In this document: positions 1-64,000 of the stretch, piece after piece
How positions within the stretch are numbered: the first letter of the stretch is position 1
How the letters are laid out: each line of letters opens with the position of its first letter
Virus record (IMG/VR): IMGVR_UViG_3300027861_000018
Location: 22,269 to 86,268 of that record
Reading direction: 5' to 3' (one strand)
From: a virus
Length of the DNA stretch: 64,000 bases
Notes under the pieces: generated by a model
Told to the model about the DNA's origin: nothing
The model's database searches: none
The model's input: the letters and a program-made list of their open reading frames with translations, nothing else
Made by a program: the position numbers and the translations under genes

Positions 1-2299
1 AGGAGTCGGCCGTGCCTGGCGCGTATCCCGCCATCTGTACAAATATCTTGGTGACCTGCTCTTGATACACCAGCACACCCAGTGAGTCAGAACAGATGGA
101 ATCATACAGGGGATGGACTTGCCTCTCATCACGACGTTTGGGGTTCAGCTTCCTCTTTTTGAACTCCGTCGCCAGCCCCGACCGCGCTGGCCCTGGCCTG
201 TTGAGAGCCACCATCGCCACATTGTCTTCGAAGCTATCAAAGGCGATGCCCTCACAAGCTGCATGTGCGCCAGTGGAATCATATTGGAAGATGCCAACAT
301 AATGGTGATCTGTGAATGCCTGAAGCGTCTCTGGGTTATCGAGCGGCAGCAGCTCATAGTCCAGCTTGAGCCCAGGATTGCGCTTCTCTGCCATCTTGCG
401 CGCGTCATTGAGCACGGTCAGGGTTCGAAGGCCCAAGATGTCGAGCTTGAGCAAGCCCATGCCGCCAACGCCGTACATGTCCCACGCCGCCAACTTGACG
501 ATCAGGTTGTTGCGCATGTGCGTTTCGATTGGCACCACATCCGGGAGCGGGACAGGCGAGGTGATGACGCCGGCTGCATGCACGCCCGGCTGCCTGGCGT
601 GGCCCTCCAGCTTCACCACCAGCGGCAAGACGTGCGGGTGGCGTGCATTGAAGTCGCGACACACTTTGAATTCCACAAAGCTGTCTGCCACAGTCTGGCT
701 CGCACGCTCATCACCGCTGGACCGCTCAACAATGGCGCCCGTCACATCATTGAGCTCTCCAAACGGCACACCAAGCACGCGCCCCACATCCTTCAGCGCG
801 CTCTTGCCCTTCATGCGGCCCACTGTACAGATGAGACTCACCTTGTCTCTGCCCCACTTCTCATGCAAGTAGGTGATGACCTCCTCACGCCGCACATCCT
901 CAAAATCCATATCGATATCAGGCATATCGATACGCTCAGGGCTGATGAAGCGTTCGAACAGCAAACCATGCTCAAGTGGATCCAGAGAGGTGATGCCTAG
1001 CAAGTAACACACCAGCGAGCCAGCTGCAGAACCGCGCCCCGGGCCTGTCATGATTGGCGGCTCTGCCATATCACGGCACCAGTTGATGAGGTCGCGAACA
1101 ATCAGAAAGTACCCAGGGAACTTTGCGCAGGCAATCGGCTCCTTTCCTGCCTTGCGCAGTTCCACGTCCAATTCCTTGTCCAATCGTGCCCTGTACTCTG
1201 CGACTGAATATCCTGTGACCTTGGAGCGCCCCTCGATGTCGCGCCAATCCCACCCTTCAGCGCAGAGACGGGACAGCTCTGCCACATCATCGCTGGAATC
1301 ATGAGGCACTTGCGGCACCAATGCCTTGAAGCGGTCGATGTGCATCTTGTAGGTGTGTGCATCAGAGACCTCCACCGTGGCTTCAATGACCTCTGCGGCC
1401 AATTCCTCACCCATGTATGGGTGATTGGCCAAGAACGCTTCCATCATCTCAGCACCGCTGCGCAAGTGGTAGCCCTGCGGCGACCGCGGGTGATCAGGCT
1501 CCTCCATCGTCATCTTGTTCGCCAGGCACAGCAAGATGGTGTGGGCATCGGTGTCGTCAGCATTGATGTAGTGAACGTCATTGACAGCAATGAGAGGCAA
1601 GCCCAATGCCCTAGCGATGCGGATGAATGCCTTGTTGACTCTGCGGTGGAGCGGTCCGGCGTGCGGCATTAGCTCCAGATACATGCGGCCCTTGTAGGCG
1701 GCAGCCAGCTTCTTGGCGGTGCGGGCGGCTTGGGCCATCCGGCCCTGGATGACGTGATCGCCCAACAGGGAATCGGGGCCGCCAAAGCTGATGGACAGCC
1801 CCTCGTTGTGCTCGATGAGGAGCTCAACGTCAACGCGGGGGATGCCTCGATAGCAACCTCCATCATTGTCCCAGGCGATGGACGTGAGGCGCGACAGCGA
1901 CCTGAAGCCGTTGCCCTCCATCACCCTCGCCGTCACATCCCACGAGCGCATCACCTGCTTGCGTGCCTCCTCTGCTCGGATGACTTTTTGGCGCTCCCGG
2001 CCTTCCAGCCCAAGTGCAACGATATCCTCGTCATCCTTGGTCAATCCGTGCTGACGATGGTTGGTCACGACATTGAGCACTGCGCCATAGATGGGGCGTG
2101 GCTGCTCCTCGCCGTCAGGCGTGTGCACATAGGCTGCCTTCTGAAGGTCGTATGCATATCTCAAGGTTGAGGTGTCGGTGACGCACAGCGTGCGCATCCC
2201 TAACTCTCTGCCTCGATTCACATGGGCCCCAAGCTGCCCAAATGCCTGCAGATAACTATACTCTGTGCGGCGGCGCAACTCTTCATATCGCAACGTCAT
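1..2299 (-). CDS. dnaE: DNA polymerase III alpha subunit (DnaE-like), 3' end cut by window edge
   Basis: C-family replicative DNA polymerase; about 766 residues are visible and the C-terminal part lies outside the window. Residues near 460 read PDIDMDF followed by a GRDKVSLICTVG block, and LLKLDILGLRTLT follows near 630. These carry the three catalytic aspartates of the DnaE palm (the PDFDVDF and FDFLGL motifs of E. coli). PGRGSAAGS, GIFQYDSTGAHAA and LVYQEQV are further family hallmarks. The N-terminal PHP domain is recognisable (TEYSYLQAFGQLG, LGMRTLCVTD) but metal-ligand positions look changed, so it is probably not a nuclease. The ATG follows an AGGAG ribosome site and overlaps the stop of the P-loop kinase gene (ATGA), so it is probably coupled. 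It is the presumed replicase for the helicase, loader and primase encoded at 13-16 kb. Confidence 0.95.
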   Translation of the reverse strand, partial: MTLRYEELRRRTEYSYLQAFGQLGAHVNRGRELGMRTLCVTDTSTLRYAYDLQKAAYVHTPDGEEQPRPIYGAVLNVVTNHRQHGLTKDDEDIVALGLEGRERQKVIRAEEARKQVMRSWDVTARVMEGNGFRSLSRLTSIAWDNDGGCYRGIPRVDVELLIEHNEGLSISFGGPDSLLGDHVIQGRMAQAARTAKKLAAAYKGRMYLELMPHAGPLHRRVNKAFIRIARALGLPLIAVNDVHYINADDTDAHTILLCLANKMTMEEPDHPRSPQGYHLRSGAEMMEAFLANHPYMGEELAAEVIEATVEVSDAHTYKMHIDRFKALVPQVPHDSSDDVAELSRLCAEGWDWRDIEGRSKVTGYSVAEYRARLDKELDVELRKAGKEPIACAKFPGYFLIVRDLINWCRDMAEPPIMTGPGRGSAAGSLVCYLLGITSLDPLEHGLLFERFISPERIDMPDIDMDFEDVRREEVITYLHEKWGRDKVSLICTVGRMKGKSALKDVGRVLGVPFGELNDVTGAIVERSSGDERASQTVADSFVEFKVCRDFNARHPHVLPLVVKLEGHARQPGVHAAGVITSPVPLPDVVPIETHMRNNLIVKLAAWDMYGVGGMGLLKLDILGLRTLTVLNDARKMAEKRNPGLKLDYELLPLDNPETLQAFTDHHYVGIFQYDSTGAHAACEGIAFDSFEDNVAMVALNRPGPARSGLATEFKKRKLNPKRRDERQVHPLYDSICSDSLGVLVYQEQVTKIFVQMAGYAPGTADS

Positions 2300-2898
2300 G
2301 CTTGCTCTCCTGCAAGGCCAAGCCAATCGACAACTGCCGCTTCGACGGCCGACCCTATGTGCTTCTCACCATCCCAGTAAGGAACCTGGCTCACGTCCAA
2401 TCGCAAGGTAGGCAGAGCTGATGCTAGGCGCACTGCGGTGTTGAGCCTGGACCGTACCCCAGACAATCGCTCCGGATGCCGTCTGGTGTCATCTGGCGGC
2501 AGGCGTGCCATCAAATTCTCAACCGGGGCATCCAGGTGAACGATGCGGGCGTCAAGCGGGCGCAGAGTTGACGCCCACCACCTCACCAGCGCAGCGTGGG
2601 CCAGCGGCCCTTCAGGAGCATAGGCCACGCCTGATGGCATCGACCTGTCCAGGAACAACCTGGACGACCAGGCCAAGCCAGCGTTGTGATGAAGGCACGC
2701 CAGCACATCGGCCGCATACACGTCATCCACATAGGTGTTCACAGGCACGCCGCGCTCTCGCCACTCTGCCAGTTGATCCTGCGACAAGCGCCCATCCCTC
2801 CACGCCATCGCGCGATATGGCAGGAAGTCATAGCGCGCGAGTGACTCAGACAGGGTCGTCTTGCCGACACCTTCTGGGCCTTCCAGAACGAGAATCAC
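2296..2898 (-). CDS. P-loop nucleotide kinase, thymidylate-kinase-like
   Basis: A 200-residue P-loop protein. Walker A GPEGVGKTT lies at residues 7-15, and a DRS motif near residue 84 sits where thymidylate kinases have their DRY-type motif. Length and layout fit a dNMP kinase. The GTG start overlaps the TGA of the upstream aminotransferase gene (GTGA), and its own stop overlaps the dnaE start. The neighbours are nucleotide-metabolism genes, so phosphorylation of dTMP or of a modified dUMP derivative is plausible. A kinase acting on 5-hydroxymethyluracil in DNA, as in known thymidine-hypermodifying phages, is the alternative. Substrate cannot be read from the sequence. Confidence 0.75.
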   Translation of the reverse strand: MILVLEGPEGVGKTTLSESLARYDFLPYRAMAWRDGRLSQDQLAEWRERGVPVNTYVDDVYAADVLACLHHNAGLAWSSRLFLDRSMPSGVAYAPEGPLAHAALVRWWASTLRPLDARIVHLDAPVENLMARLPPDDTRRHPERLSGVRSRLNTAVRLASALPTLRLDVSQVPYWDGEKHIGSAVEAAVVDWLGLAGEQA

Positions 2899-4205
2899 GC
2901 GAGTGCTTTCATGAGGGCGGCGTGGGCCGCATCCATCATTCTGAAAGCAATGGCCAGATCACGGGCGCTGATGTTCATTGGCGGATTGAACCTGATGGCG
3001 CCAGCATCGCGCCACGTCATGAGGAGCAGGCCGGCAGCGTGACAAGCGTCACAGAATTGACGCCCATTGTATGGCAAATCATCCCATTCCAGGTCAAATG
3101 CCTTCATCAAGCCATAGCCGTGCACCTTCTTGACGTATGGGCGCTCATTCAGAGCCTTCTCGATGAGGTCGCCCTTGACGATGACCTCGCCCAGGTGGTC
3201 ATCCAGCCACCCGATGAAACGAGTGGAATGATGGCACACCCACTCAGACCCTGCCATACTGTTGAAATGGGTGCCCGGGGTCATCGCCTTGGCAATGGAA
3301 GCGTTGGCGATGACTGCGCTCATAGGGAAGCCCATGGCCAAACCCTTGCCAAGGCAGAGAATGTCAGGGCGCAAGTCAATCTCAGGGTGCTGCCAGCTGC
3401 TGTAATGGCCGCAGCGACCCGCGCCAGCCTGAACATCGTCAAAGATGATCAAGATGCCCTTCGTGTCCGCAAACTCTCGCAACCTCTGGAAGAACACCTT
3501 GGGATAGGTTGTGATGCAATTGTTGCCAAGAACTGGCGCCATGTTGATGGCGCCCACCTGATCCCAACGCAGGTCAGGATCATCGCCCGGCGGCAAACCT
3601 CCGGTGGGCCCCTCCTTCAGGAGGGAGAACCACCAGTTGTCACCATTGTCGAAATACTCGACAGTCCCAAACAACGGGGGCATCGGGCCATACCCCTCCT
3701 TGTGATATGGGCTATCGGTTGAATCAGAGCACGCCATGGCGAAGGCTGTACGCCCATGGAAGTTGCCCTTGAGAGTGACGACGCCCAGCTTGGGGTTGCC
3801 GTCACGGTCTTTGTGCGTGCCATGCTTGGTCTGCCACAATCGGGCTAGCTTGATGGCTGTCTCATTTGCCTCGGCGCCGCTGTTGGCATAGAACACCTTG
3901 CCGCAGTCGCCTTCATCTGTATAGCCTGTGCGATTGACCAACAGAGCCGCATTGTACTCGCGGTGCGGGCCGTGATAGGCGCGAGGCAGGCGGTGGGGTG
4001 CGTTGGTTGTGAGTAGCTCCATGGCTGTCTTCTGAAGAATTGGCGTGTTGTAGCCCATTGAGGCCACGCCTTCATCGTTCCAACAGTCAAGGAGTTTGAG
4101 CCCTGTGTCAGTGATCAGCCACGACCCCTTGCCTTTGACAAAGCACAACGGTACGCGGTGGGTGATGTCAAACAGGTATTGGGCTGGCTTGATGGTGTCG
4201 TCCAA
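2895..4205 (-). CDS. Class III PLP-dependent aminotransferase
   Basis: 436 residues, full length for the ornithine/acetylornithine aminotransferase class. The cofactor-binding run YANSGAEANETAIKLAR begins near residue 106. IFDDVQAGAGR (around 254-264) supplies the aspartate that contacts the pyridine nitrogen, and LGKGLAMGFP carries the Schiff-base lysine at about residue 287. The start is a TTG preceded by AGAGGA; no ATG is available because the frame runs directly into the TGA of the ThyX-like gene, which is in the same frame. Such enzymes are unusual in phages. The context suggests transfer of an amino group in making a modified nucleotide, but a role in host amino-acid or polyamine metabolism is possible. 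Confidence 0.85.
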   Translation of the reverse strand: MDDTIKPAQYLFDITHRVPLCFVKGKGSWLITDTGLKLLDCWNDEGVASMGYNTPILQKTAMELLTTNAPHRLPRAYHGPHREYNAALLVNRTGYTDEGDCGKVFYANSGAEANETAIKLARLWQTKHGTHKDRDGNPKLGVVTLKGNFHGRTAFAMACSDSTDSPYHKEGYGPMPPLFGTVEYFDNGDNWWFSLLKEGPTGGLPPGDDPDLRWDQVGAINMAPVLGNNCITTYPKVFFQRLREFADTKGILIIFDDVQAGAGRCGHYSSWQHPEIDLRPDILCLGKGLAMGFPMSAVIANASIAKAMTPGTHFNSMAGSEWVCHHSTRFIGWLDDHLGEVIVKGDLIEKALNERPYVKKVHGYGLMKAFDLEWDDLPYNGRQFCDACHAAGLLLMTWRDAGAIRFNPPMNISARDLAIAFRMMDAAHAALMKALA

Positions 4206-4214
4206 GATGTCCTC

Positions 4215-5294
4215 TCAGGATGTGCGAAGGGCGTGGGCTGCGACGGTTGCCGCGTGTTGCGGGTCCTCCCCTGACTCCAAGGGGCGGCCTGTATACGGGT
4301 CACGACCCCAGAAAATGGCGCGGCGCATTGCCTCCTCTTCGATGTCAAACATAAGCCTGATTGTGCCATTCTTGTAGGCAGCTCGGGCCTGGTCTGCCAG
4401 GGGTGAGGATTCTCGGCCGAGGAATAGCGGACAGACCGGCAGATTGTGGTCGCGGCCATCAAACCTGCGCTGGATGTCCTCTGGGAAAATGCACCCCGTG
4501 TACTTGGTTCCCTTCATGCACGGCGGGGTGACGAGGCGGCCAAAGCACGGGTGGATGTGGGTTGTGAGTTGGCTGATGATCCCGTTGATGATCGGGCCCC
4601 AATACCCAAGCTGGAGGATGGTGCAGCCTCGCTTCCCAACGATGTGCTGGAGTGTTCGCAGATTGAGGGTCCAACTGAGACGTGAGGTGGCGCCCAGTGG
4701 GATGAGGTCACGGGCATCCTCCAGCGGGAGGCCGCTGGAAGCCCAGCGAGCATACATTGCCTCGATGGTCTCCATGTCCTTGCGCCACCTCAGCACCGCG
4801 TCTGGCCCCATCGCAATCACAGTATCTGGGGTGCGGAAGGCACTGCGCTCGCTGGCGAACGTTGACATGTCGAGAAGTCGCATGGATTGGCTCCACGCGC
4901 TCATGTCTGCCACTTCAGGGATGGTGTCGACTGTGATCCAGTCAGCACCAACGCGCACATCAGGCTTGGTCCCGACGCGATGGCGCACCATCTGCTCCCG
5001 CCAGCCGATGCTGGCATTCTCAATGATGAAGTTGAAACTAACTGCCTCGACAACAGGAACGCCCTCCATCACGCTGGTCATCAAATCTGCCAGCTCAACG
5101 TCACTCATGATCAGCACTTGGCCGACGATGTCATCCAACTCTTCAGTCGTCTTTGACTGAAGCCAGATGATAGCGATGACCTGCATCACGCCCAGACGTG
5201 GATCGGAATTGATGCGGCGCTGAAGGTGGAAGGGCATGCCGCTGACGCCAACCAGTGTGACCTTGGGCGGGTCGGTTGGCTTGACGAGGTCCAT
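4215..5294 (-). CDS. thyX: ThyX-like flavin-dependent thymidylate synthase family protein
   Basis: About 359 residues from an ATG at 5294, chosen because GGAG lies 6 bases upstream; a GTG at 5330 would add 12 residues. Family features are EAVSFNFIIENAS, then REQMVRHR, and later LEDARDLIPL with LNLRTLQHIVGKR, matching the ThyX core in which an RHR motif and a later N-R-L element line the flavin and dUMP sites. In classical ThyX the RHR is followed within ten residues by Ser and Arg. Here RHR is followed by VGTKPDVR and a WSQSMR segment comes only about 30 residues later, so the signature is split. It could methylate dUMP or carry out a variant such as hydroxymethylation; the reaction is unproven. 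It lies 9 bases upstream of the aminotransferase start and in the same frame. Confidence 0.75.
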   Translation of the reverse strand: MDLVKPTDPPKVTLVGVSGMPFHLQRRINSDPRLGVMQVIAIIWLQSKTTEELDDIVGQVLIMSDVELADLMTSVMEGVPVVEAVSFNFIIENASIGWREQMVRHRVGTKPDVRVGADWITVDTIPEVADMSAWSQSMRLLDMSTFASERSAFRTPDTVIAMGPDAVLRWRKDMETIEAMYARWASSGLPLEDARDLIPLGATSRLSWTLNLRTLQHIVGKRGCTILQLGYWGPIINGIISQLTTHIHPCFGRLVTPPCMKGTKYTGCIFPEDIQRRFDGRDHNLPVCPLFLGRESSPLADQARAAYKNGTIRLMFDIEEEAMRRAIFWGRDPYTGRPLESGEDPQHAATVAAHALRTS

Positions 5295-5344
5295 CAAGGT
5301 CTCCAGAGAAACGGGGTTAGTCTCGACCACTCTACAGCGGCGCG

Positions 5345-6298
5345 CTACCTATCAGACAGGAATAGTGGCTTGTTGACATTGATTGTTGCGTCCGGGTTCC
5401 TGCCCCAGTTGGTCTGAACCATGGCGTGGCGCACCTGTTTCCACGACCACACGCGCACAATGTCGCTGTGGACCGGCAAAGACTGATTCCACGGCTGATC
5501 CATCAGCAAGACCGGCTTGACGTGGTGGGTGACCAACTCCAAGCAGTGCTTGTCACGGTCCTCCACGAATGCGACCACCTGTGCCGGCATGATGCTCTGG
5601 TGCACAGCATCCCACTTGTCCTTGTTGAAGAGCAGGATGTCGCACGGCACGCCGTTGTCTTGTAGCCATTGCACGGTATCGGGCCGCACCCGGGCATGCT
5701 CCCATACAGGCCGAGCGGTGACGATGGCCACCAAGCACCCTGCCTCCTGGGCTTGGATGAGCGCCTCTTTGGCCCCCGGCACGAGATCCAAGGTTTGGAA
5801 CCCGCCATCAGCATACCACTGCGCCTTCTTCTCTTCAGTGGAGAGAGTGCCGACCGTTGGGTTGCCGTACTGGCCGCCGGTGGCCTCAAAAAATTTGGAC
5901 AAGTCGGCGACGCAGCTGTCGAGGTCTGTGACAAACACTCGCCTACCCGCCAACTCCACGCGGTATTGATGGAACTTCTGCTCCACATCCAAGGTCTTGG
6001 CGGCAAATCGTTTGCTGATTTGCTTTGGAGTCATGCCGGCAAGGTGAGCGATTGCCATCGCATACTTGAGCACATCAACCATTTCTTCCACGGCATTGCC
6101 GCCGTGCCCTCTCTCTTGCCTCACGACGTGAGGCTTGCGCCGTAGGCTGCGCGCAAGCTCGGTCGCCTCTTCATGCAGGCCCAGCAGCAACTCATCCATG
6201 TATGCAGAGCGTTCTGCGTCGGTCATGAGGTCACGGTCATACCACAGCGTCTGCTGTGCAGCCTGTGCCACAAAAAGGTCTTCAATGGTCGTTGTCAT
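5345..6298 (-). CDS. Fusion of all-alpha NTP pyrophosphatase (dUTPase/MazG-like) and HAD phosphatase
   Basis: 317 residues in two parts. Residues about 1-110 are helical, with HEEATELARSL and later EEMVDVLKYAMAIAHLAGM, the paired acidic helices of dimeric dUTPase/MazG enzymes that split NTPs to NMPs. From about 118 the C-terminal half begins with VFVTDLDSCVADLSKF, close to the HAD DxD nucleophile motif, and continues with VAIVTARPVWEHAR (motif II Thr) and VVAFVEDRDKHC (motif IV acidic residues). The combination would hydrolyse a deoxynucleoside triphosphate and then perhaps the monophosphate, steering the host pool. The ATG overlaps the stop of the small membrane protein gene (ATGA). Substrate is inferred only. 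Confidence 0.75.
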   Translation of the reverse strand: MTTTIEDLFVAQAAQQTLWYDRDLMTDAERSAYMDELLLGLHEEATELARSLRRKPHVVRQERGHGGNAVEEMVDVLKYAMAIAHLAGMTPKQISKRFAAKTLDVEQKFHQYRVELAGRRVFVTDLDSCVADLSKFFEATGGQYGNPTVGTLSTEEKKAQWYADGGFQTLDLVPGAKEALIQAQEAGCLVAIVTARPVWEHARVRPDTVQWLQDNGVPCDILLFNKDKWDAVHQSIMPAQVVAFVEDRDKHCLELVTHHVKPVLLMDQPWNQSLPVHSDIVRVWSWKQVRHAMVQTNWGRNPDATINVNKPLFLSDR

Positions 6299-6573
6299 TC
6301 CGCCTCCTCTTCAGGCTCGTCTACATCCGAGTTGTCACACATGTACTTCACGCCTGTCCCGACAAGGGGGTGCACAGCGCAAGGCACCAAGGTCCCGGGT
6401 GCGCACTTTGCGACCAGCGTGTGGGCGCGGTCCGGCTTGATGCTGATTGCGGCCATGCAGTCTACCTCAATCACCCTTGTCGGCTTGGCATCAAATGCCA
6501 GAAACGTATCTGTCAAGATGCCGAGGGCAGCGGCAATACCGATAGCGACAACAGCCCAGCGCACTCTAGTCAT
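6295..6573 (-). CDS. Small membrane-anchored or secreted protein
   Basis: 92 residues starting at MTRVRWAVV, chosen because this ATG overlaps the TGA of the FAD enzyme gene (ATGA); its own TGA overlaps the start of the dUTPase-HAD gene in the same way. An N-terminal hydrophobic segment (about residues 6-24, AVVAIGIAAALGILTDTFL) is a signal anchor or signal peptide. The rest has three cysteines and an acidic tail ending DEPEEEAE. No family recognised. Sitting inside a nucleotide-metabolism run, it is odd for being membrane-associated. Confidence 0.6.
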   Translation of the reverse strand: MTRVRWAVVAIGIAAALGILTDTFLAFDAKPTRVIEVDCMAAISIKPDRAHTLVAKCAPGTLVPCAVHPLVGTGVKYMCDNSDVDEPEEEAE

Positions 6574-7538
6574 GCGGTCAACTCCTCGTGGCAAGCGTCG
6601 ACCACCTGATCCACTGTGATGCGTGAATTCCATTGCGCAAAACGCCCTGCCAATCGAATATTTGACCCAGAGCCAGCGCGCCAAGTGCGCCAAGTCACAG
6701 GGTGAAGGTGCCCCGGCAGCTGGCGCGGTGGCGCGAGCAACGTACTGCCCAGACGGGCTAAGTCGACGGCCAAGGAGTGCGTGCTGCGATCATTCCACTC
6801 AAGCTCCAATGCGATGTTGCCATCATCATCAACAACAGGGCGAACCCTGTGAATTGCCTCCAGCCATGGCGTGTACGTGTAATCGTAATGCCCCAGATGC
6901 GCCGTTCTGCCGGTGAGCGAGATTCTGGCGACCTTGAGCCACTCATGGGGGCACACGGGCGCTTCCCTGCCCTCCAGCTGAAGCAACTTGGCCAAAATGG
7001 GGAGTGGCACCGTGCTCGTGATGCGGCCGCTGGCGCTCTCGATCCATCGACGTGGACCAACACATGCCATAGGACCTGATATGACTGTCGCGTGCGCCTG
7101 TATGATGTCGCAGTGTCGCTCCACCAAGCCAAACAGACGGCTGAAGTCTGTCAAGACTCGCTCGCCCCCAGTGCCGCCAAAATTCATGACGCCCGGCCCA
7201 TATCCTTCATAGGTCCCGCGAGTCTTGCCATAATGCAAGCGCTGGACCGCCTCCAGGTGACCGCCCAAGCCTTGAGGATAGGGCAGCACCCGGCCTTTAT
7301 GTGTGAGCACCCCTCCGCTCATTGCCTTCAGCGTGAAGTCCATCTTGTGCGCGTGCAGCAGAGCCCTCACCCCGACGCTATTGCGAAGGTATTGGAAACC
7401 GCCCTTGGCATAGCTACCACCCAGATGGCTGGGCTCAATGACAGCAACTGTCTCGCCCTTCCTCCATGCGGCAAGGGATAAAGCGATGAGGCAGCCAGAC
7501 ATGCCGCCGCCCAAGATCACGTGGTCATAGTGCGCCAT
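6570..7538 (-). CDS. FAD/NAD(P)-binding oxidoreductase-like protein
   Basis: 322 residues. The N-terminus HVILGGGMSGCLIALSLA is a Rossmann dinucleotide-binding loop (GGGxSG), and an acidic residue follows the second strand (VAVIEPSHLGGSYA), as in FAD-dependent oxidoreductases. The remainder does not match a named family by eye. The ATG overlaps the upstream TAA (TAATG) and the stop overlaps the next start, so it belongs to a tightly coupled operon with the ThyX-like enzyme and the aminotransferase. FAD enzymes act as lyases on amino-acid-modified thymidines in some hypermodifying phages; whether this one does so is inference. Confidence 0.65.
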   Translation of the reverse strand: MAHYDHVILGGGMSGCLIALSLAAWRKGETVAVIEPSHLGGSYAKGGFQYLRNSVGVRALLHAHKMDFTLKAMSGGVLTHKGRVLPYPQGLGGHLEAVQRLHYGKTRGTYEGYGPGVMNFGGTGGERVLTDFSRLFGLVERHCDIIQAHATVISGPMACVGPRRWIESASGRITSTVPLPILAKLLQLEGREAPVCPHEWLKVARISLTGRTAHLGHYDYTYTPWLEAIHRVRPVVDDDGNIALELEWNDRSTHSLAVDLARLGSTLLAPPRQLPGHLHPVTWRTWRAGSGSNIRLAGRFAQWNSRITVDQVVDACHEELTA

Positions 7539-8584
7539 TAGGCAATACTCTCTGTTATGCGCGGCCAGTCACCGCTCTTGATGATCCGTGCCAATACTCG
7601 CGCGACTTGGCTCACGTGACGCTCCTCGACCCCCTCAATGACGGTTGGTCGTCGGGCATCCTTCCACCGCTTGACGCGCAACGTCTTGGGCAAAACAGCC
7701 CTGGCCATCTCCACCATTGCATCAGGCGCTACCAATTGAATCTTGATCATGGGCTGACGCTTGGATGGATACAGATACATCACGGCCAATGGAGTCGCCT
7801 TGGCGTTGTTCTTGCGGACGTACATCACATAGTGATCGCTTCTGCGAAGCCTGTCCCGGTAGAACATGCCCCCAGCGTGACACCGGTGTCGATACTCTCC
7901 AGCAAATTCAACAGGGATTGCTCTGGCAAAGGCCGCCATCATCTTCTTGGCGATGGCTCGTGACTCAGCATACACATACGGGTCGTGAGGGAACCCGATG
8001 CGCGGGCGGGGTGAGCCAGGCTTGCTTGATGCGGTGACCTCTTGCTTGCTCTGCGCATCAGGCGTGGGCTGGGTGGGCCGAAGCACAACTGACCGATACT
8101 GAGTGGCAGAAGGCGGTCCTTCAGCATCATCATCGGCCGCCATGAACCATATCGTCCGCTCTGGAGTCGTGTTGACCGCGGCTGACCTGATTTGAATCTT
8201 GCGACACATATTGCGCCAGACACAGGGCGGCTCGGCCCCGGGGCCGATCAGGCCGTCGCAAGTTGGGTCGCCGGGCTCATGGTGGCCGACACACCCAGGG
8301 TTGTTGAATCTGTGCCTGGCTGCTGCCGCCCAGTGGGGCAACCCCTCCGGAATGGACCCGTGCTCCACCCACGTCACAGTTGCCGTCTGCTTGTTCACAG
8401 CAACGCATACGCGCCCCCACTCATACGTCTCGACGAGCAGACTCCATCCCTTGTCCCTCAGGCGCACAGGGCGATGCTGCTTGGTTGGCCTGGGGTCCAG
8501 CCCGAAGGCTGCGATGTAGTCATGGACCATCTTGGCATCCATGCGGGCGCCAATGGCGACACGGTATAGCGTTTCAGACTTCAT
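7538..8584 (-). CDS. Unknown protein with a Cys-rich metal-binding segment
   Basis: 348 residues, not recognised. Around residues 95-130 there is a cluster NPGCVGHHEPGDPTC followed by PPCVWRNMCRK: four cysteines plus histidines in about 35 residues, suggesting a zinc or iron-sulfur site. A Pro/Ser/Gln-rich linker (about 165-195) separates this from a C-terminal domain rich in basic residues. The ATG lies inside the 3' end of the sigma-like gene (11-base overlap) and the stop overlaps the FAD gene start. Possible roles are nucleic-acid binding or redox chemistry. Confidence 0.6.
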   Translation of the reverse strand: MKSETLYRVAIGARMDAKMVHDYIAAFGLDPRPTKQHRPVRLRDKGWSLLVETYEWGRVCVAVNKQTATVTWVEHGSIPEGLPHWAAAARHRFNNPGCVGHHEPGDPTCDGLIGPGAEPPCVWRNMCRKIQIRSAAVNTTPERTIWFMAADDDAEGPPSATQYRSVVLRPTQPTPDAQSKQEVTASSKPGSPRPRIGFPHDPYVYAESRAIAKKMMAAFARAIPVEFAGEYRHRCHAGGMFYRDRLRRSDHYVMYVRKNNAKATPLAVMYLYPSKRQPMIKIQLVAPDAMVEMARAVLPKTLRVKRWKDARRPTVIEGVEERHVSQVARVLARIIKSGDWPRITESIA

Positions 8585-9260
8585 AGCCGCGCTCCCTGAG
8601 CAGTGCTCTGGCAGCCCTGCGAATGCGCCCTGCTTCGCACTCCACCTGCCCGTATGTCATGTCCAAGTACATGGCGATGTGCCGCTTGGTGACCTTGAAC
8701 ACACCTGAATTGCCTGTCAGGTTACGCACCATGGCGTGAAGCTCCCAGTCAGGATTGACCATTGCCTTGAGAATCTTGCGTTGGCCTTTGTTGAGACGAG
8801 CCATCAACAAGATGACTATGGTGCGCGCCTCCGTATTGCCCTCCCCATAGTCAGCCACCTGCTCTGGGGTCAAGCCGCTGATCCCCTGTGCCGGCAAGCT
8901 GTCGACGTATCTGCTGCTGCCATCCTCTGACACCAGGCGGTCCAGCGAGCAGGGGCGGCGAGGCACCTTGTTCCACTCGCCTGTCCCCACGTCCTGCTCC
9001 CACACCCTCGGCATGCGCATCAGAGCATATGCCTTGTTGGCGATGTTCCGATACTCATTGTCCAAGAAATACCCCACATAATTGGGGAGCTTCACGCCCT
9101 TGCTTGGGTCGTATGTCTGAACTGCGCGATGGGCGTGCCAACGCCCTTCTTGGAGCAGGTCGGCATACTCGCCCACGCCCTTGCGCACCAGGACACGGAC
9201 CTTGAAATGGATGAGGCCGATGAATTGCGGCTCGACATCCTCATATCTCAGATTGTTCAT
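8574..9260 (-). CDS. RNA polymerase sigma-factor-like protein
   Basis: 228 residues. Residues about 32-75 (GEYADLLQEGRWHAHRAVQT, DPSKG, NYVGYFLDNEYRN) match sigma-70 region 2, where an acidic DLxQEG segment is followed by aromatic residues that bind and melt the -10 element. The C-terminal part contains a plausible region-4 helix-turn-helix (DMTYGQVECEAGRIRRAAR). The start has a strong CTGGAGTAC ribosome site of the type seen at several genes here. It could direct host RNA polymerase to middle or late phage promoters. Confidence 0.7.
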   Translation of the reverse strand: MNNLRYEDVEPQFIGLIHFKVRVLVRKGVGEYADLLQEGRWHAHRAVQTYDPSKGVKLPNYVGYFLDNEYRNIANKAYALMRMPRVWEQDVGTGEWNKVPRRPCSLDRLVSEDGSSRYVDSLPAQGISGLTPEQVADYGEGNTEARTIVILLMARLNKGQRKILKAMVNPDWELHAMVRNLTGNSGVFKVTKRHIAMYLDMTYGQVECEAGRIRRAARALLRERGYEV

Positions 9261-9275
9261 TTTGTACTCCAGGGG

Positions 9276-11291
9276 TTATGCGTGTCGGTGGAGGTTGAAC
9301 CAGTGGGGCGCGACCTCTAATATCATGTCAGCCAATTGGCCTAAGTTGTTGCAGGTGCGGTGATTGGGGTAGTAGTGGCGCACGGAATCATCCATGATTC
9401 CGAACCCCCAAACCTCAATGCCAGCTGATATCGCTGCGGCAATGCACGCCTTGAGCTCGCGGCGCATTTTCGCCGAGTTGCCTGGCGCTGCGGGTTGGCC
9501 GTCAGACAAGACCATCAAGATGCGGCGCTTGGCTCTGCGGCACCGCAGCTCTTGGAGAGCCCACTTGACCGAGTCTGGGTCAGCATTCTCCCACAGCCTA
9601 ACCTCTGCTGCCACGCGGCTGCGAACCTGCGACCAGTTCTCATCCCAATCGCACCAGTTGTAGTGCTCAATGGGCGACAGACGACCGTAATGATGCGTGT
9701 GCGTGTAACTTCCGGTGATGGAGTTGCCTGCCGTGAAACCTGTGGCACTAAGCTGAATGCTGTTAGGCGTTGTCCTGTTGATGGAATCCAGCAAGTCACC
9801 CAGAAGCAGGATGCCCTGCTGCATCAGGGCGAATTTGGAACCTGCCATGGAGCCAGAGCAGTCGCCCAACAGCTTGATAGCCACATCATGCGTCTCGCCC
9901 GGCACCAGGCGTGTCCTGATGTTATCGACTGGGCGCCCTGCTTCGCGGATGTTTGCGCGCCACATGGCGCGGCGGTCAAGTCGCCCGTGGCGCTGAGCAT
10001 ATACCTTTGTGGACTGAGACCGCGTAGCCAGCAAGGTGCGCATCCTAGCAGACAGCGTGGCCGACTCCTTGCTAACCCCCTTCGCGATGCGCTCTGCCGC
10101 AGATAGGGTGGCCGCTGTGACGGCTGGCGTCGCAATCATATCCTTCTTGGCTGCGCCGGGGTGCACCGTGTAGTCGGTCATCCCATCCGCCTTGGCCGTG
10201 TTGGTGGGCGCAGCGCCAGCTTGCCTGATTATGGCTTCATCAATCGCTTCATGAATAGGCGACTCAGTGTCAGTGAGCGTGAGAGACCCGGCCTTGAGCG
10301 CCCTAAGTGCCTTCAAGACCTCCTCTGCTGACACTGGCGCCATGTCTGGGCTCTCGGCGCTCTTGTCGCGCTTGGCGCCTCCACCCCCTTCATCCCCTTC
10401 ATCCCCTTCACCCTCTTCACCCTCTTCACCCTCTTCAGCAGGGGCCTCGCTGTCACCGCCTGGCGACATCATACCTTTCAACTCTTCATCAGGGATGGAA
10501 GTGCCGGCGCTGTAAAGCGCGTCAGCATAGCACAGCGCCAGATTCCAAGCATCCCAAACGCTCCCAAGGGTCTCTGGACTGAGCAAGGCATGGAAGCCGT
10601 CAAGAGCCTTCAACACGGTCAGGGACTCTTGGCACAAGAAGCTGTAATCATAACCCCAGGCGTGGAAGATGATCCCGCACCCAACCTGATACGTTGGGTC
10701 AACTGATCTGGGATTAGCTGCCAGCTTCTTGCCCCAACTCCGATGGGCGTGATCACGCCCGGCCTTGAGGTGCTGCGCCACGCCTCGATAACGCTCACCA
10801 GCCCGCCGCTCAATTCGCACATCCTCCACCACATTGAACATCATAGCAACAAGATTGGCGCCAAGTAGTCCGGCGACGACATTCAGAAGGCCGACAGGGG
10901 TGGTGCGATAGGTGCATCGGGTCCCTGGCGGCAGGGCGAGTAATTTGATGTGGTCTGTGACTATGAGGCACGTCCTCTCCCAGATGGCGGCATTGATGGC
11001 AACTGACGCCCTGTCGGCCGCGGCGTGCTCTGCCTCCACCTGCACTTTGACGTGCTCTGATTCATGATTGACCTTGGCCCACACCAAGTCCATATCTTCA
11101 TCAGCCAGCTCTGCGACGTTTGTCGGCAGAGTGACCGTCCCTAGCATGTCAGTCTTGCACTGACCTGACTGGAAGATGACTCGCAGGTCGTGGCGGTCAC
11201 TGAACGTTTGGGCGATACGCTCAAGGCGCCCCCCTATGAGGGGCAATCGCGTCTCAATGGACTTGGCATTCTTGATAGCAGCTTTTGCCAC
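9276..11291 (-). CDS. CobT-like von Willebrand A domain protein
   Basis: 671 residues from a GTG with AGGAG 6 bases upstream. The C-terminal third is a VWA domain whose MIDAS motif is DCSGSM, followed by later MIDAS elements including VLSDGQPA. The N-terminal part is helical with an HESEH segment near residue 76. A middle region of Glu/Gly repeats (about residues 285-315) is a flexible linker, as in CobT. It follows the gene for a MoxR/CobS-like AAA+ ATPase, the usual partner of such proteins. In cellular systems these pairs insert metal (CobS-CobT) or remodel proteins (MoxR/RavA-ViaA). The phage role is unknown; a chaperone-type role is inferred. Confidence 0.8.
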   Translation of the reverse strand: MAKAAIKNAKSIETRLPLIGGRLERIAQTFSDRHDLRVIFQSGQCKTDMLGTVTLPTNVAELADEDMDLVWAKVNHESEHVKVQVEAEHAAADRASVAINAAIWERTCLIVTDHIKLLALPPGTRCTYRTTPVGLLNVVAGLLGANLVAMMFNVVEDVRIERRAGERYRGVAQHLKAGRDHAHRSWGKKLAANPRSVDPTYQVGCGIIFHAWGYDYSFLCQESLTVLKALDGFHALLSPETLGSVWDAWNLALCYADALYSAGTSIPDEELKGMMSPGGDSEAPAEEGEEGEEGEGDEGDEGGGGAKRDKSAESPDMAPVSAEEVLKALRALKAGSLTLTDTESPIHEAIDEAIIRQAGAAPTNTAKADGMTDYTVHPGAAKKDMIATPAVTAATLSAAERIAKGVSKESATLSARMRTLLATRSQSTKVYAQRHGRLDRRAMWRANIREAGRPVDNIRTRLVPGETHDVAIKLLGDCSGSMAGSKFALMQQGILLLGDLLDSINRTTPNSIQLSATGFTAGNSITGSYTHTHHYGRLSPIEHYNWCDWDENWSQVRSRVAAEVRLWENADPDSVKWALQELRCRRAKRRILMVLSDGQPAAPGNSAKMRRELKACIAAAISAGIEVWGFGIMDDSVRHYYPNHRTCNNLGQLADMILEVAPHWFNLHRHA

Positions 11292-11328
11292 GGCGCACTC
11301 CTGGTTGCGGGCATAGGGGGCGACCCGC

Positions 11329-11345
11329 TCAGCTACCTTAGCTGA
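11329..11345 (-). promoter_or_regulatory. Short inverted repeat upstream of the VWA gene
   Basis: TCAGCTA, a 3-base loop and TAGCTGA form a perfect 7-bp hairpin in the 126-base gap between the AAA+ and VWA genes, about 40 bases upstream of the VWA start. No T-run follows, so it is not a good terminator. It could be an operator, an RNA-processing site or attenuation of VWA expression. Confidence 0.3.
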
Positions 11346-11417
11346 AGCGCCGCCACAAGGCTAATTAATTTTATGGCATTCGCCGATAACGCTGGCTGAT
11401 GCCAAGCGCGACCAAGC

Positions 11418-12776
11418 TCAACGGCCGACCACCTGACGGATGATGTCACCCACCGTCTTGTGATCTGGGTCTGCCGGATCAATGCCATTGGTGACACTAA
11501 GCCGAGCTGCCAGATGAATGTTCTTTGTGGCGTGCGCGAGACGCGCCCACACCAGCGACTTCCGCGGGCTGATTGAAGCTCGACAACGCGCCTTGGCCTT
11601 GGCTTCATTGACCTTGATCGCTGTCTGAACAATCATCTTGGCGTCGGAAAGTGCGATGGATGTCTTTCCAACCAGCATCTTGACCCACACCTTGTCAGCT
11701 GGGTACGCGTGGCGCATCTTGATGCCCCATCGATCCAGCGCTGCTGCATTGAGGACGAATGTGCCAGCATAGTCGCCAGTCATATCACCTTGCCCAGACG
11801 TGTTGGCGCTTGCCATGATGCGGAAAGCAGGGTGTGCGTCGACCACTTCGCCGCTAGCGAGGAGCAATTGACAGTGAGGTTTGCCGTCAGCAATGGCCTT
11901 CAATGGGTCGTGGTGGCGCTCAGTCAACCTCTGCAAGACCGTGTGCACCTGGGGCGGCGCAGCGTCAATCTCATCAATCAGAAGCAGATGGCCGCGGCGC
12001 ATGGCGGTTACCACAGGGCCATCTTCCCATGCTGTGACGACACTCCCCTCATCGGTCTCGACCATGACCACGTCACCAACAAGATCAGATGGGCGCATAT
12101 CCCCATAGAAATTGACCCTGGTCACGGGTTGATTCGACAGGGCGCTGATGATGTTGACCAGCGAAGTCTTGCCGCTTCCGGTGGGCCCAATGATGAGCAC
12201 ATTTTCAACCATGGCGATGCCCAGGGCAATCTGCGCCAGAGCTGCCTCGACGCTCCCGCTGATCTCATATCGGTCGTCGTAAGGTGCGACCATGGATGCA
12301 TCCGCAGCACCCCACCCATCCCAGATACCAAGGCGTGCCTTGGCCGAACCGCACGGAAGCTCCATCCATTTCGTGACTCGCGGACCAATGTGCCCGAGCG
12401 GCGCCGGCGCTGCCGCAAGCGAACTGCTCAGCGAAACCCCCTCTTCAGATGCGGGTGCGGGCGCTGGGGTGGGTGCTGGCTCTGGTGCAGGAGGACGGGC
12501 AGCACCCTTGGCTCCGGCTCTGATGCGGGCCGCATTGTACGCGCTCTGCGTCGGCGCTCCCGGATACTTGAGCCGATATGCCTCCACGCGGTCAAGTCCA
12601 GGTTTCAACATCTCTGGATGAGCCTTTCCCAGATGGACGGGCAGAGCGTGAAGCCTGCGCCCGCACTCGCAGCAAATGATTTTGTCGGCGCGACTTGTCT
12701 CATCACGTCCCATGGTGGTCGCCATGATCACCCTGTCTCGCAGCGACAGGTCTGCGATATCGATACGCTTGCTCAT
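11418..12776 (-). CDS. MoxR/CobS-like AAA+ ATPase with N-terminal Ros/MucR-like zinc finger
   Basis: 452 residues from an ATG at 12776 with GGAG about 8 bases upstream; upstream in-frame sequence includes a repetitive leader and is probably untranslated. Residues about 30-75 read CCECGRRLHALPVHLGKAH then YRLKYPG, resembling the C2H2 Ros/MucR finger. An Ala/Pro linker follows. The ATPase has Walker A GPTGSGKT, Walker B LLLIDEIDAA and an N-containing sensor 1 (RIMASANTS), typical of the CobS/MoxR clade. The partner is the CobT-like VWA protein encoded next. The zinc-finger fusion suggests a nucleic-acid or protein-docking role. Confidence 0.8.
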   Translation of the reverse strand: MSKRIDIADLSLRDRVIMATTMGRDETSRADKIICCECGRRLHALPVHLGKAHPEMLKPGLDRVEAYRLKYPGAPTQSAYNAARIRAGAKGAARPPAPEPAPTPAPAPASEEGVSLSSSLAAAPAPLGHIGPRVTKWMELPCGSAKARLGIWDGWGAADASMVAPYDDRYEISGSVEAALAQIALGIAMVENVLIIGPTGSGKTSLVNIISALSNQPVTRVNFYGDMRPSDLVGDVVMVETDEGSVVTAWEDGPVVTAMRRGHLLLIDEIDAAPPQVHTVLQRLTERHHDPLKAIADGKPHCQLLLASGEVVDAHPAFRIMASANTSGQGDMTGDYAGTFVLNAAALDRWGIKMRHAYPADKVWVKMLVGKTSIALSDAKMIVQTAIKVNEAKAKARCRASISPRKSLVWARLAHATKNIHLAARLSVTNGIDPADPDHKTVGDIIRQVVGR

Positions 12777-12801
12777 CCGTGTACTCCAGTGTGCCGTGGC
12801 G

Positions 12802-12828
12802 CCGGGGTTGCCGGGGTTGCCGGGGTTG
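12802..12828. repeat. Tandem 9-bp repeat, three units
   Basis: Three perfect copies of CCGGGGTTG lie in the 130-base gap between the primase stop and the AAA+ start, within the presumed 5' leader of the ATPase message. Function unknown; slippage or protein binding are both possible. Confidence 0.6.
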
Positions 12829-12855
12829 CGCGTTGACTGACGGAACCTTAACTGA

Positions 12856-12869
12856 GCAAGGCACCTTGC
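12856..12869 (-). promoter_or_regulatory. GC-rich inverted repeat between primase and AAA+ genes
   Basis: GCAAGG, CA, CCTTGC is a perfect 6-bp inverted repeat about 40 bases downstream of the primase stop. A run of T/A lies on the upstream side for minus-strand transcripts, so it lacks the trailing U-run of a terminator. It may be an operator or a weak RNA structure. Confidence 0.3.
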
Positions 12870-12906
12870 GGCTACAACTTTTTTTGCCTTAAAGCAATAT
12901 CTGTGC

Positions 12907-13914
12907 TCAATCCCAAGGATTGTGAAAGAGCTTTGCTGCGGCAGCAAGTCCATCAAGCGGAGTGGCAACGAGCGCGGCCTCAATAATGTGACGGCGGGCA
13001 GCCTTTTTGTTGGCCACAGTATCGGGGTCAATGCCGCGAGGCAACTTGACCACCTTCATTGAGCGGAATCGATGAGCAATGTGAGAGCATTTGACCACCA
13101 CGTCTTGGTATGCCTCGCCATCAGGCACCACAATTAGCTCTGGCGGGTCCAGCTCAGCCAATAATTCCACTTGTGGGTCCCGCAAGTGGCTGCCGAAATA
13201 AGGGCACGACTGGAAGCCCCAGCCATCCCATCGTATGGCGTCAAAAATGCCCTCCATCACGTATACGGGGGCACCTGGGTCCAATCTGTCAAAGCCGCCC
13301 AAGAAATTGGCTTGGAGGGTCCCTGGGTTGAGATACTTGAATTTGGACCTGCCGGACATGTCCCGAGCAACAAAGCTCGTCATGCCGCCGCACACAACAG
13401 GAATGACCACGCGCTCGCGATACTTGCCACTCATGCAGTAGCCCATCCCCCAACGTCTAGCAGCTGATTGATTGATGCCCCTGTTCTTCAAGTATGGCGG
13501 GATGCGATAGGTGTTGCGACCCCTGTCCCAGCAAGGCCTGAAGCCCGGCGGCATCGGCACCGAGAGATCAACGGCAGCGGCGGCGCTAAGCGTCCCATCC
13601 TTCAAAGACTGGAACATCTGGGCCAGCTCTGACATTGGTCGAGCTTTGATGATGCCGCGAGCGAAGCGCCCAACGACCTCCACCGCTTGGGCGTATCCGC
13701 AACCCTCAATCTGCATCACCAGGGCGGCAATGTTGCCTCGTGCTTTGCAGTGCCCGGAATAGCAGTTGAACTTCAACTTGCGAATATTCACATACATCTT
13801 GTCGGACCGACCGCAGAAGAGGCAACTGCGCAAGACCAATTCATCCCCATCCCGGTGCTTTTGACGGCGCAGGACAGAGAGATTCCTGAGCAGATAGTCT
13901 TCTGCCGCACTCAC
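12907..13914 (-). CDS. DnaG-like phage primase
   Basis: 335 residues. The N-terminal zinc ribbon uses C31, C34, C51 and a SGHC at 53-56. The TOPRIM domain follows, with VYVMEGIFDAIRW (Glu221-Gly222) and VVPDGEAYQD (Asp265), the metal-binding acidic residues. It is shorter than bacterial DnaG and lacks an obvious helicase-binding C-terminal domain. It would make RNA primers at the phage fork with the DnaB-like helicase and DnaE. The GTG start overlaps the stop of a 29-residue open frame (GTGA). Confidence 0.85.
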   Translation of the reverse strand: MSAAEDYLLRNLSVLRRQKHRDGDELVLRSCLFCGRSDKMYVNIRKLKFNCYSGHCKARGNIAALVMQIEGCGYAQAVEVVGRFARGIIKARPMSELAQMFQSLKDGTLSAAAAVDLSVPMPPGFRPCWDRGRNTYRIPPYLKNRGINQSAARRWGMGYCMSGKYRERVVIPVVCGGMTSFVARDMSGRSKFKYLNPGTLQANFLGGFDRLDPGAPVYVMEGIFDAIRWDGWGFQSCPYFGSHLRDPQVELLAELDPPELIVVPDGEAYQDVVVKCSHIAHRFRSMKVVKLPRGIDPDTVANKKAARRHIIEAALVATPLDGLAAAAKLFHNPWD

Positions 13915-14000
13915 GGATCACACAGCACGCTTGAGGAATGACCTGCTTGGGCGTGGCCGCGCGTTGCAAGGGAGACAAGCAAAAAAATTGCGGTCATCAT
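13911..14000 (-). CDS. Putative 29-residue peptide with hydrophobic N-terminus
   Basis: Short frame MMTAIFLLVSLATRGHAQAG plus 9 residues, looking like a signal peptide or membrane peptide. It has AGAGG 6 bases upstream of its ATG, and its TGA overlaps the primase GTG start, an arrangement typical of coupled genes. It may be a real micro-protein or simply a leader that couples primase translation. Confidence 0.4.
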   Translation of the reverse strand: MMTAIFLLVSLATRGHAQAGHSSSVLCDP

Positions 14001-14051
14001 CGCGCACCTCTGGAATTGGGCACAAGCGCCCTTGGTGATTATATCCCCATC

Positions 14052-15365
14052 TCATTCATCCTCATCCTCTTCATCGTCTTCTGGGACGTGTTCAAAATGC
14101 GACCGGCTAAGATCCACCTTCATGGGAATGAGAATCTTGCCGCGGCCGCCGCGGTTCTTGGCCAAAAACCACCGCATCCGGTCTTCACCAGCCTCTCTCC
14201 TGGTCTGGTTCAGCGTCACCACCCGGCTGGCAATCCGAGCCTTGTCATATGCCTCACTGAGATGCTCTGCTGCTGCGATACGATTCAGCGCCTCCTTGGA
14301 CAACTGAACAGTGACGGCAATGGGGATGCCCCTCTCATCTGCGATGGACTTCAACTCCCAGAATGCGTTGGCAGCGTCCAATCGCTTCTCCTTGTTGGTT
14401 TGCGTCGGCGTGAGGTGATCTCCGCAGTCAACCCATAACATCTGACAAGGACGCCCTTCCATCGCAACGTCATCCAGAGCTTGCTCCAGCGTGACGATGC
14501 TGGCGTGGCGAGGCGACATGTGGACCACCTTGAGCTTGCGCGCCAAGCGCTTTTTCATGCGCGCCATCTTATCAACCAGTCGATTCAACTCGCCCTTGGT
14601 GAGATCATGCACGGCGACGCGATCACTTGCCGCACCCATGAACTTGGCATCCAACCGATCAAACATGATGTCCAATCCATTCTCTGTATCAACCAAGAGG
14701 GTGTTGTAGCCGCGTGCAGCGGCGTGGTAAGCTCCATTGATCGCTGTGTGACTCTTGCCAATACCCGTGAGGCCAGCAAAGATGCACATGTCGCCAGGGA
14801 TGAGGCCGCCGCCCGTTAAATCGTCTAGCCGATCATTGCCTGTGGTGACTCTGTAATAGCTCTCTGGGTCTTCACTGCGCTTCTTGCGCATGGCCATCCG
14901 AGCTTCCATCTCCTCAATCCAGTCACCCTCTTGATAGGTGCCAACTGGCCGGTGCCTTGCCGCGACGTGGAGCGCCTCTGTGGCGCCATCCACATCCCCC
15001 CTCTCCATTTTCTTGATGGCCCCTTCAATGCCTGTAGACAGGGCCGCATAGCTGGCGAACTTGCGCAGCTGCTCAAGGGAAGCATGAGCATGAACGACCT
15101 TCCTGTCCAGGAGTGCTCGCGCCTCTTTGAGGTGGTTCTTGGCCTTCTCAGGGTCGCTTGCGAACTCTGCCCTGATCTGAGTCGCTATTAGTTTGGCTGT
15201 GCATTTTTCGCCGGCGGGCAGTTGCACAGTTTGGCGCCAGCACCACTCCAACTCTGTTCCTGTGAAATGCTCTGGCTGAACAATGCGCGCCGCCTGGACT
15301 CTATATGCAGAGTCAGCCATGGCCTTGGCAACAATGTCCTTCTGAAAGCCTACATCAAAAGCCAT
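14052..15365 (-). CDS. DnaB-like replicative helicase
   Basis: 437 residues of RecA-fold helicase. Walker A is GLTGIGKS at 198-205 and Walker B is MLWVDCGD near 310. LNQTRREAGEDRMRWFLAKNRGG near the C-terminus fits the arginine-finger and DNA-binding end of DnaB proteins. An N-terminal helical domain precedes a linker around 145-170. The tail is highly acidic. The ATG directly follows the TAG of the loader gene (TAGATG), so loader and helicase are coupled. It unwinds DNA at the fork with the primase encoded downstream. Confidence 0.85.
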   Translation of the reverse strand: MAFDVGFQKDIVAKAMADSAYRVQAARIVQPEHFTGTELEWCWRQTVQLPAGEKCTAKLIATQIRAEFASDPEKAKNHLKEARALLDRKVVHAHASLEQLRKFASYAALSTGIEGAIKKMERGDVDGATEALHVAARHRPVGTYQEGDWIEEMEARMAMRKKRSEDPESYYRVTTGNDRLDDLTGGGLIPGDMCIFAGLTGIGKSHTAINGAYHAAARGYNTLLVDTENGLDIMFDRLDAKFMGAASDRVAVHDLTKGELNRLVDKMARMKKRLARKLKVVHMSPRHASIVTLEQALDDVAMEGRPCQMLWVDCGDHLTPTQTNKEKRLDAANAFWELKSIADERGIPIAVTVQLSKEALNRIAAAEHLSEAYDKARIASRVVTLNQTRREAGEDRMRWFLAKNRGGRGKILIPMKVDLSRSHFEHVPEDDEEDEDE

Positions 15366-16094
15366 CTATTTGCGTCCCTTGCGCCGCTTGCGATAATCGC
15401 CCGGCTCATAAATCAATAGCTTGTTGCGGTCTGACAAGATGGAATCGATGGATGCGCCATACACATCCTTGAAGCCCTTGAGGGACAGGTTGGACACAAC
15501 AATGGTCGGCTTCATCGCGCCTCGTCTCGCTCGGAGCAAGCTATCCACCTCTGCCAGCTTGCTCGCCTCTGCTGATCTGAACTCCTTCCCCATCTCATCC
15601 AACACAAGCCAATCGGCTTGTAGCAACTCGTCAAGCCATGCCTTCAGGTCAGGATTCCTCCAGGTGGCAGGTATTGTCGTGAGATAGTCGTGAGCCGTGA
15701 TGTAACCCACCCTGAAACCTTCGCGCAAAGCCGCTGCCAGTATGAGGCAACTCATGCCTGTCTTGCCCGCCCCATTCTCACCCAGAAGCGTGAAGCCCGC
15801 GCCCGTCTTCCGGTGCTCTTCTATGCGCTCAATGTATGAATTGACTAGCGATAGGTTGTCTTGATTGTGAACCCAATCAAAATCCTCCACTGCCCAAAAC
15901 TCTGGCGGGATGTTGCCGGCCACCAGCCCAACTTTGAAATCAGCGCGGCGGCGACATTCGCACGCCTCTTGCCTTGTTGTGAAATCATCAACGTCCACGT
16001 GGTTCCACCCGGTGCCCCGGCACTCTCTGCACCTGGTGATGATTCGCCTGTGAGAGCGATCAACAAGCGTCACGAAATCAGGCAGGTGAAGCAT
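15366..16094 (-). CDS. DnaC-like helicase loader ATPase
   Basis: 242 residues. An N-terminal CRECRGTGW and CECRR cysteine set (about 22-50) suggests a zinc-binding knot, as in several phage DnaC/DnaI proteins. The AAA+ domain has Walker A GENGAGKT and Walker B WLVLDEMGKE. The ATPase would load the DnaB-like helicase whose gene starts on the next base. Its own 5' end overlaps the preceding gene by 17 bases. Confidence 0.85.
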   Translation of the reverse strand: MLHLPDFVTLVDRSHRRIITRCRECRGTGWNHVDVDDFTTRQEACECRRRADFKVGLVAGNIPPEFWAVEDFDWVHNQDNLSLVNSYIERIEEHRKTGAGFTLLGENGAGKTGMSCLILAAALREGFRVGYITAHDYLTTIPATWRNPDLKAWLDELLQADWLVLDEMGKEFRSAEASKLAEVDSLLRARRGAMKPTIVVSNLSLKGFKDVYGASIDSILSDRNKLLIYEPGDYRKRRKGRK

Positions 16095-16878
16095 CTGCGT
16101 CCCCTACCAGGATGGTTACAGCCTCTTGCCAGCGAGCAGGCACGGGGGTGTCCGGGTCCATGACGAGGGCTTGGGCTAGGTCGTCCACATATCGACAGCG
16201 AGAAGCATCCATATCTGAAGTATCCATCCCGGCATCCTTCAATCGTCGCTTTATGGCCTTGGCTGGTCTGTATTCAGAACCAGCATGACTCTTGCGCTTC
16301 ACGGTCGACGCTACAGCAGGCCCTGCGGAGTCCCTGTTGAGCCAGTTGGATTGAGCATAAGGCCCTGCCAGATGCGACGGGCCAGGAACATGTACGGCTG
16401 CGATGGGGCTGTAGAGCGCCAAAGCATAGTCAGCATATTCCTTGAAGTCCACCTTGTGATGCTTGAGCCACGCATAGAGACTCTCCCATTTGCGCTCATC
16501 AGCTGGCGTGGGAGTCCACGGTCTGAATCCGTTATCGCCTCTCCACAGTTGGTACAGCTCAAACAATATTTGGCATTGAGCCGCCATCGTAGGCACCGGG
16601 CTTGAGCTCAATGTCCCCTTGGGAGATACATCAGGGGCTGCTGCCTTATAGACCATCCCGCCGTGCTTGAGCTCCACCGGAGCCACCAACTCCATCTCCA
16701 GCAGTATGTCCAGCCCTTCGCGCCAGTTAATGTCCGTTGGCCCAAATACCTTGTCAAAATGCGGTTGGCCGCCGCCGCCAGGCAAGGCGTGCCTGAGATA
16801 AGTCCATATGACCATGGCGTCACTTGATAAGTCGCTTGTCAAGATACCTTTGAGCTGGGCCTTGTCCTTCTGTCTCAC
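16078..16878 (-). CDS. Unknown protein, candidate replication initiator
   Basis: 266 residues from a GTG start that overlaps the helicase TGA (GTGA). Residues about 18-70 look like a winged helix (ILTSDLSSDAMVIWTYLRHA, INWREGLDILLEMELVAPV). The C-terminal half is basic (VKRKSHAGSEYRPAKAIKRR). It stands directly before a helicase loader and a helicase, the place occupied by replisome organisers such as lambda O in other phages. Function is inferred from position and the possible DNA-binding fold. Confidence 0.5.
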   Translation of the reverse strand: MRQKDKAQLKGILTSDLSSDAMVIWTYLRHALPGGGGQPHFDKVFGPTDINWREGLDILLEMELVAPVELKHGGMVYKAAAPDVSPKGTLSSSPVPTMAAQCQILFELYQLWRGDNGFRPWTPTPADERKWESLYAWLKHHKVDFKEYADYALALYSPIAAVHVPGPSHLAGPYAQSNWLNRDSAGPAVASTVKRKSHAGSEYRPAKAIKRRLKDAGMDTSDMDASRCRYVDDLAQALVMDPDTPVPARWQEAVTILVGDADASPA

Positions 16879-18551
16879 GACACTACCTCAATATCAAAAG
16901 CACCCTGCTCTCGATACAGACGAATGCGCTCAAGGGAGTGATCTGCTAGATACTTATTGTGCAAATCCATGAAATCAATCAAGATGGCGCGCTGCTCTGC
17001 TATTGGCACCCCAGGGATGGGAGTCAGCTGGCGATTGCGCTGCAGACAAGCCTTGCGACTAGCGCCCCCCTCTGCGTTGAGCACGGCCTGAATGGCGGGG
17101 ATGTCCACGCCCTCGCCGAACACGGTCCCAATTATGACATCCAACTCTCCCGCAATGTATGACTCGATGATGGCCTCACGTCGCTTGGTCGAGGTCTGGC
17201 CTATGACTTTCCCGACACGGATGTCGGCACCCTCCATCATCTCGACAAGGAGTGAAACGTGCGCCAACTCCTGGACCACGACCAGAGACTTGATGCCCTC
17301 GCCAGCTAGACGCCTGACCTCAGCCACGATGCGATTGTTTCGCCATTCGTGCTTGATTATGCCCTGGCTGCGCGCCTCGTTGTAGACGCCATTGACCTCT
17401 GGCGCTTTGGGGACCTTGATGAGCTGAACCGATGGTCGCACCAGGAAGCCCATATCAATGAGCCGATTAACGTCCAAATCATACACGATGGGGCCAGTAG
17501 TCGCTCTCACCCAGATAGACCCAGTGGGGTAGCCGCCACTTTCATCCTCTGTCCAGATTGTAGCGCTGAGGCCAATCTTGTGCTGAGCATCCAATGCCTC
17601 CAGGACCTGGCGCCACCTCTCGCCTTCCAGGTGATGGACCTCATCGAAGAACACAACATCAAAGTGGCCAAACAATGCCGTGGTGCGCTCTAGCTTGTGC
17701 CGCTCGCGCTCGATGCGCTTGCTGACCGGGATGATCTGCGCCTTGGCATCTATTGTCCATATGCCTCGCGCGTTGGTCATCTTGGTCCAACTCGCAGGCT
17801 GATACATGTTGCTGACAAGACTCCTCTTTGCCTTGGCGATCAGCAAGTCCAATTCTGATTCATCGGCAACAGGCGGAATGGAGGTGAGTGCCTGGCGCGC
17901 TCTGCGCTTGGCGCGCCTGATCCGCGGCCTCATATCCTCCATGTTGCGAGCTATTGACTGGACGCTCGCCACTGTGACGTCCCGCACATCCCAAGCCCCT
18001 CCCCCTATGCGGCCAATGGGCACTCCCAACACATCGCTGAACAGGCGGTGGGTCTGATTGAGCAAAAGGTCGGATGTGACGAGAAAGAGAGACCGGCGCT
18101 TGATGCGATCAATTATCAGCGATGCGATGACCGTCTTGCCCCCACGGGTGGCAACCCTAACCAAGCACTTGCCTGTGGCCAACCCGCGGTCGGCGACCAC
18201 GGCGTCAGTCGCAGCCACCTGGTAGTCACGACCCTTCCAAGCAGGATTCCAGGCGGTGATGATGGGCGGATGCATCGGGCGCCGGTGATCGCGCCATCTG
18301 ATCTTCTCTCCCAGCTCTTTGGCTAGCTCTCTGATGTCTGTCACAAGGCCAACCGGAGCGCGATATCCGCCACCTGATCTGGCTGGGATTGCCTTCAGCA
18401 GGCGCTCCTTGCCGTCCCATCTGTGAGCTTTGAAAGCAGATACGTGCTCATGCCCTTCCACAAAATAGCTCGTGCGCGCTGACAGCTTCCTGATGTAGCT
18501 CATAGGTGCGCCAAGCACTACCGCATATTGGTTATCAACGTGCACTTCCAC
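16875..18551 (-). CDS. SF2 DNA/RNA helicase (UvsW/DEAD-like)
   Basis: 558 residues. The N-terminal region resembles the UvsW-type DNA-binding module. Motif I is VATRGGKT, motif II DEVHH, motif III LSATI, motif IV region SLVVVQE, and motif V GTVFGEGVDIP. Motif VI appears as CLQRNRQLTP, lacking the usual QRxGRxxR glycine and final arginine. It could act in recombination, fork restart or replication initiation. The GTG has GGAGG 7 bases upstream. Confidence 0.8.
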   Translation of the reverse strand: MEVHVDNQYAVVLGAPMSYIRKLSARTSYFVEGHEHVSAFKAHRWDGKERLLKAIPARSGGGYRAPVGLVTDIRELAKELGEKIRWRDHRRPMHPPIITAWNPAWKGRDYQVAATDAVVADRGLATGKCLVRVATRGGKTVIASLIIDRIKRRSLFLVTSDLLLNQTHRLFSDVLGVPIGRIGGGAWDVRDVTVASVQSIARNMEDMRPRIRRAKRRARQALTSIPPVADESELDLLIAKAKRSLVSNMYQPASWTKMTNARGIWTIDAKAQIIPVSKRIERERHKLERTTALFGHFDVVFFDEVHHLEGERWRQVLEALDAQHKIGLSATIWTEDESGGYPTGSIWVRATTGPIVYDLDVNRLIDMGFLVRPSVQLIKVPKAPEVNGVYNEARSQGIIKHEWRNNRIVAEVRRLAGEGIKSLVVVQELAHVSLLVEMMEGADIRVGKVIGQTSTKRREAIIESYIAGELDVIIGTVFGEGVDIPAIQAVLNAEGGASRKACLQRNRQLTPIPGVPIAEQRAILIDFMDLHNKYLADHSLERIRLYREQGAFDIEVVS

Positions 18552-18590
18552 GGGCAGACCTCCGGCACTACCCTACAGCGCACACGCGGA

Positions 18591-19064
18591 TCAGGGCTGG
18601 TCGTGCGATGATGAGCCATTGTTGCTGAGCTGGACATACATCCCTGCCCCTGCGCCGATGACTGCGACGATCAAGGCAACGATGAGGCCGCCTGCGATGC
18701 GGCGCCACATTGATGCCGAGTCACCGGCAACCTTGTCTCGCTCTTTCTTTTGACCCTCAAACTCAGCTTTCCACAGCAAGACATCTTGTTGGAGGCTCTC
18801 AATGTGATCAACCTTCTTCTGGACTCTGTCGAAATTGGGTATGCTCCCGCCCAACTCCCCAACGCTAGTCTTGACTGAATTCAGATCAGAGCCTAGCAAT
18901 TCAATCTTGTCGCCAATGCGGCGCTCCACTTCGCCCAACGCTTTGTGGAAATCAGCTTCAGTCATTTTGAATCCCAGCAAATTGCTGTTGCGCCCAAACT
19001 CAGGCGTGATCTTGGCGACACGGTGTCGCTGCTCCACTATTCCCAATGGTTCGATGGCTGACAT
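18591..19064 (-). CDS. Holin candidate, XhlA-like coiled coil plus C-terminal membrane segment
   Basis: 157 residues from MSAIEPLG; a GTG at 19109 would add 15 residues but has a poorer ribosome site. Residues about 35-115 form a coiled coil (ALGEVERRIGDKIELLG, VQKKVDHIESLQQDV). A single membrane segment follows at about 122-145 (IAGGLIVALIVAVIGAGAGM), then a short hydrophilic tail. This architecture matches XhlA-type holin-associated proteins, and the gene lies immediately downstream of the endolysin. A spanin or other membrane-tethered protein is the alternative. Confidence 0.55.
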   Translation of the reverse strand: MSAIEPLGIVEQRHRVAKITPEFGRNSNLLGFKMTEADFHKALGEVERRIGDKIELLGSDLNSVKTSVGELGGSIPNFDRVQKKVDHIESLQQDVLLWKAEFEGQKKERDKVAGDSASMWRRIAGGLIVALIVAVIGAGAGMYVQLSNNGSSSHDQP

Positions 19065-19177
19065 TATGCATTCCATTTGTTGGCAAGTTTGATATGACAG
19101 CCGCCCCACCCTGCCATTAACTCTATCTGAATTTCAGGTAAGGAGGGCTACGGAGCGCGACTGTACCAGATTTGGAT

Positions 19178-20029
19178 TCAGTGACACTGATCCGTGGGCC
19201 TGCCACTATCCGTCCACACGCGGTGCGCCTTGGCAAGCTCAACGGCTGTCATCACGTCGCGCCAACCTGTGTCATGAGCACGGCTGGACTTCTGGAACTC
19301 AACTAGAGCAATGCGAGACTTGGCACCCCAAGAGCCATCCACCCCATCTTGGTTCGGGCCATACGCTCCCAAATCATACCCCAAGTCCACGAGGCGCTGC
19401 TGCCACTCACGATCAGTCTTGGGCACCTTCACGCCACGCGCACGCCTATCCTCAACCCACCTCTGGAGGCGCTTGCCTGGGCAATTCTCCTTTCCGAAGT
19501 GGTAGTGGCCATAAGTCTGAGCAGAATCAAGTCCCAGGATGAACGCGAGAGCGTCTGTCGTCCTCTCCAAGGTTGAGAGCTGGGCTTGGCTTGGACCGCG
19601 GCTGGCGCCCTTGTAGCTGACCCCGGTGAAGTCGCCAAGGACGCACAACGCCAGAAAGTTGTGATTGGCTCTGGTGCCCGGGACGGGATTTGTTCTGCCT
19701 CCCTGACTCCAGGTGATGTCCTCCAGGTCATTCACAATGTGAAGGACGCCATCAGAATCGATGATGGCGAAGTACAGCGCACGCGGTGCGCCTGTGGCGC
19801 TGACGTGATTGGGCCCAATGTGATATTTGTTGATGCCGTCGGAGGTGCCTGTGCCAGCTGATTGGTGCACCACGATGCCCTGGATGGCGCTCTGACCTTC
19901 CTCTGCTGCGGCACGCACCAGGCGACGGGCGAAGTGCTTGCTGCTGTGTCGGGGCAACTCGCTGCGTCGGTCCACAGCGTGGGGCACCTTGGACAGCAGT
20001 ACGTCGATGAGGTCATTGCGAGTGGTCAT
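19178..20029 (-). CDS. Endolysin: N-acetylmuramoyl-L-alanine amidase with peptidoglycan-binding domain
   Basis: 283 residues from an ATG with AGAGGAGATACC in front of it. The amidase_2/PGRP-type domain has GIVVHQSAG (zinc His), then YGHYHFGKENCPG carrying the second His and the Cys of the zinc site, with a Lys near the Cys as in T7 lysozyme. After KTDREWQQRLVDLGYD a PG_binding_1-like domain follows (GVDGSWGAKSRIALVEFQK). It cuts the amide bond between muramic acid and the stem peptide at lysis. No signal peptide is seen, so export by a holin is expected; a candidate is the next gene. Confidence 0.9.
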   Translation of the reverse strand: MTTRNDLIDVLLSKVPHAVDRRSELPRHSSKHFARRLVRAAAEEGQSAIQGIVVHQSAGTGTSDGINKYHIGPNHVSATGAPRALYFAIIDSDGVLHIVNDLEDITWSQGGRTNPVPGTRANHNFLALCVLGDFTGVSYKGASRGPSQAQLSTLERTTDALAFILGLDSAQTYGHYHFGKENCPGKRLQRWVEDRRARGVKVPKTDREWQQRLVDLGYDLGAYGPNQDGVDGSWGAKSRIALVEFQKSSRAHDTGWRDVMTAVELAKAHRVWTDSGRPTDQCH

Positions 20030-20108
20030 GGTATCTCCTCTGGCCACCTCCTGCGCATCAAAGAGGTGTGCTTGGGTATCGGTGTGGTTGCGGGCGCCTG
20101 AGCGCCCT

Positions 20109-20396
20109 CTAGGCAGACGGAGGTGCGGCCGTGGTGCAGTAGGCGTGGATGAGATGGCGCCACGCTTCCGTCAGGACTGTGCGCTGGTCTTGCACCGCTC
20201 GCGCCTTGAGCGTGAGCTGATCGACCCTTGCCTGCTGGGCCCTGAGATTGTGCTCTGCGAGGGCGAGGTCAGATGTGACACCCTCATGCGTTGCTCGCAG
20301 ATTCCGCATCATGCCAGCGACCGCCGCCAAGTGATCTGGCGGCTCGACAGTGTATCGTTCCAACTCTTGGGCAGTCACTTGCAATGACTTTGACAT
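20109..20396 (-). CDS. Small coiled-coil protein
   Basis: 95 residues, mostly helix with heptads (DLALAEHNLRAQQARVDQL). It lies between the fibre gene and the endolysin. No family recognised. Position suggests a fibre chaperone or a lysis-associated protein; both are guesses. The start is an ATG with AGGAGG in front. Confidence 0.65.
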   Translation of the reverse strand: MSKSLQVTAQELERYTVEPPDHLAAVAGMMRNLRATHEGVTSDLALAEHNLRAQQARVDQLTLKARAVQDQRTVLTEAWRHLIHAYCTTAAPPSA

Positions 20397-20432
20397 TGAT
20401 CCTCCTGTGCCATGAGACCAGATGAGGGTGGG

Positions 20433-23400
20433 TCAGGCGATGTTGTTGCCATTTGAATAGGTGTTAGTTCCATTGTCTGTGAGCGATGCGCCGGTATACT
20501 TGTTGCCAACGATGGTCGTTTCATCGGCTCCCGCATCAATCACAATCGTGCTCGTGAGCCGATTCCCAACCAGCACAGTCTCATCACCGTCAAGCGCGAG
20601 CGCGCCATCAAAGTGATTGCCGACCAGCGCAACTTCGCTTGCCGCTGACTCAATGGTGGTGGTGCCGTCAAACACATTACCTGTCAGCGCGCACTGATCG
20701 CCGTCGAAATCAAAGGTGGCGTCAAACACATTCCCAACCAGCGTGTTCTGATCATCCGTGCCGCCATCATTGAAGTCAGCATTGCCTGTCACCCTATTGC
20801 CAACAAACGTTGCGAAGTCCAGTGTGGCAGTGACCGTGCTATCAAACACATTCCCGGACACCGAGCCGTCAGCAATGGTCAAAGCTGCTGCGCCAGAGAC
20901 GCTGTTGCCCGTCAGAGCTGAATTGGTGGTGCCGTCCCACGTCAGCGCACCCATGCGATTACCGACACACGTGCCATTGGCTGACGCCATGTCAACGGCG
21001 CCATTGCCGAAGTTGCCCAAGAAGGACATGCCCACGGTGACACCCGGACCATCATACAGGCTGGTTGTACTTGGAGCCAAATTGCCCATCACAACCCAGG
21101 ACGTAGCGCCAGTGCGTGCCTCGACCGCGATGGGGGAGCCGCTTGACGTCTCGACGATATTGCCGCTGATGACGTGCTGATCGCCAGCAGCCGTGACGCC
21201 AATGGCATCAACCAAGCTGGCCTGAATTATGTTGTTGTTGACAACAACTTGGGCTGCGCCATTGGTGTCGATTCCGATGTCACCGACGCGCATGATGTTG
21301 TTGCTGATGATGACCTGCTCGATGCTCCCCGCCGTCTCCAGCAACTCCACGCCAATCCCGACCTCGACGATGAGATTGCCCTGGATGAATATGCATTTAG
21401 CGTCTGCCGTGCTGCCCGTCTCAATGAGGATGCCCACAAGGGCAGCAGTGGTGACGTCATCTCCAACAATAGTATTCCCCAAGATGAAGATGCCATTGCC
21501 GTGCGGTCCGATGGGGGAGTCATCGGGCTTGATGTAGATCACCGCTGCTGCGGCTGCGCCTGCGCCATAGTTGGATGTGAAGCGATTGTTGTGGATGCGA
21601 AGGTTGTTCACATCACTGCCTGATGCCCAGTCCCCCACCTCAATCGCAGAGGTGTCGGCGGCCATGTCGAAGTCGAAATCATTGTCATGGGCATACAGGT
21701 TGGAGCAACCTTCTGACATGGCCAGCAGCTCAGCATTGATTGAATCAATGTCATTGTGCGCCAATGTGACCTTGTCAGCACTGCCTGTCACTTGAATGAT
21801 GCCGCCCGGGTTGCCGGTCGGGATGGTGGTTGCGTTCTGCGAGCCGCGGCAGCCGATGAAGCTCACCAAGCTGATGTCAGAGGTTGACCAGAGCACAGCC
21901 CCCTCTGTGTGGATGATGCAGTTCTCGAAACGGATGTTGTCAATGGCATTTGAATCAGTGCCAATGTTGTTGATGATGCCCGGGAAAGCATTGCCAACGT
22001 CGCTGCCGCCGATGAATGTGCACCCCTGGAATGACAAGCCGCTGATGTCCCGCTGCTCTGCCGCGCTGTTGGTCAGCGCCTTGATCCACGCATCTTCATC
22101 ATCCGTCGATGTGCCGGTGTAATTGAAGGTGACGCCCTCGAAAGTCCACCCGGTAATTGCTGTTGCTGCCGGCATCTCAAACAAGGAAGCGTCTGCGCTG
22201 AATGTGATCCTGGCGCCACTTACGTCGTCTGGCGACGTGTCGAAACCAGTGTGTTGGAACTTTGTCCCTAACCCGCGGAAAGTGACGTTGGACGGGTAGT
22301 GGGCTGCGCGGTCCAGAGCGGATGCGATTGTGATGTCATCCACAATTTCAATAATGGCCTTGAGCTTGTCTGTCCCTTGCTGCAAAGAGTAGATGCGCGA
22401 CAAGGCCGCTTCCAAAGTACGATATGCGGTGCGGTGATCATTGTTGTCCGACACCTGGAGCACGATTGGCTCGTTGAACTCTTGGATGCGGCGCGCCACC
22501 AGATTCCCGACCGTGCCCACCACGTTCCCACTTCCGTCCACAACGAAGTGCAGGTATGGCGTGCGCCCGCCCTGGTTGGCAGCGTCCCAGGTGTCATATG
22601 CTTCGAACACCTTGGTGACCGGGTTCCACGTGATCCACACATCGCTGGTCGTGTATGCCCAGGTGATGACCTGCGAATTGGCGCTGACCAGAAGGCGGCC
22701 GCCTGTGAAGACTTCTCCTGTGCTCGTGATCGTGATGTCGGCCGTGTTCACGGTGCCCGTTGGCACAGTGATCCACCCCTTGGTGAGCAGTTCATCAAAC
22801 AAGTCACTGACTTCCCCAAGTGGAGTCATGATTGTCTGACCGCTGTCAACAAATGTGCGCGGCGCACCGCCCCCAGCAATGGTCCCAATGAAGGCGTGGG
22901 CGGCCAGGCTCTGGACCGTGCTTGACCTCGTGATGATGGGGCCCATGATGGCGACACGATAATCGCCAACGGTCGTCGATACAGTCGACTGCCCAAGCAC
23001 GCCAGTGGTAGTGATCTCATCGCCGCCGGCCCCGCCTATGACAACCGCTTCAACCGCAGTCGCATATGAAGTGGATTCAGGGCTAACGAGCCAGACAATG
23101 GCGGTGCGGCCGGTGAAGTCATCAGAAGCATGCAACAGGTGGTCGCCGAGGGTGATTGTGATCGACCCTCCGTTGTCCACCACAGCAGTTGGCGCATCCA
23201 GTTGACACAACTCCAAGTCTGTGTAGTCATACTTGGCAGTGCCGTCGGCCTGGTTGACAGCCATCGCTTTTGGCACTTGGCCTGTGGATGCTGCGACATA
23301 ATAGGTGGTAGCCGCATCTTCAAACGGCACCTCATCCAGATATGTCGAGCCAGCCTCATCGCTGATCATATTCCCCTGACCATCCACGCCATACATGTCG

Positions 23401-23615
23401 CCAAAATCAATGTGATTGGCGCCAGTGCCATCAGCCATGGTGACTGGCGTCCACCACGCCCCAACGTCTGCTGCCGCCGCCTCCCCTGTGGTCATGGCCT
23501 TGGTGTGGCGCTTGACCCCCTCTTCCAGGTAATCCAAGAAGCGGTCGCCAAGGTCTGAAGAGCCTATCACGCGACGGGTGAACAGGTTGATGCGTGAGGC
23601 GTTTGTGACTGGCAT
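20433..23615 (-). CDS. Tail fibre or tailspike with right-handed beta-helix
   Basis: 1060 residues. An N-terminal virion-binding part (about 1-400) precedes a beta-helix-like region starting near YPSNVTFRGLGTKF. From about 450 the chain is repetitive, with short rungs such as NNIRIHNNRF-type and ISNNIMRV, NNNIIQAS, ISGNIVETSS and, near the C-terminus, LVGNxFDG/LTGNVFDG runs every 14-20 residues. This is the pattern of pectate-lyase-like solenoids used for host-surface recognition or polysaccharide cleavage. No catalytic site is evident by eye. It follows the gpI-like gene with TAATG overlap, matching the P2 gpI-fibre order. It probably sets host range. Confidence 0.8.
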   Translation of the reverse strand: MPVTNASRINLFTRRVIGSSDLGDRFLDYLEEGVKRHTKAMTTGEAAAADVGAWWTPVTMADGTGANHIDFGDMYGVDGQGNMISDEAGSTYLDEVPFEDAATTYYVAASTGQVPKAMAVNQADGTAKYDYTDLELCQLDAPTAVVDNGGSITITLGDHLLHASDDFTGRTAIVWLVSPESTSYATAVEAVVIGGAGGDEITTTGVLGQSTVSTTVGDYRVAIMGPIITRSSTVQSLAAHAFIGTIAGGGAPRTFVDSGQTIMTPLGEVSDLFDELLTKGWITVPTGTVNTADITITSTGEVFTGGRLLVSANSQVITWAYTTSDVWITWNPVTKVFEAYDTWDAANQGGRTPYLHFVVDGSGNVVGTVGNLVARRIQEFNEPIVLQVSDNNDHRTAYRTLEAALSRIYSLQQGTDKLKAIIEIVDDITIASALDRAAHYPSNVTFRGLGTKFQHTGFDTSPDDVSGARITFSADASLFEMPAATAITGWTFEGVTFNYTGTSTDDEDAWIKALTNSAAEQRDISGLSFQGCTFIGGSDVGNAFPGIINNIGTDSNAIDNIRFENCIIHTEGAVLWSTSDISLVSFIGCRGSQNATTIPTGNPGGIIQVTGSADKVTLAHNDIDSINAELLAMSEGCSNLYAHDNDFDFDMAADTSAIEVGDWASGSDVNNLRIHNNRFTSNYGAGAAAAAVIYIKPDDSPIGPHGNGIFILGNTIVGDDVTTAALVGILIETGSTADAKCIFIQGNLIVEVGIGVELLETAGSIEQVIISNNIMRVGDIGIDTNGAAQVVVNNNIIQASLVDAIGVTAAGDQHVISGNIVETSSGSPIAVEARTGATSWVVMGNLAPSTTSLYDGPGVTVGMSFLGNFGNGAVDMASANGTCVGNRMGALTWDGTTNSALTGNSVSGAAALTIADGSVSGNVFDSTVTATLDFATFVGNRVTGNADFNDGGTDDQNTLVGNVFDATFDFDGDQCALTGNVFDGTTTIESAASEVALVGNHFDGALALDGDETVLVGNRLTSTIVIDAGADETTIVGNKYTGASLTDNGTNTYSNGNNIA

Positions 23616-25339
23616 TACAATTTCTCCACAAGGATGCGCATATCGTCAACATACCAGCCTTCATCAGAGCCGGAATGCGATACCAATGGATTGAACTGGA
23701 AGCGGATGTTCAGGGTGGCTTCTGCTGCGGCCCAGGTCGTAATATCCAAGCGCTTGCGCTCCCATCCAGTTGATGGGGCTGAGCCAACAGTTTCAGCCTT
23801 GGTGTAAGTCTTCAGCGCTGTACTACCAGACAAGATGATCACAAAAGCATCATCCTCGCCGCCGGCATAGCTGATCGCAGTGTATTGCCACCATTCCAAC
23901 CATATCCGGTGATCCGTGGCATTGTAAGCAGAGAGGTCCAGCGTGCTGCCGGTGGTCGCGTTGTTGTTCGCCACCGCAATGTCGTGGTCACCAGCCGTGC
24001 CCCAGGTGTGATAGCCTGACTCCCCCTGTCCGCAATACGCGGCTTCCGAACTGGACCTGTATCTGAAGCTAGTCACATGCCAATCGGCCGTGACCGTCCA
24101 GTTGTTCCAATCAGTCCACAGCGCCGGAGTCACGTCTGCCCAGATGGGGATTGAGGTGCCGGGCTCGGCGTCCCGCGTTGCGTCCCCCGCCTCTATTGTA
24201 TCGCAGTAAAGCGGGTGGCCAAACATGATTACGTTATCCACGCTCATGACGGCCGTGGTGGCAGCATAGCCGATGGCGCCCAAGACCAATGCTGCCGTCT
24301 CTGCGACAGTCATCAGATAATCGACCTCTTCGACTCCATCCACCAACACCTTGATGCGCTTCTGAATTGAATTCTCATCCAGGATGTGGATGACTATGCC
24401 CACCGGGTCAGCAATCGGGATTGCGGTGACGCCAGTATCCAAGTTGGATGAAACGGAGCTAACTGTCTGGTCCAAAGACCAAGTTGTGGTGCTGAGCGTG
24501 AAGGCCAAGCAATCAGCTGGCGCTGATGCGCCATCCCACATGAAATAGATGGTACAGGCTGTGAGCGATGTGAAGGTGAAGCTGCTCACCAAAGTAAATG
24601 TAGCGAGCGCATCGAGCCCAATCACATTGGCCTCAATCACGGCCCCTGTCGGCACCAGCATCTTGAAATTAGTGTCATCCCACGTAGGCTCTGTGCCTGA
24701 CACCAAGCTCCACTTGGTGACATCAAGCTGGAAGTCATCCACAAGGTCAGCATAGCAAACTTGGATTGCCTCTCCCATCGGACGGTTGAGCTGGACGATG
24801 TCGTGAATCAACTCTCTGTCTGTGCCATCTTCATCCATGATCCAGCAGATGGACAGGTGCTCGTCCCGATCACCATAGGTTTGGCCGACAAGCCATGGGT
24901 CAATCCCTCCAATCCCCTTGTACCAGAAGCCGCTTTGATCTGTCTCGATTCGCATATAAAACCAAGACCAATACACCACATCGCGACCGGTGAACAGACG
25001 CACGGCATTCTTGATTCCAGTCGGCGTCCCCTTCTGCTTCCACAGCTGCGCTGAAAGACGAAGCACCTTGCGCTTCTGCGCCTCGGTAAGGTCGGCAACA
25101 ATGTGCTTCACGGGCGTGGACCATCCCACAGCCCACAGCAGATAATCCAAGGCCCAAGCTGGGCAGGTGTCGAGGTCGAACAGCTGGAGCAGAGACCCTT
25201 GATCACTCTGCGTCTGTTCGAATGCCTCCTGAACGCCGCCCACATAGCCTTCCAGGATGCCACTGTCATCGGCATCGCGCAATGGCTTGATCAGGAAACG
25301 ATATACATCGTGCGGGAAGTCAGGATCAATGGTCGACAT
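23615..25339 (-). CDS. Tail protein I-like baseplate protein with C-terminal carbohydrate-binding-like domains
   Basis: 574 residues. The first 200 resemble P2 gpI: SLLQLFDLDTCPAWALDYLLWAVGW, then KRKVLRLSAQLWKQKGTPTGIKNAVRLFTG, which links the baseplate wedge to fibres. From about 205 the chain turns into beta-rich segments (FQLDVTKWSLVSGTEPTW) and a C-terminal jelly-roll-like domain, larger than P2 gpI. The extra domains may bind glycans. The ATG overlaps the gpJ-like TGA (TGATG). Confidence 0.75.
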   Translation of the reverse strand: MSTIDPDFPHDVYRFLIKPLRDADDSGILEGYVGGVQEAFEQTQSDQGSLLQLFDLDTCPAWALDYLLWAVGWSTPVKHIVADLTEAQKRKVLRLSAQLWKQKGTPTGIKNAVRLFTGRDVVYWSWFYMRIETDQSGFWYKGIGGIDPWLVGQTYGDRDEHLSICWIMDEDGTDRELIHDIVQLNRPMGEAIQVCYADLVDDFQLDVTKWSLVSGTEPTWDDTNFKMLVPTGAVIEANVIGLDALATFTLVSSFTFTSLTACTIYFMWDGASAPADCLAFTLSTTTWSLDQTVSSVSSNLDTGVTAIPIADPVGIVIHILDENSIQKRIKVLVDGVEEVDYLMTVAETAALVLGAIGYAATTAVMSVDNVIMFGHPLYCDTIEAGDATRDAEPGTSIPIWADVTPALWTDWNNWTVTADWHVTSFRYRSSSEAAYCGQGESGYHTWGTAGDHDIAVANNNATTGSTLDLSAYNATDHRIWLEWWQYTAISYAGGEDDAFVIILSGSTALKTYTKAETVGSAPSTGWERKRLDITTWAAAEATLNIRFQFNPLVSHSGSDEGWYVDDMRILVEKL

Positions 25340-27492
25340 CAGGTCACCGTGATTGTGAGCGTGCCCTTGGACGGCAAGCCATCCGCTGGGACAGCCGTTG
25401 GCGCAGCGGGTAGCGTCATCGTCACTGAAGTGATATCGCTGGAAGTGTTGTAGATGGCAGCCAGCACCTTGCCGTCAGGGACATCTTGACCATAGTCCCA
25501 CGTGTAAGTCAGATCATCATCATCCAGCGCGAGCGGGTTGAGTAAGCCGGTCAGTGCTGTCTCAATCGACTCCTGATTACCTCCCGCAACTGTGGCAGTG
25601 ACAGCGACGGGGACCAAGGTGGCGTTGCGCACATAGACCAGCTGATTGGCAACCATCACGCCGGATGTGCCTTTGCCCGCATCCCCGTTGAAGTATTCTT
25701 CCAGCTCCAGGCGATGGGCGCTTGTGACGGCGCCACCATCTGGTCCGATGACGTACAGCGTGACCGTCTTGGCGCCATATGCCCCCTCTATTGCCTTAGC
25801 GCGTTTGAATGGAAAGACGCCGCTGGCTGCCGCAAACTGCGTTGCCAGGAACTCTGCATCCTCTGGCGCTACTGCGCGCGACATAGCGCGAAGGTCTGCT
25901 GGCCCCTCCAGCTTGACCAATTCCAAGTCTGCTGCCACAGAGCCGCGCTTGGCGACCCAGCCAGAAGTTGGCGCCGGGTTGAACACCTTCCGCACAAAAG
26001 CCAACCCGCCTCTGATGCGGCTAACCATGGAGGCTCCAACATTCCCATCCGTATTTGCGTCCGTGCGATACACGGCGGCAATGGTTGAGGATGTCGGCGG
26101 GATGGCGCCGTTGATGCCGTCCCCGAAAGTGACTGTGGCAACCCCGTCACTGTCTATCGCAGTTCTGTAATGCTTGTCGATGGAATTGCTGTTGAGGAAG
26201 TTGGTGACCTCTGCCCAGGACAAAGTTGCTACGGTGATTGCGATAGTGCCATCAATGACGTCATCATTGCCCAAGGTGAAGGCCTGAGACTGCGACCCGT
26301 CACTGACGCCCAAGCTGGCCGTGGTGCGCGTGCGGCCCTGCGTGACAGCCACCTCCGCATAGAGATTGCCCTGATCCCACTCGATGATGTCGAAGTTTGG
26401 CGGCGTTGGGGATGACACGCTGTACACATAGAAGCGGATGAAGTAGCCGGTGAATCCATTGAGGGCAACCTTGTCCCAATCCAGAGCCGCTGTCTTTGGC
26501 AAAGTCCAGCTGAGGTCGCCATCGGCTGTGAGGTCAGTCGTCTCATCGTCAATGCCTGGCGCATCGTACCAATGAGACCCTACTGTGTAATCTGTGACCG
26601 TGGTTGACGGCGTTGTCTGACCCAAGAATCCGGTTGTGAGGACGTAGTTGTTGACCCCATCCCAGACAATCGCCACCTCTTCGCTGGCGCCTGTCGGATT
26701 GTACTCCACCGTCACGAGCCTGCCAGCCCTGGAGGCATTCGGGCTCAAGCCCAACAAGGTATCCACCACGACCTTGAGCTGCGTCCCTGCTGTGGCTACG
26801 CTGTCCGGCTGATCATCATCCACATCAGTCTTGTACACTTCCCAGACGCCCGTCACGCCTGCCATGGCTGTCTGCAGGTCTGTGAGCTTGATCTTGTTGG
26901 ACATGACGCTAGAATGGCCCAAGGCCAAATAGTCACCTGCCGCAGGAACGGCAGGCAACCCATCCCAGTAACTTGTGGATGTGTAGCTCGCCACAGTGTT
27001 GTCCGCAAATGAAGCGCCATCTGCGTCATACACATACACCGCGCCAAACCGGTCCGTGCGGTCCACATCAACAGCAGCATCACCCTCAAACAACACTGGC
27101 GCCAAATCAGATGTGCGCTTGGTGCTGAACAGCGAATTGTCTTGCGCAATGGTCGTGGTTGAAGTGAAACTCTTGGTCAGTTGCAAGACCACAGAGCCCT
27201 TGGCCGGGATGTCGCCTGCGACCGTGTAGCCAATGAGCTTCATGTGCGCCACCAGCGAGTCGCGCAGCTGGGCCGTTGGCATCAAAGTCTCGTGAGCAAC
27301 AATGTCCAAATTCACATTGTTGTAATGCCCCACAAGCGCAAATGCGCGCAGCAGTTGAATCGCAGGGTCTGCCGGATTCTCTGTACTAATCTCCGACACA
27401 TTGGAGCGCAACCAAGCAACCAGCGCTTCCAACAATTGCGGATAATAACCGCCTGTCGGATAGCTGAAGTCAGGAACCTGAATTGTAGCCAT
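25339..27492 (-). CDS. Baseplate J-like protein
   Basis: 717 residues from MATIQVPDF, whose ATG follows the stop of the gp25-like gene by one base. The N-terminus (DPAIQLLRAFALVGHYNNVNLD), the middle region (DGVATVTFGDGINGAIPP) and the later AIEGAYGAKTVTLYVIGPDGG match the gpJ/Mu gp47/T4 gp6 wedge family. It is larger than P2 gpJ and carries a long insertion in the middle. In the baseplate it forms the iris that opens on contraction. Confidence 0.85.
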   Translation of the reverse strand: MATIQVPDFSYPTGGYYPQLLEALVAWLRSNVSEISTENPADPAIQLLRAFALVGHYNNVNLDIVAHETLMPTAQLRDSLVAHMKLIGYTVAGDIPAKGSVVLQLTKSFTSTTTIAQDNSLFSTKRTSDLAPVLFEGDAAVDVDRTDRFGAVYVYDADGASFADNTVASYTSTSYWDGLPAVPAAGDYLALGHSSVMSNKIKLTDLQTAMAGVTGVWEVYKTDVDDDQPDSVATAGTQLKVVVDTLLGLSPNASRAGRLVTVEYNPTGASEEVAIVWDGVNNYVLTTGFLGQTTPSTTVTDYTVGSHWYDAPGIDDETTDLTADGDLSWTLPKTAALDWDKVALNGFTGYFIRFYVYSVSSPTPPNFDIIEWDQGNLYAEVAVTQGRTRTTASLGVSDGSQSQAFTLGNDDVIDGTIAITVATLSWAEVTNFLNSNSIDKHYRTAIDSDGVATVTFGDGINGAIPPTSSTIAAVYRTDANTDGNVGASMVSRIRGGLAFVRKVFNPAPTSGWVAKRGSVAADLELVKLEGPADLRAMSRAVAPEDAEFLATQFAAASGVFPFKRAKAIEGAYGAKTVTLYVIGPDGGAVTSAHRLELEEYFNGDAGKGTSGVMVANQLVYVRNATLVPVAVTATVAGGNQESIETALTGLLNPLALDDDDLTYTWDYGQDVPDGKVLAAIYNTSSDITSVTMTLPAAPTAVPADGLPSKGTLTITVT

Positions 27493-27493
27493 C

Positions 27494-27895
27494 TCAGCCG
27501 TCTCCGCGCGCGATGGGGATATTGATGGCCAACTCCTCGTTGGACTCAATGCTGATGAACACCACATTCATGGTGTCGACTCCTTCCTCTGTCTTGTCGA
27601 AGCTGATTGACTTCAGCGTCGCCAAATTTGTGCGCTCCAGATACAGCCTGAACATCCGTCTCATCTTGCGTCGCACTTGGCCCTTCCACGCCGGATCAGA
27701 GCTGATCTGAAACACTGCTTCCAAGCCGATGCCCAAATCTTGGAATGGATTGTCGCTATCGCAATCAGCAGCATATGTGCGCACATACTGAAGGATGAGC
27801 TCATCGCCATACAAAACCTTTGCACCACCTTCTCCGCTAGCGGCAAAGGGAAGTGCAAGGCCACTAGCTTCACCTGCTACATTGGCATTAGGCAT
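27494..27895 (-). CDS. GPW/gp25-like baseplate wedge protein
   Basis: 133 residues. NPFQDLGIGLEAVFQISSDP followed by RRKMRRMFRLYLERTNL and a C-terminal beta pair resemble the gp25/gpW family, which seeds sheath polymerisation at the wedge. The identification rests mainly on size, position directly before the gpJ-like gene, and this pattern. Confidence 0.6.
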   Translation of the reverse strand: MPNANVAGEASGLALPFAASGEGGAKVLYGDELILQYVRTYAADCDSDNPFQDLGIGLEAVFQISSDPAWKGQVRRKMRRMFRLYLERTNLATLKSISFDKTEEGVDTMNVVFISIESNEELAINIPIARGDG

Positions 27896-27901
27896 GTGCG
27901 A

Positions 27902-28213
27902 TCAATCCAGTGGGCACTTGAGCGTCGGCAGAGACGGCAGGCTGGGGATAGGTATAGCCGGAAGCCCAATGAGAGGTAAAGCCAAAGTGGGCAGAGTAAT
28001 GTTGATGTCCACGTTCAGTGTTGGAAGACTCGGCAGTGACGGGATGGGAATAGCTGGCAAGCCAATCGTCGGTAGCGCCAAGGTGGGCAGGACAATGACA
28101 ATGTCGAGGTTGATTGTTGGCAGAGAGGGCAGTGCCGGGATGGGTATGGTTGGCAAGCCAATCGTCGGTAGCGCCAAGGTGGGCAGCGGTGGAAGGGCGC
28201 AGCGACTCCCCAT
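27902..28213 (-). CDS. Leu-Pro repeat protein in the baseplate cluster
   Basis: 103 residues starting at MGSRCALPP, chosen because the ATG overlaps the upstream TGA (TGATG). After 8-9 residues the chain is three copies of a 32-residue unit that begins LPTLALPTIGLP and continues IPIPALPSLPT, separated by NLDIVIV and NVDINIT, ending KCPLD. Almost every second or third residue is Pro, Leu or Ile, with virtually no charge. No known family recognised. It lies between spike (gpV-like) and gp25-like genes, so it may be a spike-tip, inner-tube or baseplate component. Confidence 0.7.
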   Translation of the reverse strand: MGSRCALPPLPTLALPTIGLPTIPIPALPSLPTINLDIVIVLPTLALPTIGLPAIPIPSLPSLPTLNVDINITLPTLALPLIGLPAIPIPSLPSLPTLKCPLD

Positions 28214-28449
28214 CAGGCCACGCCTGTGATGATCCCGTCCGCGACTGTCACAGTATCCCCGTCGCCGTTGACGAAAGTCCCAGTCCAACCCGCTGGCGCA
28301 AACTCCTCGACGTGCACCTCAAGGGCATTGGCCACCGCCGTGAACAGCCCATCCTTGATTGCATCAGAGAGATCATCGTAATCAGTCCCGACAATGCTGG
28401 ACATCTGGGAATCAAATTCATCCCGCAAAGTGTCGCTCATGGCTCCCAT
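28213..28449 (-). CDS. Small acidic protein of the baseplate cluster
   Basis: 78 residues, acidic, with FDSQMSSIVGTDYDDLSDAI in the first half and a beta-rich GTFVNGDGDTVTVADG end. Starts 7 bases after the spike gene stop with AGG upstream. No family recognised; a structural or chaperone role in baseplate assembly is likely from position. Confidence 0.6.
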   Translation of the reverse strand: MGAMSDTLRDEFDSQMSSIVGTDYDDLSDAIKDGLFTAVANALEVHVEEFAPAGWTGTFVNGDGDTVTVADGIITGVA

Positions 28450-28456
28450 GCTGACC

Positions 28457-29383
28457 TCACTCTGCTGACAGGAGCAAAGAGCTGAATGATCCGGCTTGAA
28501 GTGCTGGCACGACTACGCCGGTGGTGGTTGACGCCACGAGACCGAGGCCGGCAATCAGGCCGGCAATCTCTGTGAGGCTGCTAGCAATCGTTGCCTGAAA
28601 TCCCAGCGCACCTTCGACAATCGCTGCGGTGGCCGTTAATGACGTCTGCTCCACCTTGAACTCGCCCACTTCAGCCAACACATTGGTTGCATTCAAGAGC
28701 AAGGTGCCAGTCAGCACAGACATCTCGCCGTCGCCAGCAGATATGATGTCAGAATCCTCTGTGCCCATGAACCAGCCGTCACTGTTGAACACGAGGATAT
28801 TCTGATTGCCGTCAAGGATTGTGATGGTCCCATTTGTCGAATCTAACTGGATAAGGTTGGATGATGCGCCAGCGCTGGCGAGATATACCCCATCAGGGTC
28901 CATGGACAGGAAGTTGGTCTTGCCCTCCCCGTGAGCCATTGACAGCTCCAGCTTCTCCATCTTGGCTGTGTCATCCCACATCAATACGTGGCCGCGCGCA
29001 GTCGTGACACCTCTGCGCGCAGGATAATTGGTCTGGAACAGTTCTGGCACCACATCAGAGCCGCGGCTGCTTGCGCACGCTTGCCATCGGATGTTTGGAG
29101 CAGCCATGGCGCTGAAGCCGCCTCGCTCATCGTTTGGACTGCTCACGATGATGCGCAGCTCAACCACCACCCCGATGTCAGGGATAAACAACCACCCTCC
29201 GTCGCTGGTCTCGTTGTCGCTGCTGGACAAGAATGGGTACAGCGGCTCCACCCATTGAGGCAGCTCGCCTTCTACCGGCACCAGCGTGCCGCACTGGACC
29301 TTCAGCCTGCCTCGCTTCTCTTCATCCAAATTGTCGGTGACAATTCCGTAATGGATTTCAATGCGATGACCTTGCGTGCTCAT
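28457..29383 (-). CDS. Baseplate spike protein (gpV/gp5-like)
   Basis: 308 residues from MSTQGHRIE (ATGA overlap with the hub gene). An N-terminal OB-fold-like domain (YGIVTDNLDEEKRGRLKVQC, GGWLFIPDIGVVVELRI) is the hallmark of gpV/T4 gp5 spikes. A beta-rich stem follows (NGTITILDGNQNILVFNSDG). The C-terminal third is rich in Ala, Thr and Leu. It would form the trimeric membrane-piercing tip below the hub. Confidence 0.8.
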   Translation of the reverse strand: MSTQGHRIEIHYGIVTDNLDEEKRGRLKVQCGTLVPVEGELPQWVEPLYPFLSSSDNETSDGGWLFIPDIGVVVELRIIVSSPNDERGGFSAMAAPNIRWQACASSRGSDVVPELFQTNYPARRGVTTARGHVLMWDDTAKMEKLELSMAHGEGKTNFLSMDPDGVYLASAGASSNLIQLDSTNGTITILDGNQNILVFNSDGWFMGTEDSDIISAGDGEMSVLTGTLLLNATNVLAEVGEFKVEQTSLTATAAIVEGALGFQATIASSLTEIAGLIAGLGLVASTTTGVVVPALQAGSFSSLLLSAE

Positions 29384-30525
29384 TCCACAACCTTGTTGCC
29401 AAACCACTCAGTGGTGAACCCGCTGCTTGCATCATAGACGTGCTTCACAGTTGAGAATTGATAGTCTCCAGACAACTGCGTGCCGACGCCTGCGACTGTG
29501 TGCACCTCGCCCGCCTTCAGCACCTCCAGGCCAACGCACTTGCCGCGAGCCGTGATGAATTGATCCTTGCGCGCTCTGAAGAATCGCTCAGCATACAGCT
29601 GGGCATCTTCTGCCGTGTCGAAGTGCACGCCGGGCACTACCTCGACGCTGACGCCGCTGGCGGCCAATCTGAAGCTAGTGGAACTGAGAATCTCATCCTC
29701 CAGCTCGCCCGAGCCTGTGAACTTGATGGACTCTCCATCCTTGGATTCCTCTAGCTCCACTGCCTCCCATGTCCTTGTATCCTGATCGAAATACAGGACG
29801 CTGACCTTGGTGGGTTGGCCTGTGATTGCCATCGATGCACTAAAAGACAGGAGGGTGTTGGAGACTCCATCGGCTGCGTAAGTGAATGTGTACTGCTTGT
29901 CTTGTGCAAAGATGTCGGGACCCCAGTGCAGCTCCCACTCATTGAGGTCATCGCTCCAGCGCACCTTCGCATCATAGTTGTGCAAGCGGGCAAGGCCTGA
30001 CACCAACTCCCAGTCGCTCATCCCGCGCTTCTTGGTGGTATTCTTTTCCACATCTGTGGGCTCAATCTCGGTGATGAAGGCATAGCTGTTTGCTACAGCT
30101 AGGGCCACGTCACTATGGGCTGTGTCTTCCCACACCTTGCCCTCACGCGAGTCCTCGCCATCCATCATGAGCACGCTGCCATCATACGCCTGAATGGTAA
30201 GCATGGGCGCGCCATTCTCAGGGAAGCTAGGCAGGAACTTCTGGATGACCCCGGCGCCTACCAGGACCTCATCTGCTGAATATCCCAGATACACCTTGAT
30301 CGTGTTGCCTGGTTGGAACACCTTGGTATCTGTGAACGCAAACTTGCCCGTGAGCCCCCCTTTCAAGGAGTCTATCTGCGGGTTGAGGACTGTGAGCGTG
30401 ATCTTGTCAGCCATCTCCTGAGTCAGTTCCACGGTGCATTTCTGGACGTAGTTGGTGACCTCAACATCCAGCTCGATGCCTTCCACCTCGATGCGGATTG
30501 ACGGCGCTAGATGATCGAATGCCAT
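29380..30525 (-). CDS. Baseplate hub protein, gpD/gp27-like
   Basis: 381 residues. The layout matches late-control D proteins: a beta-rich start (IRIEVEGIELDVEVTNYV), TVELTQEMADKITLTVLNP, and WELVSGLARLHNYDAKVRW in the second domain. It forms the hub between tail tube and spike. TGATG overlap with the LysM gene upstream and ATGA with the spike gene downstream. Confidence 0.8.
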   Translation of the reverse strand: MAFDHLAPSIRIEVEGIELDVEVTNYVQKCTVELTQEMADKITLTVLNPQIDSLKGGLTGKFAFTDTKVFQPGNTIKVYLGYSADEVLVGAGVIQKFLPSFPENGAPMLTIQAYDGSVLMMDGEDSREGKVWEDTAHSDVALAVANSYAFITEIEPTDVEKNTTKKRGMSDWELVSGLARLHNYDAKVRWSDDLNEWELHWGPDIFAQDKQYTFTYAADGVSNTLLSFSASMAITGQPTKVSVLYFDQDTRTWEAVELEESKDGESIKFTGSGELEDEILSSTSFRLAASGVSVEVVPGVHFDTAEDAQLYAERFFRARKDQFITARGKCVGLEVLKAGEVHTVAGVGTQLSGDYQFSTVKHVYDASSGFTTEWFGNKVVE

Positions 30526-31343
30526 CAGATATCGCCATTGACGATGTGGCTTCGATAACTCACGCTGCGCTTGTCCAGGACCGCATCAAACAAGGCTGTT
30601 TGGGCGGTGCGTCGGCGCAGGGCGAGTGATTGGCGCTTGAGCACAAGCTCGCGACGCGCTTTGGCCTTGGGGATGATGTGAATACGCTCCCCTTGCGGGA
30701 TGCCATCTATCTCTAAGTCAGGATTGCGTCGACGTATGACCTCACCCAGCTTAGCGTCCCCATACAGACGTTGGGCGATGACTTCGAATGTATCACCTTG
30801 CTTGGCGTATATGACCAATGACTCGCTGGCGCCGACTAGGGCGCCGACATCATACTCCACATACCTGGCCATTCTGATGCGGAATAGGACGCCGCGCAGA
30901 CTGGAGGGTTTGGAGCCGAATAGATATTCAGGGCGGGCGTGATCATATCGAATCCCGCCGACGGACTGGATCACCACATCTTGTTGGAACTCTTCGGACC
31001 AAGTGAATGTATATACGTGAGGACGCCCCAGCGCCTCATCTGCGCGCGGCAGCTCTCTGATCGTATCCACCAAGTCCTTGATGTTATCAGAGTTCAAGCC
31101 AGTGCCGAGCACGCCGTTGTGCTTGGCAAACACCTTGGCATCAAATGTGATGACATCCAGGTTGCCCCGCATGAATTGCAGAACCGGTTGCTGAAGCCCT
31201 AGCGTGCTCGTCTCTGCCCAGACCCCGCTCACATTCTCGACAAGGTTGCTTGGTCTATATTGACCCTCCACCGTCGTGCCGGGGGCATCGAGGCTCGACA
31301 AGGTCCAAATGACCTCTTTCGCGAACAGGTCGCTGGTTCCCAT
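30525..31343 (-). CDS. LysM-like tail protein (gp53/gpX-like)
   Basis: 272 residues. Around 180-225 a LysM-like module reads AKQGDTFEVIAQRLYGDAKL, then NPDLEIDGIPQGERIHIIP. Tail proteins with this module (P2 gpX, Mu gp53-like, T4 gp53) bind at the hub or wedge. Located between tape measure and hub genes, as in other myoviruses. Confidence 0.75.
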   Translation of the reverse strand: MGTSDLFAKEVIWTLSSLDAPGTTVEGQYRPSNLVENVSGVWAETSTLGLQQPVLQFMRGNLDVITFDAKVFAKHNGVLGTGLNSDNIKDLVDTIRELPRADEALGRPHVYTFTWSEEFQQDVVIQSVGGIRYDHARPEYLFGSKPSSLRGVLFRIRMARYVEYDVGALVGASESLVIYAKQGDTFEVIAQRLYGDAKLGEVIRRRNPDLEIDGIPQGERIHIIPKAKARRELVLKRQSLALRRRTAQTALFDAVLDKRSVSYRSHIVNGDI

Positions 31344-31346
31344 GCC

Positions 31347-31436
31347 TCAGGCCTCCTGTCGGGGCGCACCCGCCTGCGCGAGCACATCGAAGCGCGCCTG
31401 AGAGGGGTGCGGGTGGATATCGGTGTGGGGGATCAT
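31347..31436 (-). CDS. Possible 29-residue peptide
   Basis: Frame MIPHTDIHPHPSQARFDVLA plus 9 residues in the 129-base gap after the tape measure gene. GGAGG lies 8 bases upstream of its ATG and it ends 3 bases before the LysM gene start. No homology known; it may serve only for translational coupling. Confidence 0.35.
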   Translation of the reverse strand: MIPHTDIHPHPSQARFDVLAQAGAPRQEA

Positions 31437-31472
31437 CTGCGATGCCTCCTGCGTGGCGCTCTGCCACCGGTA

Positions 31473-33869
31473 TCAGTTGTGCAAGAGGGCTGAGCCGTGT
31501 TCGAGAATCTGGCGGCGCTGGTATGGCGTGCTCGTGGCGCCGGTGCGGTCTGCGATGTCCTGGTGATGACGACCTGTTGCGATGGCCATGACTGCGCCAT
31601 CTACCTTCACTTCAGTCGTGATGTCAACTTGATTCTTGTTCTCGGTGTTCACAGTCACATTGGAATCATGCGGGGTTGCGACTTCTGCACTGCCCTTCCC
31701 CATCAATTCCAAGAGCTGCCCTGAAAGGGTTGCCGCCTTGTCTTGAGGCTTCATCCACTCAGGCATGGGCGGCTCTGAAATGAAGGCTTGGGCTTCAGTG
31801 AGTGCCGCTGCCGTGTCGACCCCTAACAGACGCCAGATTGCCTGCGTGACGGGGTTGTTCATCAGCACCTTGAACATTTCCAAGATGCCGTTGATGGCAA
31901 GCCGCATATGAGCTGACATCATCAACCCAATTCCAAAGAAGATGCGCCCCAAGCTCGCGTGGAGCGTATTGGCACCATAGATCAAGTCCAAGAATCCGCC
32001 CGCTATGAGCCCCATTCCCGCAACCGCCGGCTTCATGAACTTGGACCAGATGACGACCCCGAACTTGATGAATAGCGCAGTGCCTCTCAAGACCCAGCCG
32101 GCAAGGATGGCGAGCATAGCTGCCAGAGTCCCCATGGTCTCGCCCACGCCCTTGAATGTGGCCGAAGTCTCCACGCCGCCACTGGTCAGAGTCTCCATGA
32201 CGACTTCCCATGCCTCTTTGAGGGTGGCGAGCCCTGGAGCAAATGCTTGCTCAATCGCTGTCCAATTTGACATGAACGACTCTTTGGCCGCCTGCCACAT
32301 CACAACCATCGCGCCATGAATGTCAGTCAGGAGCTGCGTGAAGGTGACGCCATTCGCGCTAGCCGCGAGGAACATGCCGCCAATCAAGAGCCCGATGATT
32401 TGCGCGATGCCGGCCACGGCAATCATGACCGGCAGCAGCGCTTCTCCCAAAACAAACCCAACAGCAGCAATGCCGGCAATTGCCAACGCAACCGGGGTGA
32501 GCACAACAGCCAAAGCAATCAAAGCAACCGTAATGACGCCAGCCATCTTGGCCCAAGCAACGTCACCCTCGCCAAGCGACGAAATGATGGCCTCCATCTC
32601 GGTACGGAACATCCTCGTGCCGTCCGCAACCGCCGTGATGCCAATCATCAGGCCCATGCCAAATTCTGCGGCGGCACCCTCTCCCTTGCCCTCCATGCCA
32701 AGAGTAACAGCCTGCACAAAGTCAGTCATGTTCTTGGTAGCAGCTCTCAACTCGACATTGAGAGGCATCATCGCATCAATAGCAAAACCTTCCGTGGCGC
32801 TCGACAGAAGGGTCATCTGGCCTGTCAGGTTGTCAAGCCGCAACTCTGCCATCTTCTCCGCGCTGCCCTTGGCCTTCTTGAGCAGCTCCACAAGGTCACT
32901 CAGCTTCCCTGATGTCGCCATGTCCTTGAGGTTGGTCGCAGCTTTCTGCCCTCGCAAGCCAAACAGATCAACCAGCAATCCGGCGGCATCCATGTTGCCG
33001 CCACTCTCTGCTGCCGCAGAAGCAATTGCATCAAGCACCTGCGGGAATGGCAGCATATCGCCGTGCGCATCTTCAAACGCTACGCCAAGTGCGCCCAGAC
33101 GCACCTTTGTCTTGTCAGTCAACGTTGTCATTTTGGACAACATCGTGTTCATCGATGACCCAGCAACTGACGCATCCAACCCCACATCTTGCAACAAGGC
33201 GACGCCCGCAACAGTCTCCTCCAGGGGAATGTTGAATTGGCGAGCCGTTGATGCGACGTTCTTCATCGACTCACCCAGCGAACCGATGGTGCTGTTGGTC
33301 CTGCTGGACGCCAAGGCCAGCACATCAGCCACGCGCGTCGCTTCACTTGTCTCCAGGCCCATGCCCTTTAGAACGTTGGACACATTGTTGGCCGTCTCTG
33401 CCAGAGTATCCCCTGATGCCGCTGCTGCATTGAGCACTCCCTCGATGCCGCCACCCTTGCCGTTAGGACCGATGACATCAATCATATCGAAGCCAGAGCG
33501 CGACATAAGCTCCATGCCCTCACCAACTTGCGTGGCTGTGAAGACAGTCGATGACCCCAGCCTCCTGGCCACCTTCTCCATCTCGCTGATCTCACTACGA
33601 GGCTTCAGCAAGACAGCGCCCACTGCGCTCATCTGTGCTTCGAAGGCCGCTGCCTTCTCGCCCATGCCGGCCAGGACAGTTGTGAGCATCGCGCCGGCAG
33701 CACCGACAGCACCCATCGCAAGTCCGACGCTGCCCAACTTTTGGGCAAGCATGCCCGAAGCTCGCGTGGTGGACTTGAAAGCCCCTCCCAACCTACGCAA
33801 CTGGCCAATGGAGCTGCCGACGCTCACGCGGATGGTGGCCCCGAGAGCCATCGCATTCATGAACGCCAT
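31473..33869 (-). CDS. Tape measure protein
   Basis: 798 residues of the TP901/PhageMin_Tail type: MAFMNAMALGATIRVSV, then FEAQMSAVGAVLLKP, AGVALLQDVGLDASVAGSSM and GGNMDAAGLLVDLFGLRG. Long hydrophobic Ala/Gly/Val stretches (about 445-505 and 580-640) form membrane-like helices. It sets tail length and is ejected during infection. It follows the frameshifted chaperone genes at once, as expected. Residue count suggests a tail of the order of 100 nm (inference). Confidence 0.9.
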   Translation of the reverse strand: MAFMNAMALGATIRVSVGSSIGQLRRLGGAFKSTTRASGMLAQKLGSVGLAMGAVGAAGAMLTTVLAGMGEKAAAFEAQMSAVGAVLLKPRSEISEMEKVARRLGSSTVFTATQVGEGMELMSRSGFDMIDVIGPNGKGGGIEGVLNAAAASGDTLAETANNVSNVLKGMGLETSEATRVADVLALASSRTNSTIGSLGESMKNVASTARQFNIPLEETVAGVALLQDVGLDASVAGSSMNTMLSKMTTLTDKTKVRLGALGVAFEDAHGDMLPFPQVLDAIASAAAESGGNMDAAGLLVDLFGLRGQKAATNLKDMATSGKLSDLVELLKKAKGSAEKMAELRLDNLTGQMTLLSSATEGFAIDAMMPLNVELRAATKNMTDFVQAVTLGMEGKGEGAAAEFGMGLMIGITAVADGTRMFRTEMEAIISSLGEGDVAWAKMAGVITVALIALAVVLTPVALAIAGIAAVGFVLGEALLPVMIAVAGIAQIIGLLIGGMFLAASANGVTFTQLLTDIHGAMVVMWQAAKESFMSNWTAIEQAFAPGLATLKEAWEVVMETLTSGGVETSATFKGVGETMGTLAAMLAILAGWVLRGTALFIKFGVVIWSKFMKPAVAGMGLIAGGFLDLIYGANTLHASLGRIFFGIGLMMSAHMRLAINGILEMFKVLMNNPVTQAIWRLLGVDTAAALTEAQAFISEPPMPEWMKPQDKAATLSGQLLELMGKGSAEVATPHDSNVTVNTENKNQVDITTEVKVDGAVMAIATGRHHQDIADRTGATSTPYQRRQILEHGSALLHN

Positions 33870-33874
33870 TTATC

Positions 33875-34105
33875 TTACCCCCGGTTGCCTCGATTGGCCT
33901 TGGCCTTTGCCCTTGCGTCTTTCAGATGCTTGTCTTCTGCGAGCTTCTGCTCATACAGGCGCTTGAGATGCCAGCGCCGAGTGTGGCTGTCCATCTGTTC
34001 GCAATGCAGCGAATTGAAGTGACCCCCGTATGTCAATGCAAAGACCTCCTCATTCAGCTGCTCCGCTGGGGCTACAGGGAAGCAGCTCCAAAGAAAAAAT
34101 CCCAA
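33875..34105 (-). CDS. Tail assembly chaperone C-terminal extension, expressed by -1 frameshift
   Basis: Frame of 76 codons overlapping the 3' end of the preceding gene in the -1 frame and ending 5 bases before the tape measure start. It has no good ribosome site of its own at 34105, whereas a perfect U UUU UUC slippery site lies inside the overlap. A -1 shift there would join the first 282 residues of the upstream gene to 72 residues of this frame, giving about 354 residues. The extension is charged and basic at its end (RLYEQKLAEDKHLKDARAK). This is the classic G/GT arrangement before tape measure genes. Confidence 0.75.
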   Translation of the reverse strand: MGFFLWSCFPVAPAEQLNEEVFALTYGGHFNSLHCEQMDSHTRRWHLKRLYEQKLAEDKHLKDARAKAKANRGNRG

Positions 34106-34938
34106 TCCCAGTTGATCGGAATCCGCAGCTCAGTTCCGCACTCCGGACATTCTGGCTCCAGCGTCATGTCTGGACCAGGCACGCAATCATCGAGTGCCTT
34201 TGTGATGTGCTCAATATCATACTTGGACATGGTGTCAATGACGTGCTCTGTGAGCGGCGTTGTCCCGTCCCCAAGCTGGCGAATGCAGCTGGCTATCACG
34301 CGCACCTTGACCATCACAGCATTGGTGCGACCAGTCTTGCGGGTGATGCCCAACATGCACTCCCAGCGCGGGGGCTGGAGCACGGCGCTCTTGATGCGGT
34401 CGCCATCCTTGCCCATCAAACCATGGCGCATCTCATGGCGCCATGAGATAGCCTCCGGACCTGTGACCACTTTGACATCACCCATCGCCAGGTCACCCAC
34501 ATACTTCCACTTGTGGGAACAAGTTGGGCACGTGCAGCTGGCGCTGAGCTCATCTCCCAGAGCCTCCCGGCGCAAGCTGAAATACGCATACAGCACATCT
34601 GGCAACCACATTCGTTGAATCACCAGCTTACGCTGTTGGTGGTTGAGTGCTTGGAAGTCAGCGTGAGGCCCGAGCACCGTGAGGACCGTTGACAGCACCT
34701 CCACCACATATTCAGCTGATGCTCTGGTCTTCTTCCTCTTCAGGGCAAGCTCGCGCTCGATGGCCAGATCATAGACCTTGAACCCAAAGCTGCGATGGAG
34801 CTCACCGCCGTCCAAGATGCCGATGGGAAGTTGCTCACCCCACATCTGGAAAGTGGTCTGGTCATGACCCTCGAAGCCATCGGTTGTCGGCAACGGGGCC
34901 TGTTCAGCCGCCGCATTGAGCTTCTGTACTGCTGCCAT
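34072..34938 (-). CDS. Tail assembly chaperone (zero-frame product) with zinc-binding cysteines
   Basis: 288 residues. Two CxxC pairs, CTCPTCSHKW near 145 and CPECGTE near 270, suggest a zinc ribbon, uncommon in this role. The 3' end encodes DWDFFF, whose codons form the slippery site, and the zero frame stops a few codons later. Position before the tape measure and the frameshift define it as the chaperone that coats the tape measure during tail assembly. Part of the chain (KRKKTRASAEYVVEVLS) is helical. Confidence 0.65.
   Translation of the reverse strand: MAAVQKLNAAAEQAPLPTTDGFEGHDQTTFQMWGEQLPIGILDGGELHRSFGFKVYDLAIERELALKRKKTRASAEYVVEVLSTVLTVLGPHADFQALNHQQRKLVIQRMWLPDVLYAYFSLRREALGDELSASCTCPTCSHKWKYVGDLAMGDVKVVTGPEAISWRHEMRHGLMGKDGDRIKSAVLQPPRWECMLGITRKTGRTNAVMVKVRVIASCIRQLGDGTTPLTEHVIDTMSKYDIEHITKALDDCVPGPDMTLEPECPECGTELRIPINWDWDFFFGAASL
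34093..34099 (-). promoter_or_regulatory. -1 ribosomal frameshift slippery site
   Basis: On the coding strand the codons GAT TTT TTC give the heptamer T TTT TTC (X XXY YYZ) in the zero frame. The -1 frame is open from here to 33875 and leads to the chaperone extension. The frame relation was checked from the codon phases of the two genes. Confidence 0.75.
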
Positions 34939-35043
34939 GCTATTCTGCTCCTCAGATGCGCCTGATGGCGTCTGTTGGGGTAAGGGTTGGGCGCAAACCC
35001 CGAAGCACAGAGCGTGTTGCTGTGCTGGCGGGGCGTGGTGTCA

Positions 35044-35487
35044 TCAGATTGGGAACAAGCTGTCCACCTGGAAGGTCCACTCAAGGACGGCCATGTCACC
35101 AGCGTTCTCAAAGTCCAGGTCAGGCGTCTTCCGCTTGCTGGGCCACATGCCGGTGAAGCTGTATGTCTTGATGAGGGCGCCTGTTCCAGAAGTCAAGACC
35201 AAGGTGCCTGGCTTCTTTGCAGTTGAACTGATGGGGTCTTGGCACTCCTCAAACCAGACTTCCATCGCCAGCACTTCAGCAAGATGGTGCAACGGCTGCT
35301 CGCCGGTGAACTCGGTTGCCTGAGCATTGCCGCCTGGCGACCGGGTGCGGTCAGGCAGGTCCACCACATCAACGGCATATTCCAGCCCGCTCAATTTGGT
35401 GAAAGTGATGAGAGGCATGCCCACAACGATCAATGTGTACTTATTGACCGGGATGTGATCTGCCTGGAGGACCTGCTTGATGCCCAT
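35044..35487 (-). CDS. Tail tube protein
   Basis: 147 residues from MGIKQVLQ, with AGGAG 7 bases upstream. Size, the pattern of a single tube-fold domain (KTYSFTGMWPSKRKTPDLDF, LEWTFQVDSLFPI) and the place directly after the sheath gene match myovirus gp19/FII-type tube proteins. Confidence 0.8.
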   Translation of the reverse strand: MGIKQVLQADHIPVNKYTLIVVGMPLITFTKLSGLEYAVDVVDLPDRTRSPGGNAQATEFTGEQPLHHLAEVLAMEVWFEECQDPISSTAKKPGTLVLTSGTGALIKTYSFTGMWPSKRKTPDLDFENAGDMAVLEWTFQVDSLFPI

Positions 35488-35576
35488 GATCCAGCTCCTA
35501 TTTGGGTCTTGGCGAGCAGACCCGCCAGGAGGTTGATGCATTGCCGGCCCGACTAGGCCGGCAAGCGAAATGCGTG

Positions 35577-38339
35577 TCAGCCAAGGTCCTCAAAGATGCC
35601 AGCCTTGCCGATGCGAATGTTGAAGCGCTCGACAGTGTCAGCCAATCGCAGCTTGATGTCTGCGTACAGGTCACCATTGGCGGCGGTCAAGTTGGTGTTG
35701 TTGTCTTCATCAATCTTGATGCTGACAGCTTGCTCAAACTTGTCACCCCGCAGCGCGCGCTTCTGCCACTCTGGCAGGAAGAAAGCCCTGAAGGTTGTGA
35801 TCAGCCCTTGACGGGTGATCTGGTCATTGATGGCGAACACAATGAAGTCGAACTGATCCCTGAAGATGTTCTCATAGTGAGACAGCTGCTCACGCTGGTG
35901 CTTCCATCTCCACCCCGGGTCAGAGCTGATGGTGCGGTCGCCCCAGATCACGAAGTTGCCCTTGACCTTCTTGATGACGCCGATTCCCACCGGGTTCAAC
36001 ACTTCTTCGCTGAGCACGCGCTCGCCAGTTGGGAGCTTGGCCACATTGGGCAGGGTGACATCAATGCCGGCCGCCGCCTTGTGATAGCCGCCATAATTCT
36101 TGGCAACCAGGGCTTCGCGACCATGAATGGAGCCGGTCAGCGTGCGCACAACCAAGCCTGAGCCGGTCGGATTGGGCACATATCCATAGCTGGGATATGA
36201 GCACACCCCGAAGTCATTGCGGCCGATGGTGTCATTGATCCAGGCAACGGCGGCAGAATCGTCATCCAGGGTGTCCACGAACTCAACGCGGTACTGGTAG
36301 TTGGCAAATTCAGCATATGCCAAACCTGCCTTCTGGATGGCTGAAGCAGTCTTGGCCGGCGTGGCCAGCTTCACCAATCCGAGATTGCGACCAACCAGCC
36401 TGTTGATGACCGACGTGCTGGTGTTGTAGTGCTGGGTGTAATCAGCGTCTGCCGGATCATCGCCGTCATAGCCGTCGCGCAGGAATGTCGGTGCCTGAAC
36501 TCTGAACTCGGCGCCCAGGGTGCCAAGCGCAGAGTCGCCGGCCGTGACGCCCAGATTGGCCACCGTAGTTTCAACGACCAAGAAGCTGTCATATCCAGCA
36601 TTGACATCGTCGCCGCCATCATCCGTGCTGAGGTCAACCGAATCTGCTGGCGAAGTCTGCACCGTGGCAATGTCGCCTGCCGAACTGGTTGCAGTCTGCC
36701 ATTGGGTATTGATTTCTGCCACAAGCGCCGCTGCGCTGGCGAACGGAGCATTGGTTGTGACATCCACCGTCACCTTCCCAAAGTGACTGTGGATCACGTC
36801 CAAGTCAGCCGACGGAGTCAGCGCAAAAGTCAGCGTGCCTGTGTTGGTGACATTCCCTGCCGCCGTTGCCGTGACAGCCTCATCCGGCGCAGCGGCAGGT
36901 GCGCTGGTAAGCGTGATGGTGTCATTGGTGTTGTCTTCGATGCGCAGACGTGACCGCTTGTTGGTATCGATGTCATAGTACAACCAGCCGCCAGCCAGCA
37001 TACCGTCGCCATTCTCGTCGACAGGGAAGGGGCGCACATCGATGACGAAGGTATCGCCATCAGCCAGGCCGCCGTCGCCCTGGTGGACCAGGAAGCCGAT
37101 GGTGTGCTGGTTGGATGCGGCGTATGCCGTGCCAATGGTGCCATTGGGGAGGTCAACATGATCTCCGCCATATGCGACATCAGATGCCACGGTGAACGTC
37201 GTGCCACTTCCGGTGATTGTCACCGTCAGGCGTTGGGGCACAATTCGATCAGCCAAGCTGGCGTCACTGGGCTTGGTCCAGTTGTCAATCCAGCCGCCAT
37301 CAGCCGTCGCAAATGCAGCGGACTGGACGTGTGCGAATTGAGCTGTGAGGATGTTTGACGACCAATCCAGCGCCCAACCGCTGAAGTTGGACGGGCGAGT
37401 GCGAACCCCGATGCTGCCGCCATACACGACGGTCGCATCAACCCACTCATTTGACGCGTCCTGATTGACCACATTCTCGATGTAGTATTTGTGCACAGGG
37501 TCCAGGGACAAGTCGCTGTAGTCAGCCACCTTCACGCCATTCTCCCACAACTCCATCCCAAAGAAGTTGTCCTCATCTTCTTGGCCATTCTTCCACACGA
37601 CCGCCAAGCCCTTCTTGGTGCCGGCCACGCTTGCTGGGAATGTCAATTCCTCAACAGGAAGCCACAGAGTGTAGCCGTCTGCGGCAGGAGTAGCGCCCGC
37701 GGCGAGGTCGGCGGCCATGGTACTGTCCGACTCGACGGTGAGCACGCCTGCCGTGCTGTTGCTGAGCACCGTGTATGTCTTCCCTGTGACACCCTCCAAG
37801 GCCAAGGTGGCTCCAGCCCACTCATCCGCCAGGAAGGTTGACGCCGTGTCGAGGGTGGTGGCCGTAATGTCGGTGGCTACCACGGCAACGTCGCCGGTGT
37901 GAACGCGCTCACGCCCGCCCCAGCGTCCACCGCTCTTGGTGGCGAGGGTGAGCATGACGTCTTGCACATCTCCCCAAGTGACGTCAGCCTTGCGACCATA
38001 TGCGAAACCATGGCCGCCCTTCCGACCAAAGGCCGCATCATTGCTCTTCACCTCTGTGCCATCCGTGACGCGAACAACATACAGCTGCCCTGCACCCTGC
38101 CCCAGATTGAAGAAGTCGAAGGCGCAATCGGGCAACTCACTGCCTGTGTAATAGCTTCCCAGCTTCTTCTTGAATGCTGTGAGGCCAGGCGCATGAATGA
38201 TTTCACCCACCTCGCCCTTTTCTGTCTGACCCACGTAGCAGGTAATGCCAGTGGGCGCAGGAGACAGGGTCTTGTCGGGCGGCGTCTCGATGACGACAAC
38301 ACCGGCTCCGAGGGTAGGTCCAAAGCGGCGAACGCCCAT
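35577..38339 (-). CDS. Tail sheath protein
   Basis: 920 residues. The N-terminal GAGVVVIETPPDKTLSPAPTG and the C-terminal HQREQLSHYENIFRDQFDFI, ITTFRAFFLPEW and a beta strand near the end match the sheath fold, whose termini interlock neighbouring subunits. The middle (about 120-630) is much longer than in P2 or T4 and contains Ala/Thr/Asp-rich beta segments that look like added surface domains. It contracts to drive the tube through the envelope. Confidence 0.9.
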   Translation of the reverse strand: MGVRRFGPTLGAGVVVIETPPDKTLSPAPTGITCYVGQTEKGEVGEIIHAPGLTAFKKKLGSYYTGSELPDCAFDFFNLGQGAGQLYVVRVTDGTEVKSNDAAFGRKGGHGFAYGRKADVTWGDVQDVMLTLATKSGGRWGGRERVHTGDVAVVATDITATTLDTASTFLADEWAGATLALEGVTGKTYTVLSNSTAGVLTVESDSTMAADLAAGATPAADGYTLWLPVEELTFPASVAGTKKGLAVVWKNGQEDEDNFFGMELWENGVKVADYSDLSLDPVHKYYIENVVNQDASNEWVDATVVYGGSIGVRTRPSNFSGWALDWSSNILTAQFAHVQSAAFATADGGWIDNWTKPSDASLADRIVPQRLTVTITGSGTTFTVASDVAYGGDHVDLPNGTIGTAYAASNQHTIGFLVHQGDGGLADGDTFVIDVRPFPVDENGDGMLAGGWLYYDIDTNKRSRLRIEDNTNDTITLTSAPAAAPDEAVTATAAGNVTNTGTLTFALTPSADLDVIHSHFGKVTVDVTTNAPFASAAALVAEINTQWQTATSSAGDIATVQTSPADSVDLSTDDGGDDVNAGYDSFLVVETTVANLGVTAGDSALGTLGAEFRVQAPTFLRDGYDGDDPADADYTQHYNTSTSVINRLVGRNLGLVKLATPAKTASAIQKAGLAYAEFANYQYRVEFVDTLDDDSAAVAWINDTIGRNDFGVCSYPSYGYVPNPTGSGLVVRTLTGSIHGREALVAKNYGGYHKAAAGIDVTLPNVAKLPTGERVLSEEVLNPVGIGVIKKVKGNFVIWGDRTISSDPGWRWKHQREQLSHYENIFRDQFDFIVFAINDQITRQGLITTFRAFFLPEWQKRALRGDKFEQAVSIKIDEDNNTNLTAANGDLYADIKLRLADTVERFNIRIGKAGIFEDLG

Positions 38340-38343
38340 GGTG

Positions 38344-39672
38344 TTACTCCGTGATATCGATGGTTTGAGATGTGGCGCCCACCTGGGTCACAATTTTGCC
38401 AGTGCTGACGCCATAGCCCTGTCCATCGCTGCTTGGGCCCGCGACGATTGCAGGCCTGTTCCAGTTGTTGATGTCCAGAAGGCGGAAAGACATGCTTGCC
38501 GTGTGAAGCCCAGAAAAGCCGGGCGTGGATGTGCGATTGAAGGTCTTTGTGACTACCAGCGTGGCTCGCTCACCTGTCTGCGCTGACTGCGGCGCCATGT
38601 TCGTATCCATCCAGTTGACCACCTCTGCCACCATCCTCTGAAGGTCAATCGCAAGCGGTGCGCGTGCTTCCAAGCTGAAGTCGATGTGTGCACGCCTTGG
38701 TGATGGGAGTATAACTCCAACGGGTGGTGACGCGTAGATGTTCATGATGTGGGAATCCCCACCACCAACCCCGTGGTCCACTGTGTCAATGTCGGCGAAC
38801 ACCAGCGATGGCGTCGAAGCATCATCCTCATAGTCCATGTCTGTCTGGACGGCGACGGGTGGCGCATACTTGGCTCTGATCAAGATGTCGTCGCCGAGGG
38901 TGGGCGCGCCAGTCAGCGTGATGACTCCTGCCGCAAAACTGGAAAGTATGCTTGAGCGCGCCTTAGGGTCTGACGTGAGATTCCACACCCCGTCAATGCT
39001 ATCCACGCTCGCGACCCAAGCAGCATAATCATCGCCAAACACGTCAGCCAGGGTGATGGTTGACGTTCCGTCGCTGGCTGCCCGGATGTCTGTCATTGGG
39101 CGAATTGTATCCTGGAGCTGGGCAACCACTGTGCCATAAATCCAATCTTCAATGAAGTCTGGAAGAGACAGCGTGCACAGCAGCAACACCTCGGTCACGC
39201 TGGGCGTGTAGTCTCGGTCCGTGGTCTGAAGATTGAGCACCACCCCAAGTGCCGTGTCCGGATTCCACGTAGGCAAGTTGGTATTGATGTCTTCAATCGT
39301 ATTCCAATCACTCGCGCCGGCCGCCGACCAAGCTGCGCCATCCCAATAGTAGTGAGTCGTGCCGTCCCAAAGTCTGCCCTGGATCGTGGTAACTTGATTG
39401 AGGTCCAGGTCCTTGGGTGACTCCCCAATTATCTGGATCATGTCCCACGTGACCAACTGACCGATAGAATGGGTCGGAAGCGCAACATACAAATCAGCGT
39501 CAGTGGGGTAGCCCTCTCCCAAGCTGTCGCCTATGTCTGCTGGGATGAGCCTGATGAGTCTTTCACGCGGGATAGCCCGCAACTTCGTGTAGTCGCTGGT
39601 TGTCGCGTCACCCACCATTTTGGAATCAAAATGGTGACACTTCAGCAACCTCTTTGTCGTGGTCGTGCTCAT
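38344..39672 (-). CDS. Virion structural protein, connector region
   Basis: 442 residues from MSTTTTKRL (ATGA overlap with the previous gene). Beta-rich, with WDGAAWSAAGASDW in the middle and a basic C-terminal DNNWNRP-like region. It lies immediately before the sheath, a place often held by tail terminator or neck proteins, but it is larger than those. Family not recognised. Confidence 0.6.
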   Translation of the reverse strand: MSTTTTKRLLKCHHFDSKMVGDATTSDYTKLRAIPRERLIRLIPADIGDSLGEGYPTDADLYVALPTHSIGQLVTWDMIQIIGESPKDLDLNQVTTIQGRLWDGTTHYYWDGAAWSAAGASDWNTIEDINTNLPTWNPDTALGVVLNLQTTDRDYTPSVTEVLLLCTLSLPDFIEDWIYGTVVAQLQDTIRPMTDIRAASDGTSTITLADVFGDDYAAWVASVDSIDGVWNLTSDPKARSSILSSFAAGVITLTGAPTLGDDILIRAKYAPPVAVQTDMDYEDDASTPSLVFADIDTVDHGVGGGDSHIMNIYASPPVGVILPSPRRAHIDFSLEARAPLAIDLQRMVAEVVNWMDTNMAPQSAQTGERATLVVTKTFNRTSTPGFSGLHTASMSFRLLDINNWNRPAIVAGPSSDGQGYGVSTGKIVTQVGATSQTIDITE

Positions 39673-40295
39673 ATCTTGAACCGCTCCCCGGCAAGCCCAG
39701 CCGACCAAGCCTTGAGCCAATTGCGACCAATGCGACGCTTGATTGACTCATCATCCATAGTTTGCGCAATGAAAGGGCGCGCAGGGATGCGGATGTGGGT
39801 AGTGGACTCCCTAAGAGCGCGCCAACCGCCTGGGCGCCTGCGATACAGCTCTGCGGCCCTGCCTGTGAGCTCTGACTCTGATCGGTTGCCTGCGCTCACA
39901 TCAGCCAGATAGCCGAACATCGTGCGCATCTTCTGAGTCACCTTGATGCGGCCGCCATCGTGAAGCATCCGGGCATAGTCCGCCTCTGGGTTGCCCTTCC
40001 GCACCCCAATCTCTGCCGTGTAGTGGTCAATCACAACGCTTGTGATTGCCTTGAACAACTCCCCGCTATCCACGCCTGGCTTGCTTGAGCCCTTGATCAT
40101 GACAGTCAATGGCGCATTGGCAGGGTTGAGTCCCCTCTGAAGGGTGCGTCTGATCTCTTTGCGTACGATGGCGCCGTTGGCTCTTGTGGCATTGCCCATC
40201 TCACGGGCGATGCGACCTGAGGCCACGGCCGGGCTCATGATGGCGGTCAACTTTGACCACGGGCCAGTGAGGGTGATGGATGCGACCTTGGCCAT
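39669..40295 (-). CDS. gpG/gpS-like tail completion (virion morphogenesis) protein
   Basis: 208 residues from the ATG at 40295, which overlaps the preceding TGA and has AGGAGG upstream. Residues RRRPGGWRALRESTTHIRIP followed by ARPFI match the conserved end of Mu gpG/P2 gpS-like morphogenesis proteins. These act at head-tail joining. Confidence 0.65.
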   Translation of the reverse strand: MAKVASITLTGPWSKLTAIMSPAVASGRIAREMGNATRANGAIVRKEIRRTLQRGLNPANAPLTVMIKGSSKPGVDSGELFKAITSVVIDHYTAEIGVRKGNPEADYARMLHDGGRIKVTQKMRTMFGYLADVSAGNRSESELTGRAAELYRRRPGGWRALRESTTHIRIPARPFIAQTMDDESIKRRIGRNWLKAWSAGLAGERFKI

Positions 40296-40687
40296 CACGT
40301 CCTCCTGGGTTGCTGGCTGCTGTAACGGATCAACACGAGCGTGTTGGCGCCATCCAGGTGACCCTTGTCTGTCGTCCCTGTGACATATACGGCGGTTGCG
40401 CGTGAGCCAATGACTGTGATCTTGTCCCCATTCTTGGGCACATATGACTCATCGTCAAGCATCCACTGACGAGTGATCACATATCCCGTTGTGGACTTCT
40501 CCTCTCCAGACCTGTCATAGCCGCGCGATTGGCGGCGTGTCTGGCTGTGCTGCGCATCGAAAGTGACGCTGGCGCCCCTGCTCACTCCCTTCACCGGCTC
40601 GCGAGCGCGCGCATTGTATGCGGTGGATGCCTCGTCCAGAGGCACGACCGTTATGCTGACCGGGCTGATGAGAGGAAGGTTGGCCAC
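40295..40687 (-). CDS. Small head-tail connector candidate
   Basis: 130 residues, beta-rich, with GDKITVIGSRATAVYVTG. Sits between the adaptor candidate and the gpG-like gene, the usual place of head-closure (stopper) proteins. Family is assigned only from position. Confidence 0.5.
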   Translation of the reverse strand: MANLPLISPVSITVVPLDEASTAYNARAREPVKGVSRGASVTFDAQHSQTRRQSRGYDRSGEEKSTTGYVITRQWMLDDESYVPKNGDKITVIGSRATAVYVTGTTDKGHLDGANTLVLIRYSSQQPRRT

Positions 40688-40690
40688 GAA

Positions 40691-41764
40691 TCACACCACC
40701 GCGATGCTGATGGGCGCACGATAATTCTTGATGATTTGCTCGACCTCTGGCGTCAATGCCAAAGCATCGCTCAAACCGACCGTGGAACTGAGCGTATCCC
40801 ACTCTTGCTCATGCCTGTCCACGCGCAAACGCTTGAGCGGTCCGGGCGATGAAGCACTGCTGGTGCTGCCCGTGGTGAGGCGTGACGCCATCCCAAACAC
40901 CATTGCCATGGTTGCTCGACGGATAGGCCCAGGCGTTGTCCCGTCAGGCTCCAGAAAGCCGAACACGCCGCCGATGTCTTGGTTGGCCGCGCCCTCCCCG
41001 AAGTACCCAGGATAACCTGGACGACCGCCTGAATAGATGGACGGCGTTGCCACCATCTCAATCTTGGGATTGCGACGGTGATCTGCCTGAAGCCAGATTG
41101 GGCCCTTGCGATTGATTGGCGACGCATATGCGTGGTAACTGTCTGCGTCCAATTCCTGGGAGCTGAAATTGGCCTTGATGTAGTCGATTCCGATGATGGG
41201 CACAGGAAAGTGAAGCCGCGGGCTGCCCGTGCCGTCCATCTTGAATGTCTGATATACCGGCCTGAAGGGCTGCTTGCACAGCCGATCAATGAGTTGTTGC
41301 GCATAGATGAGCAGCTCCAACATCCAAGCATCAGCGACGGTCACAGCACTCAATCCTTCAGCACGAAGCTCGTTGGGACTCACATAGCTCCAGACGCCCA
41401 ATCCCAAAGCTGCGTCGCTGATGTAAAATACCTGCTCCCACGACAGCGTTGCTGCGCTGTTGTCAGGGTCTGTGTACCACCATTTGATGCTGTGCTTTCC
41501 TTCATTGGGCGTGGCCCATGATGTGCCTGGCGTCAGCCCGACTGAAAGTGTCACATCCTTGGCCGGGAACACCCCTGTGAAGTCGCCTTCACTGGACACA
41601 TCCTCCCTGCCTGTGGCAGGAAAGACCTGCACGGGGCTGCCGCTATCCCAATCATACACGACAAACTCAACAACAGTCGGGTCAAACAACTGACCCTCGC
41701 GATTCACGGCATGGAGCGCCAGGATGTCGCGGGTGTTCTCTTCGCCGTTGGCCAAGTGGGGCAT
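40691..41764 (-). CDS. Structural protein, head-tail adaptor candidate
   Basis: 357 residues. N-terminal beta domain (VEFVVYDWDSGSPVQVF), then a helical region around 120-160 (SPNELRAEGLSAV, WMLELLIYAQQLIDRLC) like gp6/gp15-type adaptors, then further beta structure. The beta domain resembles virion decoration modules. Larger than typical adaptors, so a fused structural domain is likely. Confidence 0.5.
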   Translation of the reverse strand: MPHLANGEENTRDILALHAVNREGQLFDPTVVEFVVYDWDSGSPVQVFPATGREDVSSEGDFTGVFPAKDVTLSVGLTPGTSWATPNEGKHSIKWWYTDPDNSAATLSWEQVFYISDAALGLGVWSYVSPNELRAEGLSAVTVADAWMLELLIYAQQLIDRLCKQPFRPVYQTFKMDGTGSPRLHFPVPIIGIDYIKANFSSQELDADSYHAYASPINRKGPIWLQADHRRNPKIEMVATPSIYSGGRPGYPGYFGEGAANQDIGGVFGFLEPDGTTPGPIRRATMAMVFGMASRLTTGSTSSASSPGPLKRLRVDRHEQEWDTLSSTVGLSDALALTPEVEQIIKNYRAPISIAVV

Positions 41765-41807
41765 TATGCGCTCCTGTGGGCGCCGGCCGGCGCCAGCTCC
41801 GTGGACA

Positions 41808-42275
41808 TCAACTCGCCCTCTGCAATCGCGCTGACAGGGGGCTGCCTTCTGCGTGCCGAAGCTCTGCGCTTGGGCTAGCTTCCACGCGGGCCTGGTCAGC
41901 GCCCCCTCGGGGCATACCTGCCACCCCGGGGTTGTGAACCCGTCGGCCAGCGCGTTCCACCTCCACCTTCATCGACCCGTTTTGGCCTCGCCACACCGTC
42001 AAGGCTGTGCGAGTCGTGTCTGCTTGGATGATGACCTGCTCGCCCGTTACGCGCTCACCGTCTCTGGACCGAATGAGCCGATGCTCAAAGTGGATGGCCC
42101 TGAAACGTTGAGGGCGTGGGGCGGCGTACTGACGGCCACTCCAAAGGATGGAAACGCCTGTAATTGTCTGCTGAAACGCAGGATCAGCGCTGAGACGGGC
42201 CCAACGCTGGCGGTCTGCTTCACGCTCCATGTTGAACTGGACCGTATCACCGCTGCTCTGGTTGACCTGCAGCAC
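41808..42275 (-). CDS. Hypothetical structural-cluster protein
   Basis: 155 residues from a GTG overlapping the upstream TAG. WSGRQYAAPRPQRFRAIHFE and a basic Arg/Ala-rich C-terminal third are the visible features. No family recognised. Likely a minor head or connector protein from position. Confidence 0.5.
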   Translation of the reverse strand: MLQVNQSSGDTVQFNMEREADRQRWARLSADPAFQQTITGVSILWSGRQYAAPRPQRFRAIHFEHRLIRSRDGERVTGEQVIIQADTTRTALTVWRGQNGSMKVEVERAGRRVHNPGVAGMPRGGADQARVEASPSAELRHAEGSPLSARLQRAS

Positions 42276-42727
42276 TAGGCAGGCTCATCAACCAAAGATG
42301 TCTCCAGCTGAGCAAGCACCAGCGCTTGGCGCTCTGTGATGCGCTTGATAAGCTGAGCATTCGTTGGCGGCTTGCGCGAGTCAAGACCAGGCACGCCCAG
42401 GTCTGCTGCGATTGCGATCAGGCGCTTCTTGCTCATGTTCACCCTGACCGCTGTTCGCGCCAGAGCAAGCAAGCGTTCAGGAGTGATGGTGGCGACGCCC
42501 GGACCAGTGCGGCCCTTCTTTCCCACCGTTGACAACACCTTTGCCTCCGTAACTTTAACAGCGCGGATGACGCGAGCTGTCACTTTGTACCGGCCGTGGC
42601 ACTTGTAGTATTTCAGGTGGACGGGATTGGCGACAGGGAATCTGACGCCGTGGCGGTCGCGTTGACCCCACGGCGTCGTGTTTGCCGCACCTTCAACCAA
42701 TTCCACGTGGTGAACTGTCTTGCTCAT
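42275..42727 (-). CDS. Basic helical protein of the head cluster
   Basis: 150 residues from MSKTVHHV (GGAG 8 bases upstream). N-terminal PWGQRDRHGVRF region, then a basic stretch (VKVTEAKVLSTVGKKGRTG) and a C-terminal helix with a SAP-like look (NMSKKRLIAIAADLGVPGLD, TNAQLIKRI). May bind DNA. Next to the major capsid gene. Confidence 0.5.
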   Translation of the reverse strand: MSKTVHHVELVEGAANTTPWGQRDRHGVRFPVANPVHLKYYKCHGRYKVTARVIRAVKVTEAKVLSTVGKKGRTGPGVATITPERLLALARTAVRVNMSKKRLIAIAADLGVPGLDSRKPPTNAQLIKRITERQALVLAQLETSLVDEPA

Positions 42728-42795
42728 GTCAGGCTCCATCCTGTTGAACAGATGATGGTGAATCAACACGGAGGGGCGTCAACCCCTCACCGTGA

Positions 42796-44007
42796 TCAGA
42801 TGGCGTTGCTGATGTTGTACGCCTTGACGACTGCCGTCAGTTCTTCAAACTGCACGTCAGTCTTGGCCGTGATGGCATACTGGTCCACTCGCGCATAGAT
42901 GTCGCGGTCCTTCTCCACCCTGATGTCACGACCCCAGGCGATGATCATGTTCATCTTGTGCGTGAGCAGCACCTGCGGATATGCGCCATAAGTCATCTTG
43001 ACCGTGTCAGTGGCCCCGATGCTGGAGCCGCCACCCGCGTGGGTGACGGTGCCGGCCGTCTCATCGACGGTGTAGTCTGTGGTGAGCGTGTACGCTTCTT
43101 CTGGCGTGGAACCGGTCAGGGTGCTCGTTGCCACAACCAGGCTGCTTGCCTGGATGGGGCCGTAGCGCAGACTGACCGTGGAGCCAGAGCCAGTGAAAGC
43201 GATGTGCTCCACCACGGGCGGGTAGAAAGCAAGCAGCGCGACGCCGACCAGAGGAATGCCGAACGGCGTCATGCGGCCCGAGCTGTTCAGCGCCTGATCA
43301 CCCATCGCGGTTGCGCGGCTTGCGACACGCTCACGATACAGCTGCTCAAGCTCTTGCGAGCACAGATACACCAAGTCGCGCTTCTGCCGCCGGAACTTGG
43401 CAGGCAGCTCGTTCAGCATCAAGCTGAACACATTGGGGCTGATGGCAGCGCCAGCGATGTCCACCGTGCTGCCGGAGTCTGCAAGGCGCAGCCAACCGTC
43501 AAACAGCTCCAGGAATGTGTCCTTGACGTACTCCGTGCTGGACCCGCCGTCGACGATGTCTGACTCCAGAGCAGCTACGCCCTCGTCATCGCCGTTGATG
43601 TGAAGCTCTTCCACATCATTGGCCATCTGAGTGGCCATCATCTTGACGATGTGCTCCTCGATGTCGTCACCCTCTAGGTTGTTCTCCACGAAGGAGTCAC
43701 CAATCTCAAAGGGCGTCATGATCTCTTTGGGAGTCAGCTGAACCTGCGACGCGGTGATGCCCTTGCGCCGGTTGGGATCACGTGCTTCTGCAGCCGGCAT
43801 CGTGACACGCGAACCAACACCAATCTTGTCAATGTTGAGATTCTCGGCGCGAAAGCGCACGACGCGAGCGAACTCAGCCACGCCGGTGACATCGATGACG
43901 AAGTCAATGAACTTCTCTGCTTGCTCGTCATTGAGCTTGCCGGTGCTGGCGATGTCATCGGTGGTGATGACAGCCTTGGCCACCAATTCCTCATTCGTCT
44001 TGGACAT
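42796..44007 (-). CDS. Major capsid protein, HK97 fold
   Basis: 403 residues. The chain resembles HK97-fold capsid proteins: VAEFARVVRFRAENLNIDKI, ITASQVQLTPKEIMTPFEIG, DVEELHINGDDEGV, FSLMLNELPAKFRR, MTPFGIPLVGV and a C-terminal AWGRDIRVEKDRD. A segment of about 75 residues, from HIAFTGSGSTVSLRYG to VKMTYGAYP, is beta-rich and looks like an inserted surface domain. Follows the protease-scaffold gene. Confidence 0.85.
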   Translation of the reverse strand: MSKTNEELVAKAVITTDDIASTGKLNDEQAEKFIDFVIDVTGVAEFARVVRFRAENLNIDKIGVGSRVTMPAAEARDPNRRKGITASQVQLTPKEIMTPFEIGDSFVENNLEGDDIEEHIVKMMATQMANDVEELHINGDDEGVAALESDIVDGGSSTEYVKDTFLELFDGWLRLADSGSTVDIAGAAISPNVFSLMLNELPAKFRRQKRDLVYLCSQELEQLYRERVASRATAMGDQALNSSGRMTPFGIPLVGVALLAFYPPVVEHIAFTGSGSTVSLRYGPIQASSLVVATSTLTGSTPEEAYTLTTDYTVDETAGTVTHAGGGSSIGATDTVKMTYGAYPQVLLTHKMNMIIAWGRDIRVEKDRDIYARVDQYAITAKTDVQFEELTAVVKAYNISNAI

Positions 44008-44080
44008 TATACTGTCTCCAGGTGCGGGTCCATCAGCGGATGGATGCGATTGATTGTGGCGCTGCCCGCGCCGGGATGGG

Positions 44081-45592
44081 TCAGGCTGTCTTGGCGGCTC
44101 GGCGCGCGGCTTCCTTGGCCTTGCGCGTGGGCTGGTTGATCACAGACTTCCACAGAGAGGTCTTCTGAATCTGCTCAACGTCATCTGCCGGGTCTGGGTC
44201 GACGGCATCAGGCTCGTCATTGCTTCCAGCCTCCAACTCTTCAAGCTGCTTCTGAATGCGCGCCGTCTCAGCCTTGGCTGCCTCTTCAGCGCCCCTGGCC
44301 TTGACCAGCTCTTCTTCAGCTAGCGCCTTTGCGACAACGGCTTGCTCTTCAGACGTTGGCTCAGCCTCGACTGGCTCAAGCGCAGACACGCGCTTGACCA
44401 AGGGCTCCAACTTGGCGTCCAGCATGGCCTCGAAAGCGCCGAGATCAAAGGCTGACTTCTCAACCTCTGTCTCCTCAACGGCTTCTGGCACTTCTGCCGG
44501 CGCCATTTCAGCCACGGCTGCGCTCAGGCCGTCAGCAAGGGCAGTCAGCTCTGCGAGACGATTTGGGGTGACACTCTTTGCCTTGATGATGTCAAGCTGC
44601 TCAGCAACAAACATCTCGACAGCGCTCATGGTCACGGCATCAGAGCCGGCCTTGGCGATTGCCGCCGTGCTTGCGGCTGCGTCGGCCGCATTGACTTCAC
44701 TGATTGCCTTGGCGATGATTGCCTTGAGGTCGTCAGCCAGAGCAAGGGCGTGATCGCCCTCATTGAGACTCTTGAAGACGGCGGTGGCAATGTTGCCCTC
44801 CACAGGCCAGAGCATGCTGTGAATGTCATCCACAGCTTTCCACAGCTGGCCGATGTCGGTGAAGCTCTCAAACTCATCCTTGAGGACCTCGATCATGGAG
44901 CTTGCCGACGCCAGACGCTCCAGGGCCAGGTCCTTGGACAGCTGTTTGATCTTGTCGATGTCCTTGGCGACAGACAGGGCAACGGTGAAAGCGGGCTTGG
45001 CGGCCATGGGCGGCTCCTCCTTGTCCTGGACCAATGCCTTGGTCACGAGGAACTTGCGTTCATTTGCGGCGGCATCCACAAGAGACACCTCCGATACATC
45101 AAGGGCGAGGAGTGGGCGTGATTTCTCCACATCCACAACTTCGCCAACAGACTTGGCCACTTCAGCCTCTTCAGCTGCTGGAACAGTTGCGATAGCGCCG
45201 ATGCTGAATCCGGTTAGCGACCCATCCTTGACACCGTCCCAAATTTCATCATTCAGGACCTTGACTGTCATCACCCAAGTGCCCTTGAGGACCTGCTGGC
45301 CGCCAATGGTCGTATCTTCAGGGGCGATGTAGCTCTCAGCGAGGTGGATGTCTGGGAGTCCAAACAGCTTGTGCTGGATGCCTAATTTTGTGGCCGCATT
45401 GTATTTGGCAACGAAGGCGTGCGCCGCCTCTTCAATGACCTCCGGCGCAACAGTATCCCCATGAGCATCTTCAACATCAGGCTGAAGCACAATGCCTGTC
45501 ACCAGTCGCTTCTCATCGGCGTCAGCAGCATCATCTGCCTTGATAACAGGGCAAGTGATCGTCGCTCGATAGCGTTGTGACGCAGCTGGCAT
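44081..45592 (-). CDS. Prohead protease (XkdF-like) fused to a scaffold region
   Basis: 503 residues from MPAASQRYRA; upstream in-frame codons lack a ribosome site. Residues about 28-150 match the XkdF/prohead protease family: GIVLQPDVEDAHGDTVAPE, ESYIAPEDTTIGGQQVLKG, WVMTVKVLNDEIWDGVKDGS and LTGFSIGAIA (Ser). From about 200 the chain becomes Ala/Glu-rich and helical with coiled-coil stretches, including AEEELVKARGAEEAAKAE, as expected of a scaffold. Protease and scaffold act in capsid assembly and are removed during maturation. Confidence 0.85.
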   Translation of the reverse strand: MPAASQRYRATITCPVIKADDAADADEKRLVTGIVLQPDVEDAHGDTVAPEVIEEAAHAFVAKYNAATKLGIQHKLFGLPDIHLAESYIAPEDTTIGGQQVLKGTWVMTVKVLNDEIWDGVKDGSLTGFSIGAIATVPAAEEAEVAKSVGEVVDVEKSRPLLALDVSEVSLVDAAANERKFLVTKALVQDKEEPPMAAKPAFTVALSVAKDIDKIKQLSKDLALERLASASSMIEVLKDEFESFTDIGQLWKAVDDIHSMLWPVEGNIATAVFKSLNEGDHALALADDLKAIIAKAISEVNAADAAASTAAIAKAGSDAVTMSAVEMFVAEQLDIIKAKSVTPNRLAELTALADGLSAAVAEMAPAEVPEAVEETEVEKSAFDLGAFEAMLDAKLEPLVKRVSALEPVEAEPTSEEQAVVAKALAEEELVKARGAEEAAKAETARIQKQLEELEAGSNDEPDAVDPDPADDVEQIQKTSLWKSVINQPTRKAKEAARRAAKTA

Positions 45593-45701
45593 GCTTTGCT
45601 TCAGTATGGGTAGCCTGGCATTCTGTACTATAACCGACCGTGACCAAAGGCAACGAATGAATAACTGGTTACCAACTGCGTTGCCGTTTGGTTGCGCAAG
45701 A

Positions 45702-46706
45702 TCACGCCAGGTCCACTGTTGTTCGACACTTGAAGTGAAAGGGGGGCATGCCATATCCTGCAGCAGATAAGACCTCTGCCGCGGCTGGCGTGATGGGCTT
45801 GCCCTGCTCGACGACTACGCCAAGGTCACTAAATGCGCTCACATATCCGCCAGGATTCCACGGGTGAAGCGCCTTGACGTCTTCTGGGGATTCTGCGGCT
45901 ATGATCTCCCTCACGCGATCAGCTGCTGCCTTGACCGGGAACTCCTTGCCGTTGAGGTCAGAGCAGATGTCCGTGGTGCGCTCATCCATTGGATTAACAA
46001 TGACGTAACTATCCACCCCCAATTCTTCCAACTCCAGCAATGCGCCACTCACGCGCGCAGTGGTTGCGGCATTCACAGCCACCCCGCTGAAATACCAAGC
46101 CCCCTTGGATGCAAACGCGCCAGTGCCAAAGATGCGCTCTGCCTCCTTGCGCAGCTTCTCTCCTGCCGCCTTGCCGCTCAAGCCTGCCAACTCCTCAAAC
46201 CCAGCTGACTCGATGCTGTCGCGAGTCAAAGCGTCATAGTGCTCGCCCAGCCAATACACCTGGTCGCCCGCCAGCGCTGAGACGGCTTGCTGATCAACCA
46301 CGCTGAACGTCGCTTCCAGGGATGCCTTGAACACCAGAGTCTTGCCATATCCCCTTGTGCCTGCTGCCTTATTGAAGATGACTTTCTGAGACAGCTTGTA
46401 CATCTCCGCAATACCATCCCCAACCATGGCGACGGCATCACCGGAAGGCCAAGCCGCAAAGGGGGACTGGAGTAGCTTTGTTGCCTTGGTTGCGTGGGCA
46501 GAGGTGACTACCTTTTGCCCGGCCAGGTATGCCTCGGCTGCTGTTGTGCCTGCCTCTGATAGCATGGACCATTCCGCCTCAAGCGCGATTGCCATCGCAT
46601 CTTGAATGGCTTCAATGTCATCATATTCCGGCACAGCCTGTTTGGCCTTGATCACAGCAATGCCGTGATCAAGAGCCTGGCGACCCAGCGAGCAACCGCA
46701 CTTCAT
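45702..46706 (-). CDS. Head morphogenesis protein (SPP1 gp7/Mu gpF-like)
   Basis: 334 residues from the ATG at 46706 that overlaps the portal stop (TGATG). The C-terminal NPMDERTTDICSDLNGKEF and PPFHFKCRTTVD are the signature of gp7/gpF minor head proteins. These proteins enter the capsid and are associated with the portal. Confidence 0.8.
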   Translation of the reverse strand: MKCGCSLGRQALDHGIAVIKAKQAVPEYDDIEAIQDAMAIALEAEWSMLSEAGTTAAEAYLAGQKVVTSAHATKATKLLQSPFAAWPSGDAVAMVGDGIAEMYKLSQKVIFNKAAGTRGYGKTLVFKASLEATFSVVDQQAVSALAGDQVYWLGEHYDALTRDSIESAGFEELAGLSGKAAGEKLRKEAERIFGTGAFASKGAWYFSGVAVNAATTARVSGALLELEELGVDSYVIVNPMDERTTDICSDLNGKEFPVKAAADRVREIIAAESPEDVKALHPWNPGGYVSAFSDLGVVVEQGKPITPAAAEVLSAAGYGMPPFHFKCRTTVDLA

Positions 46707-48589
46707 CAAGTCACCCAGACAGCATCAATGAACGGCCCGTCAGTGGCGCCCAAGCTGGCCCAAGGCGCTTGATTGATTGGCAACAGATCCATGACCTGAT
46801 ACCTCCACTGGTCACCTTCGCTTTGAGGTGAGCCCATCTTCATGATGCCAATGGCCATGCCCTGATCCAAGAGCAAAAATGGCCGACCGTCTGTGTTCAC
46901 CTCTGCTGCAAGCACAATGCTGTCCTCCGCTCCAGACAGGAGGTCAATGCCTGTGCTGGCTTCAACAAGCACCCCCGGCATCGCCTTGTTGCTTGCTTGC
47001 GCCTTCAAGACATTGACTGCCTTATCCCTCAAGCTCTTGAGAGCGGTGACTTGCTGCCCTACCTCGTTGGGACTGGCCTTGTTCTGAACCGCCTCAGCCA
47101 TCTGAACGCTGAATGGAATGTCGAGGTTGATTGCTGAATCCAGTGGCGGCATCTTGGCGCCCATGATGTCCTCGATCATGCTGGTGGCTCTGCGCGGGGT
47201 CATGGCCCCAGACCGCTCTGCCGCCGCCATGACCTTGATCATGTCTTCATCATCTGTCACATTGGGGCCGTTGGAGCGATAGATGTGATGGTGAACCCCC
47301 TTGTAGCGCAACACACGATTCCACTGCCAGTCTTCCTCGGCGCGCTCAGGGGCAAACACTTGCTCGTCAGCAATACGGCGACTGGACTCCACGTTATTGG
47401 CCGTGTACTCCCCCGCCATACCAACTAGCACTTCTGGCAACCTGAATGAGCGACGCACCTTGCTGGCATTGCCGTCCTCATATCGCTGGAACATTGCATC
47501 ATCTGTCTGCAGCTGGGCAAGCGGCTTGGCGTCAATCCTCACTTGGCCGCCGCCAACGTCTGACACATCAGGGTCTGCCTCGATGACTAGGAAGCGACTA
47601 CGATTGTTGCTATCTTGAATGATCGTCTTGGTGAAGTCCTTGATGCGATTGATGGTGCCATCTGTGAGCTGGCCGTTTGACACCAGCAAGAGCATCGATG
47701 GGATGTTGTTGTTCTTGATTGTTGTGTAGTTGATGGCCTCTGCGGCGCGGCCGCCCAGGATTGCATAGAGGTTGCCGATGTAGCGCGGCAACCCATACGG
47801 GCTGCGCGAGCGCCCCAGGCGCAAGTGAATCATTGAATTCGCCAGAGGCTCACCTGCCTCAATCTGATCAGGGGTGAGGACCTCTCCTGTCGCACGACTG
47901 ATGGCGCGCGGGTCACCCAACTCCTTGAACCAAGTCAGCTTGCTGGTGACTCCGCTCTTGGTCAACTGCACGTGGCGACGGAAGCGACGCCGGCGCTTGA
48001 CGCCAACAATGCGGCGGCGAGCCCCGCGCCCCACGGCGCGAATGTCTGTGTACACTGTACCTTTCTTGTCCATTCGAGACAGGCGCATCTGATAAGCAGG
48101 GATGTGATTGTAGCCGATGATGTCCCCGCCCTTGGTCTCTATCAACTCCAGCCACGCATTGCCCGTGCCTTCCATGTCCTCGCGCAAGAGCTTGCGAACC
48201 GCTGTGTGGCTTTGATTCTGCCAATCGCCGTAAGTCAGGAACTCATGGGCACTTTCCCACTCTTCTTCCACAGCAAGTGGCAAATCCTTCGACTCGCGCC
48301 CCATGCCGTCGAGCAACTGAAATCCAAATCCGCAGATGTTCGTCGCCATGGCTTCGATGCACTGGCCAAGCTCGCTGTTCTTTTCCCTGAATAGGGTCAA
48401 CGCGAACAGGTTAAATGGCGGCTTGATCGTCTTGTTATTGGTTTGGCCTTCCAGCGTCTCCCACACGGACTCATGGCTGACACCGCGCTCTGATGCCGCC
48501 TTCTCCACATCAACGTCGGCCTCAATGACCAACACGCGCTGCTTGCGAGTAGTTTTGGCGACCGTATTGGCTGCATTCATTTTGGACAT
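46706..48589 (-). CDS. Portal protein
   Basis: 627 residues. PBSX/SPP1-type portal features: PPFNLFALTLFREKNSELGQ, IEAMATNICGFGFQ, GTGNAWLELIETKGGDIIGY, DGNASKVRRSFRLPEVLVGM, EYTANNVESSRRIADEQVF. It forms the ring through which DNA enters and leaves the head. Its stop overlaps the gpF-like start. Confidence 0.9.
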   Translation of the reverse strand: MSKMNAANTVAKTTRKQRVLVIEADVDVEKAASERGVSHESVWETLEGQTNNKTIKPPFNLFALTLFREKNSELGQCIEAMATNICGFGFQLLDGMGRESKDLPLAVEEEWESAHEFLTYGDWQNQSHTAVRKLLREDMEGTGNAWLELIETKGGDIIGYNHIPAYQMRLSRMDKKGTVYTDIRAVGRGARRRIVGVKRRRRFRRHVQLTKSGVTSKLTWFKELGDPRAISRATGEVLTPDQIEAGEPLANSMIHLRLGRSRSPYGLPRYIGNLYAILGGRAAEAINYTTIKNNNIPSMLLLVSNGQLTDGTINRIKDFTKTIIQDSNNRSRFLVIEADPDVSDVGGGQVRIDAKPLAQLQTDDAMFQRYEDGNASKVRRSFRLPEVLVGMAGEYTANNVESSRRIADEQVFAPERAEEDWQWNRVLRYKGVHHHIYRSNGPNVTDDEDMIKVMAAAERSGAMTPRRATSMIEDIMGAKMPPLDSAINLDIPFSVQMAEAVQNKASPNEVGQQVTALKSLRDKAVNVLKAQASNKAMPGVLVEASTGIDLLSGAEDSIVLAAEVNTDGRPFLLLDQGMAIGIMKMGSPQSEGDQWRYQVMDLLPINQAPWASLGATDGPFIDAVWVT

Positions 48590-48591
48590 CC

Positions 48592-50025
48592 TTAAATCAA
48601 GCCCACTTCTTCAGTACGGCGTTGGCGCTGCTTCTTGAAAGCGGTTGTTATTGCCAAGTCCAGGGCATCAAACACATCTTTGTAACGGCCGCCAGGGAAT
48701 TGCAAAAGGTGGTCCACCAATTGATTCCACACACTCTTGCAGATATGGATGCGCCCTTCCTCGAAACGCGCCGCCATGCGGTGCGCCCGAGTGACCTTGT
48801 CCTTGGTTGTGATGATCGGGATGAGGACCATATCGGGCCGATCATCCTTCAGCTTCTGGTACTGGGCATCCTGGTAGGCGTTGGTTTCTATCCCGAATGT
48901 GACAATGCGCTTCTTTTCACACACGCCGCCCATGCCGGTGTCCCACCAGTCCTTGATTTTCTTGGTCTGATTGCTAAAGCCCAGATGCGCCGTGTATAGC
49001 GCTGTGACCCAGATATCTGCGCCCAATACGGCAATGCCGACCATCGCAAACAAATCATTGGTCTCAGCTGTCTTGATCGCCAGATCAATGCCCGCATAGC
49101 ATCGTGCCTTTATTGGCACATCCCCGATATTGACGGGCTCGCCCATCCAATCAATATCAAATATCTCGCCACGCATTGCTTCAGTGTCGCACTGAAACTG
49201 GCTGTTGAAGATGACCAAGCCCAGCTTTTCCCGCTTGTCTCTGAAGTATGCGGCTGAATACTTTTCTGGCCATGGGCTTCTGCCATTCCCATCCAGAGCT
49301 GGGATGATCTGGTGACTGGTCGACATCTCGTTGGCAATGAGATGGCCATAGAGGTCGCTGAAGTGATATCGCGTTCCAAACAGGTGGAGCGAGCAGTGAG
49401 GCTCCATCGTCGGGTGCATCACCTTGTAGTACCAAGTGGTGGTGGTCTTTCGGCCGTGAGCCGTCCGACTATTGTCCTCATCCACAAGGTCGTCGCCAAA
49501 CACGTGATCAAAGTGCTTGCCGATCAGCTGGCCGCCAATGCCCACGCATGCGACAGTCGGTTCCTTCATCGGTCTATCGCGACCCGTGACCATGATCTCA
49601 GAATCAGTCCACTTATCCTCGCCGACCAAATCGCCAAAGACCTCCCTGAAACGCTCATTCTCCTCAAAGTGTTGCTTGATCTCCCTAAGGATGTCTGTGG
49701 CAAATCCTTGCGTTTTAGAGACTATGAGGATGCGCGTGTTGCGGTCCTTCAGAATCTTGTGGATGATTGAGACAATCTCCACAGACGTTGTCTTGCCGGC
49801 GCCACGAAATGCCAGTTGCAGCGAGTGGCGCTTGGTCAAGCAATAATGGAGCATGGACTTGTGGAACGGTTGAAGCTGGTATCCCAACACCTCCTCTGAG
49901 AGGATGTCCACCCGGTCATTGTCCATCACCTGACGCCTGATCCACTCATTCTGAGCTTCACGCGCCTGGAGCCACTTCTGCGTCAACTCATCCCGCGAGA
50001 CGCTCTCACCTCCGACGATCATCAT
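48592..50025 (-). CDS. terL: Terminase large subunit
   Basis: 477 residues from an ATG at 50025 with AAGG about 9 bases upstream; the longer in-frame start is unlikely. The ATPase has Walker A LAFRGAGKTT (71-80) and Walker B HVFGDDLVDEDN, and the nuclease domain has CYAGIDLAIK and DALDLAITT aspartates. It packages and cuts DNA at the portal. Confidence 0.9.
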   Translation of the reverse strand: MMIVGGESVSRDELTQKWLQAREAQNEWIRRQVMDNDRVDILSEEVLGYQLQPFHKSMLHYCLTKRHSLQLAFRGAGKTTSVEIVSIIHKILKDRNTRILIVSKTQGFATDILREIKQHFEENERFREVFGDLVGEDKWTDSEIMVTGRDRPMKEPTVACVGIGGQLIGKHFDHVFGDDLVDEDNSRTAHGRKTTTTWYYKVMHPTMEPHCSLHLFGTRYHFSDLYGHLIANEMSTSHQIIPALDGNGRSPWPEKYSAAYFRDKREKLGLVIFNSQFQCDTEAMRGEIFDIDWMGEPVNIGDVPIKARCYAGIDLAIKTAETNDLFAMVGIAVLGADIWVTALYTAHLGFSNQTKKIKDWWDTGMGGVCEKKRIVTFGIETNAYQDAQYQKLKDDRPDMVLIPIITTKDKVTRAHRMAARFEEGRIHICKSVWNQLVDHLLQFPGGRYKDVFDALDLAITTAFKKQRQRRTEEVGLI

Positions 50026-50140
50026 GCAACACCGCCTTGCCGACAGAGCGCCACGCAGGAGGGCGCTGTGCGGCGCACCTGGGTATCTGGCTGAGCATCG
50101 CCCTCGGATGCCGAGGCGAGCAGATGTGCCAGGGAATTGA

Positions 50141-50605
50141 TCACTGCTCTGAAACGCCGCCCAACCACGCATTGGCGCCCTTGTCTGCGTCCCCACTCCA
50201 GGTGCCTGTATCTGTGAGCAGCCTGATGTAGGCGCGCTCCATGCCGGCAATCTCGACAATGCCGCCATTCTTGGGATAGTCAGCATCTGTGTTTGCGATG
50301 GTCACCGTGCCATTGGTCCCAAGGCGCGTGTCAAGACGCCACCGGCGAGCATTCTTGTCAAACAACCACAGCTGAAAGTCGACGCCTGATGCCGTTGCAG
50401 CCACATCAAGCAGCTCAACAAGGTAGTGAAGCCACCGCGCCCCACGGGTGTTGAACCCCTCCAACTTGGCAGTCAAGCTGGTCGGGTCTGTAGGCTCTGC
50501 CATGTCGCCAGCAACTGCGACATCATAGTTGGCAATGACCCTGCGATCATCGCCAGCATCAGCGTCAGGCTTGATGAGCGAGGTTGGTGTGCCGGGCTGA
50601 GACAT
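50141..50605 (-). CDS. Hypothetical virion-cluster protein
   Basis: 154 residues from MSQPGTPTS, with AGGAG 8 bases upstream. A domain like DFQLWLFDKNARRWRLDTRL with GTVTIANTDADYP is beta-rich. No family recognised. Found between terminase large subunit and terminase small candidate, so perhaps a decoration or accessory head protein. Confidence 0.55.
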   Translation of the reverse strand: MSQPGTPTSLIKPDADAGDDRRVIANYDVAVAGDMAEPTDPTSLTAKLEGFNTRGARWLHYLVELLDVAATASGVDFQLWLFDKNARRWRLDTRLGTNGTVTIANTDADYPKNGGIVEIAGMERAYIRLLTDTGTWSGDADKGANAWLGGVSEQ

Positions 50606-50624
50606 GATTTGACTCCTGGAAGCG

Positions 50625-51062
50625 CTACAGCGCTGTGCGTTGGAAATGCACGTCAACAAAGCCGACAGGCGTGCCGCCCATCTTGCTCGTGGCCTGCAGC
50701 ATAAGATAGTCACCGCGCAACACATACATGAGGGCCGTGCTGACAAAGGCAAATGCCAAAAAGCCAAAATCCCCGCCACCATTGGCGAGGCTGGCGCTGG
50801 CAATTAGGGTGAAGGCGCCCTGGCGATTACGATACAACTCCAGGGCAGTTGTGCCTGAATTACCGTCAACGTCTTGATGGAGGTGAATTGCGTCCAACCA
50901 CCCATTCTGAGGAATGTTGACACGACCGTATTCAGCCATTGCCGCAGCCTCATGGACCCCCGGAACGCCCGCAAGGGCCACATCTTTAGTGATCGGCAAG
51001 TTGAACCATTCTGTGGATGGATAACCCTTTTGCGGGTCGCCAATGCGATGGTACTCGCCCAT
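50625..51062 (-). CDS. Hypothetical virion-cluster protein
   Basis: 145 residues, beta-rich, with VNIPQNGWLDAIHLHQDVDG and ALELYRNRQGAFTLIASA. Starts at an ATG overlapping the upstream TAA (TAATG). No family recognised. It may pair with the next gene as a decoration-type protein. Confidence 0.55.
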   Translation of the reverse strand: MGEYHRIGDPQKGYPSTEWFNLPITKDVALAGVPGVHEAAAMAEYGRVNIPQNGWLDAIHLHQDVDGNSGTTALELYRNRQGAFTLIASASLANGGGDFGFLAFAFVSTALMYVLRGDYLMLQATSKMGGTPVGFVDVHFQRTAL

Positions 51063-51769
51063 TACTTGCGCGCCTTGCGTCGCACGGGCTTGGGCGCCTC
51101 AATCGGCTCGGCCAGAATGACCTCGCCCGGATCATCCCGATACACGCTGTCCATTGAAGGAGGGCTCATATCTGAAAAGGATGCGCCCCCATATTTTGAG
51201 ATCAGCGCCTTAGTGGCCATCGCGGTTGAATGGATGTGTGACAGCAGCTCGCGCTCTGTGAGCTGAGCGACTAGCAGACCCCCAATGACTTCGTGGCGCT
51301 TGGCTGCTCGCGGGATCACCCCAACCTCTTGACCGCGGTCAAACAGCTTGTCAAGCAGTTGAGCTCGCGCTCGACGAGCATTGGTGGCGGCAGCAAACTG
51401 CTTCCCCTTAACCGCCTTGGCGCCAATGTCAGCCAAGGCGTGCACATCATCCATCACCATCAGGCGGTGCTCAATGTACAGCTCTTCAGGCGGGCGATGG
51501 CTGAGCGTCGCCTGTTCCTTGCTGATGATGACCCGCTTGTATTGTGCGAGCTTGGCCGGGCTGACGCCGAACTCGATGCACATGGAATCATCATCCCAGC
51601 CCAACGCCATCATCATCCTGACGTGGGCGGTGCACTCGCGCACGCATTCCAATGCTGTCGGCTTGCGACCTTGACGGCCGTGCTCCCGAATGATGTCAGC
51701 TTCTAACCTGACCTCAACAGGGCGTGATGATGGCGTGGTAGTGGCGGTTGGCGTCATAGCCCCTACCAT
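51062..51769 (-). CDS. Terminase small subunit candidate
   Basis: 235 residues (231 if the ATG at 51757 is used). Helical, with a helix-turn-helix-like stretch (MCIEFGVSPAKLAQYKRVII) and a second helix pair (FAAATNARRARAQLLDKLF). Position just upstream of the large terminase block and a DNA-binding look support the call; the family is not clear by eye. Confidence 0.5.
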   Translation of the reverse strand: MVGAMTPTATTTPSSRPVEVRLEADIIREHGRQGRKPTALECVRECTAHVRMMMALGWDDDSMCIEFGVSPAKLAQYKRVIISKEQATLSHRPPEELYIEHRLMVMDDVHALADIGAKAVKGKQFAAATNARRARAQLLDKLFDRGQEVGVIPRAAKRHEVIGGLLVAQLTERELLSHIHSTAMATKALISKYGGASFSDMSPPSMDSVYRDDPGEVILAEPIEAPKPVRRKARK

Positions 51770-51779
51770 AACCTAGAAT

Positions 51780-51842
51780 GTCGCACTCGGGCCATGACCA
51801 AGTGCGACACTATGAGGGCGTCCATCCAGCCAAGCTGGATGG
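51780..51842 (-). terminator. Two hairpins between the structural genes and terminase cluster
   Basis: Two inverted repeats follow the stop of the 331-residue gene: GTCGCACT with AGTGCGAC (51780-51808, 13-base loop) and CCATCCAGC with GCTGGATGG (51822-51842, 3-base loop). The second is a strong 9-bp stem, but no T-run follows, so termination is uncertain; RNA processing or stability are alternatives. Confidence 0.4.
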
Positions 51843-51852
51843 CGACAGCCAA

Positions 51853-52848
51853 TCAGACTTGGGTGGCGCTGATCTCCAGCTCCAGAAGGACGGCTGACGG
51901 CTCGGCGCTTCCATCTTCCTGGGTCACCAGGACGCCCAGCTTGTCGCCATCAGCGATTGCCAAGCTGATCGTCCAACTGTCTGTGCGCTGGTCCTGCGCA
52001 AAAGTCAGCTCACCACTGTGAGCGCCGGTGGTGTAGTTCATCAAGATGAACTTCACATCAGCAGTCGTGTGAAGCGTCGAAGCGCCGTCACAGAGGCGAA
52101 GGCCAGTGATGGTGCCGGCGCAGGGCGCTGTCCAGCCGTCAGTCGGTGTGATGATGTCGTGCTCGGTCGCGTCAAGCAGGCCCACTGTGGTCATGTTGGC
52201 AGCCTTGCCCGAAGCAATGCCTGCCTTGACCCAGTATGCGTGCACGCCGTCCACAGTGGTCTTGGCCCAGTCGGTGGGCGGCACAAAGGACATGGCGCCG
52301 TCACGCTCACCGAACTCAGACCCATCTTGGACAGAAGCCTCGCTGCCATCATAGGCAATGGTCAGCGCAGACCAAGCAGAGCCGTCCCAGTAAAACCACT
52401 CAGTCACCGCAGTGGAGTCATACACCGCGGGAGTGACGTAATTGAAGCCCATCTCACAGAAGGGCAGGGTGTGGCCGAAGTAGGCATAATCAGTCTCTGC
52501 CACCGGCGTGTCCGGAAACAGCTGGTATGCCGCCGTGTAGCCTGCCTCTGCCGCGCTGAGCGAGAGGTCGGCGAACACGGCATCATCCTCCACCTTGGCA
52601 TAAGTTGCCCCGGCTTCAGTTGCTGTGGCGTCAGTTCCAACGAGGCCAGCCCCATTGGTGTTGACGCCATCAACGTCCACGCCCCAGGCGCCGAACACGG
52701 CCATGGCGTGAACTACCTTGGCATTGTTGTTCGCTTCAGATTGAAGCTCGATGATGAGGTCAACGATGGATGAGCCAGCGCCTGGGCCGTGGCCGATTCC
52801 AGCCCCCAGTCCGCTGTACTTGTGTTTGTCGGCGACGGTGATTGCCAT
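51853..52848 (-). CDS. Virion structural protein
   Basis: 331 residues, low charge and beta-rich, with WFYWDGSAWSALTIAYDGSE in the middle, like phage adhesion or decoration proteins. The C-terminal third contains PCAGTITGLRLCDG and DKLGVLVTQEDG, similar to beta-sandwich modules. May decorate the head or form a fibre; family unknown. Confidence 0.55.
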   Translation of the reverse strand: MAITVADKHKYSGLGAGIGHGPGAGSSIVDLIIELQSEANNNAKVVHAMAVFGAWGVDVDGVNTNGAGLVGTDATATEAGATYAKVEDDAVFADLSLSAAEAGYTAAYQLFPDTPVAETDYAYFGHTLPFCEMGFNYVTPAVYDSTAVTEWFYWDGSAWSALTIAYDGSEASVQDGSEFGERDGAMSFVPPTDWAKTTVDGVHAYWVKAGIASGKAANMTTVGLLDATEHDIITPTDGWTAPCAGTITGLRLCDGASTLHTTADVKFILMNYTTGAHSGELTFAQDQRTDSWTISLAIADGDKLGVLVTQEDGSAEPSAVLLELEISATQV

Positions 52849-52922
52849 GCTCGGTTCCTCCAGTGGATGAGCGTGATTGTGATCAAGGTGTGCGAGCTAG
52901 AGCGCTTGGCGCCCCTGGCTCT

Positions 52923-53219
52923 TCACTCCGCGGCCACGAACCAGGTGCGCTCGGAATCCACATTCAGGTCAGTGTCAGTCCCGACAGTGAAGCCGGTGGA
53001 GGTCAGCGTCACGGCTTGAGTCGTGACGAAGCTGCTGGTGCCGGCCTTCTGCTTTGCACAGCTGGCGGCAGCCATGCCTTCGATGTGCTCAGCAAACACA
53101 GCGTCATCCTGATTAAACAGGCGGACGGAGCGCGGCTTGAAGCCGACCTTGCTGATAGTGATGAGCACGCCGGTGCCGATGAAGCTGCCGACAACGGTGC
53201 GTGAACGGCCAGAAGCCAT
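52923..53219 (-). CDS. Small virion structural protein
   Basis: 98 residues, beta-rich, beginning MASGRSRTVVGSFIG and ending TDLNVDSERTWFVAAE. First gene of the left-running late cluster, so it marks where late transcription probably begins. Family not recognised; a decoration protein is possible. Confidence 0.55.
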   Translation of the reverse strand: MASGRSRTVVGSFIGTGVLITISKVGFKPRSVRLFNQDDAVFAEHIEGMAAASCAKQKAGTSSFVTTQAVTLTSTGFTVGTDTDLNVDSERTWFVAAE

Positions 53220-53510
53220 GATGACTCTCCTGTCAGTGTGGTCGTCAGCCGACCACGTTGAGTTCAGTCTGGACGGGCTGGCCCGTCAGCTGAGGGAGCC
53301 TAACCCGCTCCTGGTCACCCCGTCAAGCCTATCAAACTGTCCACCATCATTCTGGCAGCGCCGGGCGCTGTTGCGGGATGGTGGCCGGCGCTTGAGTCAG
53401 AGGTGGTCAGACAGGAGCGCGATAGAGGGCGTGGTGAGCCACCTTGGATACCAGGCCACCGTGTTTTGCTTCGCGCTCGCGCATAACGTCGCTATAAGAA
53501 GAGAATAGAA

Positions 53511-53530
53511 AGAATAAACTAACTATAGGG
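53511..53530 (+). promoter_or_regulatory. T7-promoter-like sequence
   Basis: AGAATAAACTAACTATAGGG shares 13 of 20 positions with the T7 RNA polymerase promoter, including an unbroken ACTATAGGG core. It points rightward, against the direction of all genes nearby, and no single-subunit RNA polymerase is in the window, so it may be chance. Confidence 0.2.
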
Positions 53531-53587
53531 GGTGGACCCCCACCCCTGTCTCAAATTCCTACTCCTACCCACTTCAACCCAATCGGG

Positions 53588-53603
53588 CAATGGATGTCCA
53601 TTG
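53588..53603. promoter_or_regulatory. Inverted repeat, possible operator
   Basis: CAATGGA and TCCATTG separated by 2 bases form a 16-bp palindromic site, about 140 bases downstream of the winged-helix protein gene, within the region that should hold the late promoter. Binding by that protein would be logical but is unproven. Confidence 0.35.
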
Positions 53604-53741
53604 AATCGCACTGGGAACAACTTACCCTTACCCCATCCACCACCTCTGGAAGGGCTTTAGCGACCAATCTGACCATTTAGGAATGCTTGGTCAATCACCA
53701 AGGCAGACAGCGGTCACTGGGGGTCTTGGCCCATGAGGCCG

Positions 53742-53957
53742 TCACGCTCCTTCTGCTAGCGCCCAAACAATGGATCTGCCCACTTTGCGATCAGTGCGCT
53801 TCACAAGTCCCTGAGCCAACAGGTGGTTCAGGGCAGAATTGACGCGGGTGCCCTTGCCGGTCAGTCGACCCAGCAATTGGGCGCTGGCTTCTCCGCCCTC
53901 ACGCTTCAGAGCTAGCAGCACTCTGGACCCAAGCGTGGGCTGGTTGGTCAATCTCAT
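53742..53957 (-). CDS. Small winged-helix DNA-binding protein
   Basis: 71 residues from MRLTNQPTLG (AAGGA in front; ATGA overlap with the upstream stop). A MarR/ArsR-like fold is suggested by SRVLLALKREGGEASAQLLG, GTRVNSALNHLLAQGLV and the wing RTDRKVGRSIVWALA. Such a short regulator may bind nearby operators and control the late or early genes. Confidence 0.65.
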   Translation of the reverse strand: MRLTNQPTLGSRVLLALKREGGEASAQLLGRLTGKGTRVNSALNHLLAQGLVKRTDRKVGRSIVWALAEGA

Positions 53958-54340
53958 ATAGTCCTTCTTGTTGAATCGGCGCCAAGCGAGATGACCACAC
54001 CCAGCTTCCACCTTTGGACGATCATCGCAAGATTCCTCAGGTCAACCCAATTCTCATACAGAATCATGTCAATCACCGAGCTGCTCACGTCATCCGCTTG
54101 ATGCCAAGCGTGAAAGATGCCTGATGGCGCTTTCTTGCCATTCCAGGCAAGCACGAGTGCTCGTGGCATGAGACCTTGCATAGGCCCAGAATAAAGCCTC
54201 CACACCGAGGCGCCAATTCGAATGTCCGTGCCTGAAATGGCAATGGGAGGGCGGGCCCCCACCAAACTTTCGCGCAGCAAGCTACGCGGGTCACCCTTCT
54301 CTGGGATCAACAAAACGCCTGATGGCTCCTGATGTCTCAT
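53954..54340 (-). CDS. Hypothetical protein
   Basis: 128 residues. Contains ALVLAWNGKKAPSGIFHAWH and WVDLRNLAMIVQRWKLGVVI. No family recognised. The ATG overlaps the stop of a small membrane protein gene and its stop overlaps the winged-helix gene start, so all three form one operon. Confidence 0.55.
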   Translation of the reverse strand: MRHQEPSGVLLIPEKGDPRSLLRESLVGARPPIAISGTDIRIGASVWRLYSGPMQGLMPRALVLAWNGKKAPSGIFHAWHQADDVSSSVIDMILYENWVDLRNLAMIVQRWKLGVVISLGADSTRRTI

Positions 54341-54516
54341 TTGCGCCCAACCTCCTCATCTTCACAGACAACACTTTCGAGGAGGCACGGATCAACGAGC
54401 GATTCCTGCTCTGATTCTGGCATGAACTTCAAGCCGCCAGGCAAGCCCATGGCTGTCAGAACGACGAGAATGATCACGAGCACGATGTGCGGCGTGAGAG
54501 GGTGATTGTGGTCCAT
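54337..54516 (-). CDS. Small single-pass membrane protein
   Basis: 59 residues beginning MDHNHPLTPHIVLVIILVV, with a membrane segment near residues 9-24 and an acidic C-terminus (VVCEDEEVGRK). Ribosome-site GGAG lies 9-10 bases upstream and the TGA overlaps the next ATG. Function unknown; the location in the early region suggests a host-interaction role. Confidence 0.6.
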   Translation of the reverse strand: MDHNHPLTPHIVLVIILVVLTAMGLPGGLKFMPESEQESLVDPCLLESVVCEDEEVGRK

Positions 54517-54539
54517 TCTTCAGCACTCCTTGAGCAGGT

Positions 54540-54722
54540 TCACAGCATTGGCGGAGACATTGGCGGAGGCGGGGGCATTATGCTGACCTCGGCTGTTATG
54601 GTGACTTGCGCCGGGACGGTGCCGTGATCAATGCCCGCGATGACATTGCTGCAAGGCGCTGCGCTTTCGCGCTCAGGTGCGCCTGGAGCAAAGCGGTTCC
54701 GGAGGTCGTCAAGACTACTCAC
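54540..54722 (-). CDS. LDDLRNRF-tagged small protein, proline-rich C-terminus
   Basis: 60 residues from a GTG (GTGA overlap with the preceding TGA); a TTG at 54734 is an alternative. Starts SSLDDLRNRFAPG, the same tag found at the start of the next two upstream genes, then a short region and a Pro-rich end (IMPPPPPMSPPML). Otherwise unrelated to them. Confidence 0.55.
   Translation of the reverse strand: MSSLDDLRNRFAPGAPERESAAPCSNVIAGIDHGTVPAQVTITAEVSIMPPPPPMSPPML
54682..54716. repeat. 35-bp direct repeat, copy 1
   Basis: Identical over 35 bp to 55080-55114. Encodes the tag LDDLRNRFAPG on the minus strand. The surrounding sequences differ, so the copy is confined to the tag. Confidence 0.85.
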
Positions 54723-55123
54723 ATCAGCACCCAAGCAATCCCAAGCTCCAGATAGTCGCGCCGGAGTCGCTTGTTGCGCATCGTGTGCGCGGTTCTCATG
54801 GCTTCAGCTTTGCTGCGATGATATGACTTGGAATTGTGCTTCATTTTGGACGCATCAAGACATTCTGAAATGTCATTGATCGCACCCCAGTGCGCCTGCA
54901 CTATCCAGTCGCGACGTGCGCCGAGTGCTGGCGGGGTGATGATGGTGATGACGCGGATGTGATAGCCCTTCCAGGTCTTGACCTTGCCTTCAGCGTAAAA
55001 GCCTGTTGAGAACCAAATCTTGGTAGCTTCAGCTTCAGCTGCAAGCGGAAGAGGCGGTGGCGCTGACACAAGTGCAGCACCTGGAGCAAAGCGGTTCCGG
55101 AGGTCGTCAAGACTGGGAGGCAT
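54719..55123 (-). CDS. LDDLRNRF-tagged small protein
   Basis: 134 residues from the ATG at 55123 with AGGAGG upstream. Starts PPSLDDLRNRFAPGA, then an Ala/Pro-rich spacer, followed by a domain containing KVKTWKGYHIRVITIITPP and SKAEAMRTAHTMRNKRLRR. Similar overall to the next gene (KGYHIRVI against TGHHIRVI), so these two may be paralogues. Confidence 0.6.
   Translation of the reverse strand: MPPSLDDLRNRFAPGAALVSAPPPLPLAAEAEATKIWFSTGFYAEGKVKTWKGYHIRVITIITPPALGARRDWIVQAHWGAINDISECLDASKMKHNSKSYHRSKAEAMRTAHTMRNKRLRRDYLELGIAWVLM
55080..55114. repeat. 35-bp direct repeat, copy 2
   Basis: Identical over 35 bp to 54682-54716; a third diverged version lies at about 55420-55455 in the next gene upstream. 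Confidence 0.85.
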
Positions 55124-55460
55124 CGCGCACCTCCTTTGTCTCATAATGTGAGTAGCCGCTTATCAATGCTCTGTTGGTGAGAGTCTGCGCAGCTAAGATG
55201 GCGCTGGCCAAGGTGTCATATGATGACGTCGTCCTGCCTGAGAAGTTTCTCCAATCCAGACAGTCTGAAGGGCGGCAGATCAGGCCGCTATAGTGCTCAA
55301 CGCCCCAACCGCGTTCACGCCAAATGACGCGGATGTGGTGCCCTGTTGGTGAGGGGCCCACCGCCCAAAGGCTGGCAGCAAGCGGAAGAGGCGGTGCCGG
55401 CTTGGCGTGGGTGATTTTGCCAAGCGTGAAGCGGTTGCGAAGGTCATCGAGCTTGGTCAT
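55107..55460 (-). CDS. LDDLRNRF-tagged small protein, paralogue
   Basis: 117 residues beginning MTKLDDLRNRFTLGKITHA, then APPLPLAASLW and a domain with TGHHIRVIWRERGWGV and SYDTLASAILAAQTLTNRAL. Starts 1 base after the stop of the 529-residue gene, with GAGG 8 bases upstream. Shares both tag and downstream layout with the 134-residue protein. Confidence 0.65.
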   Translation of the reverse strand: MTKLDDLRNRFTLGKITHAKPAPPLPLAASLWAVGPSPTGHHIRVIWRERGWGVEHYSGLICRPSDCLDWRNFSGRTTSSYDTLASAILAAQTLTNRALISGYSHYETKEVRDASQS

Positions 55461-55461
55461 A

Positions 55462-57051
55462 TCAATTGCCTCGCGCCAACCTGCGGAGCGCAGGGGTGTT
55501 GGTCTTCACTCCGTTGATAGTATACCTGCAAGTGCGCCAATTCAGAGCGCCTGTGGCCCGGCCATCAACGGCAGCCTGGATGGCCGCGGCGGGGTCTGCG
55601 AATGTCGCTGCGAAGGGAGTGCCGTCAACACGCTTGGCGGTGAGTAGGATGACAACCCCCTGCGCGCTGCTGGCTTCTTCGGCACTTGCCGGCGCTGCTT
55701 GAATCTCGGTGTGGGGCGCGGCAGGGGGTGCCTTCTCGACCACAGGAGCGGTCGCAGGAGCGGGTGTCGAGGTGGTGAGCTCGAAGGAAGCGCGGCTGAT
55801 CGAGGTCTGCTTGCGTCCGGTCTTGCTGTCTGTGTCGTGACGCTTGATGGTGCCGGTGATCGTGACGAGCTTGCCGACTTGGATGTCATCACCGACCACG
55901 CCAGTGTTGAAGTTAATAACGTCATTGCCTTCCGCTGTTTGGGCGACAATGACGGTTGTGAGGCCGTATGTGCCCTCAAAGCTGTGCCGGCGCAGGATAG
56001 TTGCTTGAATTGTCGGGATGCCTGTCTTGCCCTTGCCGCCGAAGCGCTGGCCAACATCGCCCATCCAGTCGCTCGGCAGGGCCGTCTGGAGCTTGCGTGC
56101 GATGGCCCGGTCACGCTCACGCTGGTAGACGGCAACTGCGCTGGCAGCCAGGCCCATCTCTTTGGCGCTCACGCTGGAGCGGCTGAGGACAACCCGCAGG
56201 TTGTGCAGGTAGTCGCTGTCAGTGTCGGGGTCGATGTCACGGGCCCAAGCCAGCGCGGCTTCAGCGTCTTGCGCATCCACAGCGTGAAGCTCTGGCAGGC
56301 GTTCGTCCCTGGCCGGCTTGCGCAAGCCGCAAGCGAGTGTAGCCGCATCCCACGCCGTGTCAGCTGTGGCTTCACCTGCGTCCTGGTCTTCACGCGCCTT
56401 GGTGCGGCTGGTCCAACCGATGGCGCGGATGGCAACGGCAGTCCAGGTGAGGGCATCAAGGACTCCAATGCGCCAGATGCCGCCGCCAAAGCTGTAGCCG
56501 TTCCGCTCGCTGTCTTCGAATGCAGCTTGGAATGTGCGCATCCAAGTGGCGCTGGCCAGGATGTCCTTGCCCTCTTGGCCGCCAAGGTAGTCACGGATGC
56601 ATTGGCGGCCGACTCGGCGCAGCTCACCATCTTCGTGGCGGACAACGAACGTCTCGTTGCGCCGGCGGATGGTGCGACAGTGGTCGCACGTTGGGGCGTC
56701 AGTGCGGTAGCTCTTGGGGAGGGCGCCGGTGAAGTGAGGCACTGAGCGGATGACGTTCAGCGAGTTGCCGGCATCATCGGTGCCGTGATCAATGGTTCCC
56801 ACGAACGACCAGCCGCCAAACTTCACAGGGGCGTCCTGCGTGACGGCGCACGGGATGTAGCGCTGGATGAACTTGCGCCCCATCTCATCGCGGAGGGTGA
56901 TATCTGCGGGCTCGCCCTCGGTGACCGTGGGGACGGGCACGCCCAACTTTGCGGCACGCCGTTGGAGCTTGGCAACCTTGGCGCGCACGGCGCCGATGTT
57001 GCACTCTGGGATGTTGAAGGTCCAGCGCGTGTCGTCAGTGGCGATGGTCAT
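55462..57051 (-). CDS. Zinc-finger and OB-fold-like nucleic-acid-binding protein
   Basis: 529 residues. A metal-binding region near 115-150 has PTCDHCRTIRRRNETFVV and RRVGRQCIRDYLGG. A later region (TYGLTTVIVAQTAEGNDVIN, GKLVTITGTIKRHDTDSKTG) looks like an OB fold, so single-stranded DNA or RNA binding is plausible. After a Pro/Ala linker a last domain contains NWRTCRYTINGVKTNTPALR. First gene after the promoter at 57093-57136. Name unknown. Confidence 0.65.
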   Translation of the reverse strand: MTIATDDTRWTFNIPECNIGAVRAKVAKLQRRAAKLGVPVPTVTEGEPADITLRDEMGRKFIQRYIPCAVTQDAPVKFGGWSFVGTIDHGTDDAGNSLNVIRSVPHFTGALPKSYRTDAPTCDHCRTIRRRNETFVVRHEDGELRRVGRQCIRDYLGGQEGKDILASATWMRTFQAAFEDSERNGYSFGGGIWRIGVLDALTWTAVAIRAIGWTSRTKAREDQDAGEATADTAWDAATLACGLRKPARDERLPELHAVDAQDAEAALAWARDIDPDTDSDYLHNLRVVLSRSSVSAKEMGLAASAVAVYQRERDRAIARKLQTALPSDWMGDVGQRFGGKGKTGIPTIQATILRRHSFEGTYGLTTVIVAQTAEGNDVINFNTGVVGDDIQVGKLVTITGTIKRHDTDSKTGRKQTSISRASFELTTSTPAPATAPVVEKAPPAAPHTEIQAAPASAEEASSAQGVVILLTAKRVDGTPFAATFADPAAAIQAAVDGRATGALNWRTCRYTINGVKTNTPALRRLARGN

Positions 57052-57092
57052 CAGGCACTCCGTGAGGGCGGGTTGATCCCCTCATGAAGTCT

Positions 57093-57136
57093 ATTCTAAC
57101 GGACAGCTCCCGTGAAGTCTACCAAGAAATATGTCG
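57093..57136 (-). promoter_or_regulatory. Early promoter-like module, copy 1
   Basis: Minus strand: TAGACT, 17 bases, TAGAAT, preceded by a conserved TATTTCTTGG upstream element. The downstream gene starts about 40 bases later at 57051. The same module with the same 17-base spacing occurs at 57880-57923. Confidence 0.65.
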
Positions 57137-57197
57137 TTGGGCAGACTAGCTGGGCAATGCGCGTGGGCGACCTGGAAGGATGGGCGGAAAAAGAATT

Positions 57198-57656
57198 TCA
57201 CCACTTGGGCGCCTCGTAGTCAACCCAAGAGTCATGGCGCAACAACTTATGGCCATTGGCGTGGTCATCAAGGTATGAGTAGCACACCTCATGCTCCACC
57301 ATCCTGTCAAAGGAGTCGCTGACATCAATGCACACCCCAACGTAGGCGGCGCTGTTCGGCATAGCGCCCAAGGCATAGGCGTCAGCCCATTCACCGCCGC
57401 CCGGGGCGGGCGTTGAAGCTCGCCATGTCAAGTCAATCACTTTGCCGTTGATGGTGATCCAAGCGTGATGGCAAGGGATGTGGTTGTAGGCATATCCTTC
57501 CCAGTACAGGAAGGGCAAGCCGCGGGCGAGGGCGGCTGAGGCAAGCCGCTGGGCATTATAGATGCCGACGTGAAAGTCAGGCGGAGCGCCGGTGGAGGCC
57601 ATCATGCCCGTTAACAGCTTCAGGTAGTCTAAGAGATGTTGGCTTTTTTTGCTCAC
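57198..57656 (-). CDS. Transglutaminase-like or papain-fold candidate
   Basis: 152 residues from a GTG overlapping the preceding TGA (GTGA). The core CHHAWITINGKVIDLTWR has the His and later Asp arrangement of transglutaminase/papain-like domains, which usually use Cys-His-Asp. A possible catalytic Cys is not evident. If active it may modify or cleave host proteins; if not, it is a related non-enzymatic fold. Confidence 0.5.
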   Translation of the reverse strand: MSKKSQHLLDYLKLLTGMMASTGAPPDFHVGIYNAQRLASAALARGLPFLYWEGYAYNHIPCHHAWITINGKVIDLTWRASTPAPGGGEWADAYALGAMPNSAAYVGVCIDVSDSFDRMVEHEVCYSYLDDHANGHKLLRHDSWVDYEAPKW

Positions 57657-57850
57657 GTCAGCACCTCATCAAGGATTGCCGCCACCATCGCCTTGACGCA
57701 GAGGTCGCACGCCATGAGGCGCATTCGAGCACCATTGACCACGATTGCGCGAGGGTGGTGCCGGCCGCAAATATTGCACAGGTAACCGCCTGTGCGCGGG
57801 TGGCGCTCCTCCTCTGGGGGGCGGGCGACCTTGACGCGTTGATGATTCAC
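57653..57850 (-). CDS. Small four-cysteine zinc-binding protein
   Basis: 65 residues from a GTG with AGGAG 6 bases upstream. YLCNICGRHHPRA and MACDLCVKA form a C2-C2 zinc site. First gene after the promoter at 57880-57923. Function unknown. Confidence 0.65.
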   Translation of the reverse strand: MNHQRVKVARPPEEERHPRTGGYLCNICGRHHPRAIVVNGARMRLMACDLCVKAMVAAILDEVLT

Positions 57851-57879
57851 GTTGCACTCCTGTGGGTGAGTTCGCAAAT

Positions 57880-57923
57880 AGTCTATCGCGCACACCCTGC
57901 GGAGTCTACCAAGAAATATGTCG
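57880..57923 (-). promoter_or_regulatory. Early promoter-like module, copy 2
   Basis: Minus strand: TAGACT (57903-57908), 17 bases, TAGACT (57880-57885), preceded by CGACATATTTCTTGG. The upstream 16 bases are identical to copy 1. The downstream GTG lies about 30 bases after the expected start. Confidence 0.65.
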
Positions 57924-57963
57924 CAACCCAGAAGCTCTGCACTCGCCACAACTACGGCAAACG

Positions 57964-57994
57964 AAAAAAGCCCCCACCTTGTAGGGCAGGGGCT
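57964..57994 (-). terminator. Rho-independent terminator
   Basis: Minus strand AGCCCC, 14-base loop and GGGGCT followed by TTTTT. It ends transcripts coming from the higher-coordinate genes just before promoter copy 2. Confidence 0.75.
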
Positions 57995-58054
57995 TCAGCC
58001 GGCCAGGGACGGGGCGCGTAAGGGTGGCATATGGCGAACCCCTTCACCAATTGC

Positions 58055-58087
58055 AAAAAGCACCGACCTTCACCGGAGTACGGTGGC
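58055..58087 (-). terminator. Rho-independent terminator, upstream member of tandem pair
   Basis: Minus strand stem built from CACCG and CGGTG, then CTTTTTGC. It lies about 60 bases before the second terminator. Between them is an 11-codon frame (MPPLRAPSLAG) preceded by AAGGGG, which could be a leader peptide, but evidence is weak. The rest of 57851-58230 holds no gene I can support. Confidence 0.65.
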
Positions 58088-58230
58088 TCCAGCCGGCATG
58101 CGCACCCTCACGCGCTGATCCTACTCTATCGCATTGAGCTCTGAGTGACTATCGCCACCATGGCGTGGGTCACGCAATTGAGATGAGCACGCCGACCGTG
58201 ATTGGAACTGCCCATTCAACTTCGCAAGCG

Positions 58231-58419
58231 TCACACCACAGCCCCAACCTTCACGCCTCCTGGGACGTTCACGCGCGGGTAGTTGATCTGATCTCGCAAG
58301 CACGTCTTGTACACGGCCCCGCACCCGGGGCATTCACTAACGACGCACAGGTCAGGCACTTGGAAGCGCTTGATGCTCAACATCCCGTGGGGCTGTTTCC
58401 CTTCCAGTCGCGCTTTCAT
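58231..58419 (-). CDS. Small cysteine-rich protein
   Basis: 62 residues. ATG preceded by AAGGAGGTGCGCC, one of the strongest ribosome sites here. DLCVVSECPGCGAVYKTCLR forms a C4 metal-binding knuckle. No family recognised; small zinc proteins in early regions are often host-takeover factors. Confidence 0.65.
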   Translation of the reverse strand: MKARLEGKQPHGMLSIKRFQVPDLCVVSECPGCGAVYKTCLRDQINYPRVNVPGGVKVGAVV

Positions 58420-58458
58420 GGCGCACCTCCTTGGCCTGTCGGGACGCTACAGCAGCCG

Positions 58459-59571
58459 CTAGGAGCTGATCTTCTCCCATTCCAAATATGAGCCTTCCTT
58501 CACATACACAGTTTCGCCGCTTGTCTCTGAGCGGAACTGGAAATTCACCGCAGCCGGAGTTGTCGCGTCAGCCTGCATGACAGCTTCAACCAGCACAAGG
58601 CAGCGACCGACTGTGGTGAGTTGATCGTACCAAGTGCCGGGCACTTCATTCACCTTGATATTTGGCGTAGATGTGTGATTGATCGATGAATGGCGCTGCT
58701 GGACCCAGCTCTGGCCTGTGTCACCTTGCCAGCTCCAGTCCACGCCCACGGTAGTGGTGTCAGCTTCTGTAATTGCCCACAGCTTGATTTTGTACCAAGC
58801 GCCGGCCTCATCAGGGGTAAACCCAAGAGTTGAATCTGCCCCCGTCGCAGCATCACTGGTGCTCTGGGTGGTGTCCAGGAACACGCGTGTTGCGCCACCG
58901 CCACCACCTGCCGCCCCGATGTCGACCCAAGCGCCATTGATGTACATCTGGGCCTGGGAATCGGTCTCATTGTAGATGCCCATGCCTTCAGCGGGCGTCA
59001 GCGCATTGCGCTCTGTCGTGGTCAACGACGGCCATTGCGGCGCTACGGTCTCTGACCCCAGGTTCAGCGCAGACCCAGACTTGGCTGTGACGGTCGTGCC
59101 GGTGACTCTGATGGAGCCTGTCTCCACAATCCCGTCACCATATACAATGAAGAGCGGGCTGGTGGCGCTGTCCTGCACCTCCATCTTGGTAGCAGAAGTG
59201 GCAGTGCCGAGTATGGCCAGGATGGAGCTTGTGATGCCGGTGGAGGTCAGGGTGATGCCGGTGGAAGCGGTCAAGGCGACGGCAGCAGCCAAGCTGAGTG
59301 CTTCAGTCCAAGCGCCAGTGACGTCTGCGGTGTATTCACCTCTGGCCGTGTTCGTCGCCTGGTCTTGTCGGATGCGGAAGCCGCCAACGGTTGCCCCGGC
59401 GCCGACGTACATCGCAACCATTGCGTCATCAGTGTCACCGGCCAGTGCGTCTTCATTGATGATCCAGTTCTCATAACTGGTCTCACCTGTGACGCTGAGG
59501 ACATTGCCAGTCTTGATCAGCCCAGAGCCGGCGACCACAGAGGTTTCATTGATTCCAGCATACTCACCCAT
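58459..59571 (-). CDS. Fibre-like structural protein in the early region
   Basis: 370 residues from an ATG with GGAG 7 bases upstream. Low charge and rich in Thr, Ala and Gly, with TSTGITLTSTGITSSILAIL and SIRVTGTTVTAKSGSALNLG repeats, then PAEGMGIYNETDSQAQMYIN near the middle, typical of phage fibre shafts and their trimerisation regions. The C-terminal third looks like a head domain (GVDWSWQGDTGQSW). Unusual in being distant from the tail genes; might be a second adhesin. Confidence 0.65.
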   Translation of the reverse strand: MGEYAGINETSVVAGSGLIKTGNVLSVTGETSYENWIINEDALAGDTDDAMVAMYVGAGATVGGFRIRQDQATNTARGEYTADVTGAWTEALSLAAAVALTASTGITLTSTGITSSILAILGTATSATKMEVQDSATSPLFIVYGDGIVETGSIRVTGTTVTAKSGSALNLGSETVAPQWPSLTTTERNALTPAEGMGIYNETDSQAQMYINGAWVDIGAAGGGGGATRVFLDTTQSTSDAATGADSTLGFTPDEAGAWYKIKLWAITEADTTTVGVDWSWQGDTGQSWVQQRHSSINHTSTPNIKVNEVPGTWYDQLTTVGRCLVLVEAVMQADATTPAAVNFQFRSETSGETVYVKEGSYLEWEKISS

Positions 59572-59653
59572 GTCACGCTCCGGAGCTATTGGCCCCTATC
59601 GTAGCGCGTTCCAACATGGGCCACCTCTCCATTCAGGAAGCCAACAACCCTGG

Positions 59654-60190
59654 TTACACCAGCCAGCGTGTACGCGCGTTGGCCAGGTTACTCGCGCGAT
59701 CAGGCCGCCATTCAGCACGCCAGCGCTCCTCATTTACGCGCTCGAATGCGCGTAATGATCCAGGGCCGTGGCTGATCTCGATTGGCGCGCCAAGCTCAAG
59801 CAAGGCAAGCGCCAAGGGCATGGGGCACAAGCGGTTGAGCTCTCCGCGCTTGTTTTGCTCCCACGGCCCCGGATCATCGAAGACGGGAATGCCGGCAACT
59901 AGACGTTTCGTCATCCTGGTCTTGAGCATCTTCACAACATCTTGGAGCGTCCTAGCAGTCAACTTGCGACCAACCATCGCAACCAAGTCATCAACGAACC
60001 CATCCACCATCGTATCATCACGAGCATCACGAGCATCACGAGCAACACGCGCAAAGCGTCGCAGAGACCAAGCGCACAAAGCAGGAGCAGGAAGGGACCC
60101 ATCAGCAACCCCAACTGGGACCACCTCGACACCCCGTGACAACCGCTCCAGCGCCAGCAAGCCATCATCAGACCAGTCACCGCGTCGCAT
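59654..60190 (-). CDS. Hypothetical protein
   Basis: 178 residues from an ATG at 60190; a TTG at 60211 would add 7. Arg- and Ala-rich helical chain, with DARDARDDTMVDGFVDDL and ARTLQDVVKMLKTRMTKRL. Near 125-160 there is GELNRLCPMPLALALLELGA. No family recognised. Confidence 0.5.
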   Translation of the reverse strand: MRRGDWSDDGLLALERLSRGVEVVPVGVADGSLPAPALCAWSLRRFARVARDARDARDDTMVDGFVDDLVAMVGRKLTARTLQDVVKMLKTRMTKRLVAGIPVFDDPGPWEQNKRGELNRLCPMPLALALLELGAPIEISHGPGSLRAFERVNEERWRAEWRPDRASNLANARTRWLV

Positions 60191-60850
60191 TTCATCCGCC
60201 CAAGCAACCAAGTTATCACGACCCTACAGCTTGCCCCAGGAGGTTGACGACTTGGATGCGATGAGTACCCACCTTACACAACCCACCATTTAGGGCGCAA
60301 ATTCTAAGGCAATCAAGCACCTTTTCCACACTCTCAATCCCACCAAATAATGGGTATGGATAACAGCCTATTCACACCTTGGAGGTATTGAAAACCACTT
60401 TCAGGGCAGAAGGGGCCAACTAACCCGCCCCGGGGCCACCCCCACCCCCACACAATCCCATAATTCAATGGGGCTGGATCACGACTTTGCCGGGGCCAAG
60501 GGGCTTAGAGCTCCACAGTTTCTGGAATCCCAATGAGGGTGCGGGAAGGGGGGTATGAGAATCTGAGCAACTCGGCTCTGGGCGTGACGGTCGGCTCGGG
60601 CTTCATTGGCGCCATGGTCAACTGGCCAAGGGCGCTCTGGAACTGGGTCGTTGGCATGCTTGCCAGGTTCACCTGGCGCATTGATGGTCTGCCTTGGTTC
60701 AGCCCATGGCATTGGCTTGGCGCGGGTATCGACCTAAGGTGCCCGGCATCTTGACTGAGTTTCCAATCAATGGAGTGCGCGTTGGTCGGCCTTGGGGGTT
60801 GTGAGGCTGTGTTGGCGACCTGGCGGTGTTGGTGGTGATGGCTATGTTGA

Positions 60851-60960
60851 TGGTGATTGTGGTGATTGTGGTGATTGTGGTGATGGCTATGTTGATGGTG
60901 ATTGTGGTGATTGTGGTGATTGTGGTGATTGTGGTGATTGTGGTGATTGTGGTGATTGTT
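60851..60960. repeat. Tandem 9-bp repeat array (TGATTGTGG)
   Basis: Runs of TGATTGTGG, three copies, then an interrupting segment GATGGCTATGTTGATGG, then about six more. Purine and pyrimidine asymmetry is strong. On the minus strand it reads as His-Asn-His repeats. Confidence 0.85.
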
Positions 60961-61028
60961 GTATGTGCATAATGAGCGTGATTGGGGTGATTGTTGTATG
61001 TGCATAATGAGCGTGATTGGGGTGATTG
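60959..61028. repeat. 35-bp tandem repeat, two perfect copies
   Basis: The unit begins TTGTATGTGCATAATGAGCG and occurs at 60959 and 60994 without mismatch, running on from the 9-bp array. Confidence 0.85.
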
Positions 61029-61173
61029 GAGGTTTGAGAAAATACAGTTGCATCCTCATCAGTCCACACAACGCTCCCCCACCCTGGCCCCCACCAGCCC
61101 CAAATTGGCCAGTAGTGGGGGGTTGCCTGGGGTAATTGGCCATCACGCCCAAACCAGCATCCCGCCCAGCCCC

Positions 61174-61246
61174 CATCAATGGACCATCCACACATACTGG
61201 CAAGTCTGGAGGGTCGAGCTCATCAATGGACCATCCACACATACTG
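61174..61246. repeat. 26-bp direct repeat
   Basis: The segment that starts CATCAATGGACCATCCACAC is found at 61174-61199 and 61221-61246, identical over 26 bp. Confidence 0.8.
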
Positions 61247-61803
61247 ATCAGCAGATGGACCAATGTGGATTTGCGGGCGCTGGGCGCGGCAAGTCGGCCT
61301 AGTTGGCCAGCTACGGGGCGCAGCTAGCGCCGGTCAGGGGCGAGGTTGGGAGGAGCCGGCCGGCGCTCCCTAGCTGGGCACCTGCTTCGCCGATGAGGGC
61401 GGACGGCCCACCCTTATCCTCGGGATGATGGAGGCGGATGCCGATTGGAGCGCTTAGACGCTCCGGCGCTAGGCGCTGGAAGTGATGGGCGCTTGGGCGC
61501 TATGGCGCCATTGGGCGGCGTCTCGGAGGGCGCGCGCGGTTGGATGGCTGACGGATGGTGAAAGTGATGGGCGCTTGGGCGTGATGAGCGTTCGGGAGGT
61601 GATTGGCACTGGCGCACATGCCACATAGAACCCCAATCACGCCGCGCCAATCACCCCCAAACCATCATCTTCAACAATCGGGTTAGGGAGTCTTCAACCC
61701 GTCAACGGTCGCTCTCTTTGGGTCCTTACGCCCATTCCCTACCCAACTGGATAGGTACCAAGGGAGCCTACCTCGCAATGGCCTAGAGCCATCCCCTACC
61801 GCG

Positions 61804-61841
61804 CCCCTACCCTCTCCCTCTCCTCTTCCTCTCTCTTCCTC
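61804..61841. other. Polypyrimidine tract
   Basis: 38 bases with a single purine (CCCCTACCCTCTCCCTCTCC then more C/T). Such tracts can form triplex or H-DNA and are found at some origins. Confidence 0.6.
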
Positions 61842-62145
61842 GTTGCCTTCTCCAGTTACGCTTCTACCCTTTTCCTTCAATCCCTTCCATTGAATGGAGG
61901 TTAGGCAGCCTACCCCTTTGATCGCTTCTTTCTCGACTCGGGCCGTTGGATCGGTTTGTTCGGGGTTTCTCTTTCTCTCCTTTGATCCAGTTGGGGGAGG
62001 GTTGGGGCCGTTGAGGGGCTCCTCTTTCCTTACGAGGGCTTTCTAGGCATCCAGGGTGGAGGGGTTGTATCCTCGGGTGGATTGCTTAGGGGGATGCCTT
62101 CTAGCCCAGTTGGAGAGCGTTTCCATTGGGTGGGTCGAAGCCGGG

Positions 62146-62234
62146 GCGCTGAACGAATACGCCGCCGCGGCTATAGCGGCGCTGAACGAATACGCCGCCG
62201 CGGCTATAGCGGCGCTGAACGAATACGCCGCCGC
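62146..62234. repeat. 33-bp tandem repeat, 2.7 copies
   Basis: Unit starts GCGCTGAACGAATACGCCGC and recurs at 62146, 62179 and 62212. Each unit contains CGCCGC and GCGGCG arms around GGCTATA, so each can fold as a hairpin. Iteron-like spacing. Confidence 0.85.
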
Positions 62235-62286
62235 CTCGCCTCCCGTTGGTCGTTCGGGGTATGAGCTCGGGATTCTCTTGGGCGAA

Positions 62287-62316
62287 ACAGCAAAAGGCGC
62301 CCCCGGTTGGGGCGCC
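62287..62316 (-). terminator. Strong rho-independent terminator
   Basis: Minus strand GGCGCCCC, 5-base loop, GGGGCGCC followed by TTTTGCTGTTT. It lies about 55 bases after the stop of the 57-residue gene, ending the right-hand operon. Confidence 0.85.
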
Positions 62317-62369
62317 TCGTAGGTTCATAGGGGGGGGGTGAGCTCGGGATAGCCCAGGCGGTCCTGGGT

Positions 62370-62543
62370 CTATCGGGCAGCCAGCTCGGCTTCCATCCCG
62401 GCGAGCGCGAACCCAACGCGGTTGGCTTCGACCAACTTCATCCCGGCGAGGAGCGAATCCAACAGTTCATCTGTCACTTTGACGAGGTCAGTGAGGGCAT
62501 TGGTCTCGATATCGGCGTAGGCGTTGGTCGTTTCGGGGGTCAT
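62370..62543 (-). CDS. 57-residue helical protein
   Basis: MTPETTNAYADIETNALTDL then VKVTDELLDSLLAG and a C-terminal helix to AELAAR. ATG preceded by CTGGAGTACCG, the same ribosome site as its neighbours. No family recognised. Confidence 0.65.
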   Translation of the reverse strand: MTPETTNAYADIETNALTDLVKVTDELLDSLLAGMKLVEANRVGFALAGMEAELAAR

Positions 62544-62581
62544 CGGTACTCCAGAATGGTGGGTTGGGGCGGGATATGGCG

Positions 62582-62956
62582 TTAAGGGCGCGTCAGTCGG
62601 ACGACCTCAGCCCACTCCAATCGCTCGGCTTCCTCTTGGATATTGGTGAGCGGACTGGAGGAAGTGCTGCGGGTGCCGAGCGCGTTGGAAAGCGCGTAGG
62701 CGTGGAGCTGATCCATCGCCAGCTCTCTCGTATCTGCGATCAAATGTGCCTTTTCAACCCACCTGGCCGCGTCTCGCCAAACGCGCAATCTCGCGCTAGC
62801 GTCGACGGCAGCGCCGTGACGTCGAAGGATATCGGCGGGCCGAGCTTCATTATTGGCGATTGCGGCGGTGAGCTCCGCGGCAAAGGCGCTAATACGCCTG
62901 GTTGCGGTGGCAATTTCGGCCGATGCGCGAGCGTCGACGGCGTTGAAGATGGTCAT
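62582..62956 (-). CDS. Hypothetical early protein
   Basis: 124 residues, mostly helix, Ala/Arg-rich (ISAFAAELTAAIANNEARPA, DAARWVEKAHLIADTRELAM). ATG preceded by CTGGAGTACCAA, placed at the end of the duplicated leader cassette. No family recognised. Confidence 0.65.
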   Translation of the reverse strand: MTIFNAVDARASAEIATATRRISAFAAELTAAIANNEARPADILRRHGAAVDASARLRVWRDAARWVEKAHLIADTRELAMDQLHAYALSNALGTRSTSSSPLTNIQEEAERLEWAEVVRLTRP

Positions 62957-63116
62957 TTGGTACTCCAGTTGGGTCCGTCGGGTTCCCTCCCGACACTTCT
63001 AATCTAGTCAATTCCAAATTGGAAGGAAAGAAAAAAGATTGAGTAATTCCAAAAAAGATGGACCAATGCTTGGAAAGGGCCCAAGGCGGACTCCTTGGAG
63101 CCGAGCTCAAGCGCTT
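62956..63116. repeat. 161-bp perfect direct repeat, copy 1 (leader cassette)
   Basis: Identical to 63650-63810. On the minus strand it contains, in order: a CCAAGG/CCTTGG hairpin (63081-63098) that may end the previous transcript, a T-rich stretch, an inverted repeat TTCCAA/TTGGAA overlapping AT-rich TTGACTAGATTAGAAG, a GTCGGG/CCCGAC hairpin, and the CTGGAGTAC ribosome site of the next gene. It therefore looks like a terminator-promoter-leader unit. It also covers the last 10 bases of the 180-residue gene. Confidence 0.9.
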
Positions 63117-63649
63117 TCGAGATCTCCACCGATGATACGGTACTCGGTCCCGTTGGGGTGCTTGAAGTAGACCTCAACCATGTTGTCACCTCCGTCGGAG
63201 TAGTGCTTCAGGATCCCAAGCTTCTTGGCTCCCTTGATAGCAGGGCCGAGCTCCTTCTCCAGATCCTTCTTCTCCTGCTGCAGGTCCTGGATGCGCTCGT
63301 CGATGCTCGCGAGATCCTCGAACTTGCTGGAGGAGTCCCAACCGGTGCCATCTCTCCCGGTCGCCTCGTACATGGCATTCAGGACCTCGTCCGCTTCCAT
63401 GGCCTCCTTGAGAGTCATGGACTTGTCCTTGAGAACAGTCGATCTCCGGGCTTCCAGAGAGACGAGCACCTTGTCCTTCGGATCGAGAGAGCCGTAGTTC
63501 GGGGCTGCCAAGGCCGCCGCAGTTACGGCCGCAACAAGCTCACTTTTCTTGATTCCTCGGGTCGCGATTCCGAGGTCGCGGGCAACGGCGCGGAGGCCGT
63601 CGGCGCCGTTCATCTTGAGGCCGGCGAAGTCGATTGCGAGGGTAGTCAT
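63107..63649 (-). CDS. SAP/Rho-N-like and coiled-coil early protein
   Basis: 180 residues. Residues 12-45 (KMNGADGLRAVARDLGI, RGIKKSELVAAVTAAAL) resemble a SAP or Rho-N helix pair that binds nucleic acid. A coiled coil follows at about 110-145 (ASIDERIQDLQQEKKDLEKE), then a beta-rich end (MVEVYFKHPNGTEYRIIGGD). Flanked by the two 161-bp repeat copies. Possible nucleoid-binding or host-control factor. Confidence 0.7.
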   Translation of the reverse strand: MTTLAIDFAGLKMNGADGLRAVARDLGIATRGIKKSELVAAVTAAALAAPNYGSLDPKDKVLVSLEARRSTVLKDKSMTLKEAMEADEVLNAMYEATGRDGTGWDSSSKFEDLASIDERIQDLQQEKKDLEKELGPAIKGAKKLGILKHYSDGGDNMVEVYFKHPNGTEYRIIGGDLESA

Positions 63650-63810
63650 TTTGGTACTCCAGTTGGGTCCGTCGGGTTCCCTCCCGACACTTCTAATCTA
63701 GTCAATTCCAAATTGGAAGGAAAGAAAAAAGATTGAGTAATTCCAAAAAAGATGGACCAATGCTTGGAAAGGGCCCAAGGCGGACTCCTTGGAGCCGAGC
63801 TCAAGCGCTT
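63650..63810. repeat. 161-bp perfect direct repeat, copy 2 (leader cassette)
   Basis: Exact copy of 62956-63116, spaced by 694 bp. Serves as leader for the 180-residue gene. Confidence 0.9.
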
Positions 63811-64000
63811 AGCGCCCATCCCGGCTAGCGCGACTTGGCCAATCCCTCATCTCTCGGGCTGTTACTAGCCATCCAGAGTGGGTTGGTGGATAGGGGGGGT
63901 GGAAGGTTGGGCCGGGTGCCCTACGCCCACCAACGAGCACGCTCCTTTCCTGCCCTCCGTGCGCGGAACCCTGCGGAACCCTGCGGAACCCTGTGAAGTC
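63811..64000. other. Right edge without a supported gene
   Basis: GC-rich sequence with a perfect 10-bp tandem repeat GCGGAACCCT, three units, at 63963-63992. No convincing gene or promoter is visible before the window ends. Confidence 0.5.

Follow-up and report, generated by a model that had tools for sequence, protein, structure and literature searches.

A tightly packed run of viral genes lying directly upstream of a DnaE polymerase on balance probably encodes a pre-replicative, ThyX-based pathway to a C5-modified deoxyuridine nucleotide that would replace thymidine, or part of it, in the phage genome. The run lies in a 64,000-nucleotide stretch (hereafter the window) of an 86-kb IMG/VR virus record, and what we observe there is an operon, its conservation in a relative, the homology of its ThyX and HAD proteins to a recurring viral locus, the loss of ThyX active-site residues with dUMP- and FAD-binding residues kept, and the PLP-lysine motif of an aminotransferase. 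A preliminary description had read this run as a thymidine-modification operon on the pattern of established hypermodifying phages; conservation in the relative, the recurring FAD-HAD-ThyX-DnaE arrangement and the loss of His53 and Tyr91 from ThyX uphold its functional unity and its nucleotide or DNA role, whereas the detailed analogy did not survive.

ORF positions and Pfam matches revealed that all six proteins named in that description are open, same-strand genes, with a small seventh ORF among them. The minus-strand run (2296-8584) reads u348, UGM-like flavoenzyme, small ORF, MazG-HAD, ThyX homologue, class III aminotransferase, P-loop kinase and then DnaE. Neighbouring genes are spaced by -4 to +14 nt, which bears out their being called coupled; between the kinase stop and the DnaE start there is a 4-nt overlap, so that the run is indeed directly upstream of the polymerase. 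The features are as follows.

7538..8584, minus strand: u348, family unassigned, opening the conserved run; without a match in Pfam, PHROG or NCBIfam
6570..7538, minus strand: FAD-dependent enzyme, 322 aa, UDP-galactopyranose-mutase (UGM)-like; N-terminal FAD motif, DAO/NAD_binding_8 (Pfam)
6295..6573, minus strand: small 92-aa ORF, putative membrane protein; hydrophobic stretch near the N-terminus, sharing ATGA with each neighbouring gene
5345..6298, minus strand: MazG-like and HAD phosphatase fusion, 317 aa; HAD/NT5C 6e-5, MazG 0.05 (Pfam)
4215..5330, minus strand: non-canonical ThyX homologue, 371 aa; Thy1 1.2e-16 (Pfam)
2895..4205, minus strand: PLP class III aminotransferase, 436 aa; Aminotran_3 1.7e-55 (Pfam)
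2296..2898, minus strand: P-loop (thymidylate-kinase-like) kinase, 200 aa; AAA_28 2e-6, phrog_761 thymidylate kinase 9e-7
1..2299, minus strand: DnaE (DNA polymerase III alpha; Pfam), start codon at 2299, extending past the window; total length 1562 aa, intein included

One related contig (L004) keeps all cassette enzymes in identical order at 60-76% identity (FAD enzyme 60%, u348 62%, kinase 68%, aminotransferase 73%), and because the whole run is conserved at this level, chance ORFs are ruled out. The small ORF at 6295-6573 is missing from L004, where the FAD and MazG-HAD genes abut. Scans with ThyX, the aminotransferase and u348 returned this contig as their sole match; the FAD enzyme, u348 and the kinase had no phage relative in INPHARED, no relative of u348 beyond L004 was found, and among the modules examined the aminotransferase was seen in no other than that of L004.

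The first gene product, u348, had been called Cys-rich, and it does hold a Cys/His-containing segment (CVGHHEPGDPTCDG..PPCVWRNMC), but with about six conserved Cys its content is not extreme. The kinase carries the P-loop GPEGVGKT and shows a weak likeness to SP-15 gp134/LIS04_126 (E 1.3e-4). The aminotransferase keeps FDDVQ and LGKGL (Schiff-base Lys), finds its closest solved structures among acetylornithine aminotransferases and scores under each NCBIfam cut-off shown.

The window ThyX reaches 47.5 bits against TIGR02170, where the equivalog cut-off is 87.9. Its ThyX motif (RHRVG[..]SAWSQSMRL) is interrupted by 23 extra residues, it has no equivalents of His53 or Tyr91, and it carries a C-terminal PxC..CxF motif that is not present in bacterial ThyX. 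Residues are numbered as in Thermotoga maritima ThyX, whose reference row matches the corresponding PDB segment. Comparing 27 ThyX of a divergent viral group with 30 bacterial ThyX revealed that His53 and Tyr91 are each found in 0/27 and His79 in 2/27 of the former as against 30/30 of the latter, with His53 and Tyr91 also present in 2/2 canonical phage ThyX. The dUMP/FAD residues Gln75, Arg78, Ser/Thr88, Arg90, Arg147 and Arg174 are retained in 26/27 of the viral group, the window ThyX included. Loss of Asn85/Glu86 was discarded as a sign of altered function, control bacterial ThyX carrying Ser and Gln there. In the T. maritima enzyme His53 stacks on the folate and hydrogen-bonds Tyr91, the acid (PMC11940539, PMC8316439), Tyr91 mutants lose activity 100-1000-fold (PMC8316439, PMC11940539), and an aldehyde, formaldehyde, is usable by ThyX as carbon donor (PMC8316439). 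Phylogenetically, the divergent viral ThyX group forms one side of a single branch (84/56), within which the window ThyX is nearest LIS04 (99/82) and SP-15 gp130 (90/84), the gp130 placement joining very long branches. No ThyA (PF00303) was found in the 86-kb record, which may be incomplete.

Gene-neighbourhood comparison, proposed earlier as a check, came out in favour of a nucleotide role, as ThyX and HAD homologues sit by DnaE in other viral contigs. There the divergent ThyX group occurs beside DnaE together with a window-type HAD, an FAD enzyme and often an SDR. The actinophage FAD enzyme was seen in 29 viral contigs; an adjacent HAD is present in 26/29, and DnaE and ThyX lie within 10 kb in 24/29 and 19/29, respectively, the remaining contigs mostly ending too early. 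The window order FAD-HAD-ThyX-DnaE is found in six of the 29, about four of them distinct. Carriers include the cluster-D mycobacteriophages Troll4/Hawkeye, Onyinye, Nocardia P3.1, Gordonia Sampudon and IMG/VR contigs, and PB1, Wifcevirus and Myosmarvirus also have versions; in the literature searched we found no description of a viral FAD-HAD-(MazG-like)-(SDR)-DnaE-ThyX locus. This locus resembles the window in its HAD family and divergent ThyX group, in having an FAD enzyme and a DnaE neighbour, and in some members in gene order, but neither a class III aminotransferase nor a separate P-loop kinase was found there, its MazG-like protein stands alone and differs in kind from that of the window's fusion, and many members have an SDR, which the window cassette lacks (the SDR profile also found none in L002-L004). 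PB1 (Pbunavirus), Wifcevirus and Myosmarvirus share with the window a divergent ThyX with the C-terminal Cys motif, a HAD/PNK-type gene and DnaE; unlike it, they have no UGM-like enzyme or aminotransferase annotated, whereas Wifcevirus and Myosmarvirus have an SDR, and Myosmarvirus also a glyoxalase-like gene. In one contig of this family (L048) the pieces of DnaE flank DpdA and QueC, which we count in favour of the modification reading.

The middle gene had been described as a dUTPase/MazG-HAD fusion, of which the HAD half held (NT5C), the MazG half is weak and the dUTPase fell away, no trimeric dUTPase (PF00692) being present in the record. The HAD half is homologous to HADs beside FAD/ThyX/DnaE of other viruses (hhalign 97%, E 2e-11) and, judged from its sequence, clearly belongs to the HAD family of the recurring locus. 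For the FAD enzyme, kinship with the recurring viral FAD family is, at the level of sequence comparison, superfamily-level only: against the actinophage 'oxidoreductase' family it shows three collinear blocks and ranks first of 13 window proteins (E 0.003), with pairwise scores at chance. AlphaFold gave pLDDT 37 from two sequences and 50 from 22 rows, and the best PDB matches of this low-confidence pLDDT 50 model are UGMs (E 1.5e-4), which gives only a hint of UGM likeness; Pfam gave no UGM family match, and a search of the same model against viral structures returned nothing significant. The suggested analogy with FAD lyases thus gave way to a UGM-like enzyme and no demonstrated lyase, on a low-confidence model.

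These observations bear on whether the run simply supplies thymidylate, with a fast-evolving but working ThyX making dTMP, MazG/HAD cleaning the pool, the kinase making dTDP for DnaE, and the FAD enzyme and aminotransferase as passengers. ThyX or ThyA are common in phages for dTTP (PMC7824862), and the thymidylate-kinase-like kinase, the Pfam Thy1 match, the record without ThyA and the retained dUMP/FAD residues all agree with such a supply. Against it stand the loss of both His53 and Tyr91 in 27/27 viral ThyX, given what Tyr91 changes cost the T. maritima enzyme (PMC8316439, PMC11940539), the score far under the TIGR02170 equivalog cut-off, the recurrence of an FAD enzyme together with HAD and ThyX, and SP-15, which keeps a canonical ThyX, gp9, with His53 and Tyr91, alongside its divergent one; we consider ordinary supply unlikely, if still a serious contender. 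Less likely again, and rather improbable, is that the ThyX-centred locus acts on another substrate, be it dCMP, a free nucleotide as anti-defence signal or decoy, or RNA, rather than on thymine in DNA. It would fit the altered active site and the C-terminal Cys motif, which is lacking in bacterial ThyX, and L048 indicates that a different modification chemistry can occupy the same locus; yet phage DnaE adjoins nearly every locus, the kinase/MazG/HAD company points to a polymerase substrate, and the dUMP-contact arginines are retained. A mixed auxiliary metabolic operon, whose aminotransferase and UGM-like flavoenzyme would have sugars or amino acids of the host as substrates (e.g. surface glycans) and share only the transcript with the nucleotide genes, we hold very improbable, for although the UGM-like fold (low-confidence model) suggests a nucleotide-sugar substrate, acetylornithine aminotransferases are the aminotransferase's closest kin and the window's gene composition is seen in two viruses only, both genes lie inside and not at the edge of the conserved overlapping run and the flavoenzyme-HAD-ThyX order recurs in other viruses.

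For base modification, the nearest precedent is SP-15, whose DNA has proven 5-(4,5-dihydroxypentyl)uracil (DHPU), made at the nucleotide level before DNA synthesis (PMC5977210). The use of ThyX instead of ThyA had been put forward as part of a possible new design, but the idea was anticipated there, the second ThyX gp130 (termed Thy1) having been proposed as a hydroxymethyluridylate synthase (PMC5977210); in the openly accessible literature searched, we found ThyX and hypermodification joined by name nowhere except in that paper. Like the window, SP-15 has a divergent ThyX (gp130) without Tyr91 and a P-loop kinase (gp134) and HAD (gp135) nearby, with weak tree and profile links and a ThyX identity of only 17%. 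Unlike the window, it places a FabG-type SDR next to ThyX, possesses a cluster of sugar/teichoic genes and replicates with a polymerase of the PolA type, and no aminotransferase or UGM-like enzyme is annotated around gp130. The weak grouping of the window ThyX with gp130 in the tree hints at base modification. M6, ViI and PhiW-14 share with the window a thymine-directed logic, a TS-type enzyme, a kinase, and PLP and other tailoring enzymes, and their products are amines (5-NedU, 5-NeOmdU, putrescinyl-T), but they use a ThyA-type hydroxymethylase and a post-replicative 5-hmdU DNA kinase with transferases (PMC6449724). Profiles of the six cassette proteins found no convincing match in the M6/PhiW-14 ORF stretches fetched, two-sequence profiles limiting sensitivity; from this, from the record without ThyA and from the UGM-like look of the flavoenzyme (low-confidence model) the detailed analogy gains no support. 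It also speaks against modification that among the genes scanned of the possibly incomplete 86-kb record we saw no transferase of glycosyl, acyl or aGPT type.

In the modification pathway that we favour, MazG would return unwanted dNTPs to dNMP and so supply dUMP, and the altered ThyX with reduced FAD would place a carbon unit onto C5 of dUMP, its lack of His53 and Tyr91 suggesting a donor or end step unlike ordinary methylation. Tailoring of the side chain, most simply from a carbonyl to a primary amine, would then fall to the UGM-like flavoenzyme and the class III aminotransferase, while the HAD would remove phosphate from dNMPs that are unmodified or still intermediates, the P-loop kinase would phosphorylate the finished dNMP and DnaE would polymerise the modified nucleotide. 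We infer the entry of the product into DNA, the order of steps and the amine; since the aminotransferase was found only in the window and L004 modules, support for the amine step comes from these two related viruses.

More tentatively, and possible rather than probable, the widespread locus around a neofunctionalised ThyX with flavoenzyme, HAD and SDR/aminotransferase may make hypermodified thymine nucleotides from dUMP before replication, by flavin chemistry and a new carbon donor, with the window version ending in an amine; it would be a second, ThyA-independent route to hypermodified DNA, common to PB1, Wifcevirus, cluster-D mycobacteriophages and SP-15. The recurrence of related sets in many viruses suggests a chemically decorated thymine that protects DNA, and the resistance of Wifcevirus phages to nearly all restriction systems tested, with no known protection and with EcoP1_I sensitivity remaining, hints at base modification. 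Should this be true, an unrecognised flavin (ThyX)-based rather than ThyA-based DNA-protection chemistry would be carried by hundreds of sequenced phages, including therapy-used Pbunaviruses and restriction-resistant Wifceviruses, and the half-century-old SP-15 dihydroxypentyluracil problem would gain an entry enzyme family that is open to testing, given the tractable relatives to be had in E. coli, Pseudomonas and Mycobacterium smegmatis.

It counts against the modification reading that MazG, HAD, kinase and ThyX proteins also serve ordinary dTTP supply. Several candidate relatives were set aside: contigs L013-L015 matched the FAD enzyme over a short stretch only (L013 being a tail-protein contig), and a bacterial-genome scan for its relatives returned Rossmann-motif matches only, in Bacillota. 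Hawkeye gp72/Troll4 gp64, considered as kinase homologues, are without a P-loop; by eye they look MazG-like, but they have no match to the MazG portion of the window's fusion.

The window (bases 22,269-86,268 of an 86,268-base virus record) derives, by gene annotation, from a contractile-tailed phage with most genes on the minus strand, including structural genes (portal, head protease, sheath, tape measure, baseplate) and replication and repair genes (DnaB, DnaC-like loader, primase, helicase, RecA, SbcC/SbcD-like, 5'-3' exonuclease, DnaE). Its tail sheath protein (35577-38339) is unusually long at 920 aa. A preliminary description had placed a candidate thymidine-modification operon at 2296-8584, directly upstream of DnaE, and the gene run is real, with the named genes present, overlapping or nearly abutting, in this order of transcription:

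7538-8584, minus strand, u348
6570-7538, minus strand, FAD enzyme
6295-6573, minus strand, small ORF between FAD enzyme and MazG-HAD
5345-6298, minus strand, MazG-HAD
4215-5330, minus strand, ThyX (Pfam 1.2e-16)
2895-4205, minus strand, class III aminotransferase
2296-2898, minus strand, P-loop kinase
ATG at 2299, minus strand, DnaE, its start overlapping the kinase stop

Spacings from u348 through DnaE are -1, -4, -4, +14, +9, -4, and -4 nt. Scans with ThyX, aminotransferase, FAD enzyme, and u348 each returned a single contig (L004, IMGVR_UViG_3300037190_000686), which keeps the run in unchanged order at identities of 62% (u348), 60% (FAD), 76% (MazG-HAD), 71% (ThyX), 73% (aminotransferase), 68% (kinase), and 83% (DnaE); the small ORF has no counterpart there. 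Upstream of the cassette, both carry primase, CobS/CobT-like, and sigma-like genes. In the window, a Sigma-70-region-2-like protein (8574-9260; conserved, 55% in L004) overlaps the u348 start, and a CobT-like VWA protein adjoins a CobS/MoxR-like AAA+ protein (9276-13031); the two make up a phage chaperone pair like those described from jumbo phages (PMC7824862). DnaE (window 1-2299; L003 7879-12000) has an in-frame intein-like insertion of ~297 aa (CLTGETLI...IISHN|S) ahead of the conserved SYGFNKSHSAAY segment, an insertion absent from L004 DnaE.

By its sequence, the window ThyX is non-canonical, scoring 47.5 bits against the NCBI ThyX equivalog model (cut-off 87.9) and carrying a 23-residue insertion within the ThyX motif. 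We aligned it with other phage ThyX, T. maritima ThyX, and 30 bacterial ThyX as controls, which gave a 27-member viral group (window, PB1, WFH, WR01, Troll4, Hawkeye, Onyinye, Sampudon, Nocardia P3.1, LIS04, SP-15 gp130, L004, and contigs) in which FAD/dUMP residues are retained with one exception each, whereas His53 and Tyr91 occur in 0/27 and His79 in 2/27, against 30/30 bacterial ThyX for all three. Because the window protein has no His around the His53 position and no Tyr around the Tyr91 position, these two absences are independent of the alignment. The T. maritima enzyme has His53 stacked against the pteridine of folate and hydrogen-bonded to Tyr91. Tyr91, in turn, is proposed to act as the acid in loss of water from the flavin carbinolamine, and mutating it lowers activity 100- to 1000-fold (PMC11940539, PMC8316439). 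Loss of Asn85/Glu86 was rejected as a diagnostic mark since both positions vary in bacterial ThyX. Most of the viral group shares a C-terminal PxC(4-9)CxF motif found in none of the bacterial controls. The group forms one side of a single branch (84/56; 84% of bootstrap trees), with the window beside LIS04_124 (99/82) and SP-15 gp130 (90/84), placements that carry a long-branch warning.

Gene neighbourhoods revealed that ThyX and HAD homologues recur beside an FAD enzyme and DnaE in viruses. In five actinophages (the cluster-D mycobacteriophages Hawkeye and Troll4, Onyinye, Nocardia P3.1, and Gordonia Sampudon), DnaE is preceded by a gene annotated 'oxidoreductase' that carries an FAD motif, by genes for a HAD nucleotidase and a small MazG-like protein, and in most cases also by one for a FabG-like SDR; divergent ThyX lies behind DnaE. 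The order is ThyX - HAD/PNK - exonuclease - DnaE in PB1 and ThyX - HAD/PNK - FabG - DnaE in Serratia WR01 and E. coli WFH. The actinophage FAD enzyme as query returned 29 viral contigs, and profiles for each locus part placed HAD adjoining the FAD gene in 26/29, with DnaE in 24/29 and ThyX in 19/29 within the stretch examined; most contigs lacking parts end first. The window's FAD-HAD-ThyX-DnaE order also occurs in L047, L048, L051, L053, L054, and L059. None of these FAD, HAD, SDR, or DnaE families turned up near the canonical phage ThyX controls (Desulfovibrio phage 7757, SP-15 gp9). Most of L033-L045, L047, L048, L051, and L053 carry DnaE as two separate genes (PHP part, polymerase part), as does mycobacteriophage Onyinye. 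In L044, uracil-DNA-glycosylase family and dCTP deaminase-like proteins (12738-14238), possibly relevant to dU handling, lie within the FAD-HAD-SDR-DnaE stretch.

The window HAD half belongs to the recurring-locus HAD family (hhalign 97%, E 2e-11; DQP(W/Y)N motif). Its FAD enzyme ranks first of 13 window proteins with a deep FAD-family profile, but at E 0.003, and shares three collinear blocks with that family (GxGxxG..QYL, STVPxxILA, GRxxxW) at chance pairwise scores, making it kin at the superfamily level only, as judged from sequence. Top PDB matches of its AlphaFold model (22 rows, pLDDT 50) were UDP-galactopyranose mutases (UGM; E 1.5e-4), which, like ThyX, act via covalent adducts at flavin N5 (PMC8316439). 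The aminotransferase retains FDDVQ and LGKGL motifs and scores under curated cut-offs.

The cassette is a real unit of a recurring viral locus, by ThyX, HAD, and DnaE at least, and that locus probably modifies thymine; the postulated thymidine-modification operon is supported in part, its exact chemistry and DNA target being putative. In the pathway we propose, MazG would convert dNTP to dNMP and the altered ThyX would alkylate dUMP at C5 with another donor or end step; the flavoenzyme and aminotransferase would tailor the side chain, most simply from carbonyl to amine; HAD would remove unwanted dNMP; and the kinase would phosphorylate the modified nucleotide for incorporation by DnaE. MazG, HAD, and kinase beside a polymerase are in keeping with synthesis of the nucleotide ahead of replication. 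Because alkyl-amine thymines occur in M6, ViI, and PhiW-14 DNA, convergence on an amine is plausible. Those pathways begin with ThyA-type enzymes. Their side chain is added post-replication through a 5hmdU DNA kinase (PMC6449724), and none of the six cassette proteins convincingly matched M6 or PhiW-14 genes in the stretches compared.

Bacillus phage SP-15, whose DNA has proven dihydroxypentyluracil made as a nucleotide (PMC5977210), is one argument for DNA modification: gp130 appears to be a distant member of the same divergent ThyX group, with an SDR, P-loop kinase gp134 (weakly resembled by the window kinase, E 1.3e-4), and HAD gp135 nearby, and SP-15 also encodes canonical ThyX, gp9. Since its authors proposed gp130 as hydroxymethyluridylate synthase (PMC5977210), ThyX in place of ThyA is not a new idea, but the aminotransferase/UGM-like/kinase variant is new within the open literature searched, as are the common His53/Tyr91 loss in this viral ThyX group, the recurrence of the locus, and a possible tie to restriction resistance in Wifcevirus. 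The latter resists nearly all tested RM systems, cause not stated, and the resistance section makes no mention of the ThyX-HAD/PNK-FabG-DnaE locus (PMC11990801); we draw the link here, with the WFH locus (L020 8632-15189) as a candidate. In L048 (9167-11150), DpdA (3.7e-59) and QueC (5.2e-46), part of 7-deazaguanine DNA modification and counted toward a DNA-modification role, lie between the two DnaE pieces within the FAD-HAD-ThyX locus, alongside a possible precursor transporter.

Follow-up and report, generated by a model that had tools for sequence, protein, structure and literature searches.

In sliding-clamp-binding peptides and SSB tails, a few residues at a flexible protein end recruit unrelated proteins of DNA metabolism to one hub, and the capsid targeting sequence of phage T4 stands at the N-terminus of the proteins that carry it. 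WGR, BRCT, and zinc-ribbon domains are DNA-binding domain types of PARPs. To our knowledge, no MoxR-VWA pair (i.e., CobS/CobT, CbbQ/CbbO, or RavA/ViaA) uses a shared terminal peptide label. The account of T4 internal proteins in PMC3012670 assigns one short terminal sequence on diverse small proteins to packaging, and CbbO, the VWA adaptor in rubisco activation, is described as using its metal site to bind a single acidic residue on the surface of the target protein (PMC4660213). MoxR-vWA pairs occur in some jumbo phages, where they have been proposed to act in virion assembly; the part of the same source that lists WGR as a DNA-binding domain in jumbo phages mentions no label (PMC7824862). 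A search of the open-licence PMC literature found no description of terminal labels of the kind reported here.

The window analysed here is a 64,000-nucleotide stretch (bases 22269-86268) of the 86,268-base virus record G000. Three neighbouring genes in the window start with one peptide, LDDLRNRF, hereafter the tag.

Three neighbouring genes with one N-terminal tag

The tagged genes and the associated features are, in window positions:

55107-55460, minus strand: gene 1, 117 aa; MTK-LDDLRNRF, Pro-rich linker, body homologous to that of gene 2
54719-55123, minus strand: gene 2, 134 aa, start MPPSLDDLRNRF; MPPS-LDDLRNRF, Pro-rich linker, predicted WGR-like body
54540-54722, minus strand: gene 3, 60 aa, GTG start; VSS-LDDLRNRF, short unrelated Pro-rich body
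55428-55451, minus strand: tag codons of gene 1, with five silent differences from gene 2
55088-55111, minus strand: tag codons of gene 2, from the degenerate codon scan
54690-54713, minus strand: tag codons of gene 3, from the degenerate codon scan
55077-55114, minus strand: 38-nt repeat, gene 2 copy, 97% identical to the gene 3 copy
54679-54716, minus strand: 38-nt repeat, gene 3 copy, paired with the gene 2 copy
55130-55137, minus strand: RBS-like AAAGGAGG of gene 2, within the 3' end of gene 1, as read from the sequence

The start of gene 2 was set at the ATG at 55123 because AAAGGAGG precedes this codon; the listed ORF starts at 55144. The GTG start of gene 3 overlaps the stop of gene 2, and all three genes are sited outside the structural cluster. 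A six-frame scan found three copies of LDDLRNRF in the window, confined to genes 1-3, and no further full-identity copy in the 86-kb record; the degenerate codon pattern for the peptide presented exactly three matches in the 64 kb, as compared to 0.00 expected from 100 shuffles, confirming the shared tag that a sequence-only reading of this DNA had reported on three adjacent genes. That reading had also described 35 base pairs common to two copies and limited to the tag, as well as a diverged third copy, and both descriptions hold; 35 identical bases are common to genes 2 and 3, whose copies of the repeat agree at 37 of 38 positions, with identity stopping where the tag stops, while gene 1 encodes the same eight residues with codons that differ from those of gene 2 by five bases, all of them third-position and silent. 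The probability that five random changes would all be silent is 0.000275, and therefore it is the peptide, not the DNA, that has been conserved; the tag peptide sequence is under selection.

With the tags removed, the bodies of genes 1 and 2 are identical at 33 of 102 positions (E 7e-10 in that single comparison), and the body of gene 3 presented no match to either (best E 0.22). As the homology of genes 1 and 2 extends to their bodies and persists when the tags are taken away, these two genes represent an old, diverged tandem pair; gene 3 acquired the tag without the gene 2 body. The earlier statement that the first body differs from the others thus stands if gene 3 (54540) is taken as the first and fails for genes 1 and 2.

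Around the locus, an ORF upstream of gene 1 (55462-57051, minus strand) encodes a protein of unknown function that belongs to phrog_2319 (3.5e-67); 420 phage records contain relatives, the best match being annotated as a RecT-like ssDNA annealing protein of Tunturiibacter phage Tunturi_5. An 89-aa protein encoded at 53742-54011 (minus strand) has a weak winged-helix MarR-like match (2.6e-5, below the cut-off), and a low-complexity, putatively coding ORF rich in His-Asn repeats (HNHHNHHNHH...) is located at 60505-61263 (minus strand).

The tag at other protein ends in the phage and its relatives

The regex [LIVM][DE].[LIVM][RK].[RK][FYW], applied in six frames to all 86 kb of G000, gave six matches, i.e., the three window tags, a Zn-ribbon protein, a 153-aa ORF, and one 31-residue frame. 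Both of the extra matches in long ORFs are also terminal. The Zn-ribbon protein (record 8267-9094) ends, behind a Pro-rich linker, with LDALRRRFLS, placing LDALRRRF two residues from the C-terminus; the 153-aa ORF (record 2225-2686), which had no match in a family search and is only probably a real gene, ends with LERLRARWLE, placing LERLRARW equally two residues from the C-terminus.

Eight relatives (G001-G008) were contigs recruited by their tail-sheath gene, while G009 and G010, which have a large core-gene set in common with G000, were picked because the tag pattern matched each of them twice; G011 is a fragment like G010 and repeats two of its tagged genes. A scan of viral contigs for Met-x-x-Leu-Asp-x-Leu-Arg-x-Arg-Phe gave 22 matches in 21 stretches, six of the matches falling in three contigs with two each. 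Tags were counted once at the N-terminus in G001 and four times in G009; G010 carries two N-terminal, one C-terminal, and one internal copy, and G008 two C-terminal copies and a weaker N-terminal one. In G001, the closest relative, METLDQLRNKF opens the gene 2 homologue (E 1e-5 to gene 2 with the tag removed, in one comparison). In G009, the N-terminally tagged proteins are a WGR protein (Pfam 5.4e-15), one with a zinc/ExoX-like_C match (2e-5, falling slightly short of the curated threshold), and two of unknown family with lengths of 142 and 323 aa. Those of G010 are a 98-aa protein and a WGR-like one (Pfam 0.045), the linker of which is long and Pro-rich; the C-terminal tag of this contig reads LEQLRDRWRQ up to the stop, and its internal IEEIRSRF (LPSIEEIRSRF) follows a Pro/Ala linker in a DUF6011 protein (L072:10936-11208, plus strand; record 29936), where it is possibly an internal tag copy between two parts of one protein. 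Two G008 proteins end in SLEDVRTKFQRGN and LDEIRKRLQGANT, and a third starts with MPSIDDIRKML; when tags are removed, this third protein is similar to the tagged ExoX-C protein found in G009 (E 7e-5). Altogether, 10 or more further proteins of G000 and its relatives, mostly with unrelated bodies, carry LDxLRxRF-like tags at their very N- or C-terminus, and the second tag residue is Asp or Glu in every LDxLRxRF-type case listed in these records. The tag recurs on unrelated proteins and outside folded domains, as a short linear docking motif would. The sequence-only reading had suggested a signal that moves between genes and would serve targeting, packaging, or partner binding, which a tag found in the three genes only and explained by duplication of whole genes would have contradicted; the suggestion is supported by the further N- and C-termini found in the whole record and its relatives, above the permuted controls given below, and whole-gene duplication accounts for genes 1 and 2 only.

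In four genomes (G000, G001, G009, and G010), the real regex gave 3, 1, 5, and 4 raw N-terminal and 3, 0, 0, and 2 raw C-terminal matches, these counts including a G009 gene cut by the stretch end (the same gene counted again), the internal DUF6011 site of G010 counted as N-terminal, one site inside an SbcC-like gene of G010 that appears as both an N- and a C-terminal match, and one C-terminal match on the non-coding strand of G000; five permuted regexes in the same genomes (20 sets) gave two N-terminal and one C-terminal match in total. When the window tag was scored with BLOSUM62 against six relatives, the six best matches were all terminal, and 10 of the 20 matches with a score of 22 or more were terminal, as compared to a mean of 0.59 and a maximum of 6 for permuted tags (0 of 2000 reached 10); this control is partly circular, as it includes the tag-chosen G009 and G010. 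Among sheath-chosen contigs, five of nine matches at this score were terminal in the MoxR-positive G001, G007, and G008 (equalled by 0 of 2000 permuted tags), with one of the five (G001, 21980, near the start of a 933-aa ORF) probably being a chance match; in the MoxR-negative G002-G005, one of two matches was terminal (equalled by 382 of 2000). Three of the scans, a score-matrix scan and the sheath-chosen control among them, left out G006 (27 kb) and G011; the score matrix was trained on the tags that it then finds. Gene calls were greedy ORFs rather than Prodigal predictions.

Genes 1 and 2 and the Zn-ribbon protein had no homologous loci that passed in a viral-contig search, and when 50,697 phage records were searched by tblastn with genes 1 and 2, nothing was retrieved even at E 10. 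A codon scan of viral contigs for the exact tag matched 10 stretches, estimated to be around chance level. Only three stretches with MPTL[DE]xLRxRF were found in a 257-Gb collection of genome contigs, two of which encode similar 131-aa proteins and the third of which is broken by a stop, and therefore the label is not a general bacterial motif. A phrog_1066 protein encoded just upstream of a terminase-like gene in one of the 10 exact-tag stretches (L010:1354-1731, plus strand) ends in SSLDDLRNRFKVG directly before the stop, which may be chance.

An AlphaFold2 model of gene 2, built with two homologues (three sequences), had a pLDDT of 74 and presented strands and a helix from residue 33, a disordered stretch at residues 13-31 (pLDDT below 50), and a low-confidence helix over the tag (block pLDDT 46-59). 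A plain Foldseek search of the model against the PDB gave no entry with an E of 0.001 or lower; PARP1 stood second in the ranking (E 0.16). In VIA-align, the top 17 rows were all WGR-bearing PARP chains (Z 9.5 to 7.5), followed by an unrelated row at Z 7.2, so that the best rows stand clearly above the unrelated ones and the last WGR rows only narrowly so; the model aligned with the PARP2 WGR domain at Z 9.5 (rmsd 2.5 over 84 residues). The gene 2 body is thus modelled with the fold of the WGR domain (PF05406; PARP-type DNA-end binding), of which the tag is not part, and it lacks the W-G-R signature. The Pfam WGR profile did not match genes 1 and 2 over its curated cut-off and, among G000, G001, G003, G007, G008, G009, and G010, found a domain in G009 only; when genes 1 and 2, together with the G001 protein, were compared at the profile level with two tagged WGR proteins, the match was weak (probability 1.1%, P 0.048). 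The WGR gene of G009 and the gene 2 homologue of G001 occupy the same place, each directly behind a VWA gene. Because the fold ranking and the Pfam WGR domain at the equivalent site in G009 agree, the gene 2 body is likely WGR-like.

A second terminal label in CobT-encoding phages

Following WGR proteins led to Rhizobium phage RHph_N1_10, the WGR protein of which ends in NANFGRF; other proteins of this phage end in NPNFGRF, HPNFGRF, HPNYGRF, NPMFGRF, and NNFGRF. We compared six further named phages encoding CobT with six phages without CobT, the latter being taken from earlier hit lists and not matched for kinship. The numbers of protein pairs with shared C-terminal ends, counted without any motif, were 0 in ICP2, 6 in V1VFA-S, 4 in Pseudomonas phage nickie, 1 in CRP-810, 1 in PhiR41_1, and 14 in ANB28, and 1, 2, 0, 0, 1, and 3 in the six phages without CobT. 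The second label was defined as aromatic-Gly-x-aromatic with at most one residue behind it, a regex chosen after the shared-end pairs had been seen. It ends proteins in five of the seven CobT-positive phages (RHph_N1_10, 6; V1VFA-S, 4; nickie, 7; ANB28, 6; PhiR41_1, 2) and none in the CobT-positive ICP2 and CRP-810, giving 25 matches, as compared to 1.2 expected and to 0 to 5 for twelve control regexes; 6 of the 25 come from RHph_N1_10, where the label was first seen. The six CobT-negative phages presented 3 matches vs. 1.1 expected, which is not a clear enrichment, and two of these represent one gene in a terminal repeat. In the clade of the window the label is absent except for one match in G004.

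Carriers of the second label include the WGR proteins of RHph_N1_10 and V1VFA-S and two BRCT proteins of ANB28; WGR-type proteins are thus tagged in two phage groups with different labels. Many of the proteins ending in this label are small (L114-L120 in RHph_N1_10, L145-L157, and L161-L172), and the annotations seen were hypothetical protein except for the WGR protein. In Stenotrophomonas phage ANB28 (L172; record 102360 and 102725), neighbouring ORFs end in SVHYQVP and SIHYQVP, with unlike stretches preceding these ends.

Probable docking, candidate partners, and known systems

In the reading that we consider fairly probable, the tag acts as a short linear motif by which the tagged proteins dock onto a single common partner, a phage component of DNA metabolism. 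Such a motif would be some eight residues long, conform to [LI][DE]x[LI]Rx[RK]F or nearly so, and occupy a free N- or C-terminus, in many cases with a flexible Pro/Ala-rich linker between it and the body. It would probably form a two-turn amphipathic helix with L1, L4, and F8 on its hydrophobic face, which may bind a groove on the partner that every tagged protein of a given phage has in common; accessory proteins of small size, a number of which may bind nucleic acids as judged by their domains (WGR, zinc ribbon, and ExoX-like C-terminal), would thereby be gathered at one site in phage DNA metabolism.

Two window genes encode a candidate partner:

9276-11291, minus strand: CobT-type VWA protein, 671 aa (Pfam CobT_C 2.6e-15), not adjacent to the tagged genes
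11418-13031, minus strand: MoxR/CobS-type AAA+ ATPase, 537 aa in the listed frame (Pfam AAA_5 2e-20)

This CobS/CobT-like MoxR-VWA machine is the best single candidate, although a tentative one; a replication or recombination protein is a somewhat less likely partner. The machine is named first because tag residue 2 is Asp or Glu in every LDxLRxRF-type case given above, which recalls target recognition by CbbO; the metal site of its VWA protein could bind this conserved acidic residue. The argument is weak because Asp or Glu at this position also suits the start of a helix, and the aromatic-Gly-x-aromatic label, with no conserved acidic side chain, does not fit simple binding at a metal site. 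A MoxR gene was found in 6 of 12 records (G000, G001, G007, G008, G009, and G010). Tags are strong in G000, G001, G009, and G010 and weaker in G008, all five MoxR-positive; G007 is MoxR-positive with weak tag matches only, the fragment G011 is tagged and MoxR-negative, and G002, a 42.9 kb fragment in which MoxR was not detected, has one weak C-terminal match. The 90-kb G003, which encodes UvsX, SSB, SbcCD, helicase, primase, and structural proteins, contains no MoxR gene, VWA gene, or tag. Four tagged genes are located between the VWA gene and a sigma-like gene in G001, G009, and G008; G000, which also encodes a sigma-like protein (1.3e-4), and G010 have nothing between these genes, and no tagged gene adjoins their MoxR/VWA genes. 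When the hub was sought by comparing which core genes each record has or lacks, no single gene clearly stood out. As the CobT-positive RHph_N1_10 also shares other replication genes, the association between tag and CobT may reflect kinship.

A broader version, which we regard as rather doubtful, is that many phages with CobS/CobT-like MoxR-VWA genes use a lineage-specific terminal address label, read by this machine or a neighbouring replisome part that would gather proteins of the WGR, BRCT, and zinc-ribbon types at nicks or ends of the phage DNA; with similarly low odds, the label would be N- or C-terminal LDxLRxRF in the clade of the window and C-terminal aromatic-Gly-x-aromatic in Rhizobium, Pseudomonas, and Stenotrophomonas phages and coliphages. 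Through a shared label, small phage proteins that lack annotation can be grouped as a set with, probably, a single partner, for which the tag peptide could be the bait; were that partner the MoxR-VWA machine, there would be a first clue to what CobS/CobT-like genes do for phages. The second label occurs in named, cultured phages and is open to bench work now.

Packaging is a rather unlikely alternative, in which the tag would act as a T4-like capsid-targeting sequence by which diverse proteins with DNA-binding or defence roles enter the head and are later injected. The small size and diversity of the tagged proteins, some with DNA-binding-type domains, would fit, as would the role in virion assembly proposed for the MoxR-vWA pairs of jumbo phages (PMC7824862). 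However, the neighbours of several tagged genes are not head genes but genes for helicase, primase, ligase, VWA, and sigma-like proteins, inspection by eye revealed no protease site behind the tag, and G003 has structural genes and no tag; the tags of G000, G008, and G010 include C-terminal ones, whereas the T4 sequence is N-terminal. It is quite improbable that homology alone explains the pattern, i.e., that one WGR-like family with a conserved N-terminus was duplicated, with a truncated third copy and other matches by chance; genes 1 and 2 and the G001 protein are homologous and tagged WGR proteins recur, but the tagged Zn/ExoX-C, Zn-ribbon, 323-aa, 142-aa, and 98-aa proteins have unrelated bodies, some tags are C-terminal, and the permuted-tag controls were exceeded. 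Among 42 tagged proteins of both tag types (including G009 33885 and G010 44949, missed by the greedy ORFs and added by hand), only 7 pairs were similar at E 0.01 with the tags removed. A degron for a host protease, which the terminal position and transfer between genes would fit, or a coding-level leader aiding translation is the least probable, as the tag is unlike ssrA-type degrons, the silent differences between the tags of genes 1 and 2 speak against a signal read from the nucleotides, and C-terminal copies cannot be leaders.

With docking as the favoured reading, the locus can be set beside the known systems. Like the T4 capsid targeting sequence, the tag is a short conserved end on diverse small phage proteins; unlike it, the tag is found at either terminus and, in several cases, beside replication, MoxR/VWA, and sigma-like genes. 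Sliding-clamp-binding peptides and SSB tails are similar in placing a terminal motif on many unrelated proteins, and the tag sequence is unlike their motifs. As for the MoxR-VWA pairs, the phages with the strongest tags in this study encode such a pair.
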